A stretch of DNA of 44,033 bases, from IMG/VR virus record IMGVR_UViG_3300017697_000027, positions 1 through 44,033 of that record; one strand, 5' to 3'. Of the stretch, positions 1 to 44,033 are shown one piece after another. How positions within the stretch are numbered: the first letter of the stretch is position 1; each line of letters begins with the position of its first letter. A model generated the notes under the pieces. It had not been told where the DNA came from. It made no database searches and saw only the letters and a list, made by a program, of their open reading frames with translations. This stretch comes from a virus. Both the position numbers and the translations under genes were made by a program.

Positions 1-1689
1 TGCTAATTGATCTATCAACTCTGCTCTTTGATCTTCAATAGAATCAGGCTTCATCCATTCGGGTAACATAGAAGTAAGTGAAGCTTTGATCTCTGCAAAT
101 GATGGCAAGAAATCAAATAGATCGGTAAAGAATGATTTTACTTTTTCAATAGTAGAATCAAACAGTTGTTGGATTACACCCTTATCTTCTTCACCAGAAG
201 ACCAACTAAACATTCCAGTGAACCATTCTTTAGTTGCGGTCCATTTACCTTTTACGAAATCAGTAAGGTTAGTCCATCCTTCAGATAATCCTTCAGATGC
301 CCAAGAGAAAAGACCTGTAAACCACTCTTTTACAGCAGTAAATTTAGAAGATGCAAAGTCTTTTAAGTTAGTCCAACCCTCAGTTGCAAGTTCTGCTCCA
401 AATGTAAGTTTTTCTAAGAACCAATTTTTTACATCTACAAATGCATTTGGAATAAATGTTGATAGCGACCAAGATCCATCTTCACCAGTACCAGCTTCAG
501 ATCCCCATGTGAATAGACCTACAATCCAATCTTTTGCGGAAGTAAAAGCATCTTTTACTAGTGTTGAAAGTTTAAATGGTTCTTCTGGATTTCCCCAGCC
601 AAATAGACCTTGGATCCAAGCAATTGCTTTATCGATTGGAGAATAGATTATATCAATTAATCCACCTTCACCAACTAAGCCATTCCATGCTTGTTGTAAT
701 GCCGCGACTGGATCTGTGAATAAAGTTTTGACCCAATCAATAGCTCCTTCAACTACATCAAAAATCGCTGTAAATATTTTATCGATTTGTTCTGAGAATG
801 AGAACGCTTCTAGTGTAGCTTTAGCATCTTCAAATCCAAGTTTGCCTAATACAAATGCTACACCGTCTTTTATAAGATCCAACGGCCAAGCAATTAATGT
901 GTCAAATGCAGATTTTAATCCTTCTTCTATTCCACCAAGTACTCCGCCTTCTTCATAACCCTCTACAAATCCAGTTACAAAAGAAATTAAACCAGTAATA
1001 ATTGTAAATGGTAAGAATAATTTACCAAGAACTTTTGTAAGACCGCTAAATGCTTTTACCATACTTCCAATTGTACGAATAATTGTTCCACCAAATAGAA
1101 CAGCAAATGTTCCTACAATTGCTCCAACAACACCAATATTTTCTTTTAGTAATTCGAATCCTCCAGTAAAATCTCCTTCAAAGAACATTTTAATTGAGTC
1201 AACAATAGCAAATACACCATCAATTGCAGCTCTAACACCAGCAAATAGTGTTTCAGGATCCATGAACAATAATGCTGCAGCGCCAAGACCAGCTATTAGA
1301 CCACCAGAAGGTTTCATAGCATCTAATTGTTTATCATAAGCATCTGCTAATCCATCAATACCAGATACAAGTTGAGACAAAAATTCATTTGCTTCTTCTT
1401 GGCGTCTGGCATTTTCTCGATTTTCTTCTTCAGTTCCGGCTAATCCTTGAAGTGCGTCTAATTGTTCTCGAGCTAATTCCATTTGCTCTTCATTAGACGC
1501 ACTATCAAGAGATATTTGAACTTGTGTTAAGGTTTCCCTCAATTTGGCAGAGTTCTCTGTACCACTTTTTTCTAAAGCAGTAATACTTTTATCGAGGTCA
1601 TTTAAAGAGTCTTTTTGTTTTAACTCTTTATTTTGCTCTTGAATTGTAGCGGTCAATTGCTCTAATGAGCGACCTAGATCTTCTGCCAT
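1..1689 (-). CDS. Tape-measure-like tail protein (gp29 position), partial
   Basis: The frame opens at an ATG at 1689 and stays open to the left edge, so at least 563 residues are present and the C-terminus is missing. Residues 1-120 are charged, Gln/Glu-rich and probably coiled coil. They are followed by hydrophobic stretches near residues 140-160, 205-230 and 240-265. The distal part carries about six diverged amphipathic units of about 33 residues with a Trp/Phe core (for example KEWFTGLFSW) between about 100 and 640. Tape-measure proteins set tail length, are largely helical with hydrophobic patches, and lie directly downstream of their chaperone genes. Here the upstream neighbours are gp26-like and a frameshifted short ORF, which is the expected arrangement. 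In T4 the tape measure is gp29. The identification rests on architecture and context rather than recognised residues; another large structural protein is possible. Confidence 0.7.
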   Translation of the reverse strand, partial: MAEDLGRSLEQLTATIQEQNKELKQKDSLNDLDKSITALEKSGTENSAKLRETLTQVQISLDSASNEEQMELAREQLDALQGLAGTEEENRENARRQEEANEFLSQLVSGIDGLADAYDKQLDAMKPSGGLIAGLGAAALLFMDPETLFAGVRAAIDGVFAIVDSIKMFFEGDFTGGFELLKENIGVVGAIVGTFAVLFGGTIIRTIGSMVKAFSGLTKVLGKLFLPFTIITGLISFVTGFVEGYEEGGVLGGIEEGLKSAFDTLIAWPLDLIKDGVAFVLGKLGFEDAKATLEAFSFSEQIDKIFTAIFDVVEGAIDWVKTLFTDPVAALQQAWNGLVGEGGLIDIIYSPIDKAIAWIQGLFGWGNPEEPFKLSTLVKDAFTSAKDWIVGLFTWGSEAGTGEDGSWSLSTFIPNAFVDVKNWFLEKLTFGAELATEGWTNLKDFASSKFTAVKEWFTGLFSWASEGLSEGWTNLTDFVKGKWTATKEWFTGMFSWSSGEEDKGVIQQLFDSTIEKVKSFFTDLFDFLPSFAEIKASLTSMLPEWMKPDSIEDQRAELIDQLA

Positions 1690-1694
1690 ATTGG

Positions 1695-1883
1695 TTATCC
1701 ACGCTTATTACGTTGTTTTATTCTTTCATTTTCTTCTTCAATAAACTGATTAAGTAACATAACGTAAATTTCTCTCTCCCACGGCATCATCGAGTCGAGC
1801 TCGGTTAGAGAATACTTATGGTGTTGCATTAAAGCAAAATTAGTCTTATAATAATTCTCTAATGAGTCATGTGAGAGAGCCAC
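1695..1883 (-). CDS. Short C-terminal extension ORF of the tail assembly chaperone (gp51 position)
   Basis: This encodes 62 residues, acidic/basic and predicted helical, with a PWEREIYVMLLNQF segment followed by a charged tail. Its only obvious independent start is a GTG sharing one base with the gp26-like stop codon (TAGTG). More telling, the frame is -1 relative to gp26 and is open upstream across the junction. The last gp26 codons lie on a canonical slippery heptamer, T TTT TTC, at 1892-1886. A gp26-51 fusion of about 298 residues is therefore likely, like lambda gpG/gpGT. The PWE..IY..ML pattern resembles second-frame domains of tail assembly chaperones, which recruit the tape-measure protein. 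T4 gene 51 (hub assembly catalyst, 249 aa) occupies the same place after gene 26 but is much longer, so only position is claimed. Separate GTG initiation remains possible. Confidence 0.7.
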   Translation of the reverse strand: MALSHDSLENYYKTNFALMQHHKYSLTELDSMMPWEREIYVMLLNQFIEEENERIKQRNKRG

Positions 1884-2590
1884 TAGAAAAAATTTGAAAG
1901 ACCCTCCAGGATCTGACTATTTTCAGTCTTGCAACTTGCACAATTAAATTTCACTTCATGTTTTAGTCTTGGCATATCTTCAAAATATCCGGAAATCATT
2001 TTGAATTGAGATGATGTCAAGGAATCTAAAAAGTTAATTACATCTTCAGCTTTTTCATCGTCAGTAGAGTAAACATCGTTTTCGTCGTAAATGGATTCAA
2101 TAGCACTTGCTACTGCGGCCATAGTTATTTCAGAATCTGATCCACCCTGTTTACCAAGTTGCTTTTGAATCCCTTTTACTGTTGGATATTTAAGTACCAC
2201 ACCAACCTTATCGGTCAAAGCAACCTTAGCGCTTTTCTTTACTTCACCTTGAACTTCAATGTCATCAAGGTTAATTTCTACTTCGTTTTTATGTTTACAT
2301 TCAGAACATTTTAAATTAACCTTAGTAGTTTCACCGACAGATTTGCCGCGGATCTTAAGGAAGACATATTCTAAATCAAACATAGCAAGAGTATCAACTT
2401 GAATCTTGCCTTCTGTACAACCAGCAATTACATCGCGCAAAGCACGAATCATTTGTTGCTGATCTTTTGTTTCCATAGCCATCATGAGGATTTTTTCTTC
2501 CTTCACGAGGTATGGTCTATATTCCACTACTTCACCATTGCTCGGAATTCTAAGCTCATATTTTGGTGAATCAATTCTTGGTAAAGCCAT
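1883..2590 (-). CDS. gp26: gp26-like baseplate hub / tail assembly chaperone
   Basis: This 235-residue protein belongs to the T4 gp26-type family, recognised from the N-terminal pattern ...RPYLVKEEKILMMAMET, the D...LEYVFLKIRGKSVGE segment and its place next to the tape measure. Two CxxC pairs (C95/C98 and C217/C220) could form one zinc ribbon-like site, a common feature in marine T4-like versions. In T4, gp26 acts with gp51 and gp28 in hub assembly; by position the protein is analogous to lambda gpG, the tape-measure chaperone. The ATG at 2590 follows a clear GGAG Shine-Dalgarno. The 3' end holds the slippery T TTT TTC, so two products (235 residues and a longer -1 fusion) are expected. Confidence 0.82.
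   Translation of the reverse strand: MALPRIDSPKYELRIPSNGEVVEYRPYLVKEEKILMMAMETKDQQQMIRALRDVIAGCTEGKIQVDTLAMFDLEYVFLKIRGKSVGETTKVNLKCSECKHKNEVEINLDDIEVQGEVKKSAKVALTDKVGVVLKYPTVKGIQKQLGKQGGSDSEITMAAVASAIESIYDENDVYSTDDEKAEDVINFLDSLTSSQFKMISGYFEDMPRLKHEVKFNCASCKTENSQILEGLSNFF
1886..1892 (-). promoter_or_regulatory. Candidate -1 ribosomal frameshift site T TTT TTC
   Basis: Read on the minus strand, the end of the gp26-like gene is TCA AAT TTT TTC TAG. The heptamer T TTT TTC fits X XXY YYZ exactly in the zero frame, one codon before the stop. A -1 slip continues as CTA GTG GCT CTC into the 62-residue ORF. Only a weak downstream hairpin is visible (UCUCU pairing with AGAGA about 18 nt later). Lambda-type frameshifts in tail chaperone genes often lack strong stimulators. 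Confidence 0.7.
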
Positions 2591-2607
2591 TATATACTCC
2601 TATAATA

Positions 2608-3615
2608 TTATCCAAATAGTCCGCGTACACCGGACGAAATTCTACTAGTCACTGATGTAATACCACCCGCGATTTTACCCGTAATTTGCGCAATCGGATC
2701 ATTAATTGCTCCAGCAATCGCGCCTGTTATACTTCCTGTCACATTATTTATTACACCATTAATACCACCAGCAAGGGTTCCAACAATTTGATTAAATCCT
2801 CCATAAACTGTACTTGTTACAGAATTAATTGAATTAGTAATTGGTCTAGTGACTGACGTAATTGTTTCTTTAATTCCACCTCTAATGTTATTTACAATAG
2901 AATCTAGAGCATTATCTAAAGATCCTTTCATTGCCAACTTCAAATCATTTAAAGTAGATATTTGTAATTGAATAGGAATATCACCAAAAGGATTGAACGC
3001 AAAGTTAGTCATTCCAAGTCCTGGAATTTGCAGGGCGTTATTAAAGTCAGCAATTGAAGATACAAATCCGAAATTATTTGATTTTGTAGTATAATTGTCA
3101 TATGTTACAGTTACTGTTAATTTCATTAACTCGTTTTCAGAAGAATTGCTCAATGGGATTGAATTGATTGTAATAGGGAATGCATTTTGCAATGTTGTTT
3201 GATAAACAGTATCTGCATTTAAATCTAATACGGAAATTACAATATCATGAGCATAATCTTTTTTATACTGAACTTTACCAGTTGTATCATCGACTACTGA
3301 ACGCGTCCATTGGTCCCAAACATTTTTAATATAAAAATCATTAGTTACATAAAACGTTAATTCAACATCATCATTAATAAATGAATATGGTCTTTTAGTT
3401 GCCTGACGAGTAGTCCCATGCTCAAACGTGGAAATTGACCGACCAGGTAAAGTAGCAGATTCGCATAAAGCGTTAATAATAAGAGGATCTACTTTATTAG
3501 TCCCATTTAATGAAGCAGGTCCATTAAATGTCACAGCAAAATAATTAGTTCGTGCGGCGCCATTTCTTGCTCCTATTGCTGCTGCTATTCCATCTACAGG
3601 ATTTGCTAAAGACAT
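2608..3615 (-). CDS. gp54: gp54-like baseplate tail tube initiator
   Basis: This encodes 335 residues, close to T4 gp54 (320). The N-terminal 190 residues look like a tail-tube fold: LCESATLPGRSIST, then FINDDVELTFYVTNDF, a VWDQWTRSV segment and an MKLTVTVTYDNY strand. These recall gp19-type tube proteins, to which gp54 is structurally related. gp54 sits on the baseplate hub, caps it with gp48 and starts tube polymerisation. The last 110 residues form an unusual low-complexity tail of Gly-Gly-Ile/Ser/Thr/Asn repeats with amphipathic period and no charged core. A gp19-like tube paralogue is the main alternative. The start ATG at 3615 lies 1 base after the stop of the upstream gene. Confidence 0.7.
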   Translation of the reverse strand: MSLANPVDGIAAAIGARNGAARTNYFAVTFNGPASLNGTNKVDPLIINALCESATLPGRSISTFEHGTTRQATKRPYSFINDDVELTFYVTNDFYIKNVWDQWTRSVVDDTTGKVQYKKDYAHDIVISVLDLNADTVYQTTLQNAFPITINSIPLSNSSENELMKLTVTVTYDNYTTKSNNFGFVSSIADFNNALQIPGLGMTNFAFNPFGDIPIQLQISTLNDLKLAMKGSLDNALDSIVNNIRGGIKETITSVTRPITNSINSVTSTVYGGFNQIVGTLAGGINGVINNVTGSITGAIAGAINDPIAQITGKIAGGITSVTSRISSGVRGLFG

Positions 3616-3616
3616 A

Positions 3617-4207
3617 TTAACCTCTTATACTTCCGCGGGAATCTTTCCATACCGCTGTTTTTGTAGATTTTCTAAATTGCTCTGTTGGTAGAAATAAAGC
3701 CATTTCCCACGCAGGGGCATCAACCATCGCAACACGACCTTCAATTTGAGAATAGAGATAATGTTTGAAACATGGTTTGAAAAGTCTTAGCTTTGATGAT
3801 GATTTCAATAAGTCATATCTTAATTTGAATCGAGTTGATTCGTCGTATTTTCTATTGTTAGTTAAATCGACTAATTGATCGAATAATTTTGCTCTTAAAG
3901 CTAATGGAAGATAATGGAGATTTAATCCATAGAAACCACCAGGAACTGGTTCAACCATAATGGTTAATGGGAACACATCGTAGTATGGTAATGTTTCTCT
4001 ATGCTTTGGATCATAGAAGTACATGTACATAGATCCAATTCGAGCTTTATTTCTTTTTTCAAGAGATGGATCTTTAAGTAGAGATCTTCTATTTACTTTT
4101 ATATTTTTCACCTCATTACGAAACCACTGGCGTGATTGATCGGTGCGAGGTGTAACACCAGCACGAAAAGCTTTTGCAGCGAGGTCTGTAAAAAATGAAT
4201 CTGCCAT
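3617..4207 (-). CDS. Structural protein in gp2 position (possible DNA end protector)
   Basis: This basic 196-residue protein has a central PYYDVFPLTIMVEPVPGG stretch followed by FYGLNLHYLPLALRAKLFDQL. I associate that combination with proteins annotated as DNA end protector (gp2) in marine T4-like phages, but I cannot confirm it here. T4 gene 2 lies next to gene 4, as this gene does, and its product protects packaged DNA ends from RecBCD and takes part in head completion. T4 gp2 is longer (274 aa), so a shortened relative or an unrelated structural protein is possible. A perfect late-promoter box lies only 5 bases before the ATG, and there is no clear Shine-Dalgarno, so transcripts from it would be leaderless. 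Confidence 0.5.
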   Translation of the reverse strand: MADSFFTDLAAKAFRAGVTPRTDQSRQWFRNEVKNIKVNRRSLLKDPSLEKRNKARIGSMYMYFYDPKHRETLPYYDVFPLTIMVEPVPGGFYGLNLHYLPLALRAKLFDQLVDLTNNRKYDESTRFKLRYDLLKSSSKLRLFKPCFKHYLYSQIEGRVAMVDAPAWEMALFLPTEQFRKSTKTAVWKDSRGSIRG

Positions 4208-4212
4208 AATAC

Positions 4213-4220
4213 TATTTATA
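4213..4220 (-). promoter_or_regulatory. Late promoter box TATAAATA before the gp2-position gene
   Basis: This is a perfect T4-type late -10 element on the minus strand. With T4 spacing (box at about -13 to -6) the predicted +1 is 4207, the A of the downstream ATG, giving a leaderless transcript. It lies just upstream of that ATG and immediately after the gp4 stop. Confidence 0.55.
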
Positions 4221-4673
4221 CTAGCCAGTAAGAAGTTTCATTCCTAATTGTTTCATAGTATCTTCAGTCCAAATTTCAAAGTGATATCCTCTGTTTTTAG
4301 CGTATTTAGTTGCTGCTTTCCATTTAGCTTCATTTTTTACGTATGTCATAACCTCATTAATATATTTTTTAGTTTGTCTGGAAGGTTTTTTTGGAGGGAC
4401 AGTTTGTTTCTTTGGTTTAATTTCAACCAAAACAATTCTGCCATTTGAAAATTTTATTTTTAGATCTACAAAATATCTATGAGCTCTTTTATCCGTTGGG
4501 CAAACATATGGCACTATTGTTTCTTCTGATGACCACCCTATGACGTCATCTCTTTCTTCGCACCAACGAAAAGCTTGCCTTTCCCAAAGAGAACGATATG
4601 TAACATTCTTTGGGTCACCCATATATTTTTCGGGTTTTTTAATTCTATATTTGCCTTTGTAAGTCTTTGTCAT
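4221..4673 (-). CDS. gp4: gp4 head completion protein
   Basis: At 150 residues this matches the length of T4 gp4. The core ...YRSLWERQAFRWCEER followed by VPY, RRYFVDLKI-like and VLVEIKPKKQT is the family signature. The D/E-x-K arrangement (FVDLKIKF ... LVEIKPK) is the PD-(D/E)XK-like nuclease motif seen in TnsA-related folds. gp4 (also called gp50/gp4) completes packaged heads so tails can attach; particles lacking it cannot join. The gene is first on the minus strand, transcribed away from the gp48 operon. A near-consensus late box (AATAAATA, 4714-4707 read on minus) lies about 34 bases upstream. Confidence 0.9.
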   Translation of the reverse strand: MTKTYKGKYRIKKPEKYMGDPKNVTYRSLWERQAFRWCEERDDVIGWSSEETIVPYVCPTDKRAHRYFVDLKIKFSNGRIVLVEIKPKKQTVPPKKPSRQTKKYINEVMTYVKNEAKWKAATKYAKNRGYHFEIWTEDTMKQLGMKLLTG

Positions 4674-4679
4674 TTGCCT

Positions 4680-4687
4680 TATAAATA
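4680..4687 (+). promoter_or_regulatory. Late promoter box TATAAATA for the gp48 operon
   Basis: This perfect late box on the plus strand lies in the 52-base divergent gap between gp4 and gp48. Its predicted start near 4693 gives a leader of about 33 bases containing an AGGA Shine-Dalgarno. Confidence 0.75.
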
Positions 4688-4706
4688 ATCATAACTACTC
4701 TTAACA

Positions 4707-4714
4707 TATTTATT
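4707..4714 (-). promoter_or_regulatory. Probable late promoter box (AATAAATA) for gp4
   Basis: The box matches seven of eight late-consensus bases on the minus strand. It is placed so that the transcript would start about 28 bases before the gp4 ATG. It overlaps the initial transcribed region of the divergent plus-strand promoter. Confidence 0.4.
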
Positions 4715-4725
4715 AGGATAAACGA

Positions 4726-5487
4726 ATGGCTAATTACACGTATCCTTCGAACTTATCAGATTCAGGATCAAATTATTTACAGCTAACGGCTATTGATAAA
4801 GATGGAGATTCCTTAGGTTCTATCTCTCTTTATTCGCCGCCAAATATTGGATTTTCTGACGGGGCAGGGTTTTCTACGTTTGACATGGGGCCCATCGGAA
4901 ATCAAATTGCTAATAATATTTCTGGTGGATTAAATTCAGATTCAATTAGAACAACACTAGAAGATATGACTAGCATCGCAAATCAAAATACTGACTTAAG
5001 AACTATTATGGCGGGTAAGATGATTCAAAGCGCTGGTATGGTTCCAGGTGCTGATAGAGTTTCCGATATATACCAAAAGTCAAAATCAATTGCAATAAAT
5101 CCTAATACTGTTACATCATTTCAAAATATGAATATTAGAAGTTTTGTATTTAATTTTAAATTAGTCGCAGAATCTCAAGAAGAATCTATTACTATTAAAC
5201 AAATGCAAAATTTTATTAGAACATATATGTATGCTGCTTCTACTTCAAATGGTTATATACTTTCGTATCCAGCTAAATGGAAAATAAAATTTGTTTTAGG
5301 AGGATCTACTAGACGCAATCCATTCTTACCTCAAATATACGAATCTTATTTAACTAATTTTCAAACAACATATAATTCTTCTAGTCATTTAACTTTTGCT
5401 GATGGGGCTCCAACTGAGGTTGATGTTTCTATGACTTTCCAAGAAACAAGAGTATTAACTCAAAATGATATTGCGGGGCTATTATAA
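4726..5487 (+). CDS. gp48: gp48-like baseplate tail tube cap protein
   Basis: This encodes 253 residues versus 364 in T4 gp48. The C-terminal half carries the family pattern: a strand-rich IRSFVFNFKLVAESQEE, a helix IKQMQNFIRTYMYAA, YPAKWKIKF, then LPQIYESYLTNFQTTYNSS...DGAPTEVDVSMTFQETRVLTQNDI. gp48 with gp54 forms the cap from which the tail tube grows on the completed hub. The N-terminal 100 residues are poorly conserved and Ser/Asn-rich. The gene heads the plus-strand late operon and its stop overlaps the gp53 start (TAATG). gp48 and gp54 share a fold, so the assignment between the two rests on the C-terminal motif set. Confidence 0.8.
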   Translation: MANYTYPSNLSDSGSNYLQLTAIDKDGDSLGSISLYSPPNIGFSDGAGFSTFDMGPIGNQIANNISGGLNSDSIRTTLEDMTSIANQNTDLRTIMAGKMIQSAGMVPGADRVSDIYQKSKSIAINPNTVTSFQNMNIRSFVFNFKLVAESQEESITIKQMQNFIRTYMYAASTSNGYILSYPAKWKIKFVLGGSTRRNPFLPQIYESYLTNFQTTYNSSSHLTFADGAPTEVDVSMTFQETRVLTQNDIAGLL

Positions 5488-6260
5488 TGCCACACTTTTT
5501 TAAAAATTTCCCATTAACAGGTTATAAGTTTAAAAAAAATTCTGATACAACTACATTAATTGTAGATATATTTCGTCATGTAAGCGCTTATAATACAGTT
5601 GATGACGCAAATGCATACCAATATTATACAATTTTAGAAGGTGAAAGACCTGATCAAGTTTCTCAAAAATTATATGATAGCGATCAATATTTTTGGACTT
5701 TCTTTTTACTAAATGAGCATCTTGCCGAAGGCCATAACTATTGGCCAAAAGAATATAACGTTTTGCAGGATTATATTTCTTTAAAATATCCTGATAAAGT
5801 TATTTCCTCTATGCGCAATTCTGGTTATAACTCCGGAGAAAATCATTTATTATTAGATGTTTTTGAAGTTGGCGAAACTGTTCTTGGTGATGTGACTGGA
5901 TCTACGGCAGTTATTAAAGAGATAGATAGTACAAGAAATTTAATGATTGTTACTGATGTAGATGGAACTTTTGCTAGTGACACTACTTTAACTGGCCAAT
6001 CTAGTTCAGATACATTAGTAAATACAGATGTTTATAGATTTACTTTAGAAGAAGAGCATAATGCTCCTCATCATTATGAAAATTCTGATGGGCAAGAAAT
6101 TCCTAGAATTATATTTTCTGAAGATGAAACTTCTGTTTTTGAAGTAACTAATAGAGAATATGAAGAAAATAAAAATGACGAACGTATGTTTATTAGAGTA
6201 CTTCGTCGCGAGTTTATTGCCGATTTTGCTCAAGCATATAAAAAGTTAATTAATCAATGA
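5487..6260 (+). CDS. gp53: gp53 baseplate wedge protein with an inserted module
   Basis: This 257-residue protein has an N-terminal DIFRHVSAYN and a YYTILEGERPDQVSQKLYDS segment followed by QYFWTFFLLNEHLAEGHNYWP. These match T4 gp53 (196 aa), whose LysM-like core contacts gp7 and the hub and seals the wedge ring. Residues about 123-180 hold an insertion absent from T4, with the pattern FEVGETVLGDVTGSTAVIKEI and a VTDVDGTF strand. Similar small beta modules recur in the 2368-residue protein downstream. The C-terminus resumes the wedge pattern (RVLRREFIADFAQAYKKLI). It starts on a TAATG overlap with gp48 and ends on an ATGA overlap with gp27. Confidence 0.9.
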   Translation: MPHFFKNFPLTGYKFKKNSDTTTLIVDIFRHVSAYNTVDDANAYQYYTILEGERPDQVSQKLYDSDQYFWTFFLLNEHLAEGHNYWPKEYNVLQDYISLKYPDKVISSMRNSGYNSGENHLLLDVFEVGETVLGDVTGSTAVIKEIDSTRNLMIVTDVDGTFASDTTLTGQSSSDTLVNTDVYRFTLEEEHNAPHHYENSDGQEIPRIIFSEDETSVFEVTNREYEENKNDERMFIRVLRREFIADFAQAYKKLINQ

Positions 6261-8488
6261 AGCAAGCTAATTTACATCTAACTGATTTGACTACTCCAGG
6301 TAATCCTGGTGCTTTTCAAATGACGATAGTAATACATTCGTCAAATGGAAAAACAATGGATATTACTCAGCTAGTAGATACATTTGAAGTGACTGAGTCG
6401 ATTTTTCAACAAGCCATGATAGCTGAAATATCTATTGCTGATGGTACCAATTTATTTGAAGAGTTAAATATTACTGGAAACGAAAAAATTCAAGTTGGAT
6501 TGAGAAAACAATTAGAAATAAGTTCTCCTTATACTCAACTTCAATCTGATTGGTATATTCTTGATATTCCTCTTTATGCTAGACCAAAGCCAGATATTCA
6601 AGCGTATAAAATTAGATGCGTATCTGCATTTGGTCTTGTTTCTAAAATGAGAAGAGTAGAGCATATCTTAAAAGGAACCGCATCAGATATTATTAAAAGA
6701 TTATATGAAGAAATCGGCATTCCTTCAACAGAAACTCAATTACAGGATTATCACAGTTATTTAAATTCTGGTGATGTAAGAAAACTTTTAGTTGGTGACG
6801 TAAACACTGTTGGAACTATGTCTTATGTTCCAACTAAGCCAACATATTCAGATGCAATTCAACAAATGTTATCTAAGACAGCAGCTGCTAATGGATCTCC
6901 ATTTTTTGCGTATGAAACATTTATAAATGGTCAACATATATTAAATTCATATAATAATATGATTACTACTCCTCAAATAGATAATTATGTTCAAGGGTAT
7001 TTCTATAACCAAGATGCTTTGAGCGAAGATTCTTTTGAAGAAAAAAGAAAACGTATTTTAGAAATATCTTCTAATATTGGATTCTCTCCTTATAAGGGTT
7101 TTAGAGATGGGTCCTATGTAACACGTACGCACAGTGTTGATTGGGCAACAAAGCAATATCAAATACAAGACTTTAATGCATTTAGAGATTTAGATAAAAA
7201 TACTAGGATGGCACCAGATCTTGTGTTACACCCAGATTTTAGTGTTTCAGGTATTGATTACACAAATACTCCAGATAGCCATACATTGTTTTATTCTACA
7301 AATATTCAAGCTAGATCTGATAAAGGCGAAGTAAATATTCATGCGCATATGCCATATGTAGGCCCAAAGAGAAGATCTATTATTTCAAATTTATCTCAAA
7401 TTGAGCATATAGTTACTTTACACGGAGATCCAAGATTAATTCCTGGTGTTCAAATAGGTCTAGTAATTCCAAAGGCTGGATTTGCTGAATCTACAGATCC
7501 TCAGGGTATAGATGAATTATTATCTGGCCGTTATTTAATTGTATCGTCTATTCATACATTTGATAATAATGGTTACAGAACAAAGCTAAAAGTAGTTAGA
7601 GATTCTATTGATAGAGGTGGATTGCCTTCTAGATCAATTGAAGGTTCTTCAGGAACTAGATATTTTGATGAAAGCTCAGAAACCATTCCTCAAATCACGA
7701 ATGTTATTGGACAAGATCCTGAAGGTCCAGTTGGTGGATTAAATGGTGAAGCTACAGCTTCTACAATTGATATTGTTCCTGGTTATGATCTCGGAGAAGT
7801 TGATCCTGCATTAGCAGCGGCAGTAGCTAATTCTGCAACAATTGCTGGAGACATCGCGCAAAGACAATCTGATAATCCTGCTTCAGTTACTTCAGATCAA
7901 ACTGGAGCGGCAGTTGGGCTTGAAGCTCAAACAGGAGATATTGATACCAACGAACCTCCATCAGTATCTGGTGTTCAATCTGGAACTATTGTTGATGAAG
8001 ATGCTTCAGCTTCTATTACAAAAATTCTTGATGTTGGTCCTGGATATAATATCGTAAGACTTTCAAATGGAAAAGTCGTCAAAAGAGTTGGTGCAAGAAA
8101 TTGGAGAAATAATAATCCAGGAAATATTAAAGAAGGTGGATATTCTAAGAGTAAAGGTTCACTCGGTGGAGATCCATCATTCGCAATATTCCCAAGTTAT
8201 AGTGTAGGTCGACAAGCAAAATACGATTTAATTTTCTCCTCATCTTCTTATAAAGATCTAAAAATATCTGAAGCAATTACTAGATACGCACCAGCCGATG
8301 ACGGAAATAATACACAATCATATGCAAGAACCGTTATTTCTGCAGCTGCTGTTCCATCAGAAAGAGGCGGGCCAGACGCAATTATGAAAGATACTATTGA
8401 ATCAGAAAGAACTCGTATTCTTGATGCTATGGAAAAAGTTGAAGGATTTAAAGTTGGTACTGTGACAGAATTGACAGGATATGTATAA
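6257..8488 (+). CDS. gp27: gp27 baseplate hub fused to a lysozyme/transglycosylase-like domain
   Basis: This encodes 743 residues, nearly twice T4 gp27 (391). Residues 1-460 are the hub: a DITQLVDTFEVTESIFQQAMIAE-like start (residues 33-57), an LLVGDVNTVG region and a C-terminal barrel ending RYLIVSSIHTFDNNGYRTKL. gp27 trimers form the torus through which DNA passes and bind the gp5 spike. Residues about 465-595 are an Ala/Asp/Ser/Thr-rich linker. Residues about 600-735 form a separate domain beginning VGARNWRNNNPGNIKEG, with FAIFPSYSVG and a TRYAPADDGNNTQSYA segment. I recognise this combination from phage virion muramidase/lytic-transglycosylase-like domains. It would cut peptidoglycan during penetration. 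The exact chemistry is not resolved from sequence. Confidence 0.88.
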   Translation: MKQANLHLTDLTTPGNPGAFQMTIVIHSSNGKTMDITQLVDTFEVTESIFQQAMIAEISIADGTNLFEELNITGNEKIQVGLRKQLEISSPYTQLQSDWYILDIPLYARPKPDIQAYKIRCVSAFGLVSKMRRVEHILKGTASDIIKRLYEEIGIPSTETQLQDYHSYLNSGDVRKLLVGDVNTVGTMSYVPTKPTYSDAIQQMLSKTAAANGSPFFAYETFINGQHILNSYNNMITTPQIDNYVQGYFYNQDALSEDSFEEKRKRILEISSNIGFSPYKGFRDGSYVTRTHSVDWATKQYQIQDFNAFRDLDKNTRMAPDLVLHPDFSVSGIDYTNTPDSHTLFYSTNIQARSDKGEVNIHAHMPYVGPKRRSIISNLSQIEHIVTLHGDPRLIPGVQIGLVIPKAGFAESTDPQGIDELLSGRYLIVSSIHTFDNNGYRTKLKVVRDSIDRGGLPSRSIEGSSGTRYFDESSETIPQITNVIGQDPEGPVGGLNGEATASTIDIVPGYDLGEVDPALAAAVANSATIAGDIAQRQSDNPASVTSDQTGAAVGLEAQTGDIDTNEPPSVSGVQSGTIVDEDASASITKILDVGPGYNIVRLSNGKVVKRVGARNWRNNNPGNIKEGGYSKSKGSLGGDPSFAIFPSYSVGRQAKYDLIFSSSSYKDLKISEAITRYAPADDGNNTQSYARTVISAAAVPSERGGPDAIMKDTIESERTRILDAMEKVEGFKVGTVTELTGYV

Positions 8489-10596
8489 TGACTAAAAATA
8501 ATAGAGATGGATTTAGATCTACAGAATTTGTTTGGTTTACTGGTGTTGTAGAAGATAGACATGATCCATTATTACTTAATCGTGTTCGTATAAGAGCATT
8601 TGGTTATCATACAGAAAATAAAAATAGATTACCAACTGAAGAGCTCCCTTGGGCTTCAGTTCTTATGCCAACAACTTCATCGGGTACTTCTGGTGTTGGT
8701 GAGGGAACTCATGGATTAGTTGAAGGTTCATGGGTTATGGGATTTTTTAGAGATGGGCCAGATGCTCAAGACCCAGTTGTTATGGGAACTATTATGGGCG
8801 TGAATTCAACTGGTGCAGAACCTACAACTGGATTTAATGACCCATATGGAGTTTTTCCAAGAGAAGCTGGAACTGATGCTGGAGCTAGAGCTTTAGGATT
8901 AGATTATGATAGAGTAACTCCAGTTGGACCTCATGAACCACAAGATGCGTATGCATCAGAATATCCATATAATAAAGTTCGTCTTACAGAATCGGGCCAT
9001 TTAATTGAATTTGATGATACACCCGGCGCCGAAAGAATTAATATTAAACACCGTACCGGCGCTTTTATTGAATTAAGACCTGACACTTCAATGCGTACTC
9101 GTTCAAAAGAACGATTCGATGCAATGAGTCAATGGATTGTAAATATTACTGGAGATGCTACTGTTTCAGTTGGTGGTAATATGTCAACAACAGTCCAAAA
9201 GAATGCTACTGTTTCAGTTGGTGGTAATTCATACGTAGATACTAAAGGGAATTTGACCTCAAGAGTTTCTGGTGCTCATTATTCTTATGTAGAAGGATCT
9301 ACAGTTTTACAAACTCAAGGTAATATAAATGTAAAAACTACTGGTAGTTTAACTATTGATGCAGCAAGTAAAATTGATATGAGAACTGATGGGCCGTTTT
9401 CTATTACGGCGCAATCAATGGCTATTGACGTTCAAGAAGACTTATCCATTGTTGGTACAAACATGATTACAGATATGGGTGCAACTATTGTAACGCAAGT
9501 TCCAACATTTTCTCAAATCACTGACGTTAGTAGAATTGATGCGACAGAATCTTTAGATTTACACACAGTAGCTCTTACAGCAATGGGTCAAGACACAATG
9601 GATTTTGGAACTACAGCTTTAAATATAAACGCTGTAGATACGGGTTATATGAATTTTGGTTCTTTGCTAGATATATCTTCTGGATCTGAAATGAATCTTG
9701 TTACTGCTACTATGCATCTTGACGCAGATTCTGAAATGAATATTGCTGGCGCAACGACTAATATGGGTTCGTCTGGAACAACAACAATTAAATCTAGCTT
9801 CTTAGATTTGAACCCTGGAGGAACAATGTCGCCATTCTCTCCTGATGGAGCTCCAGAATCTCCTGATGATCCATTAGTTCCTGCACCAACAGACCCAAAT
9901 GCGTTACCTCAAATTGGATACGATAGATTAGAATCTGCGCCATTCAAAGTTGAAATTGACGAAGTTGATACTGATATATCGTTTCCAACTCCAAAATATA
10001 CTGTTATTACACCAAAGGGTGTCGCGTCATATTCTCAACAAATAAGAAATTTACAATCCAAAGGTACATCTGGAATTTCTGGATGGAACGGCGCGAATGT
10101 TAGTGCTATAACTGATGGCAGTATTGAAGAAGCTGTTGATGGTAAAGTAATATATTCTGATGATACTGGGATGAACGTAGCATACGCTAATGCCAACGCG
10201 ACTAGAAATAAAGTAATTGTTCCAGAACTTGAAAATATATTAATTCAAGCAGCAAAAAATACCGGTCTTTCAGTAAGAATATTCTCTGGCGGAATGACTC
10301 CATATCGTAGAGTTGGAACTGATAGACACTTAAATGGTTATGCAGCTGACGTTTGGTTATATAATTCAGAGGGAAAACAATTAACTGTTAATCATCAGGA
10401 TTTTAGGGATTTTGCTCAAGCAGCTAAAAATGCCGGTGCTACTGGAATCGGGGCCGGTGTTGGTTATATGGCCGCAGTTGGTTTACATGTTGATATATCT
10501 GCTGGAAATACTATCCCGGCAGATTCAATTACATATTGGGGAGCTGGCGGACGAAAACCAAATGCCCCTCAATGGTTAATTAATGTAATGTCATAG
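8488..10596 (+). CDS. gp5: gp5-like central spike with C-terminal M15 peptidase domain
   Basis: This encodes 702 residues. Residues about 12-110 are the gp5 OB-fold (FTGVVEDRHDPLLLNRVRIRAFG-type start, PWASVLMPT, VEGSWVMGFF). Residues about 165-440 are Gly/Thr/Ser-rich short strands (GDATVSVGGN, KNATVSVGGN), the triple beta-helix needle. T4's lysozyme domain between these parts is absent. Instead, after a Pro-rich linker, residues about 575-702 resemble zinc peptidases of family M15: RHLNGYAAD gives H614 and D621 in the H-x6-D spacing, and GLHVD gives H667. Such enzymes cleave peptide stems of peptidoglycan. The ligand pattern is intact, so the domain is probably active. It starts on a TAATG overlap with gp27 and is followed by the PAAR tip gene. 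Confidence 0.88.
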   Translation: MTKNNRDGFRSTEFVWFTGVVEDRHDPLLLNRVRIRAFGYHTENKNRLPTEELPWASVLMPTTSSGTSGVGEGTHGLVEGSWVMGFFRDGPDAQDPVVMGTIMGVNSTGAEPTTGFNDPYGVFPREAGTDAGARALGLDYDRVTPVGPHEPQDAYASEYPYNKVRLTESGHLIEFDDTPGAERINIKHRTGAFIELRPDTSMRTRSKERFDAMSQWIVNITGDATVSVGGNMSTTVQKNATVSVGGNSYVDTKGNLTSRVSGAHYSYVEGSTVLQTQGNINVKTTGSLTIDAASKIDMRTDGPFSITAQSMAIDVQEDLSIVGTNMITDMGATIVTQVPTFSQITDVSRIDATESLDLHTVALTAMGQDTMDFGTTALNINAVDTGYMNFGSLLDISSGSEMNLVTATMHLDADSEMNIAGATTNMGSSGTTTIKSSFLDLNPGGTMSPFSPDGAPESPDDPLVPAPTDPNALPQIGYDRLESAPFKVEIDEVDTDISFPTPKYTVITPKGVASYSQQIRNLQSKGTSGISGWNGANVSAITDGSIEEAVDGKVIYSDDTGMNVAYANANATRNKVIVPELENILIQAAKNTGLSVRIFSGGMTPYRRVGTDRHLNGYAADVWLYNSEGKQLTVNHQDFRDFAQAAKNAGATGIGAGVGYMAAVGLHVDISAGNTIPADSITYWGAGGRKPNAPQWLINVMS

Positions 10597-10605
10597 GAGA
10601 AAAAG

Positions 10606-10899
10606 ATGGCAGCAGTTATAATTGCATCTTCTGCTTCAAGTGCAGATCCATGCGGTGCACCACCTAGAATCCCATCAGCCACTAGTTCGGATGTAGCCGC
10701 TTGTGGAGAATTAGTTGTAAGACAAGGTGATGCTTATTTGCCTCACGCATGTCCAAATTCTCCGCCTCATGGTGCTACGGCCGCTTCTGGTTCTGGTACT
10801 GTTAGTGTAAATGGAAAGCCTCTTCACAGAGCAGGTGATGCAATTTCTTGTGGAAGTGTTGGAGCAAATGGTTGTGCTGACGTAAACGTTGGTGGATAA
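10606..10899 (+). CDS. PAAR-repeat spike tip protein (gp5.4 type)
   Basis: This 97-residue protein is rich in Gly, Pro, Cys and His, with the PAAR sequence pattern: CGAPPRIPSAT near the start, VRQGDAYLPHACPNSPPHG, a TVSVNGKPLHRAGDAISCG repeat and a closing Gly-rich end. PAAR proteins form a sharp cone bound by a metal ion (His/Cys ligands) that caps the gp5 needle and pierces the outer membrane. Position directly after gp5 and 9 bases downstream fits T4 gp5.4. A strong GGAGAAAA Shine-Dalgarno precedes the ATG. Confidence 0.93.
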   Translation: MAAVIIASSASSADPCGAPPRIPSATSSDVAACGELVVRQGDAYLPHACPNSPPHGATAASGSGTVSVNGKPLHRAGDAISCGSVGANGCADVNVGG

Positions 10900-10901
10900 G
10901 G

Positions 10902-10909
10902 TATAAATA
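10902..10909 (+). promoter_or_regulatory. Late promoter box TATAAATA immediately before gp25
   Basis: This perfect late box has 5 bases between its end and the gp25 ATG. With T4 spacing the +1 is 10915, the A of ATG, so transcripts from it would be leaderless. The spacing is the same as at 4213-4220 on the other strand. Confidence 0.6.
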
Positions 10910-10914
10910 ATACT

Positions 10915-11358
10915 ATGAGTACAGAAATTCTATCAGATCAAAATTTAGCTAAAGTTTCAGCGAAAGTTGTAGCCCGCGCAAAGCCATACACTGATTTAGA
11001 TTTAAGATTTAAGGCGCATCCTAATTTTGGAGATGTTGTTCCATTAAGAGACATTGCAGCAATAAAAAATTCTATTAAATCTATATTATTAACAAGTAAA
11101 GGTGAAAGACCTTTCCAACCAAAATTTGGAACTAATATTACAAGCTATCTTTTTGAACAACCAGATCCAATTACACTTTCTTTATTGGAAGACGAAATTG
11201 TAAGAGCTGTGACAAAATATGAACCTAGAGTTTCTATAACCGAAGTTAATGTTGAAGATAGAACTGATGAAAATGGATTATTCATTTCTGTATCTGTTAT
11301 AGTATTAAACACTCAAGAAAATGTTGAAGTTGAATTATTTTTAGAGAGAACTCGATAA
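10915..11358 (+). CDS. gp25: gp25-like baseplate wedge protein
   Basis: This encodes 147 residues (T4 gp25 has 132). The core YTDLDLRFKAHPNFGDVV, the basic AAIKNSIKSILLTSKGERPFQPKFG stretch and the YEPRVSITEVNV strand are the hallmarks of the GpW/gp25 family. gp25 binds gp6 and gp53 at the core of the wedge and initiates sheath assembly. It ends flush against gp6 with no intergenic base, so the two are translationally coupled. A late box lies directly before the ATG. Confidence 0.95.
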   Translation: MSTEILSDQNLAKVSAKVVARAKPYTDLDLRFKAHPNFGDVVPLRDIAAIKNSIKSILLTSKGERPFQPKFGTNITSYLFEQPDPITLSLLEDEIVRAVTKYEPRVSITEVNVEDRTDENGLFISVSVIVLNTQENVEVELFLERTR

Positions 11359-13218
11359 ATGGCTACTAATATCAAAAATGTCACCGAATTAGATTTCGAT
11401 CAGATTAAAACTAATCTAAAAGTATTTCTAAGTTCACAAGAAAAATTTAATGATTATGATTTTGATGGTGCTGGTCTGAATGTTCTTCTTGACATTCTTG
11501 CATATAATACACAATACAATGCTTTATTAGCACATATGAATACCAATGAATCTTTCTTAGATTCAGCTCAAATTAGAGCCAATGTTGTTTCTCATGCAAA
11601 AAGTATGGGTTATGTTCCAACATCTAATACTGCAGCAAGAGCTTATGTAGATGTTACAGTTACGGGAAATGCTACTTCTCCAGCCACTTTACAAATTCCA
11701 AAAGGAACAACATTTTCAGGTCAACAGGGCGCAAATCAACTTTCATTTGTAACTAATAATTCTTTTGAAGCAGATAAAGATATTAATAATCAATATAAAC
11801 TTACTAATGTTGAATTATTAGAAGGAAAATTATCAACAGTTTCTTATAGAGTTGATAATGCAATTGAATTACAAAAATTCAAAGTCCCAGATTCAAATAT
11901 TGATGTATCAACTATGATTGTTAGAGTTCGCGAATCTTTAACTTCTTCAGAATATCAAACTTACACAAAATATACAAATATTAATGAAGCAACGTCTGAA
12001 TCAAGAATCTATTTTGTTCAAGAAAATTCGGATGGACAATACGAATTTCATTTTGGTGATGGTAAGTTAGGTGTATTACCATCAACCGGTCAAGTTGTAG
12101 ATTTAACTTATCTTTCTACAAATGGAGCTGATGGAAATGGTGCTAGTTCATTTACTATAAATGGAGCAATTGGTGGGTTTACTTCTATTGCTGTAGCTAA
12201 TAGCTCGGGATTTACTAGAACAGCAACTGGAACAAATAAAGAATCTATTGATTCTATTCGTTATAATGCTCCAAAACTATTTGCAGCTCAAAATAGAGCA
12301 GTTACTTCTTCAGATTATAGAGCTATTTTACTTTCAAATTATGAGTTTATTCAAGATATTTCAGTTTGGGGCGGTGAAGTAAACGATCCTCCAGTTTATG
12401 GTAAAGTATTTATTTCTATAAAACCAAAAGATGCAGATTTCTTGTCAACATCTACAAAAGCTGCTGTTGTTAGTTTTTTAAATACAAAAAATGTTGGCTC
12501 AATTACAACTGACATTCTTGATCCAGATTATACATTAATCACAATGGATGCCTTATTTAAGTATGATCCAAATTTGACGTCTAGAACTAAAACTCAATTA
12601 GAATCAGCAGTAAGAGAAACTATTTCAAACTATAACGATACTTATTTAGAAAAATTTGATGGAGTGCTTAGAAGCTCTCAGCTGCTTGCCGCTATTGATA
12701 ATACTGATCAAGGTATTTTGAATTCGGTTATAAGACTTAAAATGCATAAACACGTAGAACCTATTGTTGGAACTCCTACAAGTTATGATTTGCGATTTTC
12801 TTCTACAATTTATGAATCTGATTCAGATGAAGAAGTGATTTCTACAAATATATTTATTATTAATGGAATAGAATGTAAAGGTGGCGATTTACCAATTCCT
12901 GGCGATTTTCCTAATCGAGAAGTTGTGATTCGCTCAGCCTCTACAAATGAAATTCTTTATAGAGATGCTGGAATCATTTATCCTAGATCTGGTAGAATTG
13001 TAATGAATGAATTAACAGTAGAATCTTCTAATACAATTTTAGTATTTTGTTCTCCTGATTCAAATGATATTGCGCCAAAATTTAATCAATTAGTAAAAAT
13101 TGAATTAGATGAAACTCCTGGTGTTGAAGTCACTGGTGATGAAGATCTAATTGCAACACTTGGATCAACTGCCGCCTCCGAATATAAAACATTCCCAAGA
13201 CATGGTAATGGAATATAA
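11359..13218 (+). CDS. gp6: gp6 baseplate wedge protein
   Basis: This 619-residue protein is close to T4 gp6 (660). The N-terminus (LDFDQIKTNLKVFLSSQ followed by YDFDGAGLNVLLDILAYNT) and the central SSDYRAILLSNYEFIQDISVWGG-type region match the gp6/baseplate-J family that forms the inner ring of the baseplate and drives sheath contraction. The C-terminal third ends in a beta-rich dimerisation region. The gene begins on the base after the gp25 stop and is followed 3 bases later by the next wedge gene. I see no truncation or unusual insertion. Confidence 0.93.
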   Translation: MATNIKNVTELDFDQIKTNLKVFLSSQEKFNDYDFDGAGLNVLLDILAYNTQYNALLAHMNTNESFLDSAQIRANVVSHAKSMGYVPTSNTAARAYVDVTVTGNATSPATLQIPKGTTFSGQQGANQLSFVTNNSFEADKDINNQYKLTNVELLEGKLSTVSYRVDNAIELQKFKVPDSNIDVSTMIVRVRESLTSSEYQTYTKYTNINEATSESRIYFVQENSDGQYEFHFGDGKLGVLPSTGQVVDLTYLSTNGADGNGASSFTINGAIGGFTSIAVANSSGFTRTATGTNKESIDSIRYNAPKLFAAQNRAVTSSDYRAILLSNYEFIQDISVWGGEVNDPPVYGKVFISIKPKDADFLSTSTKAAVVSFLNTKNVGSITTDILDPDYTLITMDALFKYDPNLTSRTKTQLESAVRETISNYNDTYLEKFDGVLRSSQLLAAIDNTDQGILNSVIRLKMHKHVEPIVGTPTSYDLRFSSTIYESDSDEEVISTNIFIINGIECKGGDLPIPGDFPNREVVIRSASTNEILYRDAGIIYPRSGRIVMNELTVESSNTILVFCSPDSNDIAPKFNQLVKIELDETPGVEVTGDEDLIATLGSTAASEYKTFPRHGNGI

Positions 13219-13221
13219 TAA

Positions 13222-15204
13222 ATGACTGATAGTTCTAATACAGAATCCTCAAGAGTAGATAGTCTTATTCCTCAGCAACTATTGAATGATGCTGAGGCTC
13301 TTGTAGAGTTTTTAAAAGAATATTATAAATTTTTAAATACTCAAGACACTGGTCCTTCTAATATAATTAATGCTAATTTATATAATCAGGACTTAGATAG
13401 AGTAGTAGATTCTTTTATGGAACTGGCCACAAAAGAACTTGGGGCTGGATTTGTTCGCAATTTTGCAGCAAATAAAAGATTATTATATAAACACATTCAA
13501 GAATTATATCAATCTAAAGGTTCTTTAGATTCTATAAAAACACTATTTAGAATTTTATTTGGCGTAGAAATAGAAATATCTTTACCTAAAGATCAAATTT
13601 TAGTTGCTTCTGATGGTAGGTGGAATCAGCAAAACGTAATATTTGTCGATGTTTCTATCGGTAATCCCTTTAATGCCGTAAACGAATTTATTTCTGTTGT
13701 TAATACAGATGGTTCTACTGTTGAATTAGAAATCCAACGCGTACGTAGAACTGGTGTTGGCAACATCTATGAAATTACGATTACAAAATCTTTCATTGGT
13801 ATTATACGAGTAAATGCTACAATTACTGACGAAAAATTTACTGGAACATTAGTAAATGCATTAGGTCAATATACTATTGAATATGCCGGCCAAAATTTTG
13901 AAGTCGGGCAAATTTTAAATATTACAAATGGTCAGCAAGATTCTTCTGAAACAAAAGTAAAAGTTACTGAAGTAGATTCTAATGGTGGTATCCTTTCTTT
14001 TGAATTTTTAGAATTTGGTGTTGGTTATGCTGGAGATTTTGTTTCATACGTAATTCCAAGAGGATTCGACTCTAACTTTAGTACTGCTCTTGAAGATGCA
14101 GACTACGTTGGTAGAATATATGATAAAGCTAAAACTGTTGAAGGTGGTATGATCGAAATTGATCCATATTCACTTGGCTATTTTGGTGAAGAATATTTAA
14201 CAGGTCAAAGAGTATTTGGATCTTATGGCTCAATTTATGCTTCTGATGAAGTTGATATTGAAGATATTGAAGATGGCAACCAAGAAGAAGCATTGGCTGG
14301 AGTTGAAGAAAACTTTCCAACAAGAGCTATTATTAGATTTACAAATTCGCCTCTTTCTAAATATGCTGGATTGTATTCTACAAATAATGGCTTCTTATCT
14401 GACGCTATTTACTTACAAGATAATAGATACTATCAAAAATTCTCATATGTTATTCGTTCTTCAGAGCAATATGATTCTTATAAAAATATTGTTCGTAAAA
14501 CAGTACACCCAACTGGATTTGAATTCTTTGGCCAATATGAAATTAATAATGTATTTGATGTTTCATCAGCTCTTCAAGCTCTGGAAAGATTCTATCGTGA
14601 AAGACTGAATGACGCAGTTGATACATCAGATCTTGCTGCTAAACTTGTATCTAAACCAGTGGTTGATTCTGTATTCTTATCTGATGCTCAAGAATATATA
14701 CTACAGAAAAACCTTGAAGATATTTCTAATACTGCAGACGATTATTCAAGCGAGTTTAGAAAAAATGTTTCAGATATTCAAACAACTTCAGATGAAATTG
14801 AAGATATCGCGTTTACTAAAGGATTGAGCGATACTGCAATTACTTCTGAACAAGTTCAAAGAGATTCATCTAAACTATTAGAAACAACTACTAATGCTAT
14901 TGACGCTCCAGCAATTTCATTCTCGACATCATTTGCTGATTCGGTAAGTATTACAGATAGTACACAATTATTAAGTAATCCAACTCCTTTATCAGATGTT
15001 GAAGCGGTGTCTGATAATATTACAGATATAGCATTTAATAAGAATCCATCTGATACAGTCAATGCTTCAGATGTACTTACATTTGAGTCTGGAAGGACTC
15101 TAGAAGATAGTATAAATATTAGTGAAGCTGGTACAGCTGCACTTAACCCATACTCAACCGGATATTTTGCACAAGAATATACCGAAGGTATAACAACGTT
15201 CTAA
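13222..15204 (+). CDS. Baseplate wedge protein (gp7 position) with degenerate Ser-Asp repeats
   Basis: This encodes 660 residues. The N-terminus (LIPQQLLNDAEALVEFLKEYYKFLN, then HIQELYQSKGSLDSIKTLFRILFG) is the conserved start of a protein found between gp6 and gp8 in marine T4-like phages; T4 has gp7 (1032 aa) there. Residues about 150-480 are beta-rich. From about residue 470 onward a low-complexity tail repeats patterns such as VSDxxxxSD and SISDSxxL with a period of about 16-30 residues. A DPYSLGYFGEEYLTG motif near 315 is echoed by NPYSTGYFAQEYTEG at the C-terminus. The gp7 identity is by position and N-terminal resemblance only. The repeat tail suggests an extended surface element. Confidence 0.7.
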   Translation: MTDSSNTESSRVDSLIPQQLLNDAEALVEFLKEYYKFLNTQDTGPSNIINANLYNQDLDRVVDSFMELATKELGAGFVRNFAANKRLLYKHIQELYQSKGSLDSIKTLFRILFGVEIEISLPKDQILVASDGRWNQQNVIFVDVSIGNPFNAVNEFISVVNTDGSTVELEIQRVRRTGVGNIYEITITKSFIGIIRVNATITDEKFTGTLVNALGQYTIEYAGQNFEVGQILNITNGQQDSSETKVKVTEVDSNGGILSFEFLEFGVGYAGDFVSYVIPRGFDSNFSTALEDADYVGRIYDKAKTVEGGMIEIDPYSLGYFGEEYLTGQRVFGSYGSIYASDEVDIEDIEDGNQEEALAGVEENFPTRAIIRFTNSPLSKYAGLYSTNNGFLSDAIYLQDNRYYQKFSYVIRSSEQYDSYKNIVRKTVHPTGFEFFGQYEINNVFDVSSALQALERFYRERLNDAVDTSDLAAKLVSKPVVDSVFLSDAQEYILQKNLEDISNTADDYSSEFRKNVSDIQTTSDEIEDIAFTKGLSDTAITSEQVQRDSSKLLETTTNAIDAPAISFSTSFADSVSITDSTQLLSNPTPLSDVEAVSDNITDIAFNKNPSDTVNASDVLTFESGRTLEDSINISEAGTAALNPYSTGYFAQEYTEGITTF

Positions 15205-15217
15205 AGGAGACTAAGAA

Positions 15218-15661
15218 ATGAACACGAACGAAGTTTTACACCCAAAGGGTGAAGTTTCGATCCAAGTTTTTGACAAGGATGGAAAACTTAAAGAAAAACT
15301 ACATATCCCTAACTTGGTTGTTCAATCAGGTAGAGATTTTATTGCATCACGCATGGAAGGCACAACTGATGCTGTAATGTCACATATGGCTGTTGGTACA
15401 GATAATACATCTGCAGCAAATGGAGATACAACTCTAGGTGCAGAAGTTGGCCGTGTGGCATTAGATTCAACTGGGGTTTCAAACAACATCGTTACTTATA
15501 CTGCAACATTCCCTGCAGGTACTGGTACTGGCGCATTGACTGAAGCTGGTGTATTTAATGGTGCAGCTGCAGGCGATATGCTTTGCAGAACAACTTTTGC
15601 TGTAGTTAATAAAGCAGCAGCAGACTCAATGATTATCACTTGGGCAATTACAATTTCATAA
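15218..15661 (+). CDS. Small fibre-like virion structural protein
   Basis: This 147-residue protein contains KGEVSIQVFDKDGKLKEK, IPNLVVQSGRDFIASRM, MAVGTDNTSAANGDTTLG, and a C-terminal beta region TALTEAGVF-like ending in an aromatic strand (MIITWAITIS). This is a widespread small phage structural protein usually found next to baseplate or fibre genes; its role is not established. It lies between the gp7-position gene and gp8, 13 bases after the former with a strong AAAGGAGA Shine-Dalgarno. A decoration or fibre-base role is a reasonable inference only. Confidence 0.6.
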   Translation: MNTNEVLHPKGEVSIQVFDKDGKLKEKLHIPNLVVQSGRDFIASRMEGTTDAVMSHMAVGTDNTSAANGDTTLGAEVGRVALDSTGVSNNIVTYTATFPAGTGTGALTEAGVFNGAAAGDMLCRTTFAVVNKAAADSMIITWAITIS

Positions 15662-15676
15662 TTTGAGAGAAACTAA

Positions 15677-17644
15677 ATGACTGCAGTCATCGCACAAACA
15701 TTCCATACAAGTTTAGCTGAATCTGTTTATGAAGAAATTCAAAACAGAACTAGCTTATACCATTATTTTGCTGGTAAAATACTTGAATGGTCTGATGAAA
15801 CATTACCACCGACGCCATTAACAAATGGATCGTATGAAAATGATGTAAGAAACAATATTGTTCTTACAAAACAAATTCAATTAAATGATGTTTCTCTTGC
15901 GGTAAGAAGAATCAATTGGGCTCTTAATACTGCATATGATATGTACGATGATGCTATTTCTGCAGATAATCCAGGAGTTACTGGAGCAGAAAGTTTAGGA
16001 GATGCAAATTTTTATGTTTTAAATTCAGAATATAGAATTTATAAATGCATCTTTAATAATAATGGCGAAGAATCGACAATAGAACCAACCGGGACTAGTA
16101 CTTCTTATATTGAAACCGAAGACGGTTATGTTTGGAAGTTTATGGGAACTCTTCCCCTTAGTCTCCAAAATAAGTTTTTGACTTCTGCATTCATGCCCGT
16201 AACGAAGTCTGTGAAAAACCAGTATTATTCTGGTGGTTCTATTATTGGCTATAATATTTTAGATGGTGGTTCAGATTATGTAGATGGTGAAGCTTATGCT
16301 GTTGTAAATGGTGACGGTACTGGTGGATATTCAAATCAATTTGAAAACACTAGATATAATGTAACTGTTGATATTGGTCAAAATAATTACGGTTATAGCA
16401 TAAATAAAATTTATTTTAATAATAATCTTGTTTCTTCAATTAATGTTTTTGAAGAAACAACTTATTTTTTTGATGTTTCAGATCCTTCTAATGCTGGTCA
16501 TTTATTAAAATTTTCTGATACTGAAGATGGAACACACAGTGGTGGAACTGAAATAACAACTGGAGTTGTAAGAATTGGAACACCAGGACAAAATAACTCT
16601 GAAGTAAGATTAACTATTCCAGAAAGTAATTCGTACTCAGAAATTTATTATTATAATGAAACTACTTCTGGATCTGGTGGAAGAATTCACATTGCAGAAA
16701 ATCTTCCACAATACCAACCACAAATAGATTTAATTATTGAAGCTGGTGTAATTACAGCATTGCGTATTTTGGATCCAGGATATGGATATACTGATGCGCA
16801 ATTAGTTGTTGAAACTGGACCTAGTGATACTGGATCTGGAGCAAATATTACTCTTAATTTATCAAGCGGTGATCTAAATACTCAACAAGCAAATGTTGAG
16901 TTATTAGCAACTCCCGGCGCATTAAGTTGGATTAATATTGATAACGCTGGATCTGGATACACAAATCCAGTAATTTCAATTACTGGTGATGGTACTGGAG
17001 CACAAGCAGCTGCGACTGTAAATGCTAATGGAGAAATACAATCTATTTTAATTACAAATTATGGTTCTGGATATTCTTACGCTAATGTAGAAATAACTGG
17101 TGGAGCTGGTACAAGCGCAGTTCTTAGAGCTATTATCTCGCCAAAAGGTGGACATGGATCAAATATGCCTAATGAGTTATGCGCCAATATTGTTTCATTC
17201 TATGGTGCTTTTGAACAAGAAGAAATTGATGGATTTGAAATTTCTAATGATTACCGTCAAATTGGAATCATTAAAGATATTGCAGAATATGGCGAACTAA
17301 TTAAGAGATATAATAATAATGTTGGAACATCATTATGGAAATTAGAAGGTATTATTGATCCAGCTAATTTTCCAATTGATTCAGAAATTTCTAATACATT
17401 TGCAACTAAAGTATTAAAAGTAGCTGCTGTCAAAACTGATGAAATGTTAGTTCAATCATTAAATGGAAGCGTTCCTACAGCTGCGGACACATACCAATTA
17501 AATGGAAATTCTTTCTCAGTAACATTAGTTATTAATCCAACAATCAACAAATTTTCAGGTGAAATGCTTTACATTGATAATAAGCTAGCATTTACTCCAT
17601 CGGATGAGCAATTCGTTGTAGTTAGATCTTTTATCAGATTTTAA
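15677..17644 (+). CDS. gp8: gp8-like baseplate wedge protein, enlarged
   Basis: This encodes 655 residues, about twice T4 gp8 (334). The N-terminus (YEEIQNRTSLYHYFAGKILEW, then PPTPLTNGSYENDVRNNIV) and WALNTAYDMYDD with ETEDGYVWKFMGTLPLSL are typical of gp8 of marine T4-like phages. Between residues about 215 and 485 lie inserted beta modules: one containing DPSNAGHLLKFSDTEDGTHSGG (cupredoxin-like in appearance) and a set of Gly-Tyr repeats (GGSDYVDG, DPGYGYTDAQL, NAGSGYTNPVIS, NYGSGYSYANV). The gp8 pattern resumes at NELCANIVSFYGAFEQEE. gp8 dimers link wedge arms and contact gp10. The insertions are probably surface-exposed. Confidence 0.88.
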   Translation: MTAVIAQTFHTSLAESVYEEIQNRTSLYHYFAGKILEWSDETLPPTPLTNGSYENDVRNNIVLTKQIQLNDVSLAVRRINWALNTAYDMYDDAISADNPGVTGAESLGDANFYVLNSEYRIYKCIFNNNGEESTIEPTGTSTSYIETEDGYVWKFMGTLPLSLQNKFLTSAFMPVTKSVKNQYYSGGSIIGYNILDGGSDYVDGEAYAVVNGDGTGGYSNQFENTRYNVTVDIGQNNYGYSINKIYFNNNLVSSINVFEETTYFFDVSDPSNAGHLLKFSDTEDGTHSGGTEITTGVVRIGTPGQNNSEVRLTIPESNSYSEIYYYNETTSGSGGRIHIAENLPQYQPQIDLIIEAGVITALRILDPGYGYTDAQLVVETGPSDTGSGANITLNLSSGDLNTQQANVELLATPGALSWINIDNAGSGYTNPVISITGDGTGAQAAATVNANGEIQSILITNYGSGYSYANVEITGGAGTSAVLRAIISPKGGHGSNMPNELCANIVSFYGAFEQEEIDGFEISNDYRQIGIIKDIAEYGELIKRYNNNVGTSLWKLEGIIDPANFPIDSEISNTFATKVLKVAAVKTDEMLVQSLNGSVPTAADTYQLNGNSFSVTLVINPTINKFSGEMLYIDNKLAFTPSDEQFVVVRSFIRF

Positions 17645-17646
17645 CT

Positions 17647-17654
17647 TATAAATA
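17647..17654 (+). promoter_or_regulatory. Late promoter box TATAAATA before the 2368-residue gene
   Basis: This perfect late box lies in the 45-base gap after gp8. The predicted start near 17660 gives a leader of about 30 bases. Confidence 0.72.
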
Positions 17655-17689
17655 ATATTAATAGAAATTTAGCTAGAGTGCGATAAAAA

Positions 17690-20600
17690 ATGACAATTAA
17701 CTTTAATTCAGATCCGTACTATGATGATTATAGTGAGCTAAAAGACTTTTACAGAATTCTGTTTAGACCAGGATTTGCTGTACAAGCAAGAGAGCTTACA
17801 CAAATTCAAACCATATTACAAAACCAAGTAAGTCGTATTGGTGACCATTTTTTCAAAAATGGTTCTCAAATTATTCCTGGATCGGTGAATGTTGATAATG
17901 AAGTCCATTTTGCTAAATTAAATACTACTCAAAATTCTATTGAAGTTAGTACTTATTTAACTCAATTTCAAAATAAAATTATTATTGGTGCAACATCAGG
18001 AGTTACAGCTGTTGTATTAGATTCCTCAGAATGTGGATGTGTCATTGACGATGCTATTCCAACTCTATATTTTAAATATGAATCAACAGCAGCTGATGGT
18101 GAAACAAAAAGATTTACTCCTGGAGAAGAATTAATTGCTTATGCTGTAGATAATACTGCTGCTAATAATTATAGACTTACTACTGATCAAGCTTCTGATT
18201 TAACTGTAACTATTTCTGCTCCAGTTGGAAATACAACTTATACTAATGACGCAGAAACTGATGTTATTGGTAAAGGTTTTGTCGTAGAAGTAAAAGAAGG
18301 CATTTATTATATCGATGGCCTTTTTGTTCGTAATGATGAGCTCCACCTTTATATTGGACGTTTTTCTAATAATCCCACAGCTCGTGTTGGATTTAAAGTA
18401 GTAGAAGAAGCAATTGTTCCAGAAGTAGATACAACTTTATTAGATCCTGCTCAAGGCTCATATAACTATACTGCTCCTGGTGCTCATAGATATAAAGTAT
18501 CTTTAGAGCTCGCAGAGCTAACCGAAGAATCTAGCGGCTCAGATAACATTAAATTTATTGAACTTATTCGTATTAAAAACGGCGAAGTTCAACATAAAAT
18601 TTCAAAAACACAATATGCAGAATTAGAAAAAACATTAGCGCGCCGCACACATGATTTAGCGGGTTCTTATGAAGTAAATAAATTTAAATTGTCAAAAAGA
18701 GAGCATTTAGATGATGGTTCTAATTTTGGCGTATATTCAGCTCCAGATGGAGATGTAGATAAACTTGCTGTAAGTGTAGATCCTGGTAAAGCGTATATAG
18801 AAGGTTACGAAGTTGAAGCAACTGCTGCAACGTTTTTAGATGTAAATAAATCACGTGGGGTAACTCACATTGATAGATTAGCAGATCAACCAATTGGAAC
18901 TTCAATTGGTAATTATATTATTATTGATAATGTAAAGGGTGGATATGCCGACATTGAAAACTTTGAAACTGTAGATCTTGTTTCTAATTATACATCTCTA
19001 GGTTCTAACAATCTTTCAGCAACTGATACTCAAAAAGTTGGAACAGCTAGAGTAAAATCTTTTGAATGGCATTCTGGAGATTATGGATCTGAACCACAGT
19101 ATAAGGTAGGCTTATTTGATATTCAATTAAGAGCCGGAAGATCGTTTACAGATGAAGTTAAAGGTATTCGCCGCCAAACAGCTGGATTAGGTGGAACAAC
19201 TACTTTTGGTGGTAATATTGTTCCAGATCAAGATACAGGGTATATTACCGGCACTGCAACTAATGATCCTACATTTACTGGAAGTGGTACTACATCTATT
19301 TCTGGTACTGGTACACTTTTCTTAGGTGAAGTAGATATTGGCGATGTATTAGTTATTGATGGAGAAGTAGTAGGAACAGTATCAAATATTAATGCTAATA
19401 ATGATATTCTTGTAAACAATCCATCTTCTAATGCGTTAGAAGGAAGAATTCAAGTATTAAAAGCAGTACTTAACGATTCTGAATATCCAAATTTATTATT
19501 CCCTGTTGGCTACCAGTTTGTTCAAACATTAAATGAAGAAGATGGTACAAGACAAGCTACTCTTAGCGTAAGAAGATCTATTACAGAAACTACAGACGGT
19601 GGTGGAACTTGGTCTCATACTCTTACTAATCCAAGTGAAACATATCTTTCAGATCAAAATTTGCAAAATTATTCTTTATTTAATGAAACTTCTGGTGCCG
19701 TTATTGATATTGACTCAGGAGATATTTCTTTTGATTCTGACGCAAATCGTAAAACTGTCTATATTTCTGGACTTTCAAACTCAACGGCGTATACATTAAT
19801 TACAACTGTTAGGCAAACTGATACGCAAGGAGCCGAAAGAACTAAAACATTAACAGCTGGGTACGATCAAGAAATTACTGGAAAGAAAACAGTAACAGCA
19901 GAAAGAATTACTTTAGATAAAGCTGATGTTTTAAGAATTACAGATATTAGAGTAACTCCTGGAGATTATGACACTTATAACTCTTTAAATTCTATTTCTA
20001 TTTTAGATAATTATACATTAGATAATGGCCAAAAACCAACACACTATGAAGCAGCATCTCTTGTACTAAAATCTGGAAGAAAAGTTCCCTCTGGAGCTTT
20101 ACAAATAACAATGGATTATTTCGCTCATGGAGCAACGGGCAACTATTTCTCAGTTGATTCATATACACGTCCAGATAACCCGGCGGTTGGTATCGACTAT
20201 GAAGACATTCCATCTGCCGTTTTAGAAAACGGTGAAACTATTCGTTTGTCTGATGTATTAGATTTTAGACCAATTTTAGGTGGTACTAATACTGTATTAA
20301 ATGAGCTTCCAGCTATTGGAACTGATTTAGAAACATCAATAGCTTATTACTTAGCACGAGTAGATAAGATTGTTTTAAGTTCTACTGGCGAATTTAAAGT
20401 TATTGAAGGTGTTCCAGCATTAAATCCAAAAGAGCCAAATGATCCAAAAAGCGGCATGGTGTTAGCAACAATTTATGTTCCTCCATATACATTAGATGTT
20501 GCAGATACAAAACTTCTACAACGGGATAATCGCCGTTATACTATGAAAGAGCTTGGTAAATTAGAACGCCGTTTGTCTTCTATGGAAGAATACGTTGCAT

Positions 20601-23600
20601 TAGATAAATTAGAAAAATTAACCGCAGATCTGCAAATTATCGATCCAGAAACTGGAATTGATAAATTTAAAAATGGTTTTATTACTGATCAATTCGGCGG
20701 CCATTCTCTTGGTGACGTAAAAAATTCTGATTATAGAGTTTCTGTTGATAAACAAAATAAATTATTACGCCCAATGCACTTTACAACATCATTAGATATT
20801 TTAGAGGATGTTTCTTCTCAAGCCGAAAGAGAAGCAGCTAGCTGGCAAAAAACCGGTGATGTAATTTCTTTACCATTTACCGAAACATCGATGATTTATA
20901 ATCCGTATGCTTCACGCACTATTGATGTTAACCCATATAAGATTGGTGCTTTTAAGGGTGAAATTGCACTAAACCCAGAAGGTGATAACTGGAAAGATAC
21001 TGATCGTCGTCCAGATTTGGTTGTTACTGATGATAATGGTTATGACGCAATTAAATTTCTTGCTGATGAACTAGGAGTTACTGGTGCCCAATGGAATGAA
21101 TGGGAAAATAACTGGACAGGTTCCTCTTCTACAACTGCAACATGGCAAACTGGTGATCCGAACCGTAGAAGACAAACTGTAACTGGCTATGAACAAACTA
21201 TTACGACTGCAACTGGTACAGCGTCAAGAACAGGAATTGATACACAATTATCTGGTTCTGTAAATGCTCAAGACTATGGCGACCGAGTTGTTGATCTTTC
21301 GTACATTCCATATATGAGATCGCGGCCTGTTGTATTCACTGCTAAAAACTTAAAAGCAGATACCAAGTTTTTCCCATTCTTTGATAATAAAGATGTAAAT
21401 TCTTATATTATTCCAGCTCAAGTATTTAACGTAAGAGTTTCTACTGGAGCCACATATATTGATTTTAATCCTGTTAATTTGCAAAATGGTATCGTTAGTG
21501 ATTCTTATGAAAGAACTGAAAATGGAAAAGTTGAACCAGCATATGCTATTGGCGACATAGTAAAAAATACTAATCATACTGCTACAAATATAAGTAATAT
21601 AGTATCTGGTTTAGCTTCTACTGATATTGATGTTACAGTAGAAGTTGATTCAAACATATTACCAGGTCATCATATAATTCTGTATAATTTAGCTCCCACA
21701 AGAGAAATTAATTCTTCACTAGTAGAAAATTTAAATATTCCAGAATCGACAATTTCTGATTACACAAAACCTACGTCAAAAGAATTAAATCTTATGAGAT
21801 TTAAAGTTAAATCTATTAGTAATAATGTCGTAACATTAACTACAATAGATGGTTCTGATGTACCTTCATTTGAAGGATACGACTCTACAGCTTGGACAGC
21901 GCCAGATGCTGGTAAGTTACTAAGACTACAGGCCTCAGCAGTTGTTGCTTTTGAAGGAGTTCTTGATGATGAAACAGATTTAACCGGATCTTCAAGAGAT
22001 ATTCATCTCGTAAATATTAAAAATGGATTTGCTATTGGCGAAACACTTACTGGTTCAATTGTAACTGCAGGTGGCCAAGTAAATTCTGTTGATATTGTTT
22101 CTATAAATGGAAATACTGATGCTAGCTCTCCAGCAACAATATACACTACAGCTGATGATCTAAGAACAGATAACTGGGGTTCAGTTGTTGGAACATTCCA
22201 TATTCCTAATAATGAAACTCAAGCATTTAGAACTGGTGAAAGAACATTTAAGCTAATTGATAACCGTACTAATAACGATGCTGATTTTGATTCTAAAGGT
22301 TCTGCGGTATATTATTCTACTGGAATTTCTCTACAAAAAGAGCGTACTATTGTAAACTCAAGAGATGTTAGGTTTGTTCAAGATAGACTTTATGAAGACA
22401 TGCCAATTCGTAGAACTTCTGTTTCTCAAAGAGTTCTTTATAGCTATTATACAGGACACGATCCTGTTGCCCAAACGTTTACGGTATCTTCAACTGGTGG
22501 AGCAATGGTTACTTCTGTTGATGTCTTCTTCTCTGAAGCGGGTAATCGTCCAATTACTGTAGAAATTAGATCTACAAATAACGGAATTCCATCAACAAAA
22601 ATTATTCCATTCTCTATTGTAACAAAAACACCACAACAGATTTCAACATCTGATGATGGATCTGTAGCTACAACATTTAATTTTGATGCTCCAATTTATC
22701 TACAAGACGGCGAAACATATGCTCTTGTAGTAAAAACAGATGAGCCTGGATGCAGATTCTTTGTTTCTGAAGTTGGACAAACAGACTTAGTTACTGGTAA
22801 TGTAATTACATCCCAGCCATTAACTGGTTCTTTATATCTATCTCAAAATAGCTTAGAATTTGAAATCAATCCTTTATTTGATCTGAAATTTAATCTTCGT
22901 AAAGCAGTATTCTCACCGACTGTTGCAACAGTCGATTTGAAAACAGCAATTCCAGAAGCTATGATACTTTCTTCAAATCCATTTACAATGGCTACTGGAA
23001 CTAATAAAGTTAGAGTTTTAGCTAGAAATCATGGTTTCAAAGCTAATGAAAACGTTGTGATTTCTGGTGTTGCTGATGGAGTATATGGTTCTGATGGAAC
23101 AAATGGTTTCCCTGCAAATATTATTAATGGAACACATACAGTCGTTTCAACAGGATTAGATAAAGATTCGTTTATTATTGAATTAGATACTACTGATGGA
23201 AATAGTGATTCATTAATTGTTGGTGCTCTTTCTGATATAATTAAAGGCGAATATGGCGGTAATAATATTCAAATCACACGACAATTAGATATGGATATTT
23301 TCTATCTAAAATCTGGAGAAGTTTCTGTAAGAGATACCGATATTTCATATAAAATTAACGCTCCATCATATAGCGTGAATACATTCAAATCTTTAGTTGC
23401 AGATGCTAATTATGAATTCCCAGCTAGAGAATCAATTAAAACATATGAAAACCAAATAATAGTCTCAGCTTCTCCATTAGTAAAACGTAGCTCGGTTAGA
23501 CTACAGGCAATTTTGAGTACAACAAATCAAAATGTTTCTCCATTGCTTGACTTACAAAAAATGTCTGGCTATGTAATTTCTAATGTAATCAATTCTGCTT

Positions 23601-24796
23601 CTCAATCTGATATTAATGTTATTGAATTAGATTCTACAACACTATTAGAATCTTCAATTGTTAGTCAAGGAGACACTAGAGAATCTGGCACAGGTACAAT
23701 TACAACAACGACAAGTTCAACTGCTGTTACTGCTTCTGGTGGAGCTTTTGTATCTCAAGTTCAAGAAGGTGATTATTTGTATGATTCTGGCATGAATTTG
23801 ATTGGAGAAGTTTCTGCAATTACAGATAATAATAATATTGTATTAGTTACCAATGCTGCTGTAGCAGTCACAGCTGATAGCTTTACAATTCAAAACAATA
23901 ATCATATTATCTTCTATAATGCTGGTGGAAAAGGAATTATTAGATCTAGCTTAGATACAGCTGATAATTTATTAGCTAATGCTACTATTGGTTCTTGGCT
24001 GTATATTTCAAATCTATCTTCGCATTTAAATGGCTATCATGAGATTGAAGATATTGTAATTGAAACTGCAGATTCTGGATTTGCAGGTAATACTGATAAT
24101 GACAGAATTACATTAACTCTCGCCGGTGAATTCTCAATTGATCCTACGCTAAAATTAGATTTAGTACAAGATCATGTAGATTTTGTTGGAACTGGTACAA
24201 TCACAGTTGGAACAGGAGCAAGTACTGTAGCTGGTTCAGGTACAAAATTTAATTCAGAACTTATTATAGGTCAAAAATTATTTGCATCAGATGGAACCGA
24301 ATTAGGTACAGTTGCAACTATTGTTTCTGATATTTCAGCAACTTTAGAAGCTAATGGAGCAGCTGCGGTTACAGGCGATACTTATAAAGTAAGATTTGAA
24401 ACAATAGCATATGATATTAGTAAACTAGATAAATTTGTTGCTGATTATGCTCCAATAAATTCTTATAACTACGCTAATTATATTACAAGACCTTTATTGT
24501 TGAATGAGCCAGCAGATTCTGTTAAAGTAAAATTTGATGCAGAAGTTCCAATAAATGCCGATGTTGACATTTATTATAGAACTGGAACAGGTACTGAAAC
24601 ATTAGCAAATAAAAAGTTTATTAATACTGGTTTTGTAAATATTACAACAAATCCAGATGGAGAATTTACAGAAAGAGAATTTGATTTAGTAGATATTGAT
24701 CCATACACTAAAATCTCTATTAAAATTGTAATGAAGTCTACAAATACTGTAAACGTTCCAAAAATTAAAAACCTTAGATTGATTGCATATTCATAA
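17690..24796 (+). CDS. Giant DUF4815-type baseplate/fibre structural protein
   Basis: At 2368 residues this is the largest gene here. The N-terminus (NFNSDPYYDDYSELKDFYRILFRPGFAVQARELTQIQ, positions 4-41, shown in part) is the start I know from DUF4815 tail proteins of marine phages, with FFKNGSQIIPGS and a long YKVSLELAELTEE region. A conserved block around residues 860-1010 (RLSDVLDFRPIL, YVPPYTLDVADTKLLQRDNRRYTMKELGKLERRL) joins beta-rich segments. Three diverged copies of a module of about 65 residues (GTGT...GDxLxxxG...IG.V..I) occur near residues 525, 2000 and 2165. It follows gp8, where gp9/gp10-type fibre-attachment proteins sit in T4, so it probably connects fibres to the baseplate periphery. 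No enzymatic motif was seen. Confidence 0.75.
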   Translation: MTINFNSDPYYDDYSELKDFYRILFRPGFAVQARELTQIQTILQNQVSRIGDHFFKNGSQIIPGSVNVDNEVHFAKLNTTQNSIEVSTYLTQFQNKIIIGATSGVTAVVLDSSECGCVIDDAIPTLYFKYESTAADGETKRFTPGEELIAYAVDNTAANNYRLTTDQASDLTVTISAPVGNTTYTNDAETDVIGKGFVVEVKEGIYYIDGLFVRNDELHLYIGRFSNNPTARVGFKVVEEAIVPEVDTTLLDPAQGSYNYTAPGAHRYKVSLELAELTEESSGSDNIKFIELIRIKNGEVQHKISKTQYAELEKTLARRTHDLAGSYEVNKFKLSKREHLDDGSNFGVYSAPDGDVDKLAVSVDPGKAYIEGYEVEATAATFLDVNKSRGVTHIDRLADQPIGTSIGNYIIIDNVKGGYADIENFETVDLVSNYTSLGSNNLSATDTQKVGTARVKSFEWHSGDYGSEPQYKVGLFDIQLRAGRSFTDEVKGIRRQTAGLGGTTTFGGNIVPDQDTGYITGTATNDPTFTGSGTTSISGTGTLFLGEVDIGDVLVIDGEVVGTVSNINANNDILVNNPSSNALEGRIQVLKAVLNDSEYPNLLFPVGYQFVQTLNEEDGTRQATLSVRRSITETTDGGGTWSHTLTNPSETYLSDQNLQNYSLFNETSGAVIDIDSGDISFDSDANRKTVYISGLSNSTAYTLITTVRQTDTQGAERTKTLTAGYDQEITGKKTVTAERITLDKADVLRITDIRVTPGDYDTYNSLNSISILDNYTLDNGQKPTHYEAASLVLKSGRKVPSGALQITMDYFAHGATGNYFSVDSYTRPDNPAVGIDYEDIPSAVLENGETIRLSDVLDFRPILGGTNTVLNELPAIGTDLETSIAYYLARVDKIVLSSTGEFKVIEGVPALNPKEPNDPKSGMVLATIYVPPYTLDVADTKLLQRDNRRYTMKELGKLERRLSSMEEYVALDKLEKLTADLQIIDPETGIDKFKNGFITDQFGGHSLGDVKNSDYRVSVDKQNKLLRPMHFTTSLDILEDVSSQAEREAASWQKTGDVISLPFTETSMIYNPYASRTIDVNPYKIGAFKGEIALNPEGDNWKDTDRRPDLVVTDDNGYDAIKFLADELGVTGAQWNEWENNWTGSSSTTATWQTGDPNRRRQTVTGYEQTITTATGTASRTGIDTQLSGSVNAQDYGDRVVDLSYIPYMRSRPVVFTAKNLKADTKFFPFFDNKDVNSYIIPAQVFNVRVSTGATYIDFNPVNLQNGIVSDSYERTENGKVEPAYAIGDIVKNTNHTATNISNIVSGLASTDIDVTVEVDSNILPGHHIILYNLAPTREINSSLVENLNIPESTISDYTKPTSKELNLMRFKVKSISNNVVTLTTIDGSDVPSFEGYDSTAWTAPDAGKLLRLQASAVVAFEGVLDDETDLTGSSRDIHLVNIKNGFAIGETLTGSIVTAGGQVNSVDIVSINGNTDASSPATIYTTADDLRTDNWGSVVGTFHIPNNETQAFRTGERTFKLIDNRTNNDADFDSKGSAVYYSTGISLQKERTIVNSRDVRFVQDRLYEDMPIRRTSVSQRVLYSYYTGHDPVAQTFTVSSTGGAMVTSVDVFFSEAGNRPITVEIRSTNNGIPSTKIIPFSIVTKTPQQISTSDDGSVATTFNFDAPIYLQDGETYALVVKTDEPGCRFFVSEVGQTDLVTGNVITSQPLTGSLYLSQNSLEFEINPLFDLKFNLRKAVFSPTVATVDLKTAIPEAMILSSNPFTMATGTNKVRVLARNHGFKANENVVISGVADGVYGSDGTNGFPANIINGTHTVVSTGLDKDSFIIELDTTDGNSDSLIVGALSDIIKGEYGGNNIQITRQLDMDIFYLKSGEVSVRDTDISYKINAPSYSVNTFKSLVADANYEFPARESIKTYENQIIVSASPLVKRSSVRLQAILSTTNQNVSPLLDLQKMSGYVISNVINSASQSDINVIELDSTTLLESSIVSQGDTRESGTGTITTTTSSTAVTASGGAFVSQVQEGDYLYDSGMNLIGEVSAITDNNNIVLVTNAAVAVTADSFTIQNNNHIIFYNAGGKGIIRSSLDTADNLLANATIGSWLYISNLSSHLNGYHEIEDIVIETADSGFAGNTDNDRITLTLAGEFSIDPTLKLDLVQDHVDFVGTGTITVGTGASTVAGSGTKFNSELIIGQKLFASDGTELGTVATIVSDISATLEANGAAAVTGDTYKVRFETIAYDISKLDKFVADYAPINSYNYANYITRPLLLNEPADSVKVKFDAEVPINADVDIYYRTGTGTETLANKKFINTGFVNITTNPDGEFTEREFDLVDIDPYTKISIKIVMKSTNTVNVPKIKNLRLIAYS

Positions 24797-25038
24797 TGCA
24801 AAGAGTTAAAGGATATACGCATTTAGTAAAAGACCCCTCTTCTGGAGGGGTCGTAAATAACGATCCAATTGCTTATGCAAATTATATAAAAAGAAAAGAG
24901 TTGGCTAAGAAAAAGCTTGAAGAAGAAAAAGAACTTGAAAGCAAAGTTATTAGCCTTAAATCTGATATAAATAATATCAAATCGGATGTTTCTGATATAA
25001 AAGAATTACTTAATAATCTGATTTCTAAAATAACTTAG
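24796..25038 (+). CDS. Small coiled-coil protein
   Basis: This 80-residue protein has an N-terminal QRVKGYTHLVKDPSSGGVVNN-type segment (residues 2-22) with NDPIAYANYI, followed by a Lys/Glu helix and a heptad-like LKSDINNIKSDVSDIKELL coiled coil. I know similar small proteins of the same design (RV.GY..L..D..SGA.VN..) from marine T4-like phages, where they sit among structural genes; function unknown. It starts on a TAATG overlap with the giant gene, so it is probably translationally coupled. A perfect 8-bp hairpin lies within codons 13-19. Confidence 0.7.
   Translation: MQRVKGYTHLVKDPSSGGVVNNDPIAYANYIKRKELAKKKLEEEKELESKVISLKSDINNIKSDVSDIKELLNNLISKIT
24832..24852 (+). other. Perfect 8-bp hairpin inside the coiled-coil gene
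   Basis: GACCCCTC and GAGGGGTC are separated by a five-base loop, 36 bases after the start codon. It is G+C-rich in an AT-rich region. It lacks a following T-tract, so it is not a classical terminator; it may stabilise or pause the mRNA downstream of the giant gene. Confidence 0.5.
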
Positions 25039-25049
25039 GAAGTATTTAC

Positions 25050-25991
25050 ATGGCTGCGACATTAACATTGAGATCTGTAAAAGGATCCCCGCTTACAAAC
25101 AACGAAGTTGATGGGAACTTTACAGCGCTAAACTCTGAAATTTCAACTCTTGAAACAGATTTAGGAACTGCTGAAACAGATATCTCTACACTTCAAACCG
25201 ACTTAGGTATATTAGAAAATGCAGTTGGAGCAACTGCATTAGAAGAAACAATTCAAGATATTATTGGAACTATGGTTTCTAGTAATACTGAATCTGGTAT
25301 TTCTGTTACTTACCAGGATGGAGACGGAACATTAGATTTTGATGTTGCTGATTTTACAATTACATTAGCGGGTGATCTTTCAGGTACTGGTACTGTTACA
25401 AATTTAGGAGATGTCTCTATTACCGCAGCCGTAGCGGACAACTCTCATAATCATACAACTGGAAATATTACTGGTCTTTCTGAATATATTGCAGATACTG
25501 TTGGTGCAATGGTAACAAGTAATACTGAATCAGGTATTACAGTAGCGTATCAAGATGGTCATAATACTCTTGATTTTGATGTTGCTGACTTTACAATTAC
25601 AATGACTGGTGACGCAACAGGATCTGGTACAGTTACAAATCTCGGTAATGTATCAATTGCTATGGATGTATCTTCAATCACTGGAGATTTAGGAGTAACT
25701 GGAGTTGTTACTGCAACAGATTTTAACTCAACTTCAGATGTTACGTTAAAAGAGAATATTAATCTAATTGATAATCCTTTAGAAAAGATTTCTATGCTTA
25801 ATGGTTATACATTTAACTGGATGAATAATAAAAAAGAAGCAGTTGGTATTTTAGCCCAAGAAGTAGAAAAAGTATTTCCTCAAATTGTTTCAACTGGGGA
25901 AGATGGTTTGAAAAGAGTCTCTTATGACTCACTTATACCATTACTAATTGAATCTATTAAAGATCTCAAAAATAAGCTTGATAATCGTTAA
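25050..25991 (+). CDS. Tail fibre protein with C-terminal S74 intramolecular chaperone
   Basis: This encodes 313 residues. The N-terminus LRSVKGSPLTNNEVDGNF is a common marine fibre start, followed by a short leucine heptad (LETDLGTAETDISTLQTDLG), two copies of a SNTESGI.V.YQDG..TLDFDV.DFT repeat and a DNSHNHTTGNITGL segment. Residues about 225-313 are a Peptidase_S74 chaperone (TSDVTLKENI, AVGILAQEVEKVFPQIV, DSLIPLLIESIKDL). S74 domains drive trimerisation and then cleave themselves off at the Ser-Asp. Both residues of the cleavage pair are present. It starts 11 bases after the coiled-coil gene. Confidence 0.85.
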   Translation: MAATLTLRSVKGSPLTNNEVDGNFTALNSEISTLETDLGTAETDISTLQTDLGILENAVGATALEETIQDIIGTMVSSNTESGISVTYQDGDGTLDFDVADFTITLAGDLSGTGTVTNLGDVSITAAVADNSHNHTTGNITGLSEYIADTVGAMVTSNTESGITVAYQDGHNTLDFDVADFTITMTGDATGSGTVTNLGNVSIAMDVSSITGDLGVTGVVTATDFNSTSDVTLKENINLIDNPLEKISMLNGYTFNWMNNKKEAVGILAQEVEKVFPQIVSTGEDGLKRVSYDSLIPLLIESIKDLKNKLDNR

Positions 25992-25993
25992 AT

Positions 25994-26001
25994 TATAAAT
26001 A
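25994..26001 (+). promoter_or_regulatory. Late promoter box TATAAATA before the adaptor/Cys-rich fibre pair
   Basis: This perfect late box lies 2 bases after the S74 fibre gene. The predicted start near 26007 gives a 16-base leader containing AAAGGAGAG. Confidence 0.72.
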
Positions 26002-26022
26002 AGTTTATTAAAGGAGAGTAAT

Positions 26023-26241
26023 ATGGCTTTAAAGGTCAGCGGTACAACAGTCATTGATAACAGTAAAAATATTGTTTCGACTACACCTCATGTACAAGGA
26101 ACAATTCTTACTGCTACTAATGTCTTTAAAGTGCCTTCTTACACTACTGCAGGGAGACCTGCACTGCCTTCAACTGGAGAAATTATTTTTGACACTGATG
26201 AAGGTACATTAAAAGTATATGATGGAGCAGAGTGGAAATAA
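26023..26241 (+). CDS. Small fibre adaptor protein, paralogue of the Cys-rich fibre N-terminus
   Basis: This encodes 72 residues: LKVSGTTVIDNSKNI, then YTTAGRPALPSTGEIIFDTD and EGTLKVYDGAEWK at the C-terminus. The same plan occurs at residues 1-68 of the next gene (INGTIVVDNSRNV ... YGTTANRPASGAGILYYDTD, EGSLVVNDGTEW), so the two share an attachment module; this version ends where the other continues. Proteins with the ..RP...GEI.FDTDEGTLK.YDG.EW motif are common fibre-associated modules in marine phages. It has its own late promoter and an AAGGAGAG Shine-Dalgarno. Confidence 0.75.
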   Translation: MALKVSGTTVIDNSKNIVSTTPHVQGTILTATNVFKVPSYTTAGRPALPSTGEIIFDTDEGTLKVYDGAEWK

Positions 26242-26257
26242 AATTTCACGTTAAAGT

Positions 26258-26271
26258 GTGTTTGCAAACAC
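26258..26271 (+). repeat. Intergenic palindrome GTGTTTGCAAACAC
   Basis: This perfect 14-base inverted repeat lies in the 45-base gap before the Cys-rich fibre gene, directly upstream of its CGGAG Shine-Dalgarno. The TTTGCAAA core recurs in another palindrome before a fibre gene at 36679-36690. Confidence 0.7.
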
Positions 26272-26286
26272 GGAGAAAAAAAATAA

Positions 26287-29200
26287 ATGTCATATAAAAT
26301 TAACGGTACTATTGTTGTTGACAACAGCCGCAATGTTTGCGCCTGTTGTGTAACAGCTTGTTGTATTACCGGTACAACAAAAGTATCCGTTCCATATGGT
26401 ACAACAGCGAACAGGCCGGCCTCAGGAGCCGGCATTTTATATTATGATACTGATGAAGGTTCGCTTGTTGTTAATGATGGGACGGAATGGGCCGCAGCTG
26501 GTGGATCAGCCGCGGACGGTGCAGTATTTGAACCAATATCGAATACTACAGACCCGCATGATGCGGTAGGCTTTGTAAATCTAGTCTCGAACTATGATTC
26601 GTGCAGTTGCGGCTGTTGTAATTGCACCGGCAATTGCATGACCGCAGCTTGGGGCTGTTCAATATCGGCTGGAGAAGATCCAGGTGCATTATATCCAAGA
26701 ACATTTACTTGCAGGGGCCAATATTGTTGTGGTAATTATAATGGCTATGGATTAGAGGTTTCGTGCTATGGCTGCACTAACTTTTTTATGTGTGGGCCAA
26801 CCGGCAACCTTGCTTTCGCGCAGTCAGGATGCTCCTTCAGGGGTAGCTATTTCTGTGAGTGTAATACCATGAACTTTCCACAATTACACTCGACGTTGAA
26901 CTCAAATCAGCAACAACCCAATCGAGTGTTCAATAACTTTGCTGTTTACAATGATGGAGCAACAGTTTATTGGTCATTTAAGTGTTCCATTTGCGGCAGC
27001 TTGAAATTTTGCCAATATTGTCCAGGGTGTCCATCTCAGAAACTGGGCGGTGTATATGTTGATGCTACTGGTAATCCTATTTTGCATCATTATGGAACTA
27101 GAAAACATACTTGTGTATGTTCATCTGCATGTCTAGCATACGGCACGCCTGATAATGGGTTTGCGATCCATCATCCAACTAATACGTATAAGGGCCCTGC
27201 CGCAAAAATTTCTATTGGTATGGCATGTGCTTGGAATGATGATATTGTATCACCACTGAGAGAACACATACTCGTTGCTTGTAGTAATACTAGAGGTCAA
27301 AACACACTAAAAGTATGCTCAGATTCGGTTGCGCATAATAATGTTTGTAGGTGTGGTTTCGAAGAAATGCAGGAAGAATTCTTCGGCCTGGCTAGAGCAA
27401 TGTGTAATGCACATTGTAACCGATGGGTTCCTACCGGATTTTGCTATAGTTGCTTTACCATGACCTGCCGATTGCATAATGGCATAATTCCTACTAATCC
27501 AGCAGATCATTTGACAAATACAGCTGCATACAGTCAGTGTCAGGGTTCTGCCGGCGGTAATGCATGTGTAATGCGGAGGCCCGGTCCAAGTTCAAATGGT
27601 TCAGATTATGCTATGTATGCTGTTAGAAATCCAATGGGATCAAGTTGCATTTCATGTTGTTGGACAGATTTATTTGGCAGCTGCGATGTTAAAAGTGTCT
27701 GGTTTGATCCATCATGTAGATATATGTATGCTCTTATTGGAGCACACGGTGGGGCCACCACCTTTCCGTGGGATGCTAACTGTCCCTCCTGCTGCTGGAG
27801 TAATGTCAACAGCTCCGGTACTATAACCTGCTATTGCACAAGATGCCTCTGCGCGAACCAATGCCATGTTCCTTCATTATATGTAATTGATACGTGCAAT
27901 GCTACAATTATTAGCCAAGGGCAATATCGTGGATGGAATAGAGATTATACTTTAAGACCTAGGGACGAATATACTCGATGCTTTAGAGGTGACTCTTACG
28001 ACTATCACAATATGTGTGTAAATTTTGCGCCCTGTTTTTCCAATCGGCTTCAAGCGGGGAAATGCTTTAGCCAATATGGTCCTTCAGCTGACAGATTTAA
28101 ATATCATGGCTTTAGATCTAAGAGAGATGCCGCTAACGTTATTACATCTTGTACTAATTGTAGAGCGTATCTAATTTCTATGGGCAATTGCTGTATGAGT
28201 TCCAGAGGAGATAATGAAGATATTCATGTATTTAATTTTAATACATGTATGTTTGATTGTACGTTGAATCTTGGTATAGGTTTACTTGGATGCGGGCCAG
28301 CTTTATGCTGGAATGGAACATTTAGACAGTGTAGCTCTGGTGCTATCACTAAGTATGATACTATTATTAAATACTTGGAATGCCTGACCGGTGTTGCTTA
28401 TACCGGAAACAATGGTGGAGCCTGCTGTGATGACTGGAGTTGTCAAGCTTGGCTGCGTTGTATTGGCGATGGTACTCTACCACGTTGCTTTGGTGTTGGT
28501 GGATGTGAAAACTGGCAGTGCCAGTGTCAGCATAGATGCGGGTCATTTAGAAGATGGCCAGTTGAAAATGCGTACGTCACGGATGCGGCAGCTAGACAAT
28601 ACTATATTAATCCAACAAACGATCATTTGATTGTGCCAATGTATTATGCTTCTGGACAACAACATTATGATACCTCATGCAATTCATTAGCTGCTGGTTG
28701 CATTGTATGGACTGGTATTGTATGTTATGACTTAAATAATAGATGTATTAGTAAAGTTCATAGTTTATTTAATGATAGACAAACTAGAGTAGATACTACA
28801 GTTTGCGGTGAATGCTGCGGAGCTAACTTTAATAGGTCTGTAAATGATTGTTGGGGTACTCAAAAACCTGGGCCAGGCGGATTTACGCCTCTTCCTACTC
28901 CATACGGCATGACTCTGTGCTGTTGCCATTGTGCATGTGAACCTTATGCTATGAGAATGGTGCCATATTCAATACCTAATGAATGTGCTTCAGATAGCGG
29001 GGTCGTATTTATGATGCTACCGTTCGCAGACAGCTCTACGCCAATGCTGTCAATATGTGCTTGCGGTCAGCTTGGATGTTGTCTTGCAGCTGGAGGTACA
29101 TGTGCAGGCGCATGTAGAGAGTTTGCATCGAATGATTATTTTCCTCCGTGCCAGTGCTGGAATCACAATATTGGTACTGATTTGGTACACCTAAAAGTTC

Positions 29201-29853
29201 CATTTGACAAACCATTGGATTGCTTAGGTTATCCTCATGATAATGATATGAAATTATTTATGGAAATGGTTCAAGGATGTGGCGCATTTAATTCTTGTCT
29301 ACATTGTCTGTGGGCAGATCCAAATACTGGTGTTCCATATTGTGATGCCGCATGTTGGTGTATGTGCGTAGGGGCATATTATGTAACCCGACAAAATCCT
29401 TGGAAATGGGGCTTCTGTTGTTTAGATTCAGCCATATGTGGTATGGGCTGTTGCGCAATTTGTGTAACTAAGTTATGTAATATTGGTAATATTTGTGGTT
29501 GTGGTAACACCTTCTGTGGATCAACGCCAACTTGCCATGATATGGTATGCTGGTATACTTGTTGTTCCCAAGGCGCTTCGTGCTATGAATGTATAATTAG
29601 AAATATTGATGATGCGTTCTTTGGTGACAATGCCGACCATTCCGGCCTAGCTTTCTCTGGAGAATCTAAAGCGATTAAGCCTCTAGAACTTATGGATGTG
29701 TGCGATTGTAGATCTACGTATTATGCGCATTGCGGCCAAAAGTCCGTTGGTGGTTATCTATCACCAACAAATGGTCATTGGGAATTACAGAAGAATTTCT
29801 ATAAAAGTCACTTCTGTACTGTTAATTATCCATGTCAGTGCTGCATACCATAA
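26287..29853 (+). CDS. Giant cysteine-rich tail fibre/adhesin
   Basis: This encodes 1188 residues with, by my count, about 131 cysteines (11%), spread along the whole chain in clusters such as CACCVTACC, CSCGCCNC, CCCHCAC and CCAICVTKLC. It is also rich in Gly, Asn, Trp, Tyr and His. Residues 1-70 are the attachment module shared with the 72-residue adaptor, so this is a virion fibre component rather than an enzyme. No signal peptide or membrane segment is seen. Cys pairs are often 2-3 residues apart, suiting metal sites or disulfide ladders. The rest has beta-propeller-like or WD/Kelch-like irregular strand patterns but no family I recognise. It is followed by a hairpin at 29869-29896. G+C seems higher than in neighbouring genes, partly because of Cys/Gly/Trp codons. 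Confidence 0.82.
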   Translation: MSYKINGTIVVDNSRNVCACCVTACCITGTTKVSVPYGTTANRPASGAGILYYDTDEGSLVVNDGTEWAAAGGSAADGAVFEPISNTTDPHDAVGFVNLVSNYDSCSCGCCNCTGNCMTAAWGCSISAGEDPGALYPRTFTCRGQYCCGNYNGYGLEVSCYGCTNFFMCGPTGNLAFAQSGCSFRGSYFCECNTMNFPQLHSTLNSNQQQPNRVFNNFAVYNDGATVYWSFKCSICGSLKFCQYCPGCPSQKLGGVYVDATGNPILHHYGTRKHTCVCSSACLAYGTPDNGFAIHHPTNTYKGPAAKISIGMACAWNDDIVSPLREHILVACSNTRGQNTLKVCSDSVAHNNVCRCGFEEMQEEFFGLARAMCNAHCNRWVPTGFCYSCFTMTCRLHNGIIPTNPADHLTNTAAYSQCQGSAGGNACVMRRPGPSSNGSDYAMYAVRNPMGSSCISCCWTDLFGSCDVKSVWFDPSCRYMYALIGAHGGATTFPWDANCPSCCWSNVNSSGTITCYCTRCLCANQCHVPSLYVIDTCNATIISQGQYRGWNRDYTLRPRDEYTRCFRGDSYDYHNMCVNFAPCFSNRLQAGKCFSQYGPSADRFKYHGFRSKRDAANVITSCTNCRAYLISMGNCCMSSRGDNEDIHVFNFNTCMFDCTLNLGIGLLGCGPALCWNGTFRQCSSGAITKYDTIIKYLECLTGVAYTGNNGGACCDDWSCQAWLRCIGDGTLPRCFGVGGCENWQCQCQHRCGSFRRWPVENAYVTDAAARQYYINPTNDHLIVPMYYASGQQHYDTSCNSLAAGCIVWTGIVCYDLNNRCISKVHSLFNDRQTRVDTTVCGECCGANFNRSVNDCWGTQKPGPGGFTPLPTPYGMTLCCCHCACEPYAMRMVPYSIPNECASDSGVVFMMLPFADSSTPMLSICACGQLGCCLAAGGTCAGACREFASNDYFPPCQCWNHNIGTDLVHLKVPFDKPLDCLGYPHDNDMKLFMEMVQGCGAFNSCLHCLWADPNTGVPYCDAACWCMCVGAYYVTRQNPWKWGFCCLDSAICGMGCCAICVTKLCNIGNICGCGNTFCGSTPTCHDMVCWYTCCSQGASCYECIIRNIDDAFFGDNADHSGLAFSGESKAIKPLELMDVCDCRSTYYAHCGQKSVGGYLSPTNGHWELQKNFYKSHFCTVNYPCQCCIP

Positions 29854-29868
29854 TATAACTCAAGAAAA

Positions 29869-29896
29869 AAATTCTGGGCTTTCGGGCCCAGAATTT
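29869..29896. terminator. Hairpin terminator after the Cys-rich fibre
   Basis: AAATTCTGGGC pairs with GCCCAGAATTT (11 bp) around a six-base loop. On the plus strand the 3' flank is only moderately T-rich. On the minus strand a run of T follows (29865-29871), so the element could stop transcription in either direction. Confidence 0.7.
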
Positions 29897-29911
29897 ACTT
29901 AATATATACTA

Positions 29912-29940
29912 TGTACATTATACAGATAGTGTGTTATAAT
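29912..29940 (+). promoter_or_regulatory. Candidate sigma70-type promoter for the glycosyltransferase
   Basis: TGTACA (29912-29917), a 17-base spacer and TATAAT (29935-29940) precede the ATG at 29973. No late TATAAATA box occurs in this gap, unlike before most structural genes. This suggests host-type (early or middle) expression. Confidence 0.5.
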
Positions 29941-29972
29941 ATAATTATCGATGATTAATTGAAGGTGACTTT

Positions 29973-30905
29973 ATGAAAAAAGTTTTTATGCTAGACGGCG
30001 GGGCAGGCCGTATTATTGCCGCTATTCCAGCTCTTAGAAAATATGTAAAAGAAAACCCACAAGATGAGGTATCCATTATGATTGGTGGATGGGATCAACT
30101 TGTTTGGGGTCTTCAAGATTTACAAGATATTACGTATTCAATGGATACAAAAGGTGTTTTTGATAACATAGTTGCAAACGCGGATGAAATTATTTCTCCA
30201 GAACCATATCGCGTTCCAGGATATTTTAAGCAAGAATTATCTTTGGGTGAAGCATTTAACGTTCTTATTAATAATACACACGATCATTCAGATCTTGGTA
30301 TTCCTGAAATGATCTTAAATAAGAATGAAGAATTATCTGCAGCTAAAATGATTGCAGATGTAAAACGCCAACAACAAAAACAAAAGACAATTGTTATTCA
30401 ACCTTGGGGTCGTTCAGCAAATCGTGTTGATGATAAAACTATCTTTGATGACTCATCGAGATCTATGTCTCAAGAAACCTATTTAAAACTTATTAAAAAA
30501 TTATCAACAAAATATAATATGGTTTTATTTGGAGAAAAGCAATTTGAGCTACCTCAGGACACATTTACGTTTAAACCAGAAGCAGATTTACGGATGTGGG
30601 CAGCATTTGTAGATGCTGCAGATTATTTTCTTGGTTGTGATTCGTTAGGTCAACATATGGCTCGAGCATTCAATAAACCTGGAACCGTAATTGTTGGTTC
30701 TACATTTGCAATTAATACAACATATCCAAATTGGTTTAATATTATTGAACGCGAAGGACAAAAAAAGTACTCACCTATACGTATTTCTGGTTTAGACTCT
30801 CATTTGGCTGATAGATATAATGACCGCTGCATGGATTTCACAGATGAAGAAATCAATAAAATGTACGCCGATATTGTTAAAGACATTGAACAAAAGGTAA
30901 AATAA
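29973..30905 (+). CDS. GT9-type glycosyltransferase (heptosyltransferase-like)
   Basis: This encodes 310 residues. The start KKVFMLDGGAGRIIAAIPAL is the Gly-rich first loop of GT-B heptosyltransferases. The C-terminal half has TIVIQPWGRSANR and YNMVLFGEKQFELPQ, then AAFVDAADYFLGCDSLGQHMARAFNKPGTV (positions about 203-233, shown in part), the donor-binding D-S-x-x-x-H-x-A pattern of family GT9. Family members move heptose from ADP-heptose to LPS core or to adhesin proteins (TibC/AAH group). The acceptor cannot be read here. The neighbouring ADP-heptose operon supports heptose as donor. The carbamoyltransferase follows after 2 bases, so they form one operon. Confidence 0.75.
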   Translation: MKKVFMLDGGAGRIIAAIPALRKYVKENPQDEVSIMIGGWDQLVWGLQDLQDITYSMDTKGVFDNIVANADEIISPEPYRVPGYFKQELSLGEAFNVLINNTHDHSDLGIPEMILNKNEELSAAKMIADVKRQQQKQKTIVIQPWGRSANRVDDKTIFDDSSRSMSQETYLKLIKKLSTKYNMVLFGEKQFELPQDTFTFKPEADLRMWAAFVDAADYFLGCDSLGQHMARAFNKPGTVIVGSTFAINTTYPNWFNIIEREGQKKYSPIRISGLDSHLADRYNDRCMDFTDEEINKMYADIVKDIEQKVK

Positions 30906-30907
30906 CT

Positions 30908-32680
30908 ATGAAAATTTTAGCAGTTAATCCCGGACATAATGGTTCGGCCGCATATTTAGTTGATGGAAAAACCGAATTTTATATTGAAGAAGAAAGACTT
31001 TCTAGAGCAAAATACGATGGAAATCCTTTTAGAGGTATATTAGAAGCAATTCAAGGTGGTGTAGATTTTCTTGTGATTGGAGGTACTCACGACCAACCAA
31101 AATTAACTTGGACTGGCGAAGATGCTTTTACTGCTTTAGTTAGAAAGTTTAATTCTAATGTAAGAGTTATTTCATTATCACAAGCTCACCATTTAGGACA
31201 TGCTGCAGGCTCGTTCTTTAATTCTGGATTTAAAGACGCTGTAGCTCTAGTTATTGATGGGGCAGGATCTCGTCATGAGTTTCAAGCAGACGAAGATGGA
31301 CGATCTACGTATGGATTTGAAACTGAGTCTATTTTTGATTGTGATTCTGAAAAAAATGGAGAAGAAGAAGAAGTCGTAAAAGAAATATGGAAATCCTATG
31401 GCGGAAATTATGATGTAGTTCCATTAAAAACCGATAATATGAATATTGATAATTCAATGACTCTAGTAAAGATGTATGAAGGAGTTTCAGATTATCTGGG
31501 TTTTGGATATATTGAAGCTGGTAAAACGATGGGTCTTGCGCCGTACGGTAAAGAAGATGAAAATATTCCCGATTTAGTAATCAATGGTAGAGGTAATAGA
31601 AATGTCTTTATTCCGAATTACCCTGCTGGATCAACAATTGATGAGAGTAATAATCCATATTTAGCTAGAAATGAAGATCCAAAGTTATGGCATAAAGATC
31701 CAGAAAAAGTTACAGAGCAGGCAAAAAATCTTGCTTGGAAAATTCAAAAGCAAACACAAGAAGCAGTGGCTGATTTAATTGAAAAAGCTGTACAATTGAC
31801 AAATAAAACTAATATTGTTATTTCTGGTGGGTATGGGTTAAATTGCGTAGCAAATTATTATTATAAAAGTAGATTTCCAGATCTAAATATCTTTGTAGAT
31901 CCAATTTCTCATGACGGCGGAACAGCTCTTGGTCTAGCGAAACTCGCGTATTATAAATTGACTCAAGGGCAAATTCCAGATTCTTTAGAAACTTTATATC
32001 TTGGAACATTTAAATTATCAGAAATTGACGAGCAAACATTAGAAAATATTTCCAATGCTGAATTTGAAATAAAAAGAGAAGTATTAAATTCTGAAATTGC
32101 CCAAATGATTGCTGATGGTAATATCATTTCTATTTTTCAAGGAAGATCTGAAGCTGGGCCTAGAGCACTAGGTAATAGATCGATACTATATGATCCTCGC
32201 GATATCAATGGTAAAGACCATGTAAATACCGTAAAGGGTAGAGAATGGTTTAGGCCTTTTGCAGGATCTATGTTACAAGAAGATTTTGAAGAATGGTTCG
32301 AAACTCGTGGATTAACTGAAACACCGCATATGATGTACGCTATGGATTTTAAATTAGAAAAGCATGGCGAAGTTCCAGCTATTACTCATGTTGATGGGAC
32401 GTGTCGTATACAAACTGTAACAGAAGAGCAGAATGAAAATTATTATAACTTAATTAAAGCGTTTAAGGATATTACAGGTGTCCCTATTTTATTCAATACA
32501 AGTTTTAATTTAGCTGGAGAGCCTTTGGTTGAAACTTTAGATGATGCTCTTATGACAATTGCAAATTCTGATATTGAATACTTATATTTACCTGAGTGGT
32601 CGGTCTTAATTAAAGCTCCATTCAATTATAACCAACAGATTGAAGAATCTGAACAACAGATTGAAGAATCTGAAGAATAA
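30908..32680 (+). CDS. NodU/CmcH-type O-carbamoyltransferase
   Basis: This encodes 590 residues, the usual family size. The N-terminal ASKHA half begins MKILAVNPGHNGSAAYL with the metal-binding HHLGHAAGSFFNSGF (residues 94-108) and VALVIDGAGSRHEF. The C-terminal YrdC-like half shows the invariant GRSEAGPRALGNRSILYDPR (about 412-431) and FNTSFNLAGEPLV. These enzymes make carbamoyl-adenylate from carbamoyl phosphate and ATP and transfer the carbamoyl group to a sugar hydroxyl. In Pseudomonas aeruginosa a family member (WapO) carbamoylates inner-core heptose, which fits the heptose genes beside it. The C-terminus ends in a duplicated QQIEESE. It converges on the hldD gene with a shared terminator between. 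Confidence 0.92.
   Translation: MKILAVNPGHNGSAAYLVDGKTEFYIEEERLSRAKYDGNPFRGILEAIQGGVDFLVIGGTHDQPKLTWTGEDAFTALVRKFNSNVRVISLSQAHHLGHAAGSFFNSGFKDAVALVIDGAGSRHEFQADEDGRSTYGFETESIFDCDSEKNGEEEEVVKEIWKSYGGNYDVVPLKTDNMNIDNSMTLVKMYEGVSDYLGFGYIEAGKTMGLAPYGKEDENIPDLVINGRGNRNVFIPNYPAGSTIDESNNPYLARNEDPKLWHKDPEKVTEQAKNLAWKIQKQTQEAVADLIEKAVQLTNKTNIVISGGYGLNCVANYYYKSRFPDLNIFVDPISHDGGTALGLAKLAYYKLTQGQIPDSLETLYLGTFKLSEIDEQTLENISNAEFEIKREVLNSEIAQMIADGNIISIFQGRSEAGPRALGNRSILYDPRDINGKDHVNTVKGREWFRPFAGSMLQEDFEEWFETRGLTETPHMMYAMDFKLEKHGEVPAITHVDGTCRIQTVTEEQNENYYNLIKAFKDITGVPILFNTSFNLAGEPLVETLDDALMTIANSDIEYLYLPEWSVLIKAPFNYNQQIEESEQQIEESEE
32633..32674 (+). repeat. 21-base tandem duplication at the carbamoyltransferase C-terminus
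   Basis: Two perfect 21-base copies (32633-32653 and 32654-32674) encode QQIEESE twice. After the stop, seven further in-frame codons with a similar Glu-rich reading reach a second TAA at 32699-32701. The tail therefore seems to have grown and then been cut short. Confidence 0.8.
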
Positions 32681-32723
32681 TTCTTTGAAGCTGAAGAATA
32701 AACTAGCAATTAAAAAAACTTAA

Positions 32724-32745
32724 GGGGCCATATGGCCCCTTTTTT
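32724..32745. terminator. Bidirectional terminator between convergent operons
   Basis: GGGGCCATATGGCCCC is a perfect palindrome followed by six T on the plus strand; on the minus strand a run of seven T (32712-32718) follows. It ends the carbamoyltransferase transcript. The minus-strand operon's last stop codon lies at 32744-32746, just before it. Confidence 0.9.
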
Positions 32746-33655
32746 ACATACTGTTACTTATATAATCCTGAACTCTTCTCATTCTTATTGGATTCCCAAT
32801 AGTTGTAAGTTTTTCTGTATTAGCTTGAGTAAATTCTTGATAATGATCTTTTAAATGATTCGGAAAAGGTATTGTTTCGATTTCAGCTCCGACTTTACGA
32901 GCAATCATTTGAGCAACATCCATAAATGATATTGCGTCTCCTGTACCAGCATTAAAGATACCAGAAACCTTTCTATTTAGCATTTCAATTTTTAGAAGTG
33001 CAATATCTTCAGCACAAACAAAATCGCGTCTAAAGTTTTCAGATCCTTCAAATACCTTTATTTTGCCTGTTTCTCTTGCTTGTTTTGAAAATTGAGTAAT
33101 AGGTGATGCTTGACCATCTTTATGATCTTCACCTTGCCCATAAACATTAAAGTATCTCCATCCTTGTATAATATATGGAGAATTTTGATACCACTCTGTA
33201 TTCACTAATTTTTCGATTTTTCGGTCAAATAACATTTTAGAATATGCGTACATATTCATTGGATCTAATGGGCCATTTTCTGTAAAATGTAATGTTCCGC
33301 CATATACTGAAGCTGATGAAGCATAAGAAAATGGAATTTTATGTTCAATAGCTTTTGCTAAAAGTTTATCAGAAAAGAAATAGTTAGAATCCATTACTTT
33401 TTTACCATCCCATTCTGTTGTAGATGAAATGGCGCCTTCATGATAAATAGCAGTTACTTTATCCCATAGATTTTCAGCATGTTCAAAAAATGTATCTTTA
33501 TCAAAGTATTCTTCGAATTCGCAATCTACTAAATTTTTATATTTTCTTCCATCAGTTAAATCATCAACGACAAAAATATTTTTTTTGCCTCTTTTGTTTA
33601 AATTACGAATAATGTTTGATCCTATAAAGCCGAATCCGCCAGTGACTAAAATCAT
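32744..33655 (-). CDS. hldD: ADP-glyceromanno-heptose 6-epimerase
   Basis: This 303-residue extended SDR protein compares with about 310 for bacterial HldD (RfaD). It has the Rossmann motif GGFGFIG (6-12), FVVDDLTDGRKYKNL, the EGAISSTTEWDGKKVMDSN segment characteristic of HldD, SSASVYG (113-119), the YAYSK pair Y136/K140, and RYFNVYG. It epimerises C6 of ADP-D-glycero-D-manno-heptose to the L,D form, the last step before transfer to LPS. It is the last gene of a five-gene operon and overlaps gmhB by four bases (ATGA). All catalytic residues I can place are present. Confidence 0.93.
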   Translation of the reverse strand: MILVTGGFGFIGSNIIRNLNKRGKKNIFVVDDLTDGRKYKNLVDCEFEEYFDKDTFFEHAENLWDKVTAIYHEGAISSTTEWDGKKVMDSNYFFSDKLLAKAIEHKIPFSYASSASVYGGTLHFTENGPLDPMNMYAYSKMLFDRKIEKLVNTEWYQNSPYIIQGWRYFNVYGQGEDHKDGQASPITQFSKQARETGKIKVFEGSENFRRDFVCAEDIALLKIEMLNRKVSGIFNAGTGDAISFMDVAQMIARKVGAEIETIPFPNHLKDHYQEFTQANTEKLTTIGNPIRMRRVQDYISNSM

Positions 33656-34398
33656 TTAAGTGCCTTAGCAAAATCTAATAATGAATTGAATGTTGATGTT
33701 TTCTTACGAATTTTTTCCGCTGAGAATTTTTTAAGTGCTTGTTCTGTTTCTTCACCATGACCTGTACGAACAAGAATTGGTTTTGCACCAATTTTATATG
33801 CAGCTTTCAAATCAGTTATTTTATCACCAACATAAAATCCGCCTTGCTTGAATCTGATCTTGTTTTCAAAAATTTCTTCTTCAGCGCGGTGAAACATTCC
33901 AAGATTTGGTTTTGCGTAATAATCTTCTTTTAAAGATGTTTCTGAATAAAACAATCCATCAATTGAAAAGATTCCTGCTTTGCCAAATACTTCCATCATA
34001 TGTTGATTTACAGCTTCTACTTGTTCATGAGTTTGCAATCCTTTAATAATTCCACCTTGATTTGTTAGAATCACGACCTTATAGCCTTTTAATCGAATTA
34101 TGCGAATTGCTTCTAAAGATCCAGGAATTGGCTCCCATTGCTGTGGGCTTGTGATATATTCGCCGCGGTCAATATTAATTACGCCATCTCTATCAAGTCC
34201 AATAATTGCCTTTGGAAATACTTTAGGCCATGATTTTTGCATTTCCATAATTTTAGCTTCTTCGGCACTCATTCCCATCTGAGGCTGATTAGGAGTCGAA
34301 GATGTATATTGTCCCGAAGAATAACTATAATTTTGCTGTGGTTGTTGTGCTGTTGTTGATTGTGGATCTATATCAGCAACATGCTTAAATCTACTCAT
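33652..34398 (-). CDS. gmhB: D-glycero-D-manno-heptose-1,7-bisphosphate 7-phosphatase-like, lacking zinc ligands
   Basis: This encodes 248 residues. Residues 1-60 are a Gln/Ser/Tyr-rich extension not found in standard GmhB (about 190 aa). The HAD phosphatase core follows: GLDRDGVINIDRGEY (nucleophile D69, acid D71), TNQGGIIKG (motif II), and KPNLGM with GGFYVGDKITDLKAAYKIG (motifs III/IV). It should remove the 7-phosphate after the kinase step. The zinc loop of E. coli GmhB (C-x-H ... C-x-C) is replaced by SETSLKEDYYAKPN with no cysteine, so metal binding there is lost or the specificity may differ. A histidinol-phosphatase-like HAD is the alternative, but the neighbours favour heptose. ATGA overlaps link it to both neighbours. 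Confidence 0.85.
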   Translation of the reverse strand: MSRFKHVADIDPQSTTAQQPQQNYSYSSGQYTSSTPNQPQMGMSAEEAKIMEMQKSWPKVFPKAIIGLDRDGVINIDRGEYITSPQQWEPIPGSLEAIRIIRLKGYKVVILTNQGGIIKGLQTHEQVEAVNQHMMEVFGKAGIFSIDGLFYSETSLKEDYYAKPNLGMFHRAEEEIFENKIRFKQGGFYVGDKITDLKAAYKIGAKPILVRTGHGEETEQALKKFSAEKIRKKTSTFNSLLDFAKALK

Positions 34399-34751
34399 TT
34401 TTGAGAATCACCCTTCATAACTCGATAATTGTCTTCTACTGAATCTGCTGTTGATACTTCGATTAGCGTTCCTGTCATAATACAATAAACTTTATGAGGA
34501 AGTAGAGGTGGATTGTGCCAAGTATCTCCAGCATTTAATTCTTTTTTATGAAGACTAGCGTCTTTAGTATCAATCCATTCTACCACAAATTTTCCATCCA
34601 TAACATACCATGTTTCATCTTTTTCACGATGAAAATGCATAGAAAACTGAGCACCTTCATTAAACTTTAGAAATTTACCACAATACTTATCATTAGTAGC
34701 CCAGATAAGTTCATGTCCCCATCCCTTTTCAACAAATCCGTCAAGTCTCAT
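34395..34751 (-). CDS. Cupin-domain sugar-phosphate-type protein
   Basis: This encodes 118 residues from the ATG at 34751, which has AGAGG 8 bases upstream; an in-frame TTG 15 bases earlier is less likely. It is a single cupin barrel: FSMHFHREKDETWYVMDG gives H39, H41 and E46, and AGDTWHNPPLLPHKV supplies the second-motif His. The WGHELIWATNDKYCGKFL start resembles cupin halves of type II mannose-6-phosphate isomerases and related sugar enzymes. It overlaps the adenylyltransferase gene by 11 bases and gmhB by 4, so it is made together with the heptose enzymes. Its reaction is unknown; isomerase, epimerase or binding roles are all possible. Confidence 0.8.
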   Translation of the reverse strand: MRLDGFVEKGWGHELIWATNDKYCGKFLKFNEGAQFSMHFHREKDETWYVMDGKFVVEWIDTKDASLHKKELNAGDTWHNPPLLPHKVYCIMTGTLIEVSTADSVEDNYRVMKGDSQK

Positions 34752-35142
34752 TGTGTATCCTCTCAATTATTTTAGTAGTCGAATAACCATTTTTATATGG
34801 TAATATATATGTAGTTTTTGCAATATCAAATCCAACAATTTTTCTGGGGTCCGAGTAGTCCCCACCTTTAGTTAGAATATCAGGTTCTATTTCTTTAATC
34901 AATTGATATGGAGTATCTTCATAGAAAATAATCACTTCATCTACGCACATTAACGATTCAAGCATAAATTTACGATCATTTTCGTTATTTACTGGCCTAG
35001 ATTCTCCCTTTAGTCTTTTTACAGATTCGTCAGAATTTAAACCAACAATAAGATAGTCTCCAAACGATTTAGATTCTTCTAAATACTCTATATGGCCTCG
35101 ATGTAAAATATCAAAGCAGCCATTAGTAAATACTATTTTCAT
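34741..35142 (-). CDS. hldC: D-glycero-beta-D-manno-heptose 1-phosphate adenylyltransferase
   Basis: This 133-residue protein has the cytidylyltransferase-like fold: VFTNGCFDILHRGHIEYLEE with the GxFDxxHxGH nucleotide-binding motif (residues 8-17), VGLNSDESVKRLKGESRPVN, and ILTKGGDYSDPRKIVG. This matches the C-terminal half of HldE (RfaE), which activates heptose-1-phosphate to ADP-heptose. In E. coli kinase and adenylyltransferase are fused; here they are two genes overlapping by four bases (ATGA), as in split HldA/HldC systems. The typical metal and substrate residues I can place are intact. Confidence 0.92.
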   Translation of the reverse strand: MKIVFTNGCFDILHRGHIEYLEESKSFGDYLIVGLNSDESVKRLKGESRPVNNENDRKFMLESLMCVDEVIIFYEDTPYQLIKEIEPDILTKGGDYSDPRKIVGFDIAKTTYILPYKNGYSTTKIIERIHNET

Positions 35143-35993
35143 AAAATATCCTTTGGATGTATTACATATGTTCCTTGCTTTGAAATAGCTTTTGCGGCTC
35201 CTTTATTAGCTAAAATAAGAGATTCCTCTATATCATACCCGTTATCTAGTCCATAAGCTAATATAGCGCCAAATGTATCTCCAGCACCAGTTACGTCATA
35301 AACGCTTTTAGCTTGAGTTGGAATATGCACTTGACCTTCTTCAGATACCCATAATACTCCATCAGCGGCAAGAGTAATAATTAAATGATCTACTTCTAAT
35401 TTTTCTCTTACTTTGATTGCTTTATACTTAATACCTTTTATGCAATCGGATGTTCCAGCATAATCTTCAAATTCTTTTCTATTTGGTTTCAAAATCCATG
35501 AATACTTGTAATTATCTAAGCTTACTTTTGGATCAACTATTACTCTCTGGTTTTTATGTCTTAAATAGTCAATTAAAGGTTTTGGTTTTTTTAAAGACCC
35601 TTTGTTATAATCAGATAAAAAGAAAATATCATTCTTTTTAAATTTATGACTAAACAATTTATTATTTAAATCGTTATTATCCATATATTCTTCGTTATCA
35701 ATACGAGTGATATAATGATTACCAGATAAAATACGAATTTTTACTGGCATTCTTTTTGTAGAAACTAAATTAGAAGTATCTGAAAAATGCGAAAGATATT
35801 CATCTTGAACTAGGCCAAATAAGTTTACTTTTTTGGTAAGAGATCTTATATTAGCATAAACATTTGATGCACCGCCAAGTGCAATATGTTTTTCTAATAA
35901 TTCTACAATTGGAACTGGAGCTTCTGGAGATAAACGTGTTGTTTTTCCGTGCCAATATTCGTCAATAATTATGTCTCCAAGTACATTTATCAT
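35139..35993 (-). CDS. hldA: D-glycero-beta-D-manno-heptose 7-phosphate kinase
   Basis: This 284-residue PfkB-family kinase corresponds to the N-terminal half of HldE. The start VLGDIIIDEYWHGKTTRLSP followed by EAPVPIVEL is the RfaE-type signature. GGASNVYANI (40-49), KPNRKEFEDYAG and the PfkB motif DVTGAGDTFGA (233-243, containing the catalytic Asp) follow. It phosphorylates C1 of heptose-7-phosphate. It is the first gene of the minus-strand operon, with AGGAAG upstream of the ATG and a late promoter box at 36046-36039. It is shorter than typical N-terminal HldE halves (about 315), but the core motifs are complete. Confidence 0.92.
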   Translation of the reverse strand: MINVLGDIIIDEYWHGKTTRLSPEAPVPIVELLEKHIALGGASNVYANIRSLTKKVNLFGLVQDEYLSHFSDTSNLVSTKRMPVKIRILSGNHYITRIDNEEYMDNNDLNNKLFSHKFKKNDIFFLSDYNKGSLKKPKPLIDYLRHKNQRVIVDPKVSLDNYKYSWILKPNRKEFEDYAGTSDCIKGIKYKAIKVREKLEVDHLIITLAADGVLWVSEEGQVHIPTQAKSVYDVTGAGDTFGAILAYGLDNGYDIEESLILANKGAAKAISKQGTYVIHPKDIL

Positions 35994-36012
35994 AAATTAA
36001 GCTTCCTAAGAT

Positions 36013-36020
36013 TATAAATA
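36013..36020 (+). promoter_or_regulatory. Upstream plus-strand late box TATAAATA
   Basis: This perfect box faces the fibre genes, but a terminator hairpin (36061-36085) lies before the next ATG. It could give a short attenuated leader or be a duplicate of the box at 36085. Confidence 0.4.
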
Positions 36021-36038
36021 ATGGTATAAAGATATGAT

Positions 36039-36046
36039 TATTTATA
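36039..36046 (-). promoter_or_regulatory. Late promoter box TATAAATA for the heptose operon
   Basis: This perfect late box on the minus strand has a predicted start near 36033 and a leader of about 40 bases to hldA. It would place the heptose enzymes under late control together with the virion genes. Confidence 0.68.
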
Positions 36047-36060
36047 TTATATCATAGAAC

Positions 36061-36085
36061 TGCTGTTTTGTAAACAGCATTTTTT
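36061..36085 (+). terminator. Intrinsic terminator overlapping a late promoter
   Basis: TGCTGTTT pairs with AAACAGCA around a three-base loop, followed by six T (36080-36085). The last T is also the first base of the next late box, so a stop signal and a promoter abut. Confidence 0.78.
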
Positions 36086-36092
36086 ATAAATA
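36085..36092 (+). promoter_or_regulatory. Late promoter box TATAAATA for the second fibre cluster
   Basis: This perfect late box starts at the end of the terminator T-tract. The predicted start near 36098 gives a leader of about 19 bases with TAGGA before the ATG at 36117. Confidence 0.75.
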
Positions 36093-36116
36093 ATTTAAAA
36101 TATAGGAATTTATTCA

Positions 36117-36452
36117 ATGGCCGTTTATGCAAATTTAACAGTTGATCAAGGTTCAGATTTTTCTGTTGAAATAGGTGTCGTTAACGATGCCGGTGCCATT
36201 GACATATCTAATTATACTTACAGAGGACAAATAAGAAAAACTTATTCATCCTCAACTGCAGTGGATTTTTATACATCTACGGATAATCCTGCAGCGGGCC
36301 AGCTTGATGTTTCTTTAAGCTCTGTGCAAACTGCGGCAATGAAGGCAGGTAGGTATGTTTATGATGTAGAAATAGTTGATTCTATTGGTAATGTAACTCG
36401 TGTTGTAGAAGGTCAACTAGAAGTCACACCGAGAGTCACAAGGAGCGCATAA
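36117..36452 (+). CDS. Small virion structural protein
   Basis: This 111-residue beta-rich protein contains VYANLTVDQGSDFSVEIGV, SNYTYRGQIRKTYSSS, and a YVYDVEIVDSIGNVTRVVEG strand pair before a short basic tail. Small proteins with the L.VDQGSDF..E..... plan and YDVE.......V.RV.EG end occur in marine T4-like phages, next to fibre genes; role unknown. It lies 3 bases before the next small gene, under a late promoter. A fibre-attachment or head-decoration role would be a guess. Confidence 0.65.
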   Translation: MAVYANLTVDQGSDFSVEIGVVNDAGAIDISNYTYRGQIRKTYSSSTAVDFYTSTDNPAAGQLDVSLSSVQTAAMKAGRYVYDVEIVDSIGNVTRVVEGQLEVTPRVTRSA

Positions 36453-36455
36453 CAA

Positions 36456-36665
36456 ATGGCTATTACGGCAAAAGTCGTTGCAGGTAGAACTGTAAGAGCA
36501 CGAACCGTTGCCGTCGGTTCAGCGGGCAGACTTAATGAGTTATCAGATGTAGATACAACTCTGTTAGATCAGGGTTCTCTCTTAATCTGGGACGAAACAA
36601 ATCAGAAATGGATTGCCAAGTCTGATGCGGCGGATGGTACCAGTTTGAATGGTGGTACTTATTAA
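36456..36665 (+). CDS. Small structural adaptor protein
   Basis: This 69-residue protein has a basic beta N-terminus (ITAKVVAGRTVRARTV), then LNELSDVDTTLLDQGSLLIW and DETNQKWIAKSD with a Gly-Gly-Thr-Tyr end. The L.DVD......G.LL.WDE...KW pattern is a recurrent short module in marine phage fibre loci, also found inside larger fibres. It follows the 111-residue gene by 3 bases. Its C-terminal GGTY resembles the GGSY end of the next fibre. Function unknown beyond probable fibre assembly. Confidence 0.65.
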   Translation: MAITAKVVAGRTVRARTVAVGSAGRLNELSDVDTTLLDQGSLLIWDETNQKWIAKSDAADGTSLNGGTY

Positions 36666-36678
36666 TTATATAATAGTG

Positions 36679-36690
36679 AATTTGCAAATT
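36679..36690 (+). repeat. Intergenic palindrome AATTTGCAAATT
   Basis: This perfect 12-base inverted repeat sits in the 72-base gap before the 712-residue fibre, followed by a second palindrome, ATCTTAAGAT, at 36696-36705. The TTTGCAAA core matches the palindrome before the Cys-rich fibre. Confidence 0.6.
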
Positions 36691-36737
36691 ATAATATCTT
36701 AAGATAAATTTTAAAACCTTAATAGGAGAAGACACGA

Positions 36738-38876
36738 ATGTCAACTATTATTAGAATTAAACGATCTACCACGGCCGGTGATCCATCCACGCTTGGCGCG
36801 GGCGAATTAGCATACTCAGCAGCGGAATATGGTTCAGTTGCAGGCGGTGGCCGTCTATATGTTGGTATTGGCGCAGAAACTGCGGGTGATGCCGCTTCCC
36901 ACCTTGTCATTGGTGGTCAATACTTTACAGATAAACTAGACCATGCTGCTGGTACACTAACAGCAAGCTCAGCAATTATCACAGATGCAGATAGCAAAAT
37001 TGATAATTTGAAGGTCGACAATCTTGACCTGAATGGTAATACTCTTTCCTCAACAGATCTAAATGGTGACATTGTTCTAGATCCAAATGGCACTGGTAAT
37101 GTTAACGTATCTAACGGTAAAATTACTAACGTAGCAACACCAACAAATAATGCAGATGCAGCAACAAAAGCATATGTTGATTCCGCTATCACATCTGGTA
37201 CAAGCTTTACTATCACTGATGGTGTAGCGACTGATACAGTTAACATGGGTCAAACACTTACATTTGATGGTGGCACAGGTATAACAGCTACAGTAACAGA
37301 TAACCAAGCAAGTTTTGCTATTGGTCAAGATGTTGCAACAACTGCAGACGTTACATTTAACACAGTAACTGCTGATCTAACTGGCGATGTAACTGGTAAT
37401 GTTACAGGTAACGTAACTGGTAATGTTACAGGTACAGTTTCAAGCTTAGCTAACCACGATACAGATGATTTAGCTGAGGGTACAAATCTTTACTATACAG
37501 ATACTCGTGTACAAACAAAAATTGATGGCTATGTAACTGGTGGTACAGGTGTTACTGTTACTGGTGGTGAAGTCGCTATTGGTCAGGCTGTAGGCACAAC
37601 TGATAACGTTACATTTAACGACATAACAGTTTCCGGCGCATTGAACTCAGATGACATTACAGCTGCTACAATGACTGCATCTGGTAACGTTGTTGTTCAA
37701 GGTAACCTAACAGTTAATGGTACAACTACAACAGTTAATTCAAATGAAGTAAATATCGGCGATGCTGTTATGCTTCTTAACTCTGATGAAGCTGGTACAC
37801 CATCTCAAAATTCTGGTATTGAAGTTGAACGTGGCACAGAAACAAATGTTTCATTCGTATGGGACGAAGCTGCTGACAAATGGACAGTTGGTACCGGCAC
37901 ATTTGTAGCTGCAACAGTTGAAGCAGACGTAACTGGTGATTTAACTGGTGACGTAACTGGTAATGTTACAGGTAATGTTACAGGTAACTTAACTGGCGAT
38001 GTAACAGGCGATGTTACTGGCGATCTTACTGGTAATGTTACAGGTAACGTAACTGGTAATGTAACAGGCAACGTAACTGGTGATTTAACTGGTGACGTAA
38101 CAGGTAACTTAACTGGCAATGTAACAGGCAACGTAACTGGTGATTTAACTGGTGACGTAACAGGTGACGTGACAGGTAATGCTGATACAGCAACTACATG
38201 GCAAACTGCTAGAGATCTAAGCTTAACTGGTGATGCAACAGCAACACTTACAGGTATTAATGGTTCTGCTAACGTAAGCGCAGCTCTAACACTTGCAAAT
38301 TCAGGTGTAACTGCAGCTTCTTACGGTTCTGCTACTGAGATTCCAGTAATCACAGTGGATGCTAAAGGTCGTGTAACTGTAGCTTCAACCGCGTCAATTT
38401 CAACAACACTTGGTATTACTGATGGATCAAACAGCAGTGATGTTGATCTAAGCAATGATACATTAACATTCACAGGCGGAACAGGCTTAACTGCAACTGT
38501 TGGTACTGATGAAGTAACAGTGGATCTTGATGACACAGCGGTTACTGCAGGTTCTTATGGCGCAGCTGGTTCTGTAGGAACATTCACAGTTGATTCACAA
38601 GGTCGTTTAACTGCTGCAGGAACAGCAGCAATTGCAATTACTGCTTCACAAGTCACAGACTTTAATGAAGCTGCTCAAGATGCAATTGGTGCGATTGTAA
38701 ATACTGGCTCTCAAACAAATATGACAGCTACGTATGACGATGCTGCAAATGCTCTTGATTTCGCGGTTCCAACTGCTTCGACATCAGCTCTTGGTGTTGC
38801 ATCATTCAGCTCAGATAACTTTACAGTTTCAGCTGGTGCTGTTACAGTAACTGATCTAGACGGTGGTTCTTACTAA
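36738..38876 (+). CDS. Repetitive tail fibre protein with GDVTG array
   Basis: This encodes 712 residues. The N-terminus (IIRIKRSTTAGDPSTLGAGE, LAYSAAEYGSVAGGGRLYVG) is a fibre attachment module, followed by KITNVATPTNNADAATKAYVD, a classic phage fibre segment. A short run of GNVT units near residues 213-232 and a long array at about 396-482 consist of tetrapeptides G-(D/N)-(V/L)-T, about 22 in the long array. Repeats of this kind form extended beta-solenoid shafts. The region TTVNSNEVNIGDAVMLLNSD with NSGIEVERG recurs in the 966-residue fibre. It lacks an S74 domain and ends in LDGGSY. GGAG precedes the ATG. Confidence 0.82.
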   Translation: MSTIIRIKRSTTAGDPSTLGAGELAYSAAEYGSVAGGGRLYVGIGAETAGDAASHLVIGGQYFTDKLDHAAGTLTASSAIITDADSKIDNLKVDNLDLNGNTLSSTDLNGDIVLDPNGTGNVNVSNGKITNVATPTNNADAATKAYVDSAITSGTSFTITDGVATDTVNMGQTLTFDGGTGITATVTDNQASFAIGQDVATTADVTFNTVTADLTGDVTGNVTGNVTGNVTGTVSSLANHDTDDLAEGTNLYYTDTRVQTKIDGYVTGGTGVTVTGGEVAIGQAVGTTDNVTFNDITVSGALNSDDITAATMTASGNVVVQGNLTVNGTTTTVNSNEVNIGDAVMLLNSDEAGTPSQNSGIEVERGTETNVSFVWDEAADKWTVGTGTFVAATVEADVTGDLTGDVTGNVTGNVTGNLTGDVTGDVTGDLTGNVTGNVTGNVTGNVTGDLTGDVTGNLTGNVTGNVTGDLTGDVTGDVTGNADTATTWQTARDLSLTGDATATLTGINGSANVSAALTLANSGVTAASYGSATEIPVITVDAKGRVTVASTASISTTLGITDGSNSSDVDLSNDTLTFTGGTGLTATVGTDEVTVDLDDTAVTAGSYGAAGSVGTFTVDSQGRLTAAGTAAIAITASQVTDFNEAAQDAIGAIVNTGSQTNMTATYDDAANALDFAVPTASTSALGVASFSSDNFTVSAGAVTVTDLDGGSY
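37924..38184 (+). repeat. 12-base tandem array encoding GDVT/GNVT/GDLT units
   Basis: About 22 tandem, imperfect 12-base units with alternating synonymous codons (for example aacgtaactggt versus aatgttacaggt) encode a tetrapeptide array within the 712-residue fibre. A shorter run occurs at about 37374-37437. Confidence 0.85.
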
Positions 38877-38888
38877 TTAGTAATAAGG

Positions 38889-38908
38889 GAGGGGGTTTAT
38901 ACCCCCTC
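38889..38908 (+). terminator. Hairpin terminator after the 712-residue fibre
   Basis: GAGGGGGT pairs with ACCCCCTC around TTAT (8 bp, G+C-rich). The 3' T-tract is short, so termination may be partial. Confidence 0.65.
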
Positions 38909-38932
38909 TTGCTAAATTATGATCGTTGGCAA

Positions 38933-38950
38933 AATTTGTATATACAAATT
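38933..38950 (+). repeat. 18-base intergenic palindrome
   Basis: AATTTGTATATACAAATT is a perfect inverted repeat in the 109-base gap between two fibre genes, downstream of the hairpin. No late box is evident in this gap, so the palindrome may be an operator or processing site. Confidence 0.6.
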
Positions 38951-38985
38951 AGCGATTAATAAAACTTTAAGCTATAGGAATCGAT

Positions 38986-40290
38986 ATGAGTTCTAATATT
39001 AGACTAAAACGATCCGCCGTTACGAACAAAGTACCAACTACGGCTAACCTTGATTTAGGCGAGTTGGCTATTAACACATACGACGGGAAAATTTTTCTTA
39101 AGAAAGATGTCTCGGGTGCCGAGTCTATTGTTACGCTCGAACAGATAACAGAAGACAATTTAGGTATTGATAGTACATCTATTGATAACTCTGCATCAAA
39201 CAATCTTGCAAATGTTCTATCAGATTTTGATACAGCAATCTCAGCAAGAGCAACAAAGGCATATGTTCAAGGATTAATTAATTCAATTGGAGATAGCGAT
39301 GTATATTCAGTATTCTTAGATGCCCCAGAGCGAAGAGTACTAGCCGTTGCAAAGCCAGAAAAATCTATTAGATTTTACGTACAAGCTTTAGACACTACAA
39401 CAAACGATTTGTATGCGTCAGAAATTAATATTCTATATGATGGAACAGATGTTCACTTAGTTGAGCATTCAATTATTGATACTTATTATGATTCATATGG
39501 ATCTTCATTAATAGATTTATCTGCGTTAGGTCCTAATACATCTATTACAGATGATAGCGGTGATGTTTATACAACTGAAAATGAAATTGGTTTAACAGTT
39601 ACAAAAAATAGTAATGTTTCCAATACACTTATTGTAAAATATCTTCGTATGCTAGTTGACGATTTTCCAGAAATTGGTGTCACAGATGGTACTACAGAAA
39701 CTACGATTTCTTCAGTATCCTCAACAGGTACTAATTTCGTAACATATGAAGTAATTGGTTTAGATGTAGATAATGCAGAATTAGAAAGAACAAATGTTAT
39801 CGTCTTAAACGATGGTACAGACATTCATTATGTAGAAAGAAATCTTATTAACTCAAGCGGAACGGGATTATCATCTTACGATGTGACGAATAGTTCTGGT
39901 TATATAAACCTGAAAGCTACACCAGCTTCAGCAGTTTACAGAGTATATAGAGTAGCTAGATTATATAAAGATACAATCTGGGAAGAAACAAATACTGAAA
40001 CAATTTCACAAACAGCAATTTCTGCTGAAGATAAAGGTGCTTATAGAACTATGTTCTATACAGTTAGAGTTTCTCAAACAGATGATCAAGAGTATCAACA
40101 AGCACAATTAGTTGTAACTCATGACGGAAGTGACGTATACGTAACCGAGCATTCAATTATATATACCGGATCTGCTCCTTTGGCAGACTTCACAGCGGCG
40201 TTTAACGGCGCCAATATAGAATTGCTAGCAACTCCATCAACTACAAATAATATGAAATTTGAAGTTACTAGAAAAATTATAGAAGCATAG
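38986..40290 (+). CDS. Tail fibre protein with three internal repeats
   Basis: This encodes 434 residues. The N-terminus SSNIRLKRSAVTNKVPTTAN with LDLGELAINTYDGKIFLKK is a fibre attachment module similar to that of the 712-residue fibre. Residues about 120-434 contain three diverged repeats of about 100 residues, each with a strand Y-x-V, then INILYDGTDVHLVEHSIID (or VIVLNDGTDIHYVERNLIN, LVVTHDGSDVYVTEHSIIY) and a beta segment ending in R.V. The His/Asp/Glu in the repeated motif are conserved. No S74 domain and no enzymatic signature. It is followed 20 bases later by the next fibre. Confidence 0.8.
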   Translation: MSSNIRLKRSAVTNKVPTTANLDLGELAINTYDGKIFLKKDVSGAESIVTLEQITEDNLGIDSTSIDNSASNNLANVLSDFDTAISARATKAYVQGLINSIGDSDVYSVFLDAPERRVLAVAKPEKSIRFYVQALDTTTNDLYASEINILYDGTDVHLVEHSIIDTYYDSYGSSLIDLSALGPNTSITDDSGDVYTTENEIGLTVTKNSNVSNTLIVKYLRMLVDDFPEIGVTDGTTETTISSVSSTGTNFVTYEVIGLDVDNAELERTNVIVLNDGTDIHYVERNLINSSGTGLSSYDVTNSSGYINLKATPASAVYRVYRVARLYKDTIWEETNTETISQTAISAEDKGAYRTMFYTVRVSQTDDQEYQQAQLVVTHDGSDVYVTEHSIIYTGSAPLADFTAAFNGANIELLATPSTTNNMKFEVTRKIIEA

Positions 40291-40310
40291 CGCCAGAGGG
40301 AGAGTGAACT

Positions 40311-43211
40311 ATGGCAACTTACGAAAAAGACTTTATTGTAAAAAATGGCCTTCAAATTGGAGGCTCAATTGTACCAGACGATGACGAAACATATGACTTG
40401 GGTACGCCTACGAAAAAATTTAGAGACCTATATCTAAGTGCTGGTACAATTTATCTTGGGAACCTAGTTCTTAAAGATAATGGTGATGGTACAATGGCAA
40501 CATATGAATCAGATGGTGTTACTGCGGCGTCTGTTCAAGCTAACGCTGTTGATATTGACTACGATAATAGCACATCTGGATTAACTGCAACCAATGTTAA
40601 AGCAGCTCTTGATGAAATCATTTCTAATGACGAAACAGTAGTAAAAAATCTTTTAAATGGTAACTTAGACGGAAACATTATTCCTTCTGCAGATGTTACT
40701 TATGACCTTGGTTCTCCAACCAAGCAGTGGAAAGATATTTATGTAGGTCCAGGTTCTTTGTATCTAAATGGTACTAAAGTACTTGAAGATGATGCGGGAA
40801 CTCTTAAATTCCATGCGGATCCATCTCAATCTCTATCTATTGAAACATCTACAACTGGTTCAACATCAATTGCAGGTGGCGCAGCTGTTAATATTACAAC
40901 TTCGGCTGCATCCGCAGATATTGCTCTTACACCAACAGGCGATATTGAGTTAAACGCAGATGTAGTAATTGGTGCAGGGCAAGCTCTTACAACATCAAAT
41001 GGTTCTGCTCTTACAGTAAATGCTAACCTAAACTTAGGTTCAAATACTATTACTGCTGCAGAATTTGTTGGCGACTTAGATGGTAACATTACAGCCTCAA
41101 GTGGTACAACAACTCTTAATAACCTTGTTATTGATGGTAACCTAACTGTTAGTGGTACAACAACTGTAGTTAATACAGAAACTATTAACTTAGCAGATAA
41201 TATTATTACACTAAATAATAATGCCACAGGCGCGCCAAGTGAAAATGCCGGTATTGAAGTAGAACGTGGTGATAGTTCTAATGTTACTTTACGTTGGAAC
41301 GAAGCTAATGATGAATGGGAAGCTACACTCGATGGCTTAAACTATAAAACCATTCTATTAGATGGCGACACCGCGGGTACTGCAACTACATTAGAAACAG
41401 CTCGTAATATTGGTGGTGTTTCCTTTGATGGTTCTGCTGATATTGATCTTCCAGGTGTTAGTACAACTGGTAACCAAAACACATCTGGTAATGCAGCAAC
41501 AGCAACACTGGCAGCTGCAGCTACTGCTCTTGAAACGGCAAGAACAATTGCTTTAGCGGGTGACGTATCTGGCTCGGCATCATTTGATGGTACAGGTAAT
41601 GTTTCAATTACAACAACTATTGCTGATGATTCTCATAATCATACAATTGCAAATGTTGATGGTCTACGAACTGCACTAGATGCAGGATTTGTTTCTGCTT
41701 CAGCAAGTAATGATACAATCACATTTACAACTGCTGGTGGTACAACATCTTCAGTAAGTATCTCAGACGCTGTTCTTTCAACAGAAGCTGTACAAGATGT
41801 TGTTGGCGGAATGGTTGCAAGCAATAGCGAAACTGGTATTACTGTAACATATGATGACACAAATGGTAAACTAGACTTTGCTGTTAGCACACTAAACCAA
41901 GATACATCTGGTAATGCAGCTACTGCAACTGCTCTTGAAACGGCAAGAACAATCGCTCTAAGCGGTGATGTTTCTGGCTCAGTATCATTTGATGGTACAG
42001 CTAATGCTACAATTACAGCAACTATTGCTGATGATTCGCATAATCATACTGTTGCAAATGTTGATGGTCTACAAACTGCTTTAGACGCTAAAGCTCCTTT
42101 AGCTAGCCCAGCTCTAACTGGTACTCCAACTGCTCCAACTGCGACCGCGGGAACAAATACCACACAAGTTGCTACAACAGCATTTGTTGGTACTGCAGTT
42201 GCTAATTTAGTTGATTCATCTCCAGGTACGTTAGATACACTGAATGAACTTGCTGCGGCATTAGGTGACGATCCTAACTTTGCAACATCTGTTTCTACAT
42301 CAATTGGCACTAAGCTCGACGCATCCCATGATATGTCATTAACATTAAATGGTGATGTATCCGGTTCGGCTACATTTACTAATATGGCAAATGCTACATT
42401 AACAGTAACTGTCGCTGATGATTCACATAATCATACAGTAGCTAATGTTGATGGATTAGCAACATGTCTATCAGGTAAAGCTCCAACAAATGGTAGTTAT
42501 GCAAATAACTGGCAAGCAAATTGTCTTTGTGCTGATGTTTGTGTTAAGTCACCAGTTGTTTGTGCTGACTCTTGGCTTACAGTAGGTGGTAGATGTATCT
42601 GTAACTCAGCAGGTGAGTATGGTTCTATCTCTGTTGTAGGCGGTGACAATATCTGGCCTGGATATAGTATTGAAAACCATACTGTCTTTATGGCAAATGG
42701 TGCTGATATGGGGCTTTATAATGACAGCACAAATGAATGGTATTTAAAAGGTACATGTAATGGTGATGTGTGTCTATTTCATAATGGCTCTAGTAGAATC
42801 CAAACTACATCATATGGTGGCTATACAGCAGGATGCCATTGTGCACCTAACTGTATGAAAGCATGCATAATGTGTGGTGTTTCAGCTGTTAGAACAGCTA
42901 CAGTTTGTGCAACTGATATTAACTCTACATCAGATATGAGATGTAAAACTAATATTCAAACTATCGATAGTGCTGCATCTAAAGTTGGCCAATTGCGTGG
43001 TGTTAACTTTGACTGGAAAGATTCTGGCAAAAAATCTATGGGTGTAATTGCTCAAGAAGTTGAAGAAGTTTTACCAGAAGTTGTTGTTACAGACGATGAA
43101 GGTATGAAAAAAGTTAACTATCAAGCAATGGTTGGTGTACTAATTGAAGCTGTAAAAGACTTACAGGCAAGATTAGATGAGCACGAATCAAAATGTTCAT
43201 GTGAAAAGTAG
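40311..43211 (+). CDS. Tail fibre with Cys-rich tip and S74 chaperone
   Basis: This encodes 966 residues. The N-terminus DFIVKNGLQIGGSIVPDDD with YDLGTPTKKFRDLYLSAGTI (repeated as YDLGSPTKQWKDIYVGPGSL) is a known marine fibre module. Middle parts hold NTETINLADNIITLNNNATG with ENAGIEVERG, and three copies of a SGDVSGS.SFDG..N.....ADDSHNHT.ANVDGL unit. The first 700 or so residues have no cysteine. Residues about 715-890 contain most of 18 Cys (NCLCADVC, GRCIC, GCHCAPNCMKACIMC). Residues about 870-966 are a Peptidase_S74 domain (TSDMRCKTNI, MGVIAQEVEEVLPEVV, ending CSCEK) with the Ser-Asp cleavage pair intact. It is a probable receptor-binding distal fibre. Confidence 0.85.
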   Translation: MATYEKDFIVKNGLQIGGSIVPDDDETYDLGTPTKKFRDLYLSAGTIYLGNLVLKDNGDGTMATYESDGVTAASVQANAVDIDYDNSTSGLTATNVKAALDEIISNDETVVKNLLNGNLDGNIIPSADVTYDLGSPTKQWKDIYVGPGSLYLNGTKVLEDDAGTLKFHADPSQSLSIETSTTGSTSIAGGAAVNITTSAASADIALTPTGDIELNADVVIGAGQALTTSNGSALTVNANLNLGSNTITAAEFVGDLDGNITASSGTTTLNNLVIDGNLTVSGTTTVVNTETINLADNIITLNNNATGAPSENAGIEVERGDSSNVTLRWNEANDEWEATLDGLNYKTILLDGDTAGTATTLETARNIGGVSFDGSADIDLPGVSTTGNQNTSGNAATATLAAAATALETARTIALAGDVSGSASFDGTGNVSITTTIADDSHNHTIANVDGLRTALDAGFVSASASNDTITFTTAGGTTSSVSISDAVLSTEAVQDVVGGMVASNSETGITVTYDDTNGKLDFAVSTLNQDTSGNAATATALETARTIALSGDVSGSVSFDGTANATITATIADDSHNHTVANVDGLQTALDAKAPLASPALTGTPTAPTATAGTNTTQVATTAFVGTAVANLVDSSPGTLDTLNELAAALGDDPNFATSVSTSIGTKLDASHDMSLTLNGDVSGSATFTNMANATLTVTVADDSHNHTVANVDGLATCLSGKAPTNGSYANNWQANCLCADVCVKSPVVCADSWLTVGGRCICNSAGEYGSISVVGGDNIWPGYSIENHTVFMANGADMGLYNDSTNEWYLKGTCNGDVCLFHNGSSRIQTTSYGGYTAGCHCAPNCMKACIMCGVSAVRTATVCATDINSTSDMRCKTNIQTIDSAASKVGQLRGVNFDWKDSGKKSMGVIAQEVEEVLPEVVVTDDEGMKKVNYQAMVGVLIEAVKDLQARLDEHESKCSCEK

Positions 43212-43219
43212 TATAAATA
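43212..43219 (+). promoter_or_regulatory. Late promoter box TATAAATA before the neck genes
   Basis: This perfect late box starts one base after the fibre stop. The predicted start near 43225 gives a leader of about 29 bases to the gp13 ATG. Confidence 0.74.
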
Positions 43220-43253
43220 ATATAAAATATTACAACTATTAGGATGTTAAAAT

Positions 43254-44003
43254 ATGGCGAATCCAAGTACAAGGCAAGAATTAATAGATTATGCACTAAG
43301 GCGCTTGGGTTCGCCTGTCATCGAAATTAATGTAGATGATGACCAAATAGAAGATCGTGTGGATGATACTCTTCAATTCTATCAAGAGTATCATTCAGAC
43401 GCTACTATGAGAGTCTATTTGAAACATCAAATAACAGCAGATGATGTTTCAAATGGATATATCACACTAAACGATACTATATTAAATGTTAAGAGAGTAT
43501 TTCCAATTGGAGATTCTCAATCATCAATTAATATGTTTTCAGTTAAATACCAATTACACTTAAATGATATTTATGATTTGTCATATATTGGCGATTTAAT
43601 GTACTATGAAATGGTACAGCAATATGTTTCTCTTTTAGATATGAAATTAAATGGAAGTGGAGAGCATGTTAGATGGAATCGTCATATGAATCAACTTCAT
43701 TTAGATGTAAATTGGGAATCAGACATTAGTGAAGGAAATTATATTATTGTTGAAGCAATGCGAATTGTAGATCCTTCAACGTACTCTGATGTCTATAATG
43801 ATATGTTTCTCAAGCAATACTTAACGGCTCTTATTAAACAGCAATGGGGTGCTAACCTTATTAAGTTTGAAGGTATGCAACTTCCTGGTGGTGTTACACT
43901 AAATGGTAGACAATTATTTGATGATGCTACTGAAGAGATTAGGCAAATTAGAGAACAAATGCAATTAAATTATGAAATGCCTGTTGATTTTTATGTAGGA
44001 TAA
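43254..44003 (+). CDS. gp13: gp13 neck protein
   Basis: This encodes 249 residues (T4 gp13 has 309). The start NPSTRQELIDYALRRLGSPV with EINVDDDQIEDRVDDTLQFY, a WNRHMNQLHLDVNW core, and the helix-rich C-terminus (MFLKQYLTALIKQQWGANLI, then LNGRQLFDDATEEIRQIREQM) are diagnostic. With gp14 it forms the neck collar that closes the portal after packaging and joins the tail. It is preceded by a late promoter and followed 4 bases later by gp14. Confidence 0.95.
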   Translation: MANPSTRQELIDYALRRLGSPVIEINVDDDQIEDRVDDTLQFYQEYHSDATMRVYLKHQITADDVSNGYITLNDTILNVKRVFPIGDSQSSINMFSVKYQLHLNDIYDLSYIGDLMYYEMVQQYVSLLDMKLNGSGEHVRWNRHMNQLHLDVNWESDISEGNYIIVEAMRIVDPSTYSDVYNDMFLKQYLTALIKQQWGANLIKFEGMQLPGGVTLNGRQLFDDATEEIRQIREQMQLNYEMPVDFYVG

Positions 44004-44007
44004 TGAG

Positions 44008-44033
44008 ATGGCAACAAATGTATATTTCAGCCA
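44008..44033 (+). CDS. gp14: gp14 neck protein, N-terminal fragment
   Basis: Only the first eight codons are present (MATNVYFS); the window ends inside the gene. This N-terminus and the position directly after gp13, with a GAG-type Shine-Dalgarno, match gp14 of marine T4-like phages. gp14 completes the neck with gp13. Confidence 0.75.

Follow-up and report, generated by a model that had tools for sequence, protein, structure and literature searches.

A gp26-like gene of a marine-type T4 relative probably yields two tail assembly chaperones by programmed −1 ribosomal frameshifting

INTRODUCTION

Conserved G/GT-type frameshifts were reportedly described by Xu, Hendrix and Duda; the trick is already known for many long-tailed phages and, within the T4-like group, has already been reported in parts. 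Vladimirov, Gautam and Davidson (Virology 2022) are said to have identified gp26/gp51-type genes as the T4-like tail assembly chaperones, with an abstract that reportedly describes frameshifting as conserved in several T4-like groups and T4 as using genes 26 and 51. In a 2016 review, G/GT-type frameshifts are described as a widely conserved trait of long-tailed phages, T4 being the exception (PMC5009743). The 2022 identification is cited in passages of two papers, one of which states there that some T4-like phages, in place of frameshifting, have a short gene alongside a longer, fused one (PMC10885494), and the other that poly-T frameshift signals are known in T4-like TAC-N genes (PMC12846349).

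T4 requires gp51 although the particle does not contain it, and hub assembly chaperone is the role listed for gp26 (PMC3004832). Sullivan et al. (2010) described the gp51 of cyanophages and marine vibriophages as being without about the first 200 residues (PMC3037559), and the annotators of KVP40 had already recorded a similarity of a small ORF to the gp51 C-terminus. Here we analyze a 44-kb IMG/VR virus record (IMGVR_UViG_3300017697_000027, positions 1 to 44,033; the whole stretch is called the window below), for which a preliminary description had proposed that a programmed −1 frameshift fuses a gp26-like ORF to an ORF in gp51 position, linking T4 hub catalysts to the G/GT chaperone class. 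From the comparisons below we consider it very probable that one gene gives rise to two tail assembly chaperones of the G/GT type by programmed −1 ribosomal frameshifting, the long form being the equivalent of full-length T4 gp51.

RESULTS

Layout of the chaperone locus

All parts of the locus lie on the minus strand. A phage collection search found no close isolated relative of this phage, and the gp26-like product is ~40% identical to the gp26 of isolated phages; the source phage is a marine-type T4 relative whose chaperone locus is new and divergent. The gp26-like ORF (1883..2590, 235 aa), which would encode the short tail assembly chaperone (TAC-N, the analogue of lambda gpG), matches PF12322 T4_baseplate (9.8e-63) and phrog_150 (2.7e-66), and its score of 212 bits against a curated cut-off of 24.5 for the PF12322 model places it in that family. 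Its 3' end reads TCA AAT TTT TTC TAG, so that a slippery heptamer, T_TTT_TTC (1886..1892), stands in zero-frame register and abuts the TAG stop that ends the short product (1883..1885), exactly as first described.

The −1 frame is likewise open through the junction. Read from the heptamer, it gives FFLVALSHDSLENYYKTNFALMQHHKYSLTELDSMMPWEREIYVMLLNQFIEEENERIKQRNKRG (FFLVALSHDS..., open from 1892 to 1695), a segment of 65 codons from FF that, with its stop, occupies 1695..1892 and would add 63 residues after the slip. This segment matches phrog_634, ‘baseplate hub assembly catalyst’ (5.1e-31), as well as the C-terminus of phrog_150, and by these matches it is the C-terminal domain of the predicted long chaperone (TAC-C, the analogue of lambda T and of the T4 gp51 C-terminus). 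The predicted frameshift product (1695..2590) is 298 aa long. Both parts that define the gp51 family, PF12322 and the C-terminal segment, are thus present, and only a frameshift would join them into a single chain.

The next gene (1..1689, running past the window edge) encodes a tape-measure-like protein, the presumed client of the chaperones (phrog_58 tail length tape measure, 1.6e-15), which confirms the position ahead of the tape measure; a short form and a C-terminally extended predicted long form are therefore encoded directly 5' of the tape measure, as in G/GT-type systems. The upstream neighbours encode a tail-tube-like protein (gp54 position), a gp2-like DNA end protector and a gp4-like head closure protein, and a comparable gene order is found in Pelagibacter phage Mosig and Aeromonas phage AsFcp_2.

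Elsewhere in the window, we observe a gp5-like protein (8488-10596, plus strand) with OB and trimerisation domains and no lysozyme domain by Pfam, and a gp27-position protein (6257-8488) with an endolysin family match (phrog_873) near its C-terminus. At 30908-35993, within the structural region, a carbamoyltransferase gene (30908-32680) lies beside a minus-strand group that includes nucleotide-sugar epimerase and heptose adenylyltransferase-like genes.

The slippery heptamer is invariant in phase across relatives

We gathered 160 viral contig loci, of which 158 hold both parts, giving 159 sequences with the window. In all of these (159/159), the second part lies in the −1 frame and a T_TTT_TTN heptamer is present in the same codon phase, bearing out the conservation predicted for aligned relatives. 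When sequences resembling one another by 80% or more across the final 62 codons were dropped, 76 non-redundant sequences remained, with the heptamer TTTTTTC in 46, TTTTTTT in 20 and TTTTTTA in 10. The T run starts at codon position 3 in every one (76/76). Phe is encoded by TTT at the heptamer in 76/76, compared with 541/736 elsewhere in these genes (P ~7e-11), and a T-ending codon precedes the Phe TTT at the heptamer more often than expected (P ~2e-17, 76 non-redundant sequences); these values are conditional on amino acids and codon usage and treat 76 related sequences as independent, so they are not strict probabilities. In a gp26-anchored search, all 20 non-redundant sequences also carry the heptamer in register, indicating that the other search query, which starts at the slip, did not select for the heptamer. 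The conservation of the heptamer is not due to chance.

Among named phages, T6 is present at the gp26 end in KVP40, phiM7, Cr30, Rhizobium phages, P-SSM2, S-WAM1, Mosig, Milchi, YB07 and AsFcp_2, and the first seven of these names also share the layout of the window; KVP40, phiM7, Cr30, the Rhizobium phages, Milchi, YB07 and AsFcp_2 belong outside the T4 group. The T6 heptamer is absent from the gp26 3' end in Escherichia phage CBA120 and Vibrio phage K452, the phages checked from the Ackermannviridae and some Vibrio relatives, which have gp26 homologues without T6.

Translation of the −1 segment and alternative readings

The small ORF could instead be a separate gene, translated by coupling at a stop-overlapping GTG or from an internal ATG (the LMQHH ATG). 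The window does contain such an overlap, since the only nearby start-like codon of the −1 ORF is a GTG whose first G is also the last letter of the stop (TAGTG); a free gp51 is annotated in many relatives, and phages often have SD sequences close to the ends of genes (PMC5009743). However, the GTG lies 19 nt past the GGAGG core described below, too far for normal initiation, and 55/76 relatives have no ATG, GTG or TTG in the open −1 stretch, counted from the stop that precedes it up to the eighth codon after the slip; that the ORF lacks a good start had been noted. Furthermore, the −1-frame segment shows a pN/pS of 0.13-0.16 in the −1 frame only, and in the stretch that runs from the slip to the ATG of LMQHH, the first one conserved, the −1 frame has a pN/pS of 0.16 versus 1.23 and 3.16 for the others, which argues that the −1 reading of this stretch is translated into protein. 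The 17 codons 5' of the LMQHH ATG are thus under purifying selection in the −1 frame, and no SD was found ahead of this ATG. A separate gene would also leave the invariant T6 in one codon phase unexplained. The absent starts, the −1-frame selection and the lack of an SD at the LMQHH ATG lead us to reject an independent start of the second ORF as improbable, and the missing starts together with −1-frame coding make entry from gp26 the sole conserved way into the segment.

The frames could also be joined by RNA polymerase rather than by the ribosome, given that a T run exists and that bacterial polymerases slip on long A/T runs, but the runs here comprise only 6 T's in 56/76 sequences, 7 in 12 and 8 in 8, while the literature describes such slippage at runs of 9 (PMC5009743). 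Polymerase slippage would need neither the fixed codon phase nor the upstream SD-like element, and from run length and phase we regard it as very unlikely. That the junction reflects a sequencing error or a decaying gene has nothing in its favour beyond the window being a single contig; the identical arrangement in 158 more loci and many isolated phages refutes it, and its probability is negligible.

A Shine-Dalgarno-like element and folding around the heptamer

With respect to possible stimulators, a GGAGGG sequence (1902..1907) lies 9 nt 5' of the heptamer, or 10 nt when measured from its GGAGG core, and window 8-mers over it pair with the anti-SD at −9.8 kcal/mol. The family shows one sharp peak of 16S anti-SD pairing, at 8-mers starting 15 nt before the heptamer, with a mean of −6.6 kcal/mol against an upstream background of 0.34 (SD 0.79) kcal/mol; −4 kcal/mol or lower is reached by 88% of sequences at the peak versus 2% in the background. 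A conserved Glu/Arg-Gly accounts for part of this signal, but codon choice exceeds what the amino acids need: the GAG codon is used in 33/45 cases at the site versus a 27% background (P = 8e-11) and GGG in 14/76 versus 4% (P = 4e-6), and the mean best anti-SD energy is −6.7 versus −4.9 (SD 0.15) under synonymous recoding. In dnaX of E. coli, the spacing from SD to heptamer is 10 nt. The GGAGG is a putative frameshift stimulator placed as in dnaX, in which the 5' SD is a major stimulator of the −1 frameshift (PMC5009743). It may be a new detail for these genes, as a limited literature search found no description of it for them, although the 2022 paper by Vladimirov et al. may contain one.

Downstream of the heptamer, folding across the family reaches a mean z of −1.72 at +13, compared with about −0.15 upstream, and relative to synonymous recoding it is −1.44 at +12 and +0.21 at +72. 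RNAalifold on the 76 sequences found no consensus pairs, which speaks against one conserved 3' stem-loop despite the local enrichment, and 60-nt stretches 3' of the heptamer in the window show no significant folding (z of −0.3 to −1.5). Strong hairpins are predicted in some relatives (loci L005, z −4.2, and L013, z −3.3). Enriched folding energy without consensus pairs implies that any 3' structure is lineage-specific, and we regard the putative structure as such, with the window as an unproven case.

Relation to T4 genes 26 and 51

T4 genes 26 (208 aa) and 51 (249 aa) are separate and lie back to back on opposite strands. T4 gp51 carries PF12322 over residues 1-201 (4e-52), followed by a C-terminal segment, and it is with residues 202-244 that the −1 segment aligns (hhalign E = 1.3e-4); T4 gp26 is PF12322 alone, and the −1 segment finds no match in it. 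As T4 gp51 consists of a gp26-type domain plus the C-terminal segment, the frameshift product would correspond to the whole of gp51 and the unshifted product to gp26. On this homology, T4 encodes the short and the long form as two genes. The match of the small ORF to gp51, suggested earlier from position, is thereby upheld, limited to the C-terminal part and not the whole gene. Likewise, the contrast that had been drawn with T4, whose genes 26 and 51 are indeed separate and divergently oriented, stands and is explained by the gp26-type domain within T4 gp51.

Gene 26 of the T4 group, which no −1 ORF follows, serves as a control. In gene 26 of T4, Moon and Kpn6N, the EFF residues are kept and coded TTC TTT, and the heptamer is missing in 7/7 annotated T4-group phages checked. 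Retention of the ORF after the heptamer is lost had been named as an outcome that would count against the fusion; it occurs only where the ORF became part of a standalone gp51 gene.

Other arrangements are also observed. In Enterobacter phage EC-F2 (locus L191, 1501-2794), the short and long forms are organized in a third way: a full-length gp51-like gene has immediately behind it, in the same orientation, a gp26-like gene whose PF12322 match is confined to the later portion of the domain. In Campylobacter phage CJLB-14 (locus L180, 937-1677), a single 246-aa ORF combines PF12322 with a region that weakly matches the C-terminal segment of gp51.

DISCUSSION

Our results support the notion that a marine-type T4 relative probably makes two versions of a tail helper from one gene. 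The proposed programmed frameshift and gp26-51 fusion find comparative support in the heptamer, the pN/pS of 0.16 and the missing starts, alongside the SD-like element and the homology to gp26 and gp51. Most ribosomes would terminate at the TAG, giving the gp26-like short form of 235 aa. A minority, in which tRNAs occupy TTT TTC in the P and A sites while the SD-like GGAGG ~10 nt upstream restrains the ribosome, would slip one base back to TTT TTT, and translation would go on in the −1 frame via CTA GTG GCT... to the 298-aa long form. By analogy with lambda G/GT, many short and few long copies may coat the tape-measure protein made from the next gene, the C-terminal segment may recruit tail-tube subunits, and both forms would depart before the tail is complete. 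Slip efficiency, the short-to-long ratio and chaperone action are what we infer for this locus. In E. coli, U_UUU_UUA and U_UUU_UUU are much less slippery than A_AAA_AAG in a list without U_UUU_UUC (PMC5009743), so the efficiency of frameshifting could be low, though a G/GT system needs little.

Searching PDB sequences yielded no meaningful remote match to either part, and the G/GT link thus rests on position, architecture and published work. The link holds comparatively and is not new, having been published in 2022; insofar as that work is represented in the passages citing it (PMC10885494, PMC12846349), the window agrees with it. This supports the view, already published, that the factors assembling the T4 hub are chaperones of the G/GT type. 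Our comparisons also indicate that the ‘reduced’ gp51 annotated in cyanophages and marine vibriophages (PMC3037559) does not represent a truncation, gp26 providing the N-terminal part through the frameshift, and the loci provide a large natural set of sites for the study of SD-stimulated −1 frameshifting. For the whole marine T4-like group, we see about an even chance that frameshifting is driven by a built-in SD stimulator at dnaX-like spacing, with lineage-specific hairpins added downstream that tune the short-to-long ratio in each lineage, and that the T4 group later replaced this by giving each form a gene of its own, losing the heptamer.

Compared with known systems, the locus resembles T4 in the homology of its short and predicted long products to gp26 and gp51, and differs from it in that T4 has two divergently oriented genes without a frameshift, with TTC TTT replacing the heptamer. 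It shares its protein families, the order before the tape measure and, as far as the relevant passage describes it, the poly-T signal (PMC12846349) with the T4-like gp26/gp51 chaperones of 2022, from which it is set apart by its divergent sequence. As in lambda gpG/gpGT, the −1 frameshift, here a predicted one, is placed near the end of the short chaperone gene, the long form is C-terminally extended and the tape measure comes next; lambda has another heptamer, whereas zinc-ribbon-like cysteines (gp26 family) and an SD-like stimulator are found here. Like E. coli dnaX, the locus has an SD-like element ~10 nt 5' of a homopolymeric heptamer (SD: PMC5009743), but here the run is of T rather than A, no clear 3' stem is seen in the window, and the shift would give the long rather than the short product.

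Follow-up and report, generated by a model that had tools for sequence, protein, structure and literature searches.

Protein adhesins decorated with heptose have been described in bacteria. TibC and AAH, which act on TibA and AIDA-I, respectively, use ADP-heptose to modify an autotransporter adhesin at many sites in the cytoplasm, and TibC does so on serines with Asp-110 as a base, carrying in addition an N-terminal beta-barrel and an iron finger with four cysteines (PMC4358343). LPS heptosyltransferases of family GT9, WaaC, WaaF and WaaQ, transfer heptose to Kdo or heptose on lipid A. Carbamoyltransferases of the NodU/TobZ/GdmN type are also known, and a 7-O-carbamoyl-heptose occurs in the LPS core of Pseudomonas. 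Sugars on cysteine thiols are made by S-glycosyltransferases of glycocins, such as SunS, which are GT2 enzymes acting on short peptides with one or two modified cysteines. As for phages, glycosyltransferases encoded by mycobacteriophages have been suggested to modify virion proteins (e.g. PMC11256854), although no Cys enrichment, heptose or carbamoyl module is described in the literature read. Here, a locus of a marine virus is compared with these systems. The window, that is, the whole stretch of 44,033 nucleotides analyzed (IMG/VR record IMGVR_UViG_3300017697_000027), encodes a putative tail fibre with 131 cysteines directly beside genes predicted to make, attach and cap a seven-carbon sugar.

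The earlier note drew attention to this fibre because of its roughly 130 cysteines, and the observation is confirmed. Positions 26287-29853 (+) form a single open frame of 1188 aa with 131 Cys (11.0%), while the other structural or uncharacterised proteins of the window have 24 Cys in 9790 residues (0.25%). Cys counts per 100 residues are 5, 16, 8, 10, 8, 12, 10, 10, 13, 10, 21 and 8, so that Cys runs along the whole length. Nucleotide-shuffled versions of the ORF give a mean of 45 Cys (maximum 63), and the other two frames hold 43 and 125 stops; thus, neither base composition nor a wrong frame explains the composition. CC and CxC spacings are only slightly over-represented in the fibre itself (16 against 14.3 and 19 against 12.8 expected), but clearly so over 79 related Cys-rich proteins (676 against 456 and 569 against 411). 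The note also stated that the N-terminal attachment module is shared with the adjacent 72-residue protein. This is real: residues 1-69 are 46% identical (E 2.8e-12) to the Cys-free 72-aa protein at 26023-26241 (+), which itself has a weak, sub-threshold match to Mtd_N. Residues 1-70 of the fibre constitute this module, with a near-invariant NVCACCVT(A/S)CCIT segment at residues 16-28. Since the module is shared and the gene sits in a baseplate/fibre gene cluster, the product is very probably a tail protein and a putative receptor-binding protein, its incorporation into virions being inferred.

Where are homologues of such a protein found? Searches with the whole fibre gave no hit in GenBank phages at 1e-5, only residues 33-68 being matched at E above 0.5, and exact peptides gave none in IMG/VR. 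Homologues appeared only through the neighboring genes, and, in agreement with the note, we found no described family with this make-up. Structure prediction of the fibre from an alignment of ten sequences with AlphaFold reached a pLDDT of only 27, and no fold is claimed.

The genes directly downstream are more informative. At 29973-30905 (+) lies a GT9-type heptosyltransferase of 310 aa (phrog_8954; hereafter GT). A profile search of the GT against PDB sequences found nothing, but its structure model (pLDDT 87.7), built from an alignment of IMG/VR sequences only, matches WaaF, WaaC and TibC best in a fold search with Foldseek (1psw, E 1.3e-8; 2h1h; 3tov), although the TM-scores are modest (about 0.5-0.64). 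PF01075 is detected in 18 of 28 members of the GT alignment (best 4e-8), though not in the window protein itself. Fold and motif layout are thus those of GT9, but the N-terminal GD motif of WaaC, WaaF and WaaQ, with its catalytic-base Asp, is absent: all 28 members have GGAGR with an invariant Arg13, the Vibrio and Aeromonas proteins described below have GGLGR, and GAGR aligns with MGD of WaaC. With 310 aa and two Cys, the phage enzyme also lacks the iron finger and the N-terminal beta-barrel of TibC.

The next gene, at 30908-32680 (+), encodes a NodU/TobZ-type carbamoyltransferase of 590 aa (hereafter CT), which aligns with TobZ at 1.2e-49 and keeps the conserved Kae1-like and YrdC-like motif blocks of 3ven (HHLxHAA, DGxG, QGRxExGPRALGxRS, REWxRPFA and NTSFNxxGEP). 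On the opposite strand follow HldD, ADP-glyceromanno-heptose 6-epimerase (32744-33655 (-); TIGR02197 above cut-off), a GmhB-like heptose-1,7-bisphosphate 7-phosphatase (33652-34398 (-)), a cupin-domain protein of the heptose cassette without an evident role (34395-34766 (-)), an HldE C-terminal type heptose-1-phosphate adenylyltransferase (34741-35142 (-)), and an HldE N-terminal type heptose-7-phosphate kinase (35139-35993 (-)). Four members of the ADP-L-glycero-D-manno-heptose pathway are therefore found by profile matches, though only HldD exceeds its equivalog cut-off, and the HldE halves and GmhB fall below theirs. No GmhA isomerase was recognised among the genes profiled in this record, which is a fragment of a larger genome.

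Is this neighborhood a mere coincidence? Earlier authors read such clusters as possible 'stuffer DNA' or LPS genes (PMC3037559), as means of host surface change (PMC2984593), or, in S-SSM6a, as a secondary metabolite cluster (PMC7824862), and it could be supposed that cargo genes for LPS remodelling or a secondary metabolite happen to collect next to fibre genes. Across IMG/VR, GenBank phages and GTDB contigs, however, Cys-rich tail proteins of unrelated families (Gly_rich_2, YadA-like repeats, S74 fibres, and non-repetitive proteins such as this one) sit beside this GT. Of 80 IMG/VR loci fetched by the CT alone, 77 hold the GT and 67 hold an ORF of at least 230 aa with at least 3.5% Cys; 8 of the 13 loci without such an ORF are cut off within about 1.5 kb upstream of the GT or inside the module. 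Among 80 loci fetched through the upstream VrlC gene, only 3 hold such an ORF, and those look like radical-SAM/SPASM-type enzymes by sequence. In the reverse direction, the GT is present in 16 of 21 records with Cys-type S74 fibres and in 1 of 50 with ordinary ones, and that one has a Cys-rich ORF (Fisher p = 9.9e-11, ignoring relatedness). GTDB gave 9 of 9 loci with the GT, and the cultured cyanophages P-SSM2, S-SSM7, S-CAM1, S-CAM3 and Sf-FS3 have it, the Cys-rich proteins being SSSM7_114-116 in S-SSM7 and PSSM2_304 and PSSM2_306 in P-SSM2. Such two-way linkage to Cys content specifically, together with the Vibrio comparison below, leaves coincidence only a remote possibility. It is to be noted that exceptions exist. 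The locus L131 has the GT, CT and ADP-heptose genes but no Cys-rich ORF in its 47.7-kb record, and L305 (148 kb) has Cys-rich fibres but no detected GT, Glyco_transf_9 (PF01075) or Glycos_transf_2 (PF00535). Two further loci, L139 and L147, are unresolved short contigs. The pair L143/L144 looked like another exception until the full 259-kb record of L144 showed Cys-decorated YadA-like fibres about 10-35 kb upstream of the GT.

It is the GT rather than the CT that tracks Cys. Vibrio phage SBP1 and Aeromonas phage HJ05 have the GT beside a Cys-enriched tail protein, while no CT was found in them by the CT search and none of the module genes is annotated in the 24.7 kb fetched. D505 and K479, fetched to test this as a prediction, have 41 and 39 Cys there. 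These Vibrio and Aeromonas phages do not appear among the organisms of the CT search, and Pelagibacter phage Mosig has a related CT and no Cys-rich fibre in the 46 kb read. Thus, direct S-carbamoylation of the thiols, with heptose used elsewhere, seems unlikely, even though the CT sits beside the fibre genes and the wider Kae1/YrdC group includes HypF, which carbamoylates a thiol of HypE. In one Vibrio tail-protein family, the only one for which Cys-poor homologues without a detected GT were compared, 30 of the 41 Cys of the SBP1 protein gp062 could be aligned with related Vibrio phage proteins, and none is conserved, being replaced mostly by E, K, S and D. Similarly, in YadA-like repeats Cys occupies variable positions only and is absent from the core.

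These observations bear on what the cysteines are for. The note named metal (iron or zinc) loading, which it held worth testing in view of the Ferrojan horse idea, first among its possibilities, besides disulfides formed after lysis and thiol-mediated receptor binding; its interpretation is partly supported, in that the composition is extraordinary and the protein very probably belongs to the tail, whereas metal loading is not supported as the leading idea. Metal is not excluded, since His and Met are also 2 to 2.4-fold enriched against fibre-like controls, but there is no fixed metal-site spacing, Cys avoids the repeat core, and metal would not predict linkage to ADP-heptose and carbamoyl genes, so that this reading is considered very unlikely. 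Disulfides, formed within and between chains in oxic water after the cysteines have stayed reduced in the cytoplasm, with the sugar genes acting elsewhere, are not excluded either. Cys is the best or near-best conserved residue among Cys-rich homologues (57% at 25-40% identity), and about 20 positions are near-invariant, which fits disulfides or metal, as the over-represented CC and CxC fit disulfides. Still, disulfides do not explain why Cys enrichment tracks one glycosyltransferase across unrelated fold families, nor why Cys is interchangeable with other residues in the YadA-like repeats and is not kept at any of the 30 aligned positions in the Vibrio case. This alternative is therefore unlikely, although it is the strongest of the rivals.

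The best explanation, which we hold with moderate confidence, is that the fibre is the substrate of a phage-encoded post-translational modification system. HldE-type kinase and adenylyltransferase, GmhB and HldD would make ADP-L-glycero-D-manno-heptose in the infected cell, the GT would transfer heptose to exposed cysteine thiols of the fibre to give dense S-linked heptose, and, in the marine and freshwater branch, the TobZ-like enzyme would carbamoylate the heptose as in the Pseudomonas LPS core. What the analysis shows is the association, the gene assignments by profile matches and the fold of the GT, whereas, in the absence of biochemical evidence of any modification or of virion incorporation, the enzyme activities, the protein acceptor, the thiol linkage, the carbamoylation and any benefit are inferred. 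The acceptor and linkage are inferred from the tracking of Cys with the GT gene and from the replacement of the WaaC/TibC catalytic-base Asp by Arg, a substitution that could change function. As for the hosts, reported marine Synechococcus LPS has neither heptose nor Kdo, and WH8102, the listed host of Sf-FS3, has no heptose in its LPS (PMC4515613). Might the GT instead modify Ser/Thr or another target, the Cys enrichment having a separate but co-selected role? The only protein heptosyltransferase relatives found described modify Ser (PMC4358343). However, Ser and Thr are not enriched in these proteins (ratios 0.89 and 0.67) while Cys is 38-fold enriched against fibre-like controls, and the Asp base used for the hydroxyl acceptor is replaced by Arg; this possibility is thus doubtful. 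The product would be a thiol-capped, hydrophilic, sugar-coated receptor-binding protein, for which carbohydrate-based adhesion or protection from thiol oxidation or proteolysis might be conceivable benefits.

In its widest form, which seems somewhat more likely than not, this would be a previously undescribed class of virion protein modification: dense S-linked (carbamoyl-)heptose on Cys-enriched receptor-binding proteins of unrelated folds, installed by a GT9 enzyme with an Asp-to-Arg switch at the base position and, where the host makes no ADP-heptose, supplied by a phage-encoded pathway. Cysteine would then act as an acceptor that any tail protein can acquire at exposed positions. In contrast to glycocin S-glycosyltransferases, a GT9-type enzyme would act on proteins with tens to more than 100 Cys. 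Such a view gives a directly testable answer to the published question of why T4-like cyanophages such as P-SSM2 and S-SSM7 carry co-occurring 'LPS' genes, several of which here fall in a putative virion-modification cassette that several cultured phages carry. If right, it adds heptose-on-cysteine protein glycosylation by GT9-type enzymes, a chemical layer on phage adhesins that sequence-based host-range prediction does not see, and a possible enzyme for attaching sugar to cysteine in proteins. The window itself probably offers a second substrate, not noticed in the note: an S74-type fibre of 966 aa at 40311-43211 (+) has 18 Cys, all of them in its last 250 residues (within residues 719-964).

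The reading frame at 26287-29853, to which the earlier note drew attention for its cysteines, was confirmed: it is intact and encodes 1188 aa with 131 Cys spread over the whole length, while the other structural or uncharacterised proteins of the window hold 24 Cys in 9790 residues. When the bases of the frame are shuffled, only about 45 Cys are obtained, and the other frames are closed. Its N-terminal module is shared with the 72-aa neighbour. The window is a fragment of a T4-like marine myovirus, as its VrlC-like 2368-aa protein matches those of Pelagibacter phages HTVC008M and Mosig and of cyanophages at 30-35%, and gp5 OB, T4_baseplate, PAAR and S74 proteins are present. It is to be noted that the 97-aa PAAR-motif protein at 10606-10899 has 5 Cys, but this is a much commoner kind of Cys use, likely a metal-capped spike tip. 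A second fibre at 40311-43211 has its Cys confined to residues 719-964, and ends in an S74 chaperone-type domain with DMRCKTNI instead of the usual DxRLKTNI.

Immediately downstream of the Cys-rich fibre lie a 310-aa protein (hereafter GT) and a 590-aa carbamoyltransferase (CT), followed by five genes on the minus strand. NCBIfam profiles assign these to HldD (306.8 bits, cut-off 274.6), a GmhB-like phosphatase (128 bits, below its cut-off), an HldE-type adenylyltransferase (175 bits, cut-off 181.5) and an HldE-type kinase (237 bits, cut-off 345), in addition to a cupin. The 310-aa protein gave only weak heptosyltransferase hits by profile, while its predicted structure (pLDDT 87.7) matches Escherichia coli WaaF, WaaC and TibC best, and 18 of 28 members of its family hit Glyco_transf_9, although the window protein itself does not. 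The carbamoyltransferase aligns with TobZ at 1.2e-49 with its conserved motif blocks kept.

How general is this arrangement? Scanning IMG/VR with the carbamoyltransferase returned 80 loci (numbered with the prefix L, as are the other records fetched), in 77 of which the GT is present, and the usual order is Cys-rich protein(s), GT, CT and ADP-heptose genes. In L127 (4115-7934) this order is reversed, so that GT and CT precede the Cys-rich ORFs, and its 337-aa Cys-rich fragment is the closest homologue of the window fibre found (43% identity). If ORFs of at least 230 aa with at least 3.5% Cys are counted, 67 of the 80 loci qualify. Of the 13 loci that do not, eight (L095, L148, L149, L150, L152, L155, L163 and L165) are cut off within about 1.5 kb upstream of the GT or inside the module. 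L144 and its near-twin L143 are explained, since the complete 259-kb record of L144 has Cys-decorated YadA-like fibres upstream of the GT, outside the stretch first read. L139 and L147 are short contigs, while L131 is a true exception within its 47.7 kb, since the whole record (L321-L323) has GT, CT and ADP-heptose genes but no Cys-rich ORF. As a contrast, 80 loci fetched by VrlC gave 3 ORFs above the threshold, and these look like radical-SAM enzymes. The GT sequences fall into 17 clusters at 80% identity, 14 of which include a Cys-rich ORF.

The association was also examined in the reverse direction. Fibres carrying the Cys-type S74 motif SDCRCKxNI were found in 21 records, and 16 of these have the GT. 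Four of the five others come from contigs of 5.4-7.1 kb, while L305, a viral contig of 148 kb, is a real case without it: a Cys-rich S74 fibre (41/592) and its neighbour (33/364), located at 10200-11975 and 9116-10207 on the minus strand, occur there with no detected GT9 homologue, Glyco_transf_9 or Glycos_transf_2, and the next gene looks patatin-like by eye. L305 may have a different modifying enzyme or a different use of Cys. Of 50 records with an ordinary S74 motif, 1 has the GT, and it is the one with a strongly Cys-rich ORF (37/287 aa). Fisher's test gives p = 9.9e-11 for 16/21 versus 1/50, but this value is a guide only, because the records are partly related and 12 of the 21 overlap the first survey. 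In GTDB contigs, all nine GT loci have Cys-rich ORFs just upstream; L360 and L363 look like one virus represented twice. Among GenBank phages, the same arrangement occurs in P-SSM2, S-SSM7, S-CAM1, S-CAM3, Sf-FS3 and single-cell marine viruses, with Cys-rich proteins of 7.5-11.6%. A tblastn search with one of these proteins found ten records; nine are in the GT hit list, and the tenth (MH319732) is a contig of a single-cell virus whose other contig (MH319735) carries the GT.

The feature tracked in these comparisons is cysteine itself, since the Cys-rich proteins belong to unrelated families: Gly_rich_2, YadA-like repeats, S74 fibres, and proteins such as the window fibre with no hit. In 427 YadA-like repeats, Cys reaches 9-21% at the hypervariable positions and is near zero at the conserved core. 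Compared with fibre-like controls, Cys is 38-fold enriched while Ser and Thr are not. W, H and M are also up by 2 to 3.3-fold in the window fibre and its relatives, but the controls were selected for G/S/T/N-rich proteins, and these smaller, unexplained ratios may just come from that choice. Among the Cys-rich homologues, Cys conservation is 57% at 25-40% identity, and substitutions go mostly to T, S, N, G and A; because alignment scoring favours Cys, this is an upper estimate.

In the DISCRIMINATING cases, Vibrio podovirus SBP1 and Aeromonas phage HJ05 have a distant GT beside a tail-region protein with 41/925 and 23/559 Cys, respectively. No CT or ADP-heptose gene is annotated in the 24.7 kb read around it, and the organism tally of the CT search shows no Vibrio or Aeromonas phage. 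Other Vibrio phages with the GT were then taken as a prediction, and the adjacent tail proteins of D505 and K479 turned out to have 41 and 39 Cys (2.3-2.4%), against 0.3-0.5% in the other long proteins compared. Vibrio and Aeromonas generally make ADP-heptose for their LPS. In contrast, LPS of marine Synechococcus WH8102 and CC9311 has neither heptose nor Kdo (PMC4515613). Homologous domains in Vibrio phages absent from the GT hit list carry 3 Cys where SBP1 carries 43 aligned Cys cells; of 30 unique SBP1 Cys none is conserved, and the replacements are mostly E, K, S, D, V, A and Q. This points to the GT, not the CT, as what goes with Cys acquisition, for this one protein family.

What kind of chemistry might the GT perform? 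Profile alignment places GAGR of the phage enzyme over MGD of WaaC, and the Arg is invariant in 28 aligned members and also present in the Vibrio and Aeromonas enzymes. In TibC, the corresponding Asp-110 was proposed as the base that activates the acceptor, and its replacement by alanine abolished or largely reduced activity (PMC4358343). A thiol acceptor needs less help from a base, and it might be possible that Arg stabilises a thiolate, although this is an inference. What the analysis itself establishes is the composition of the proteins, the gene order, the association in three collections, the predicted fold of the GT and the assignment of the pathway genes, while the enzymatic activity, heptose on Cys sulfur, carbamoyl on heptose, presence in the virion and any benefit to the phage are inferred. 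Earlier authors noted co-occurring LPS genes in P-SSM2, S-SM2 and S-SSM7 and left open whether they are functional (PMC3037559), and others proposed a change of the host surface (PMC2984593) or, in S-SSM6a, a secondary metabolite cluster (PMC7824862). No paper linking these genes to Cys-rich fibres was found in our searches, which covered only part of the literature. As for the CT, carbamoylation of heptose has a precedent in Pseudomonas LPS core (PMC7168646). Some modules of the cyanophage loci L172-L178 have extra genes, namely those for 2OG-Fe(II) oxygenases, tryptophan halogenase and a second carbamoyltransferase, and these may serve further modification of the sugar or of the protein.
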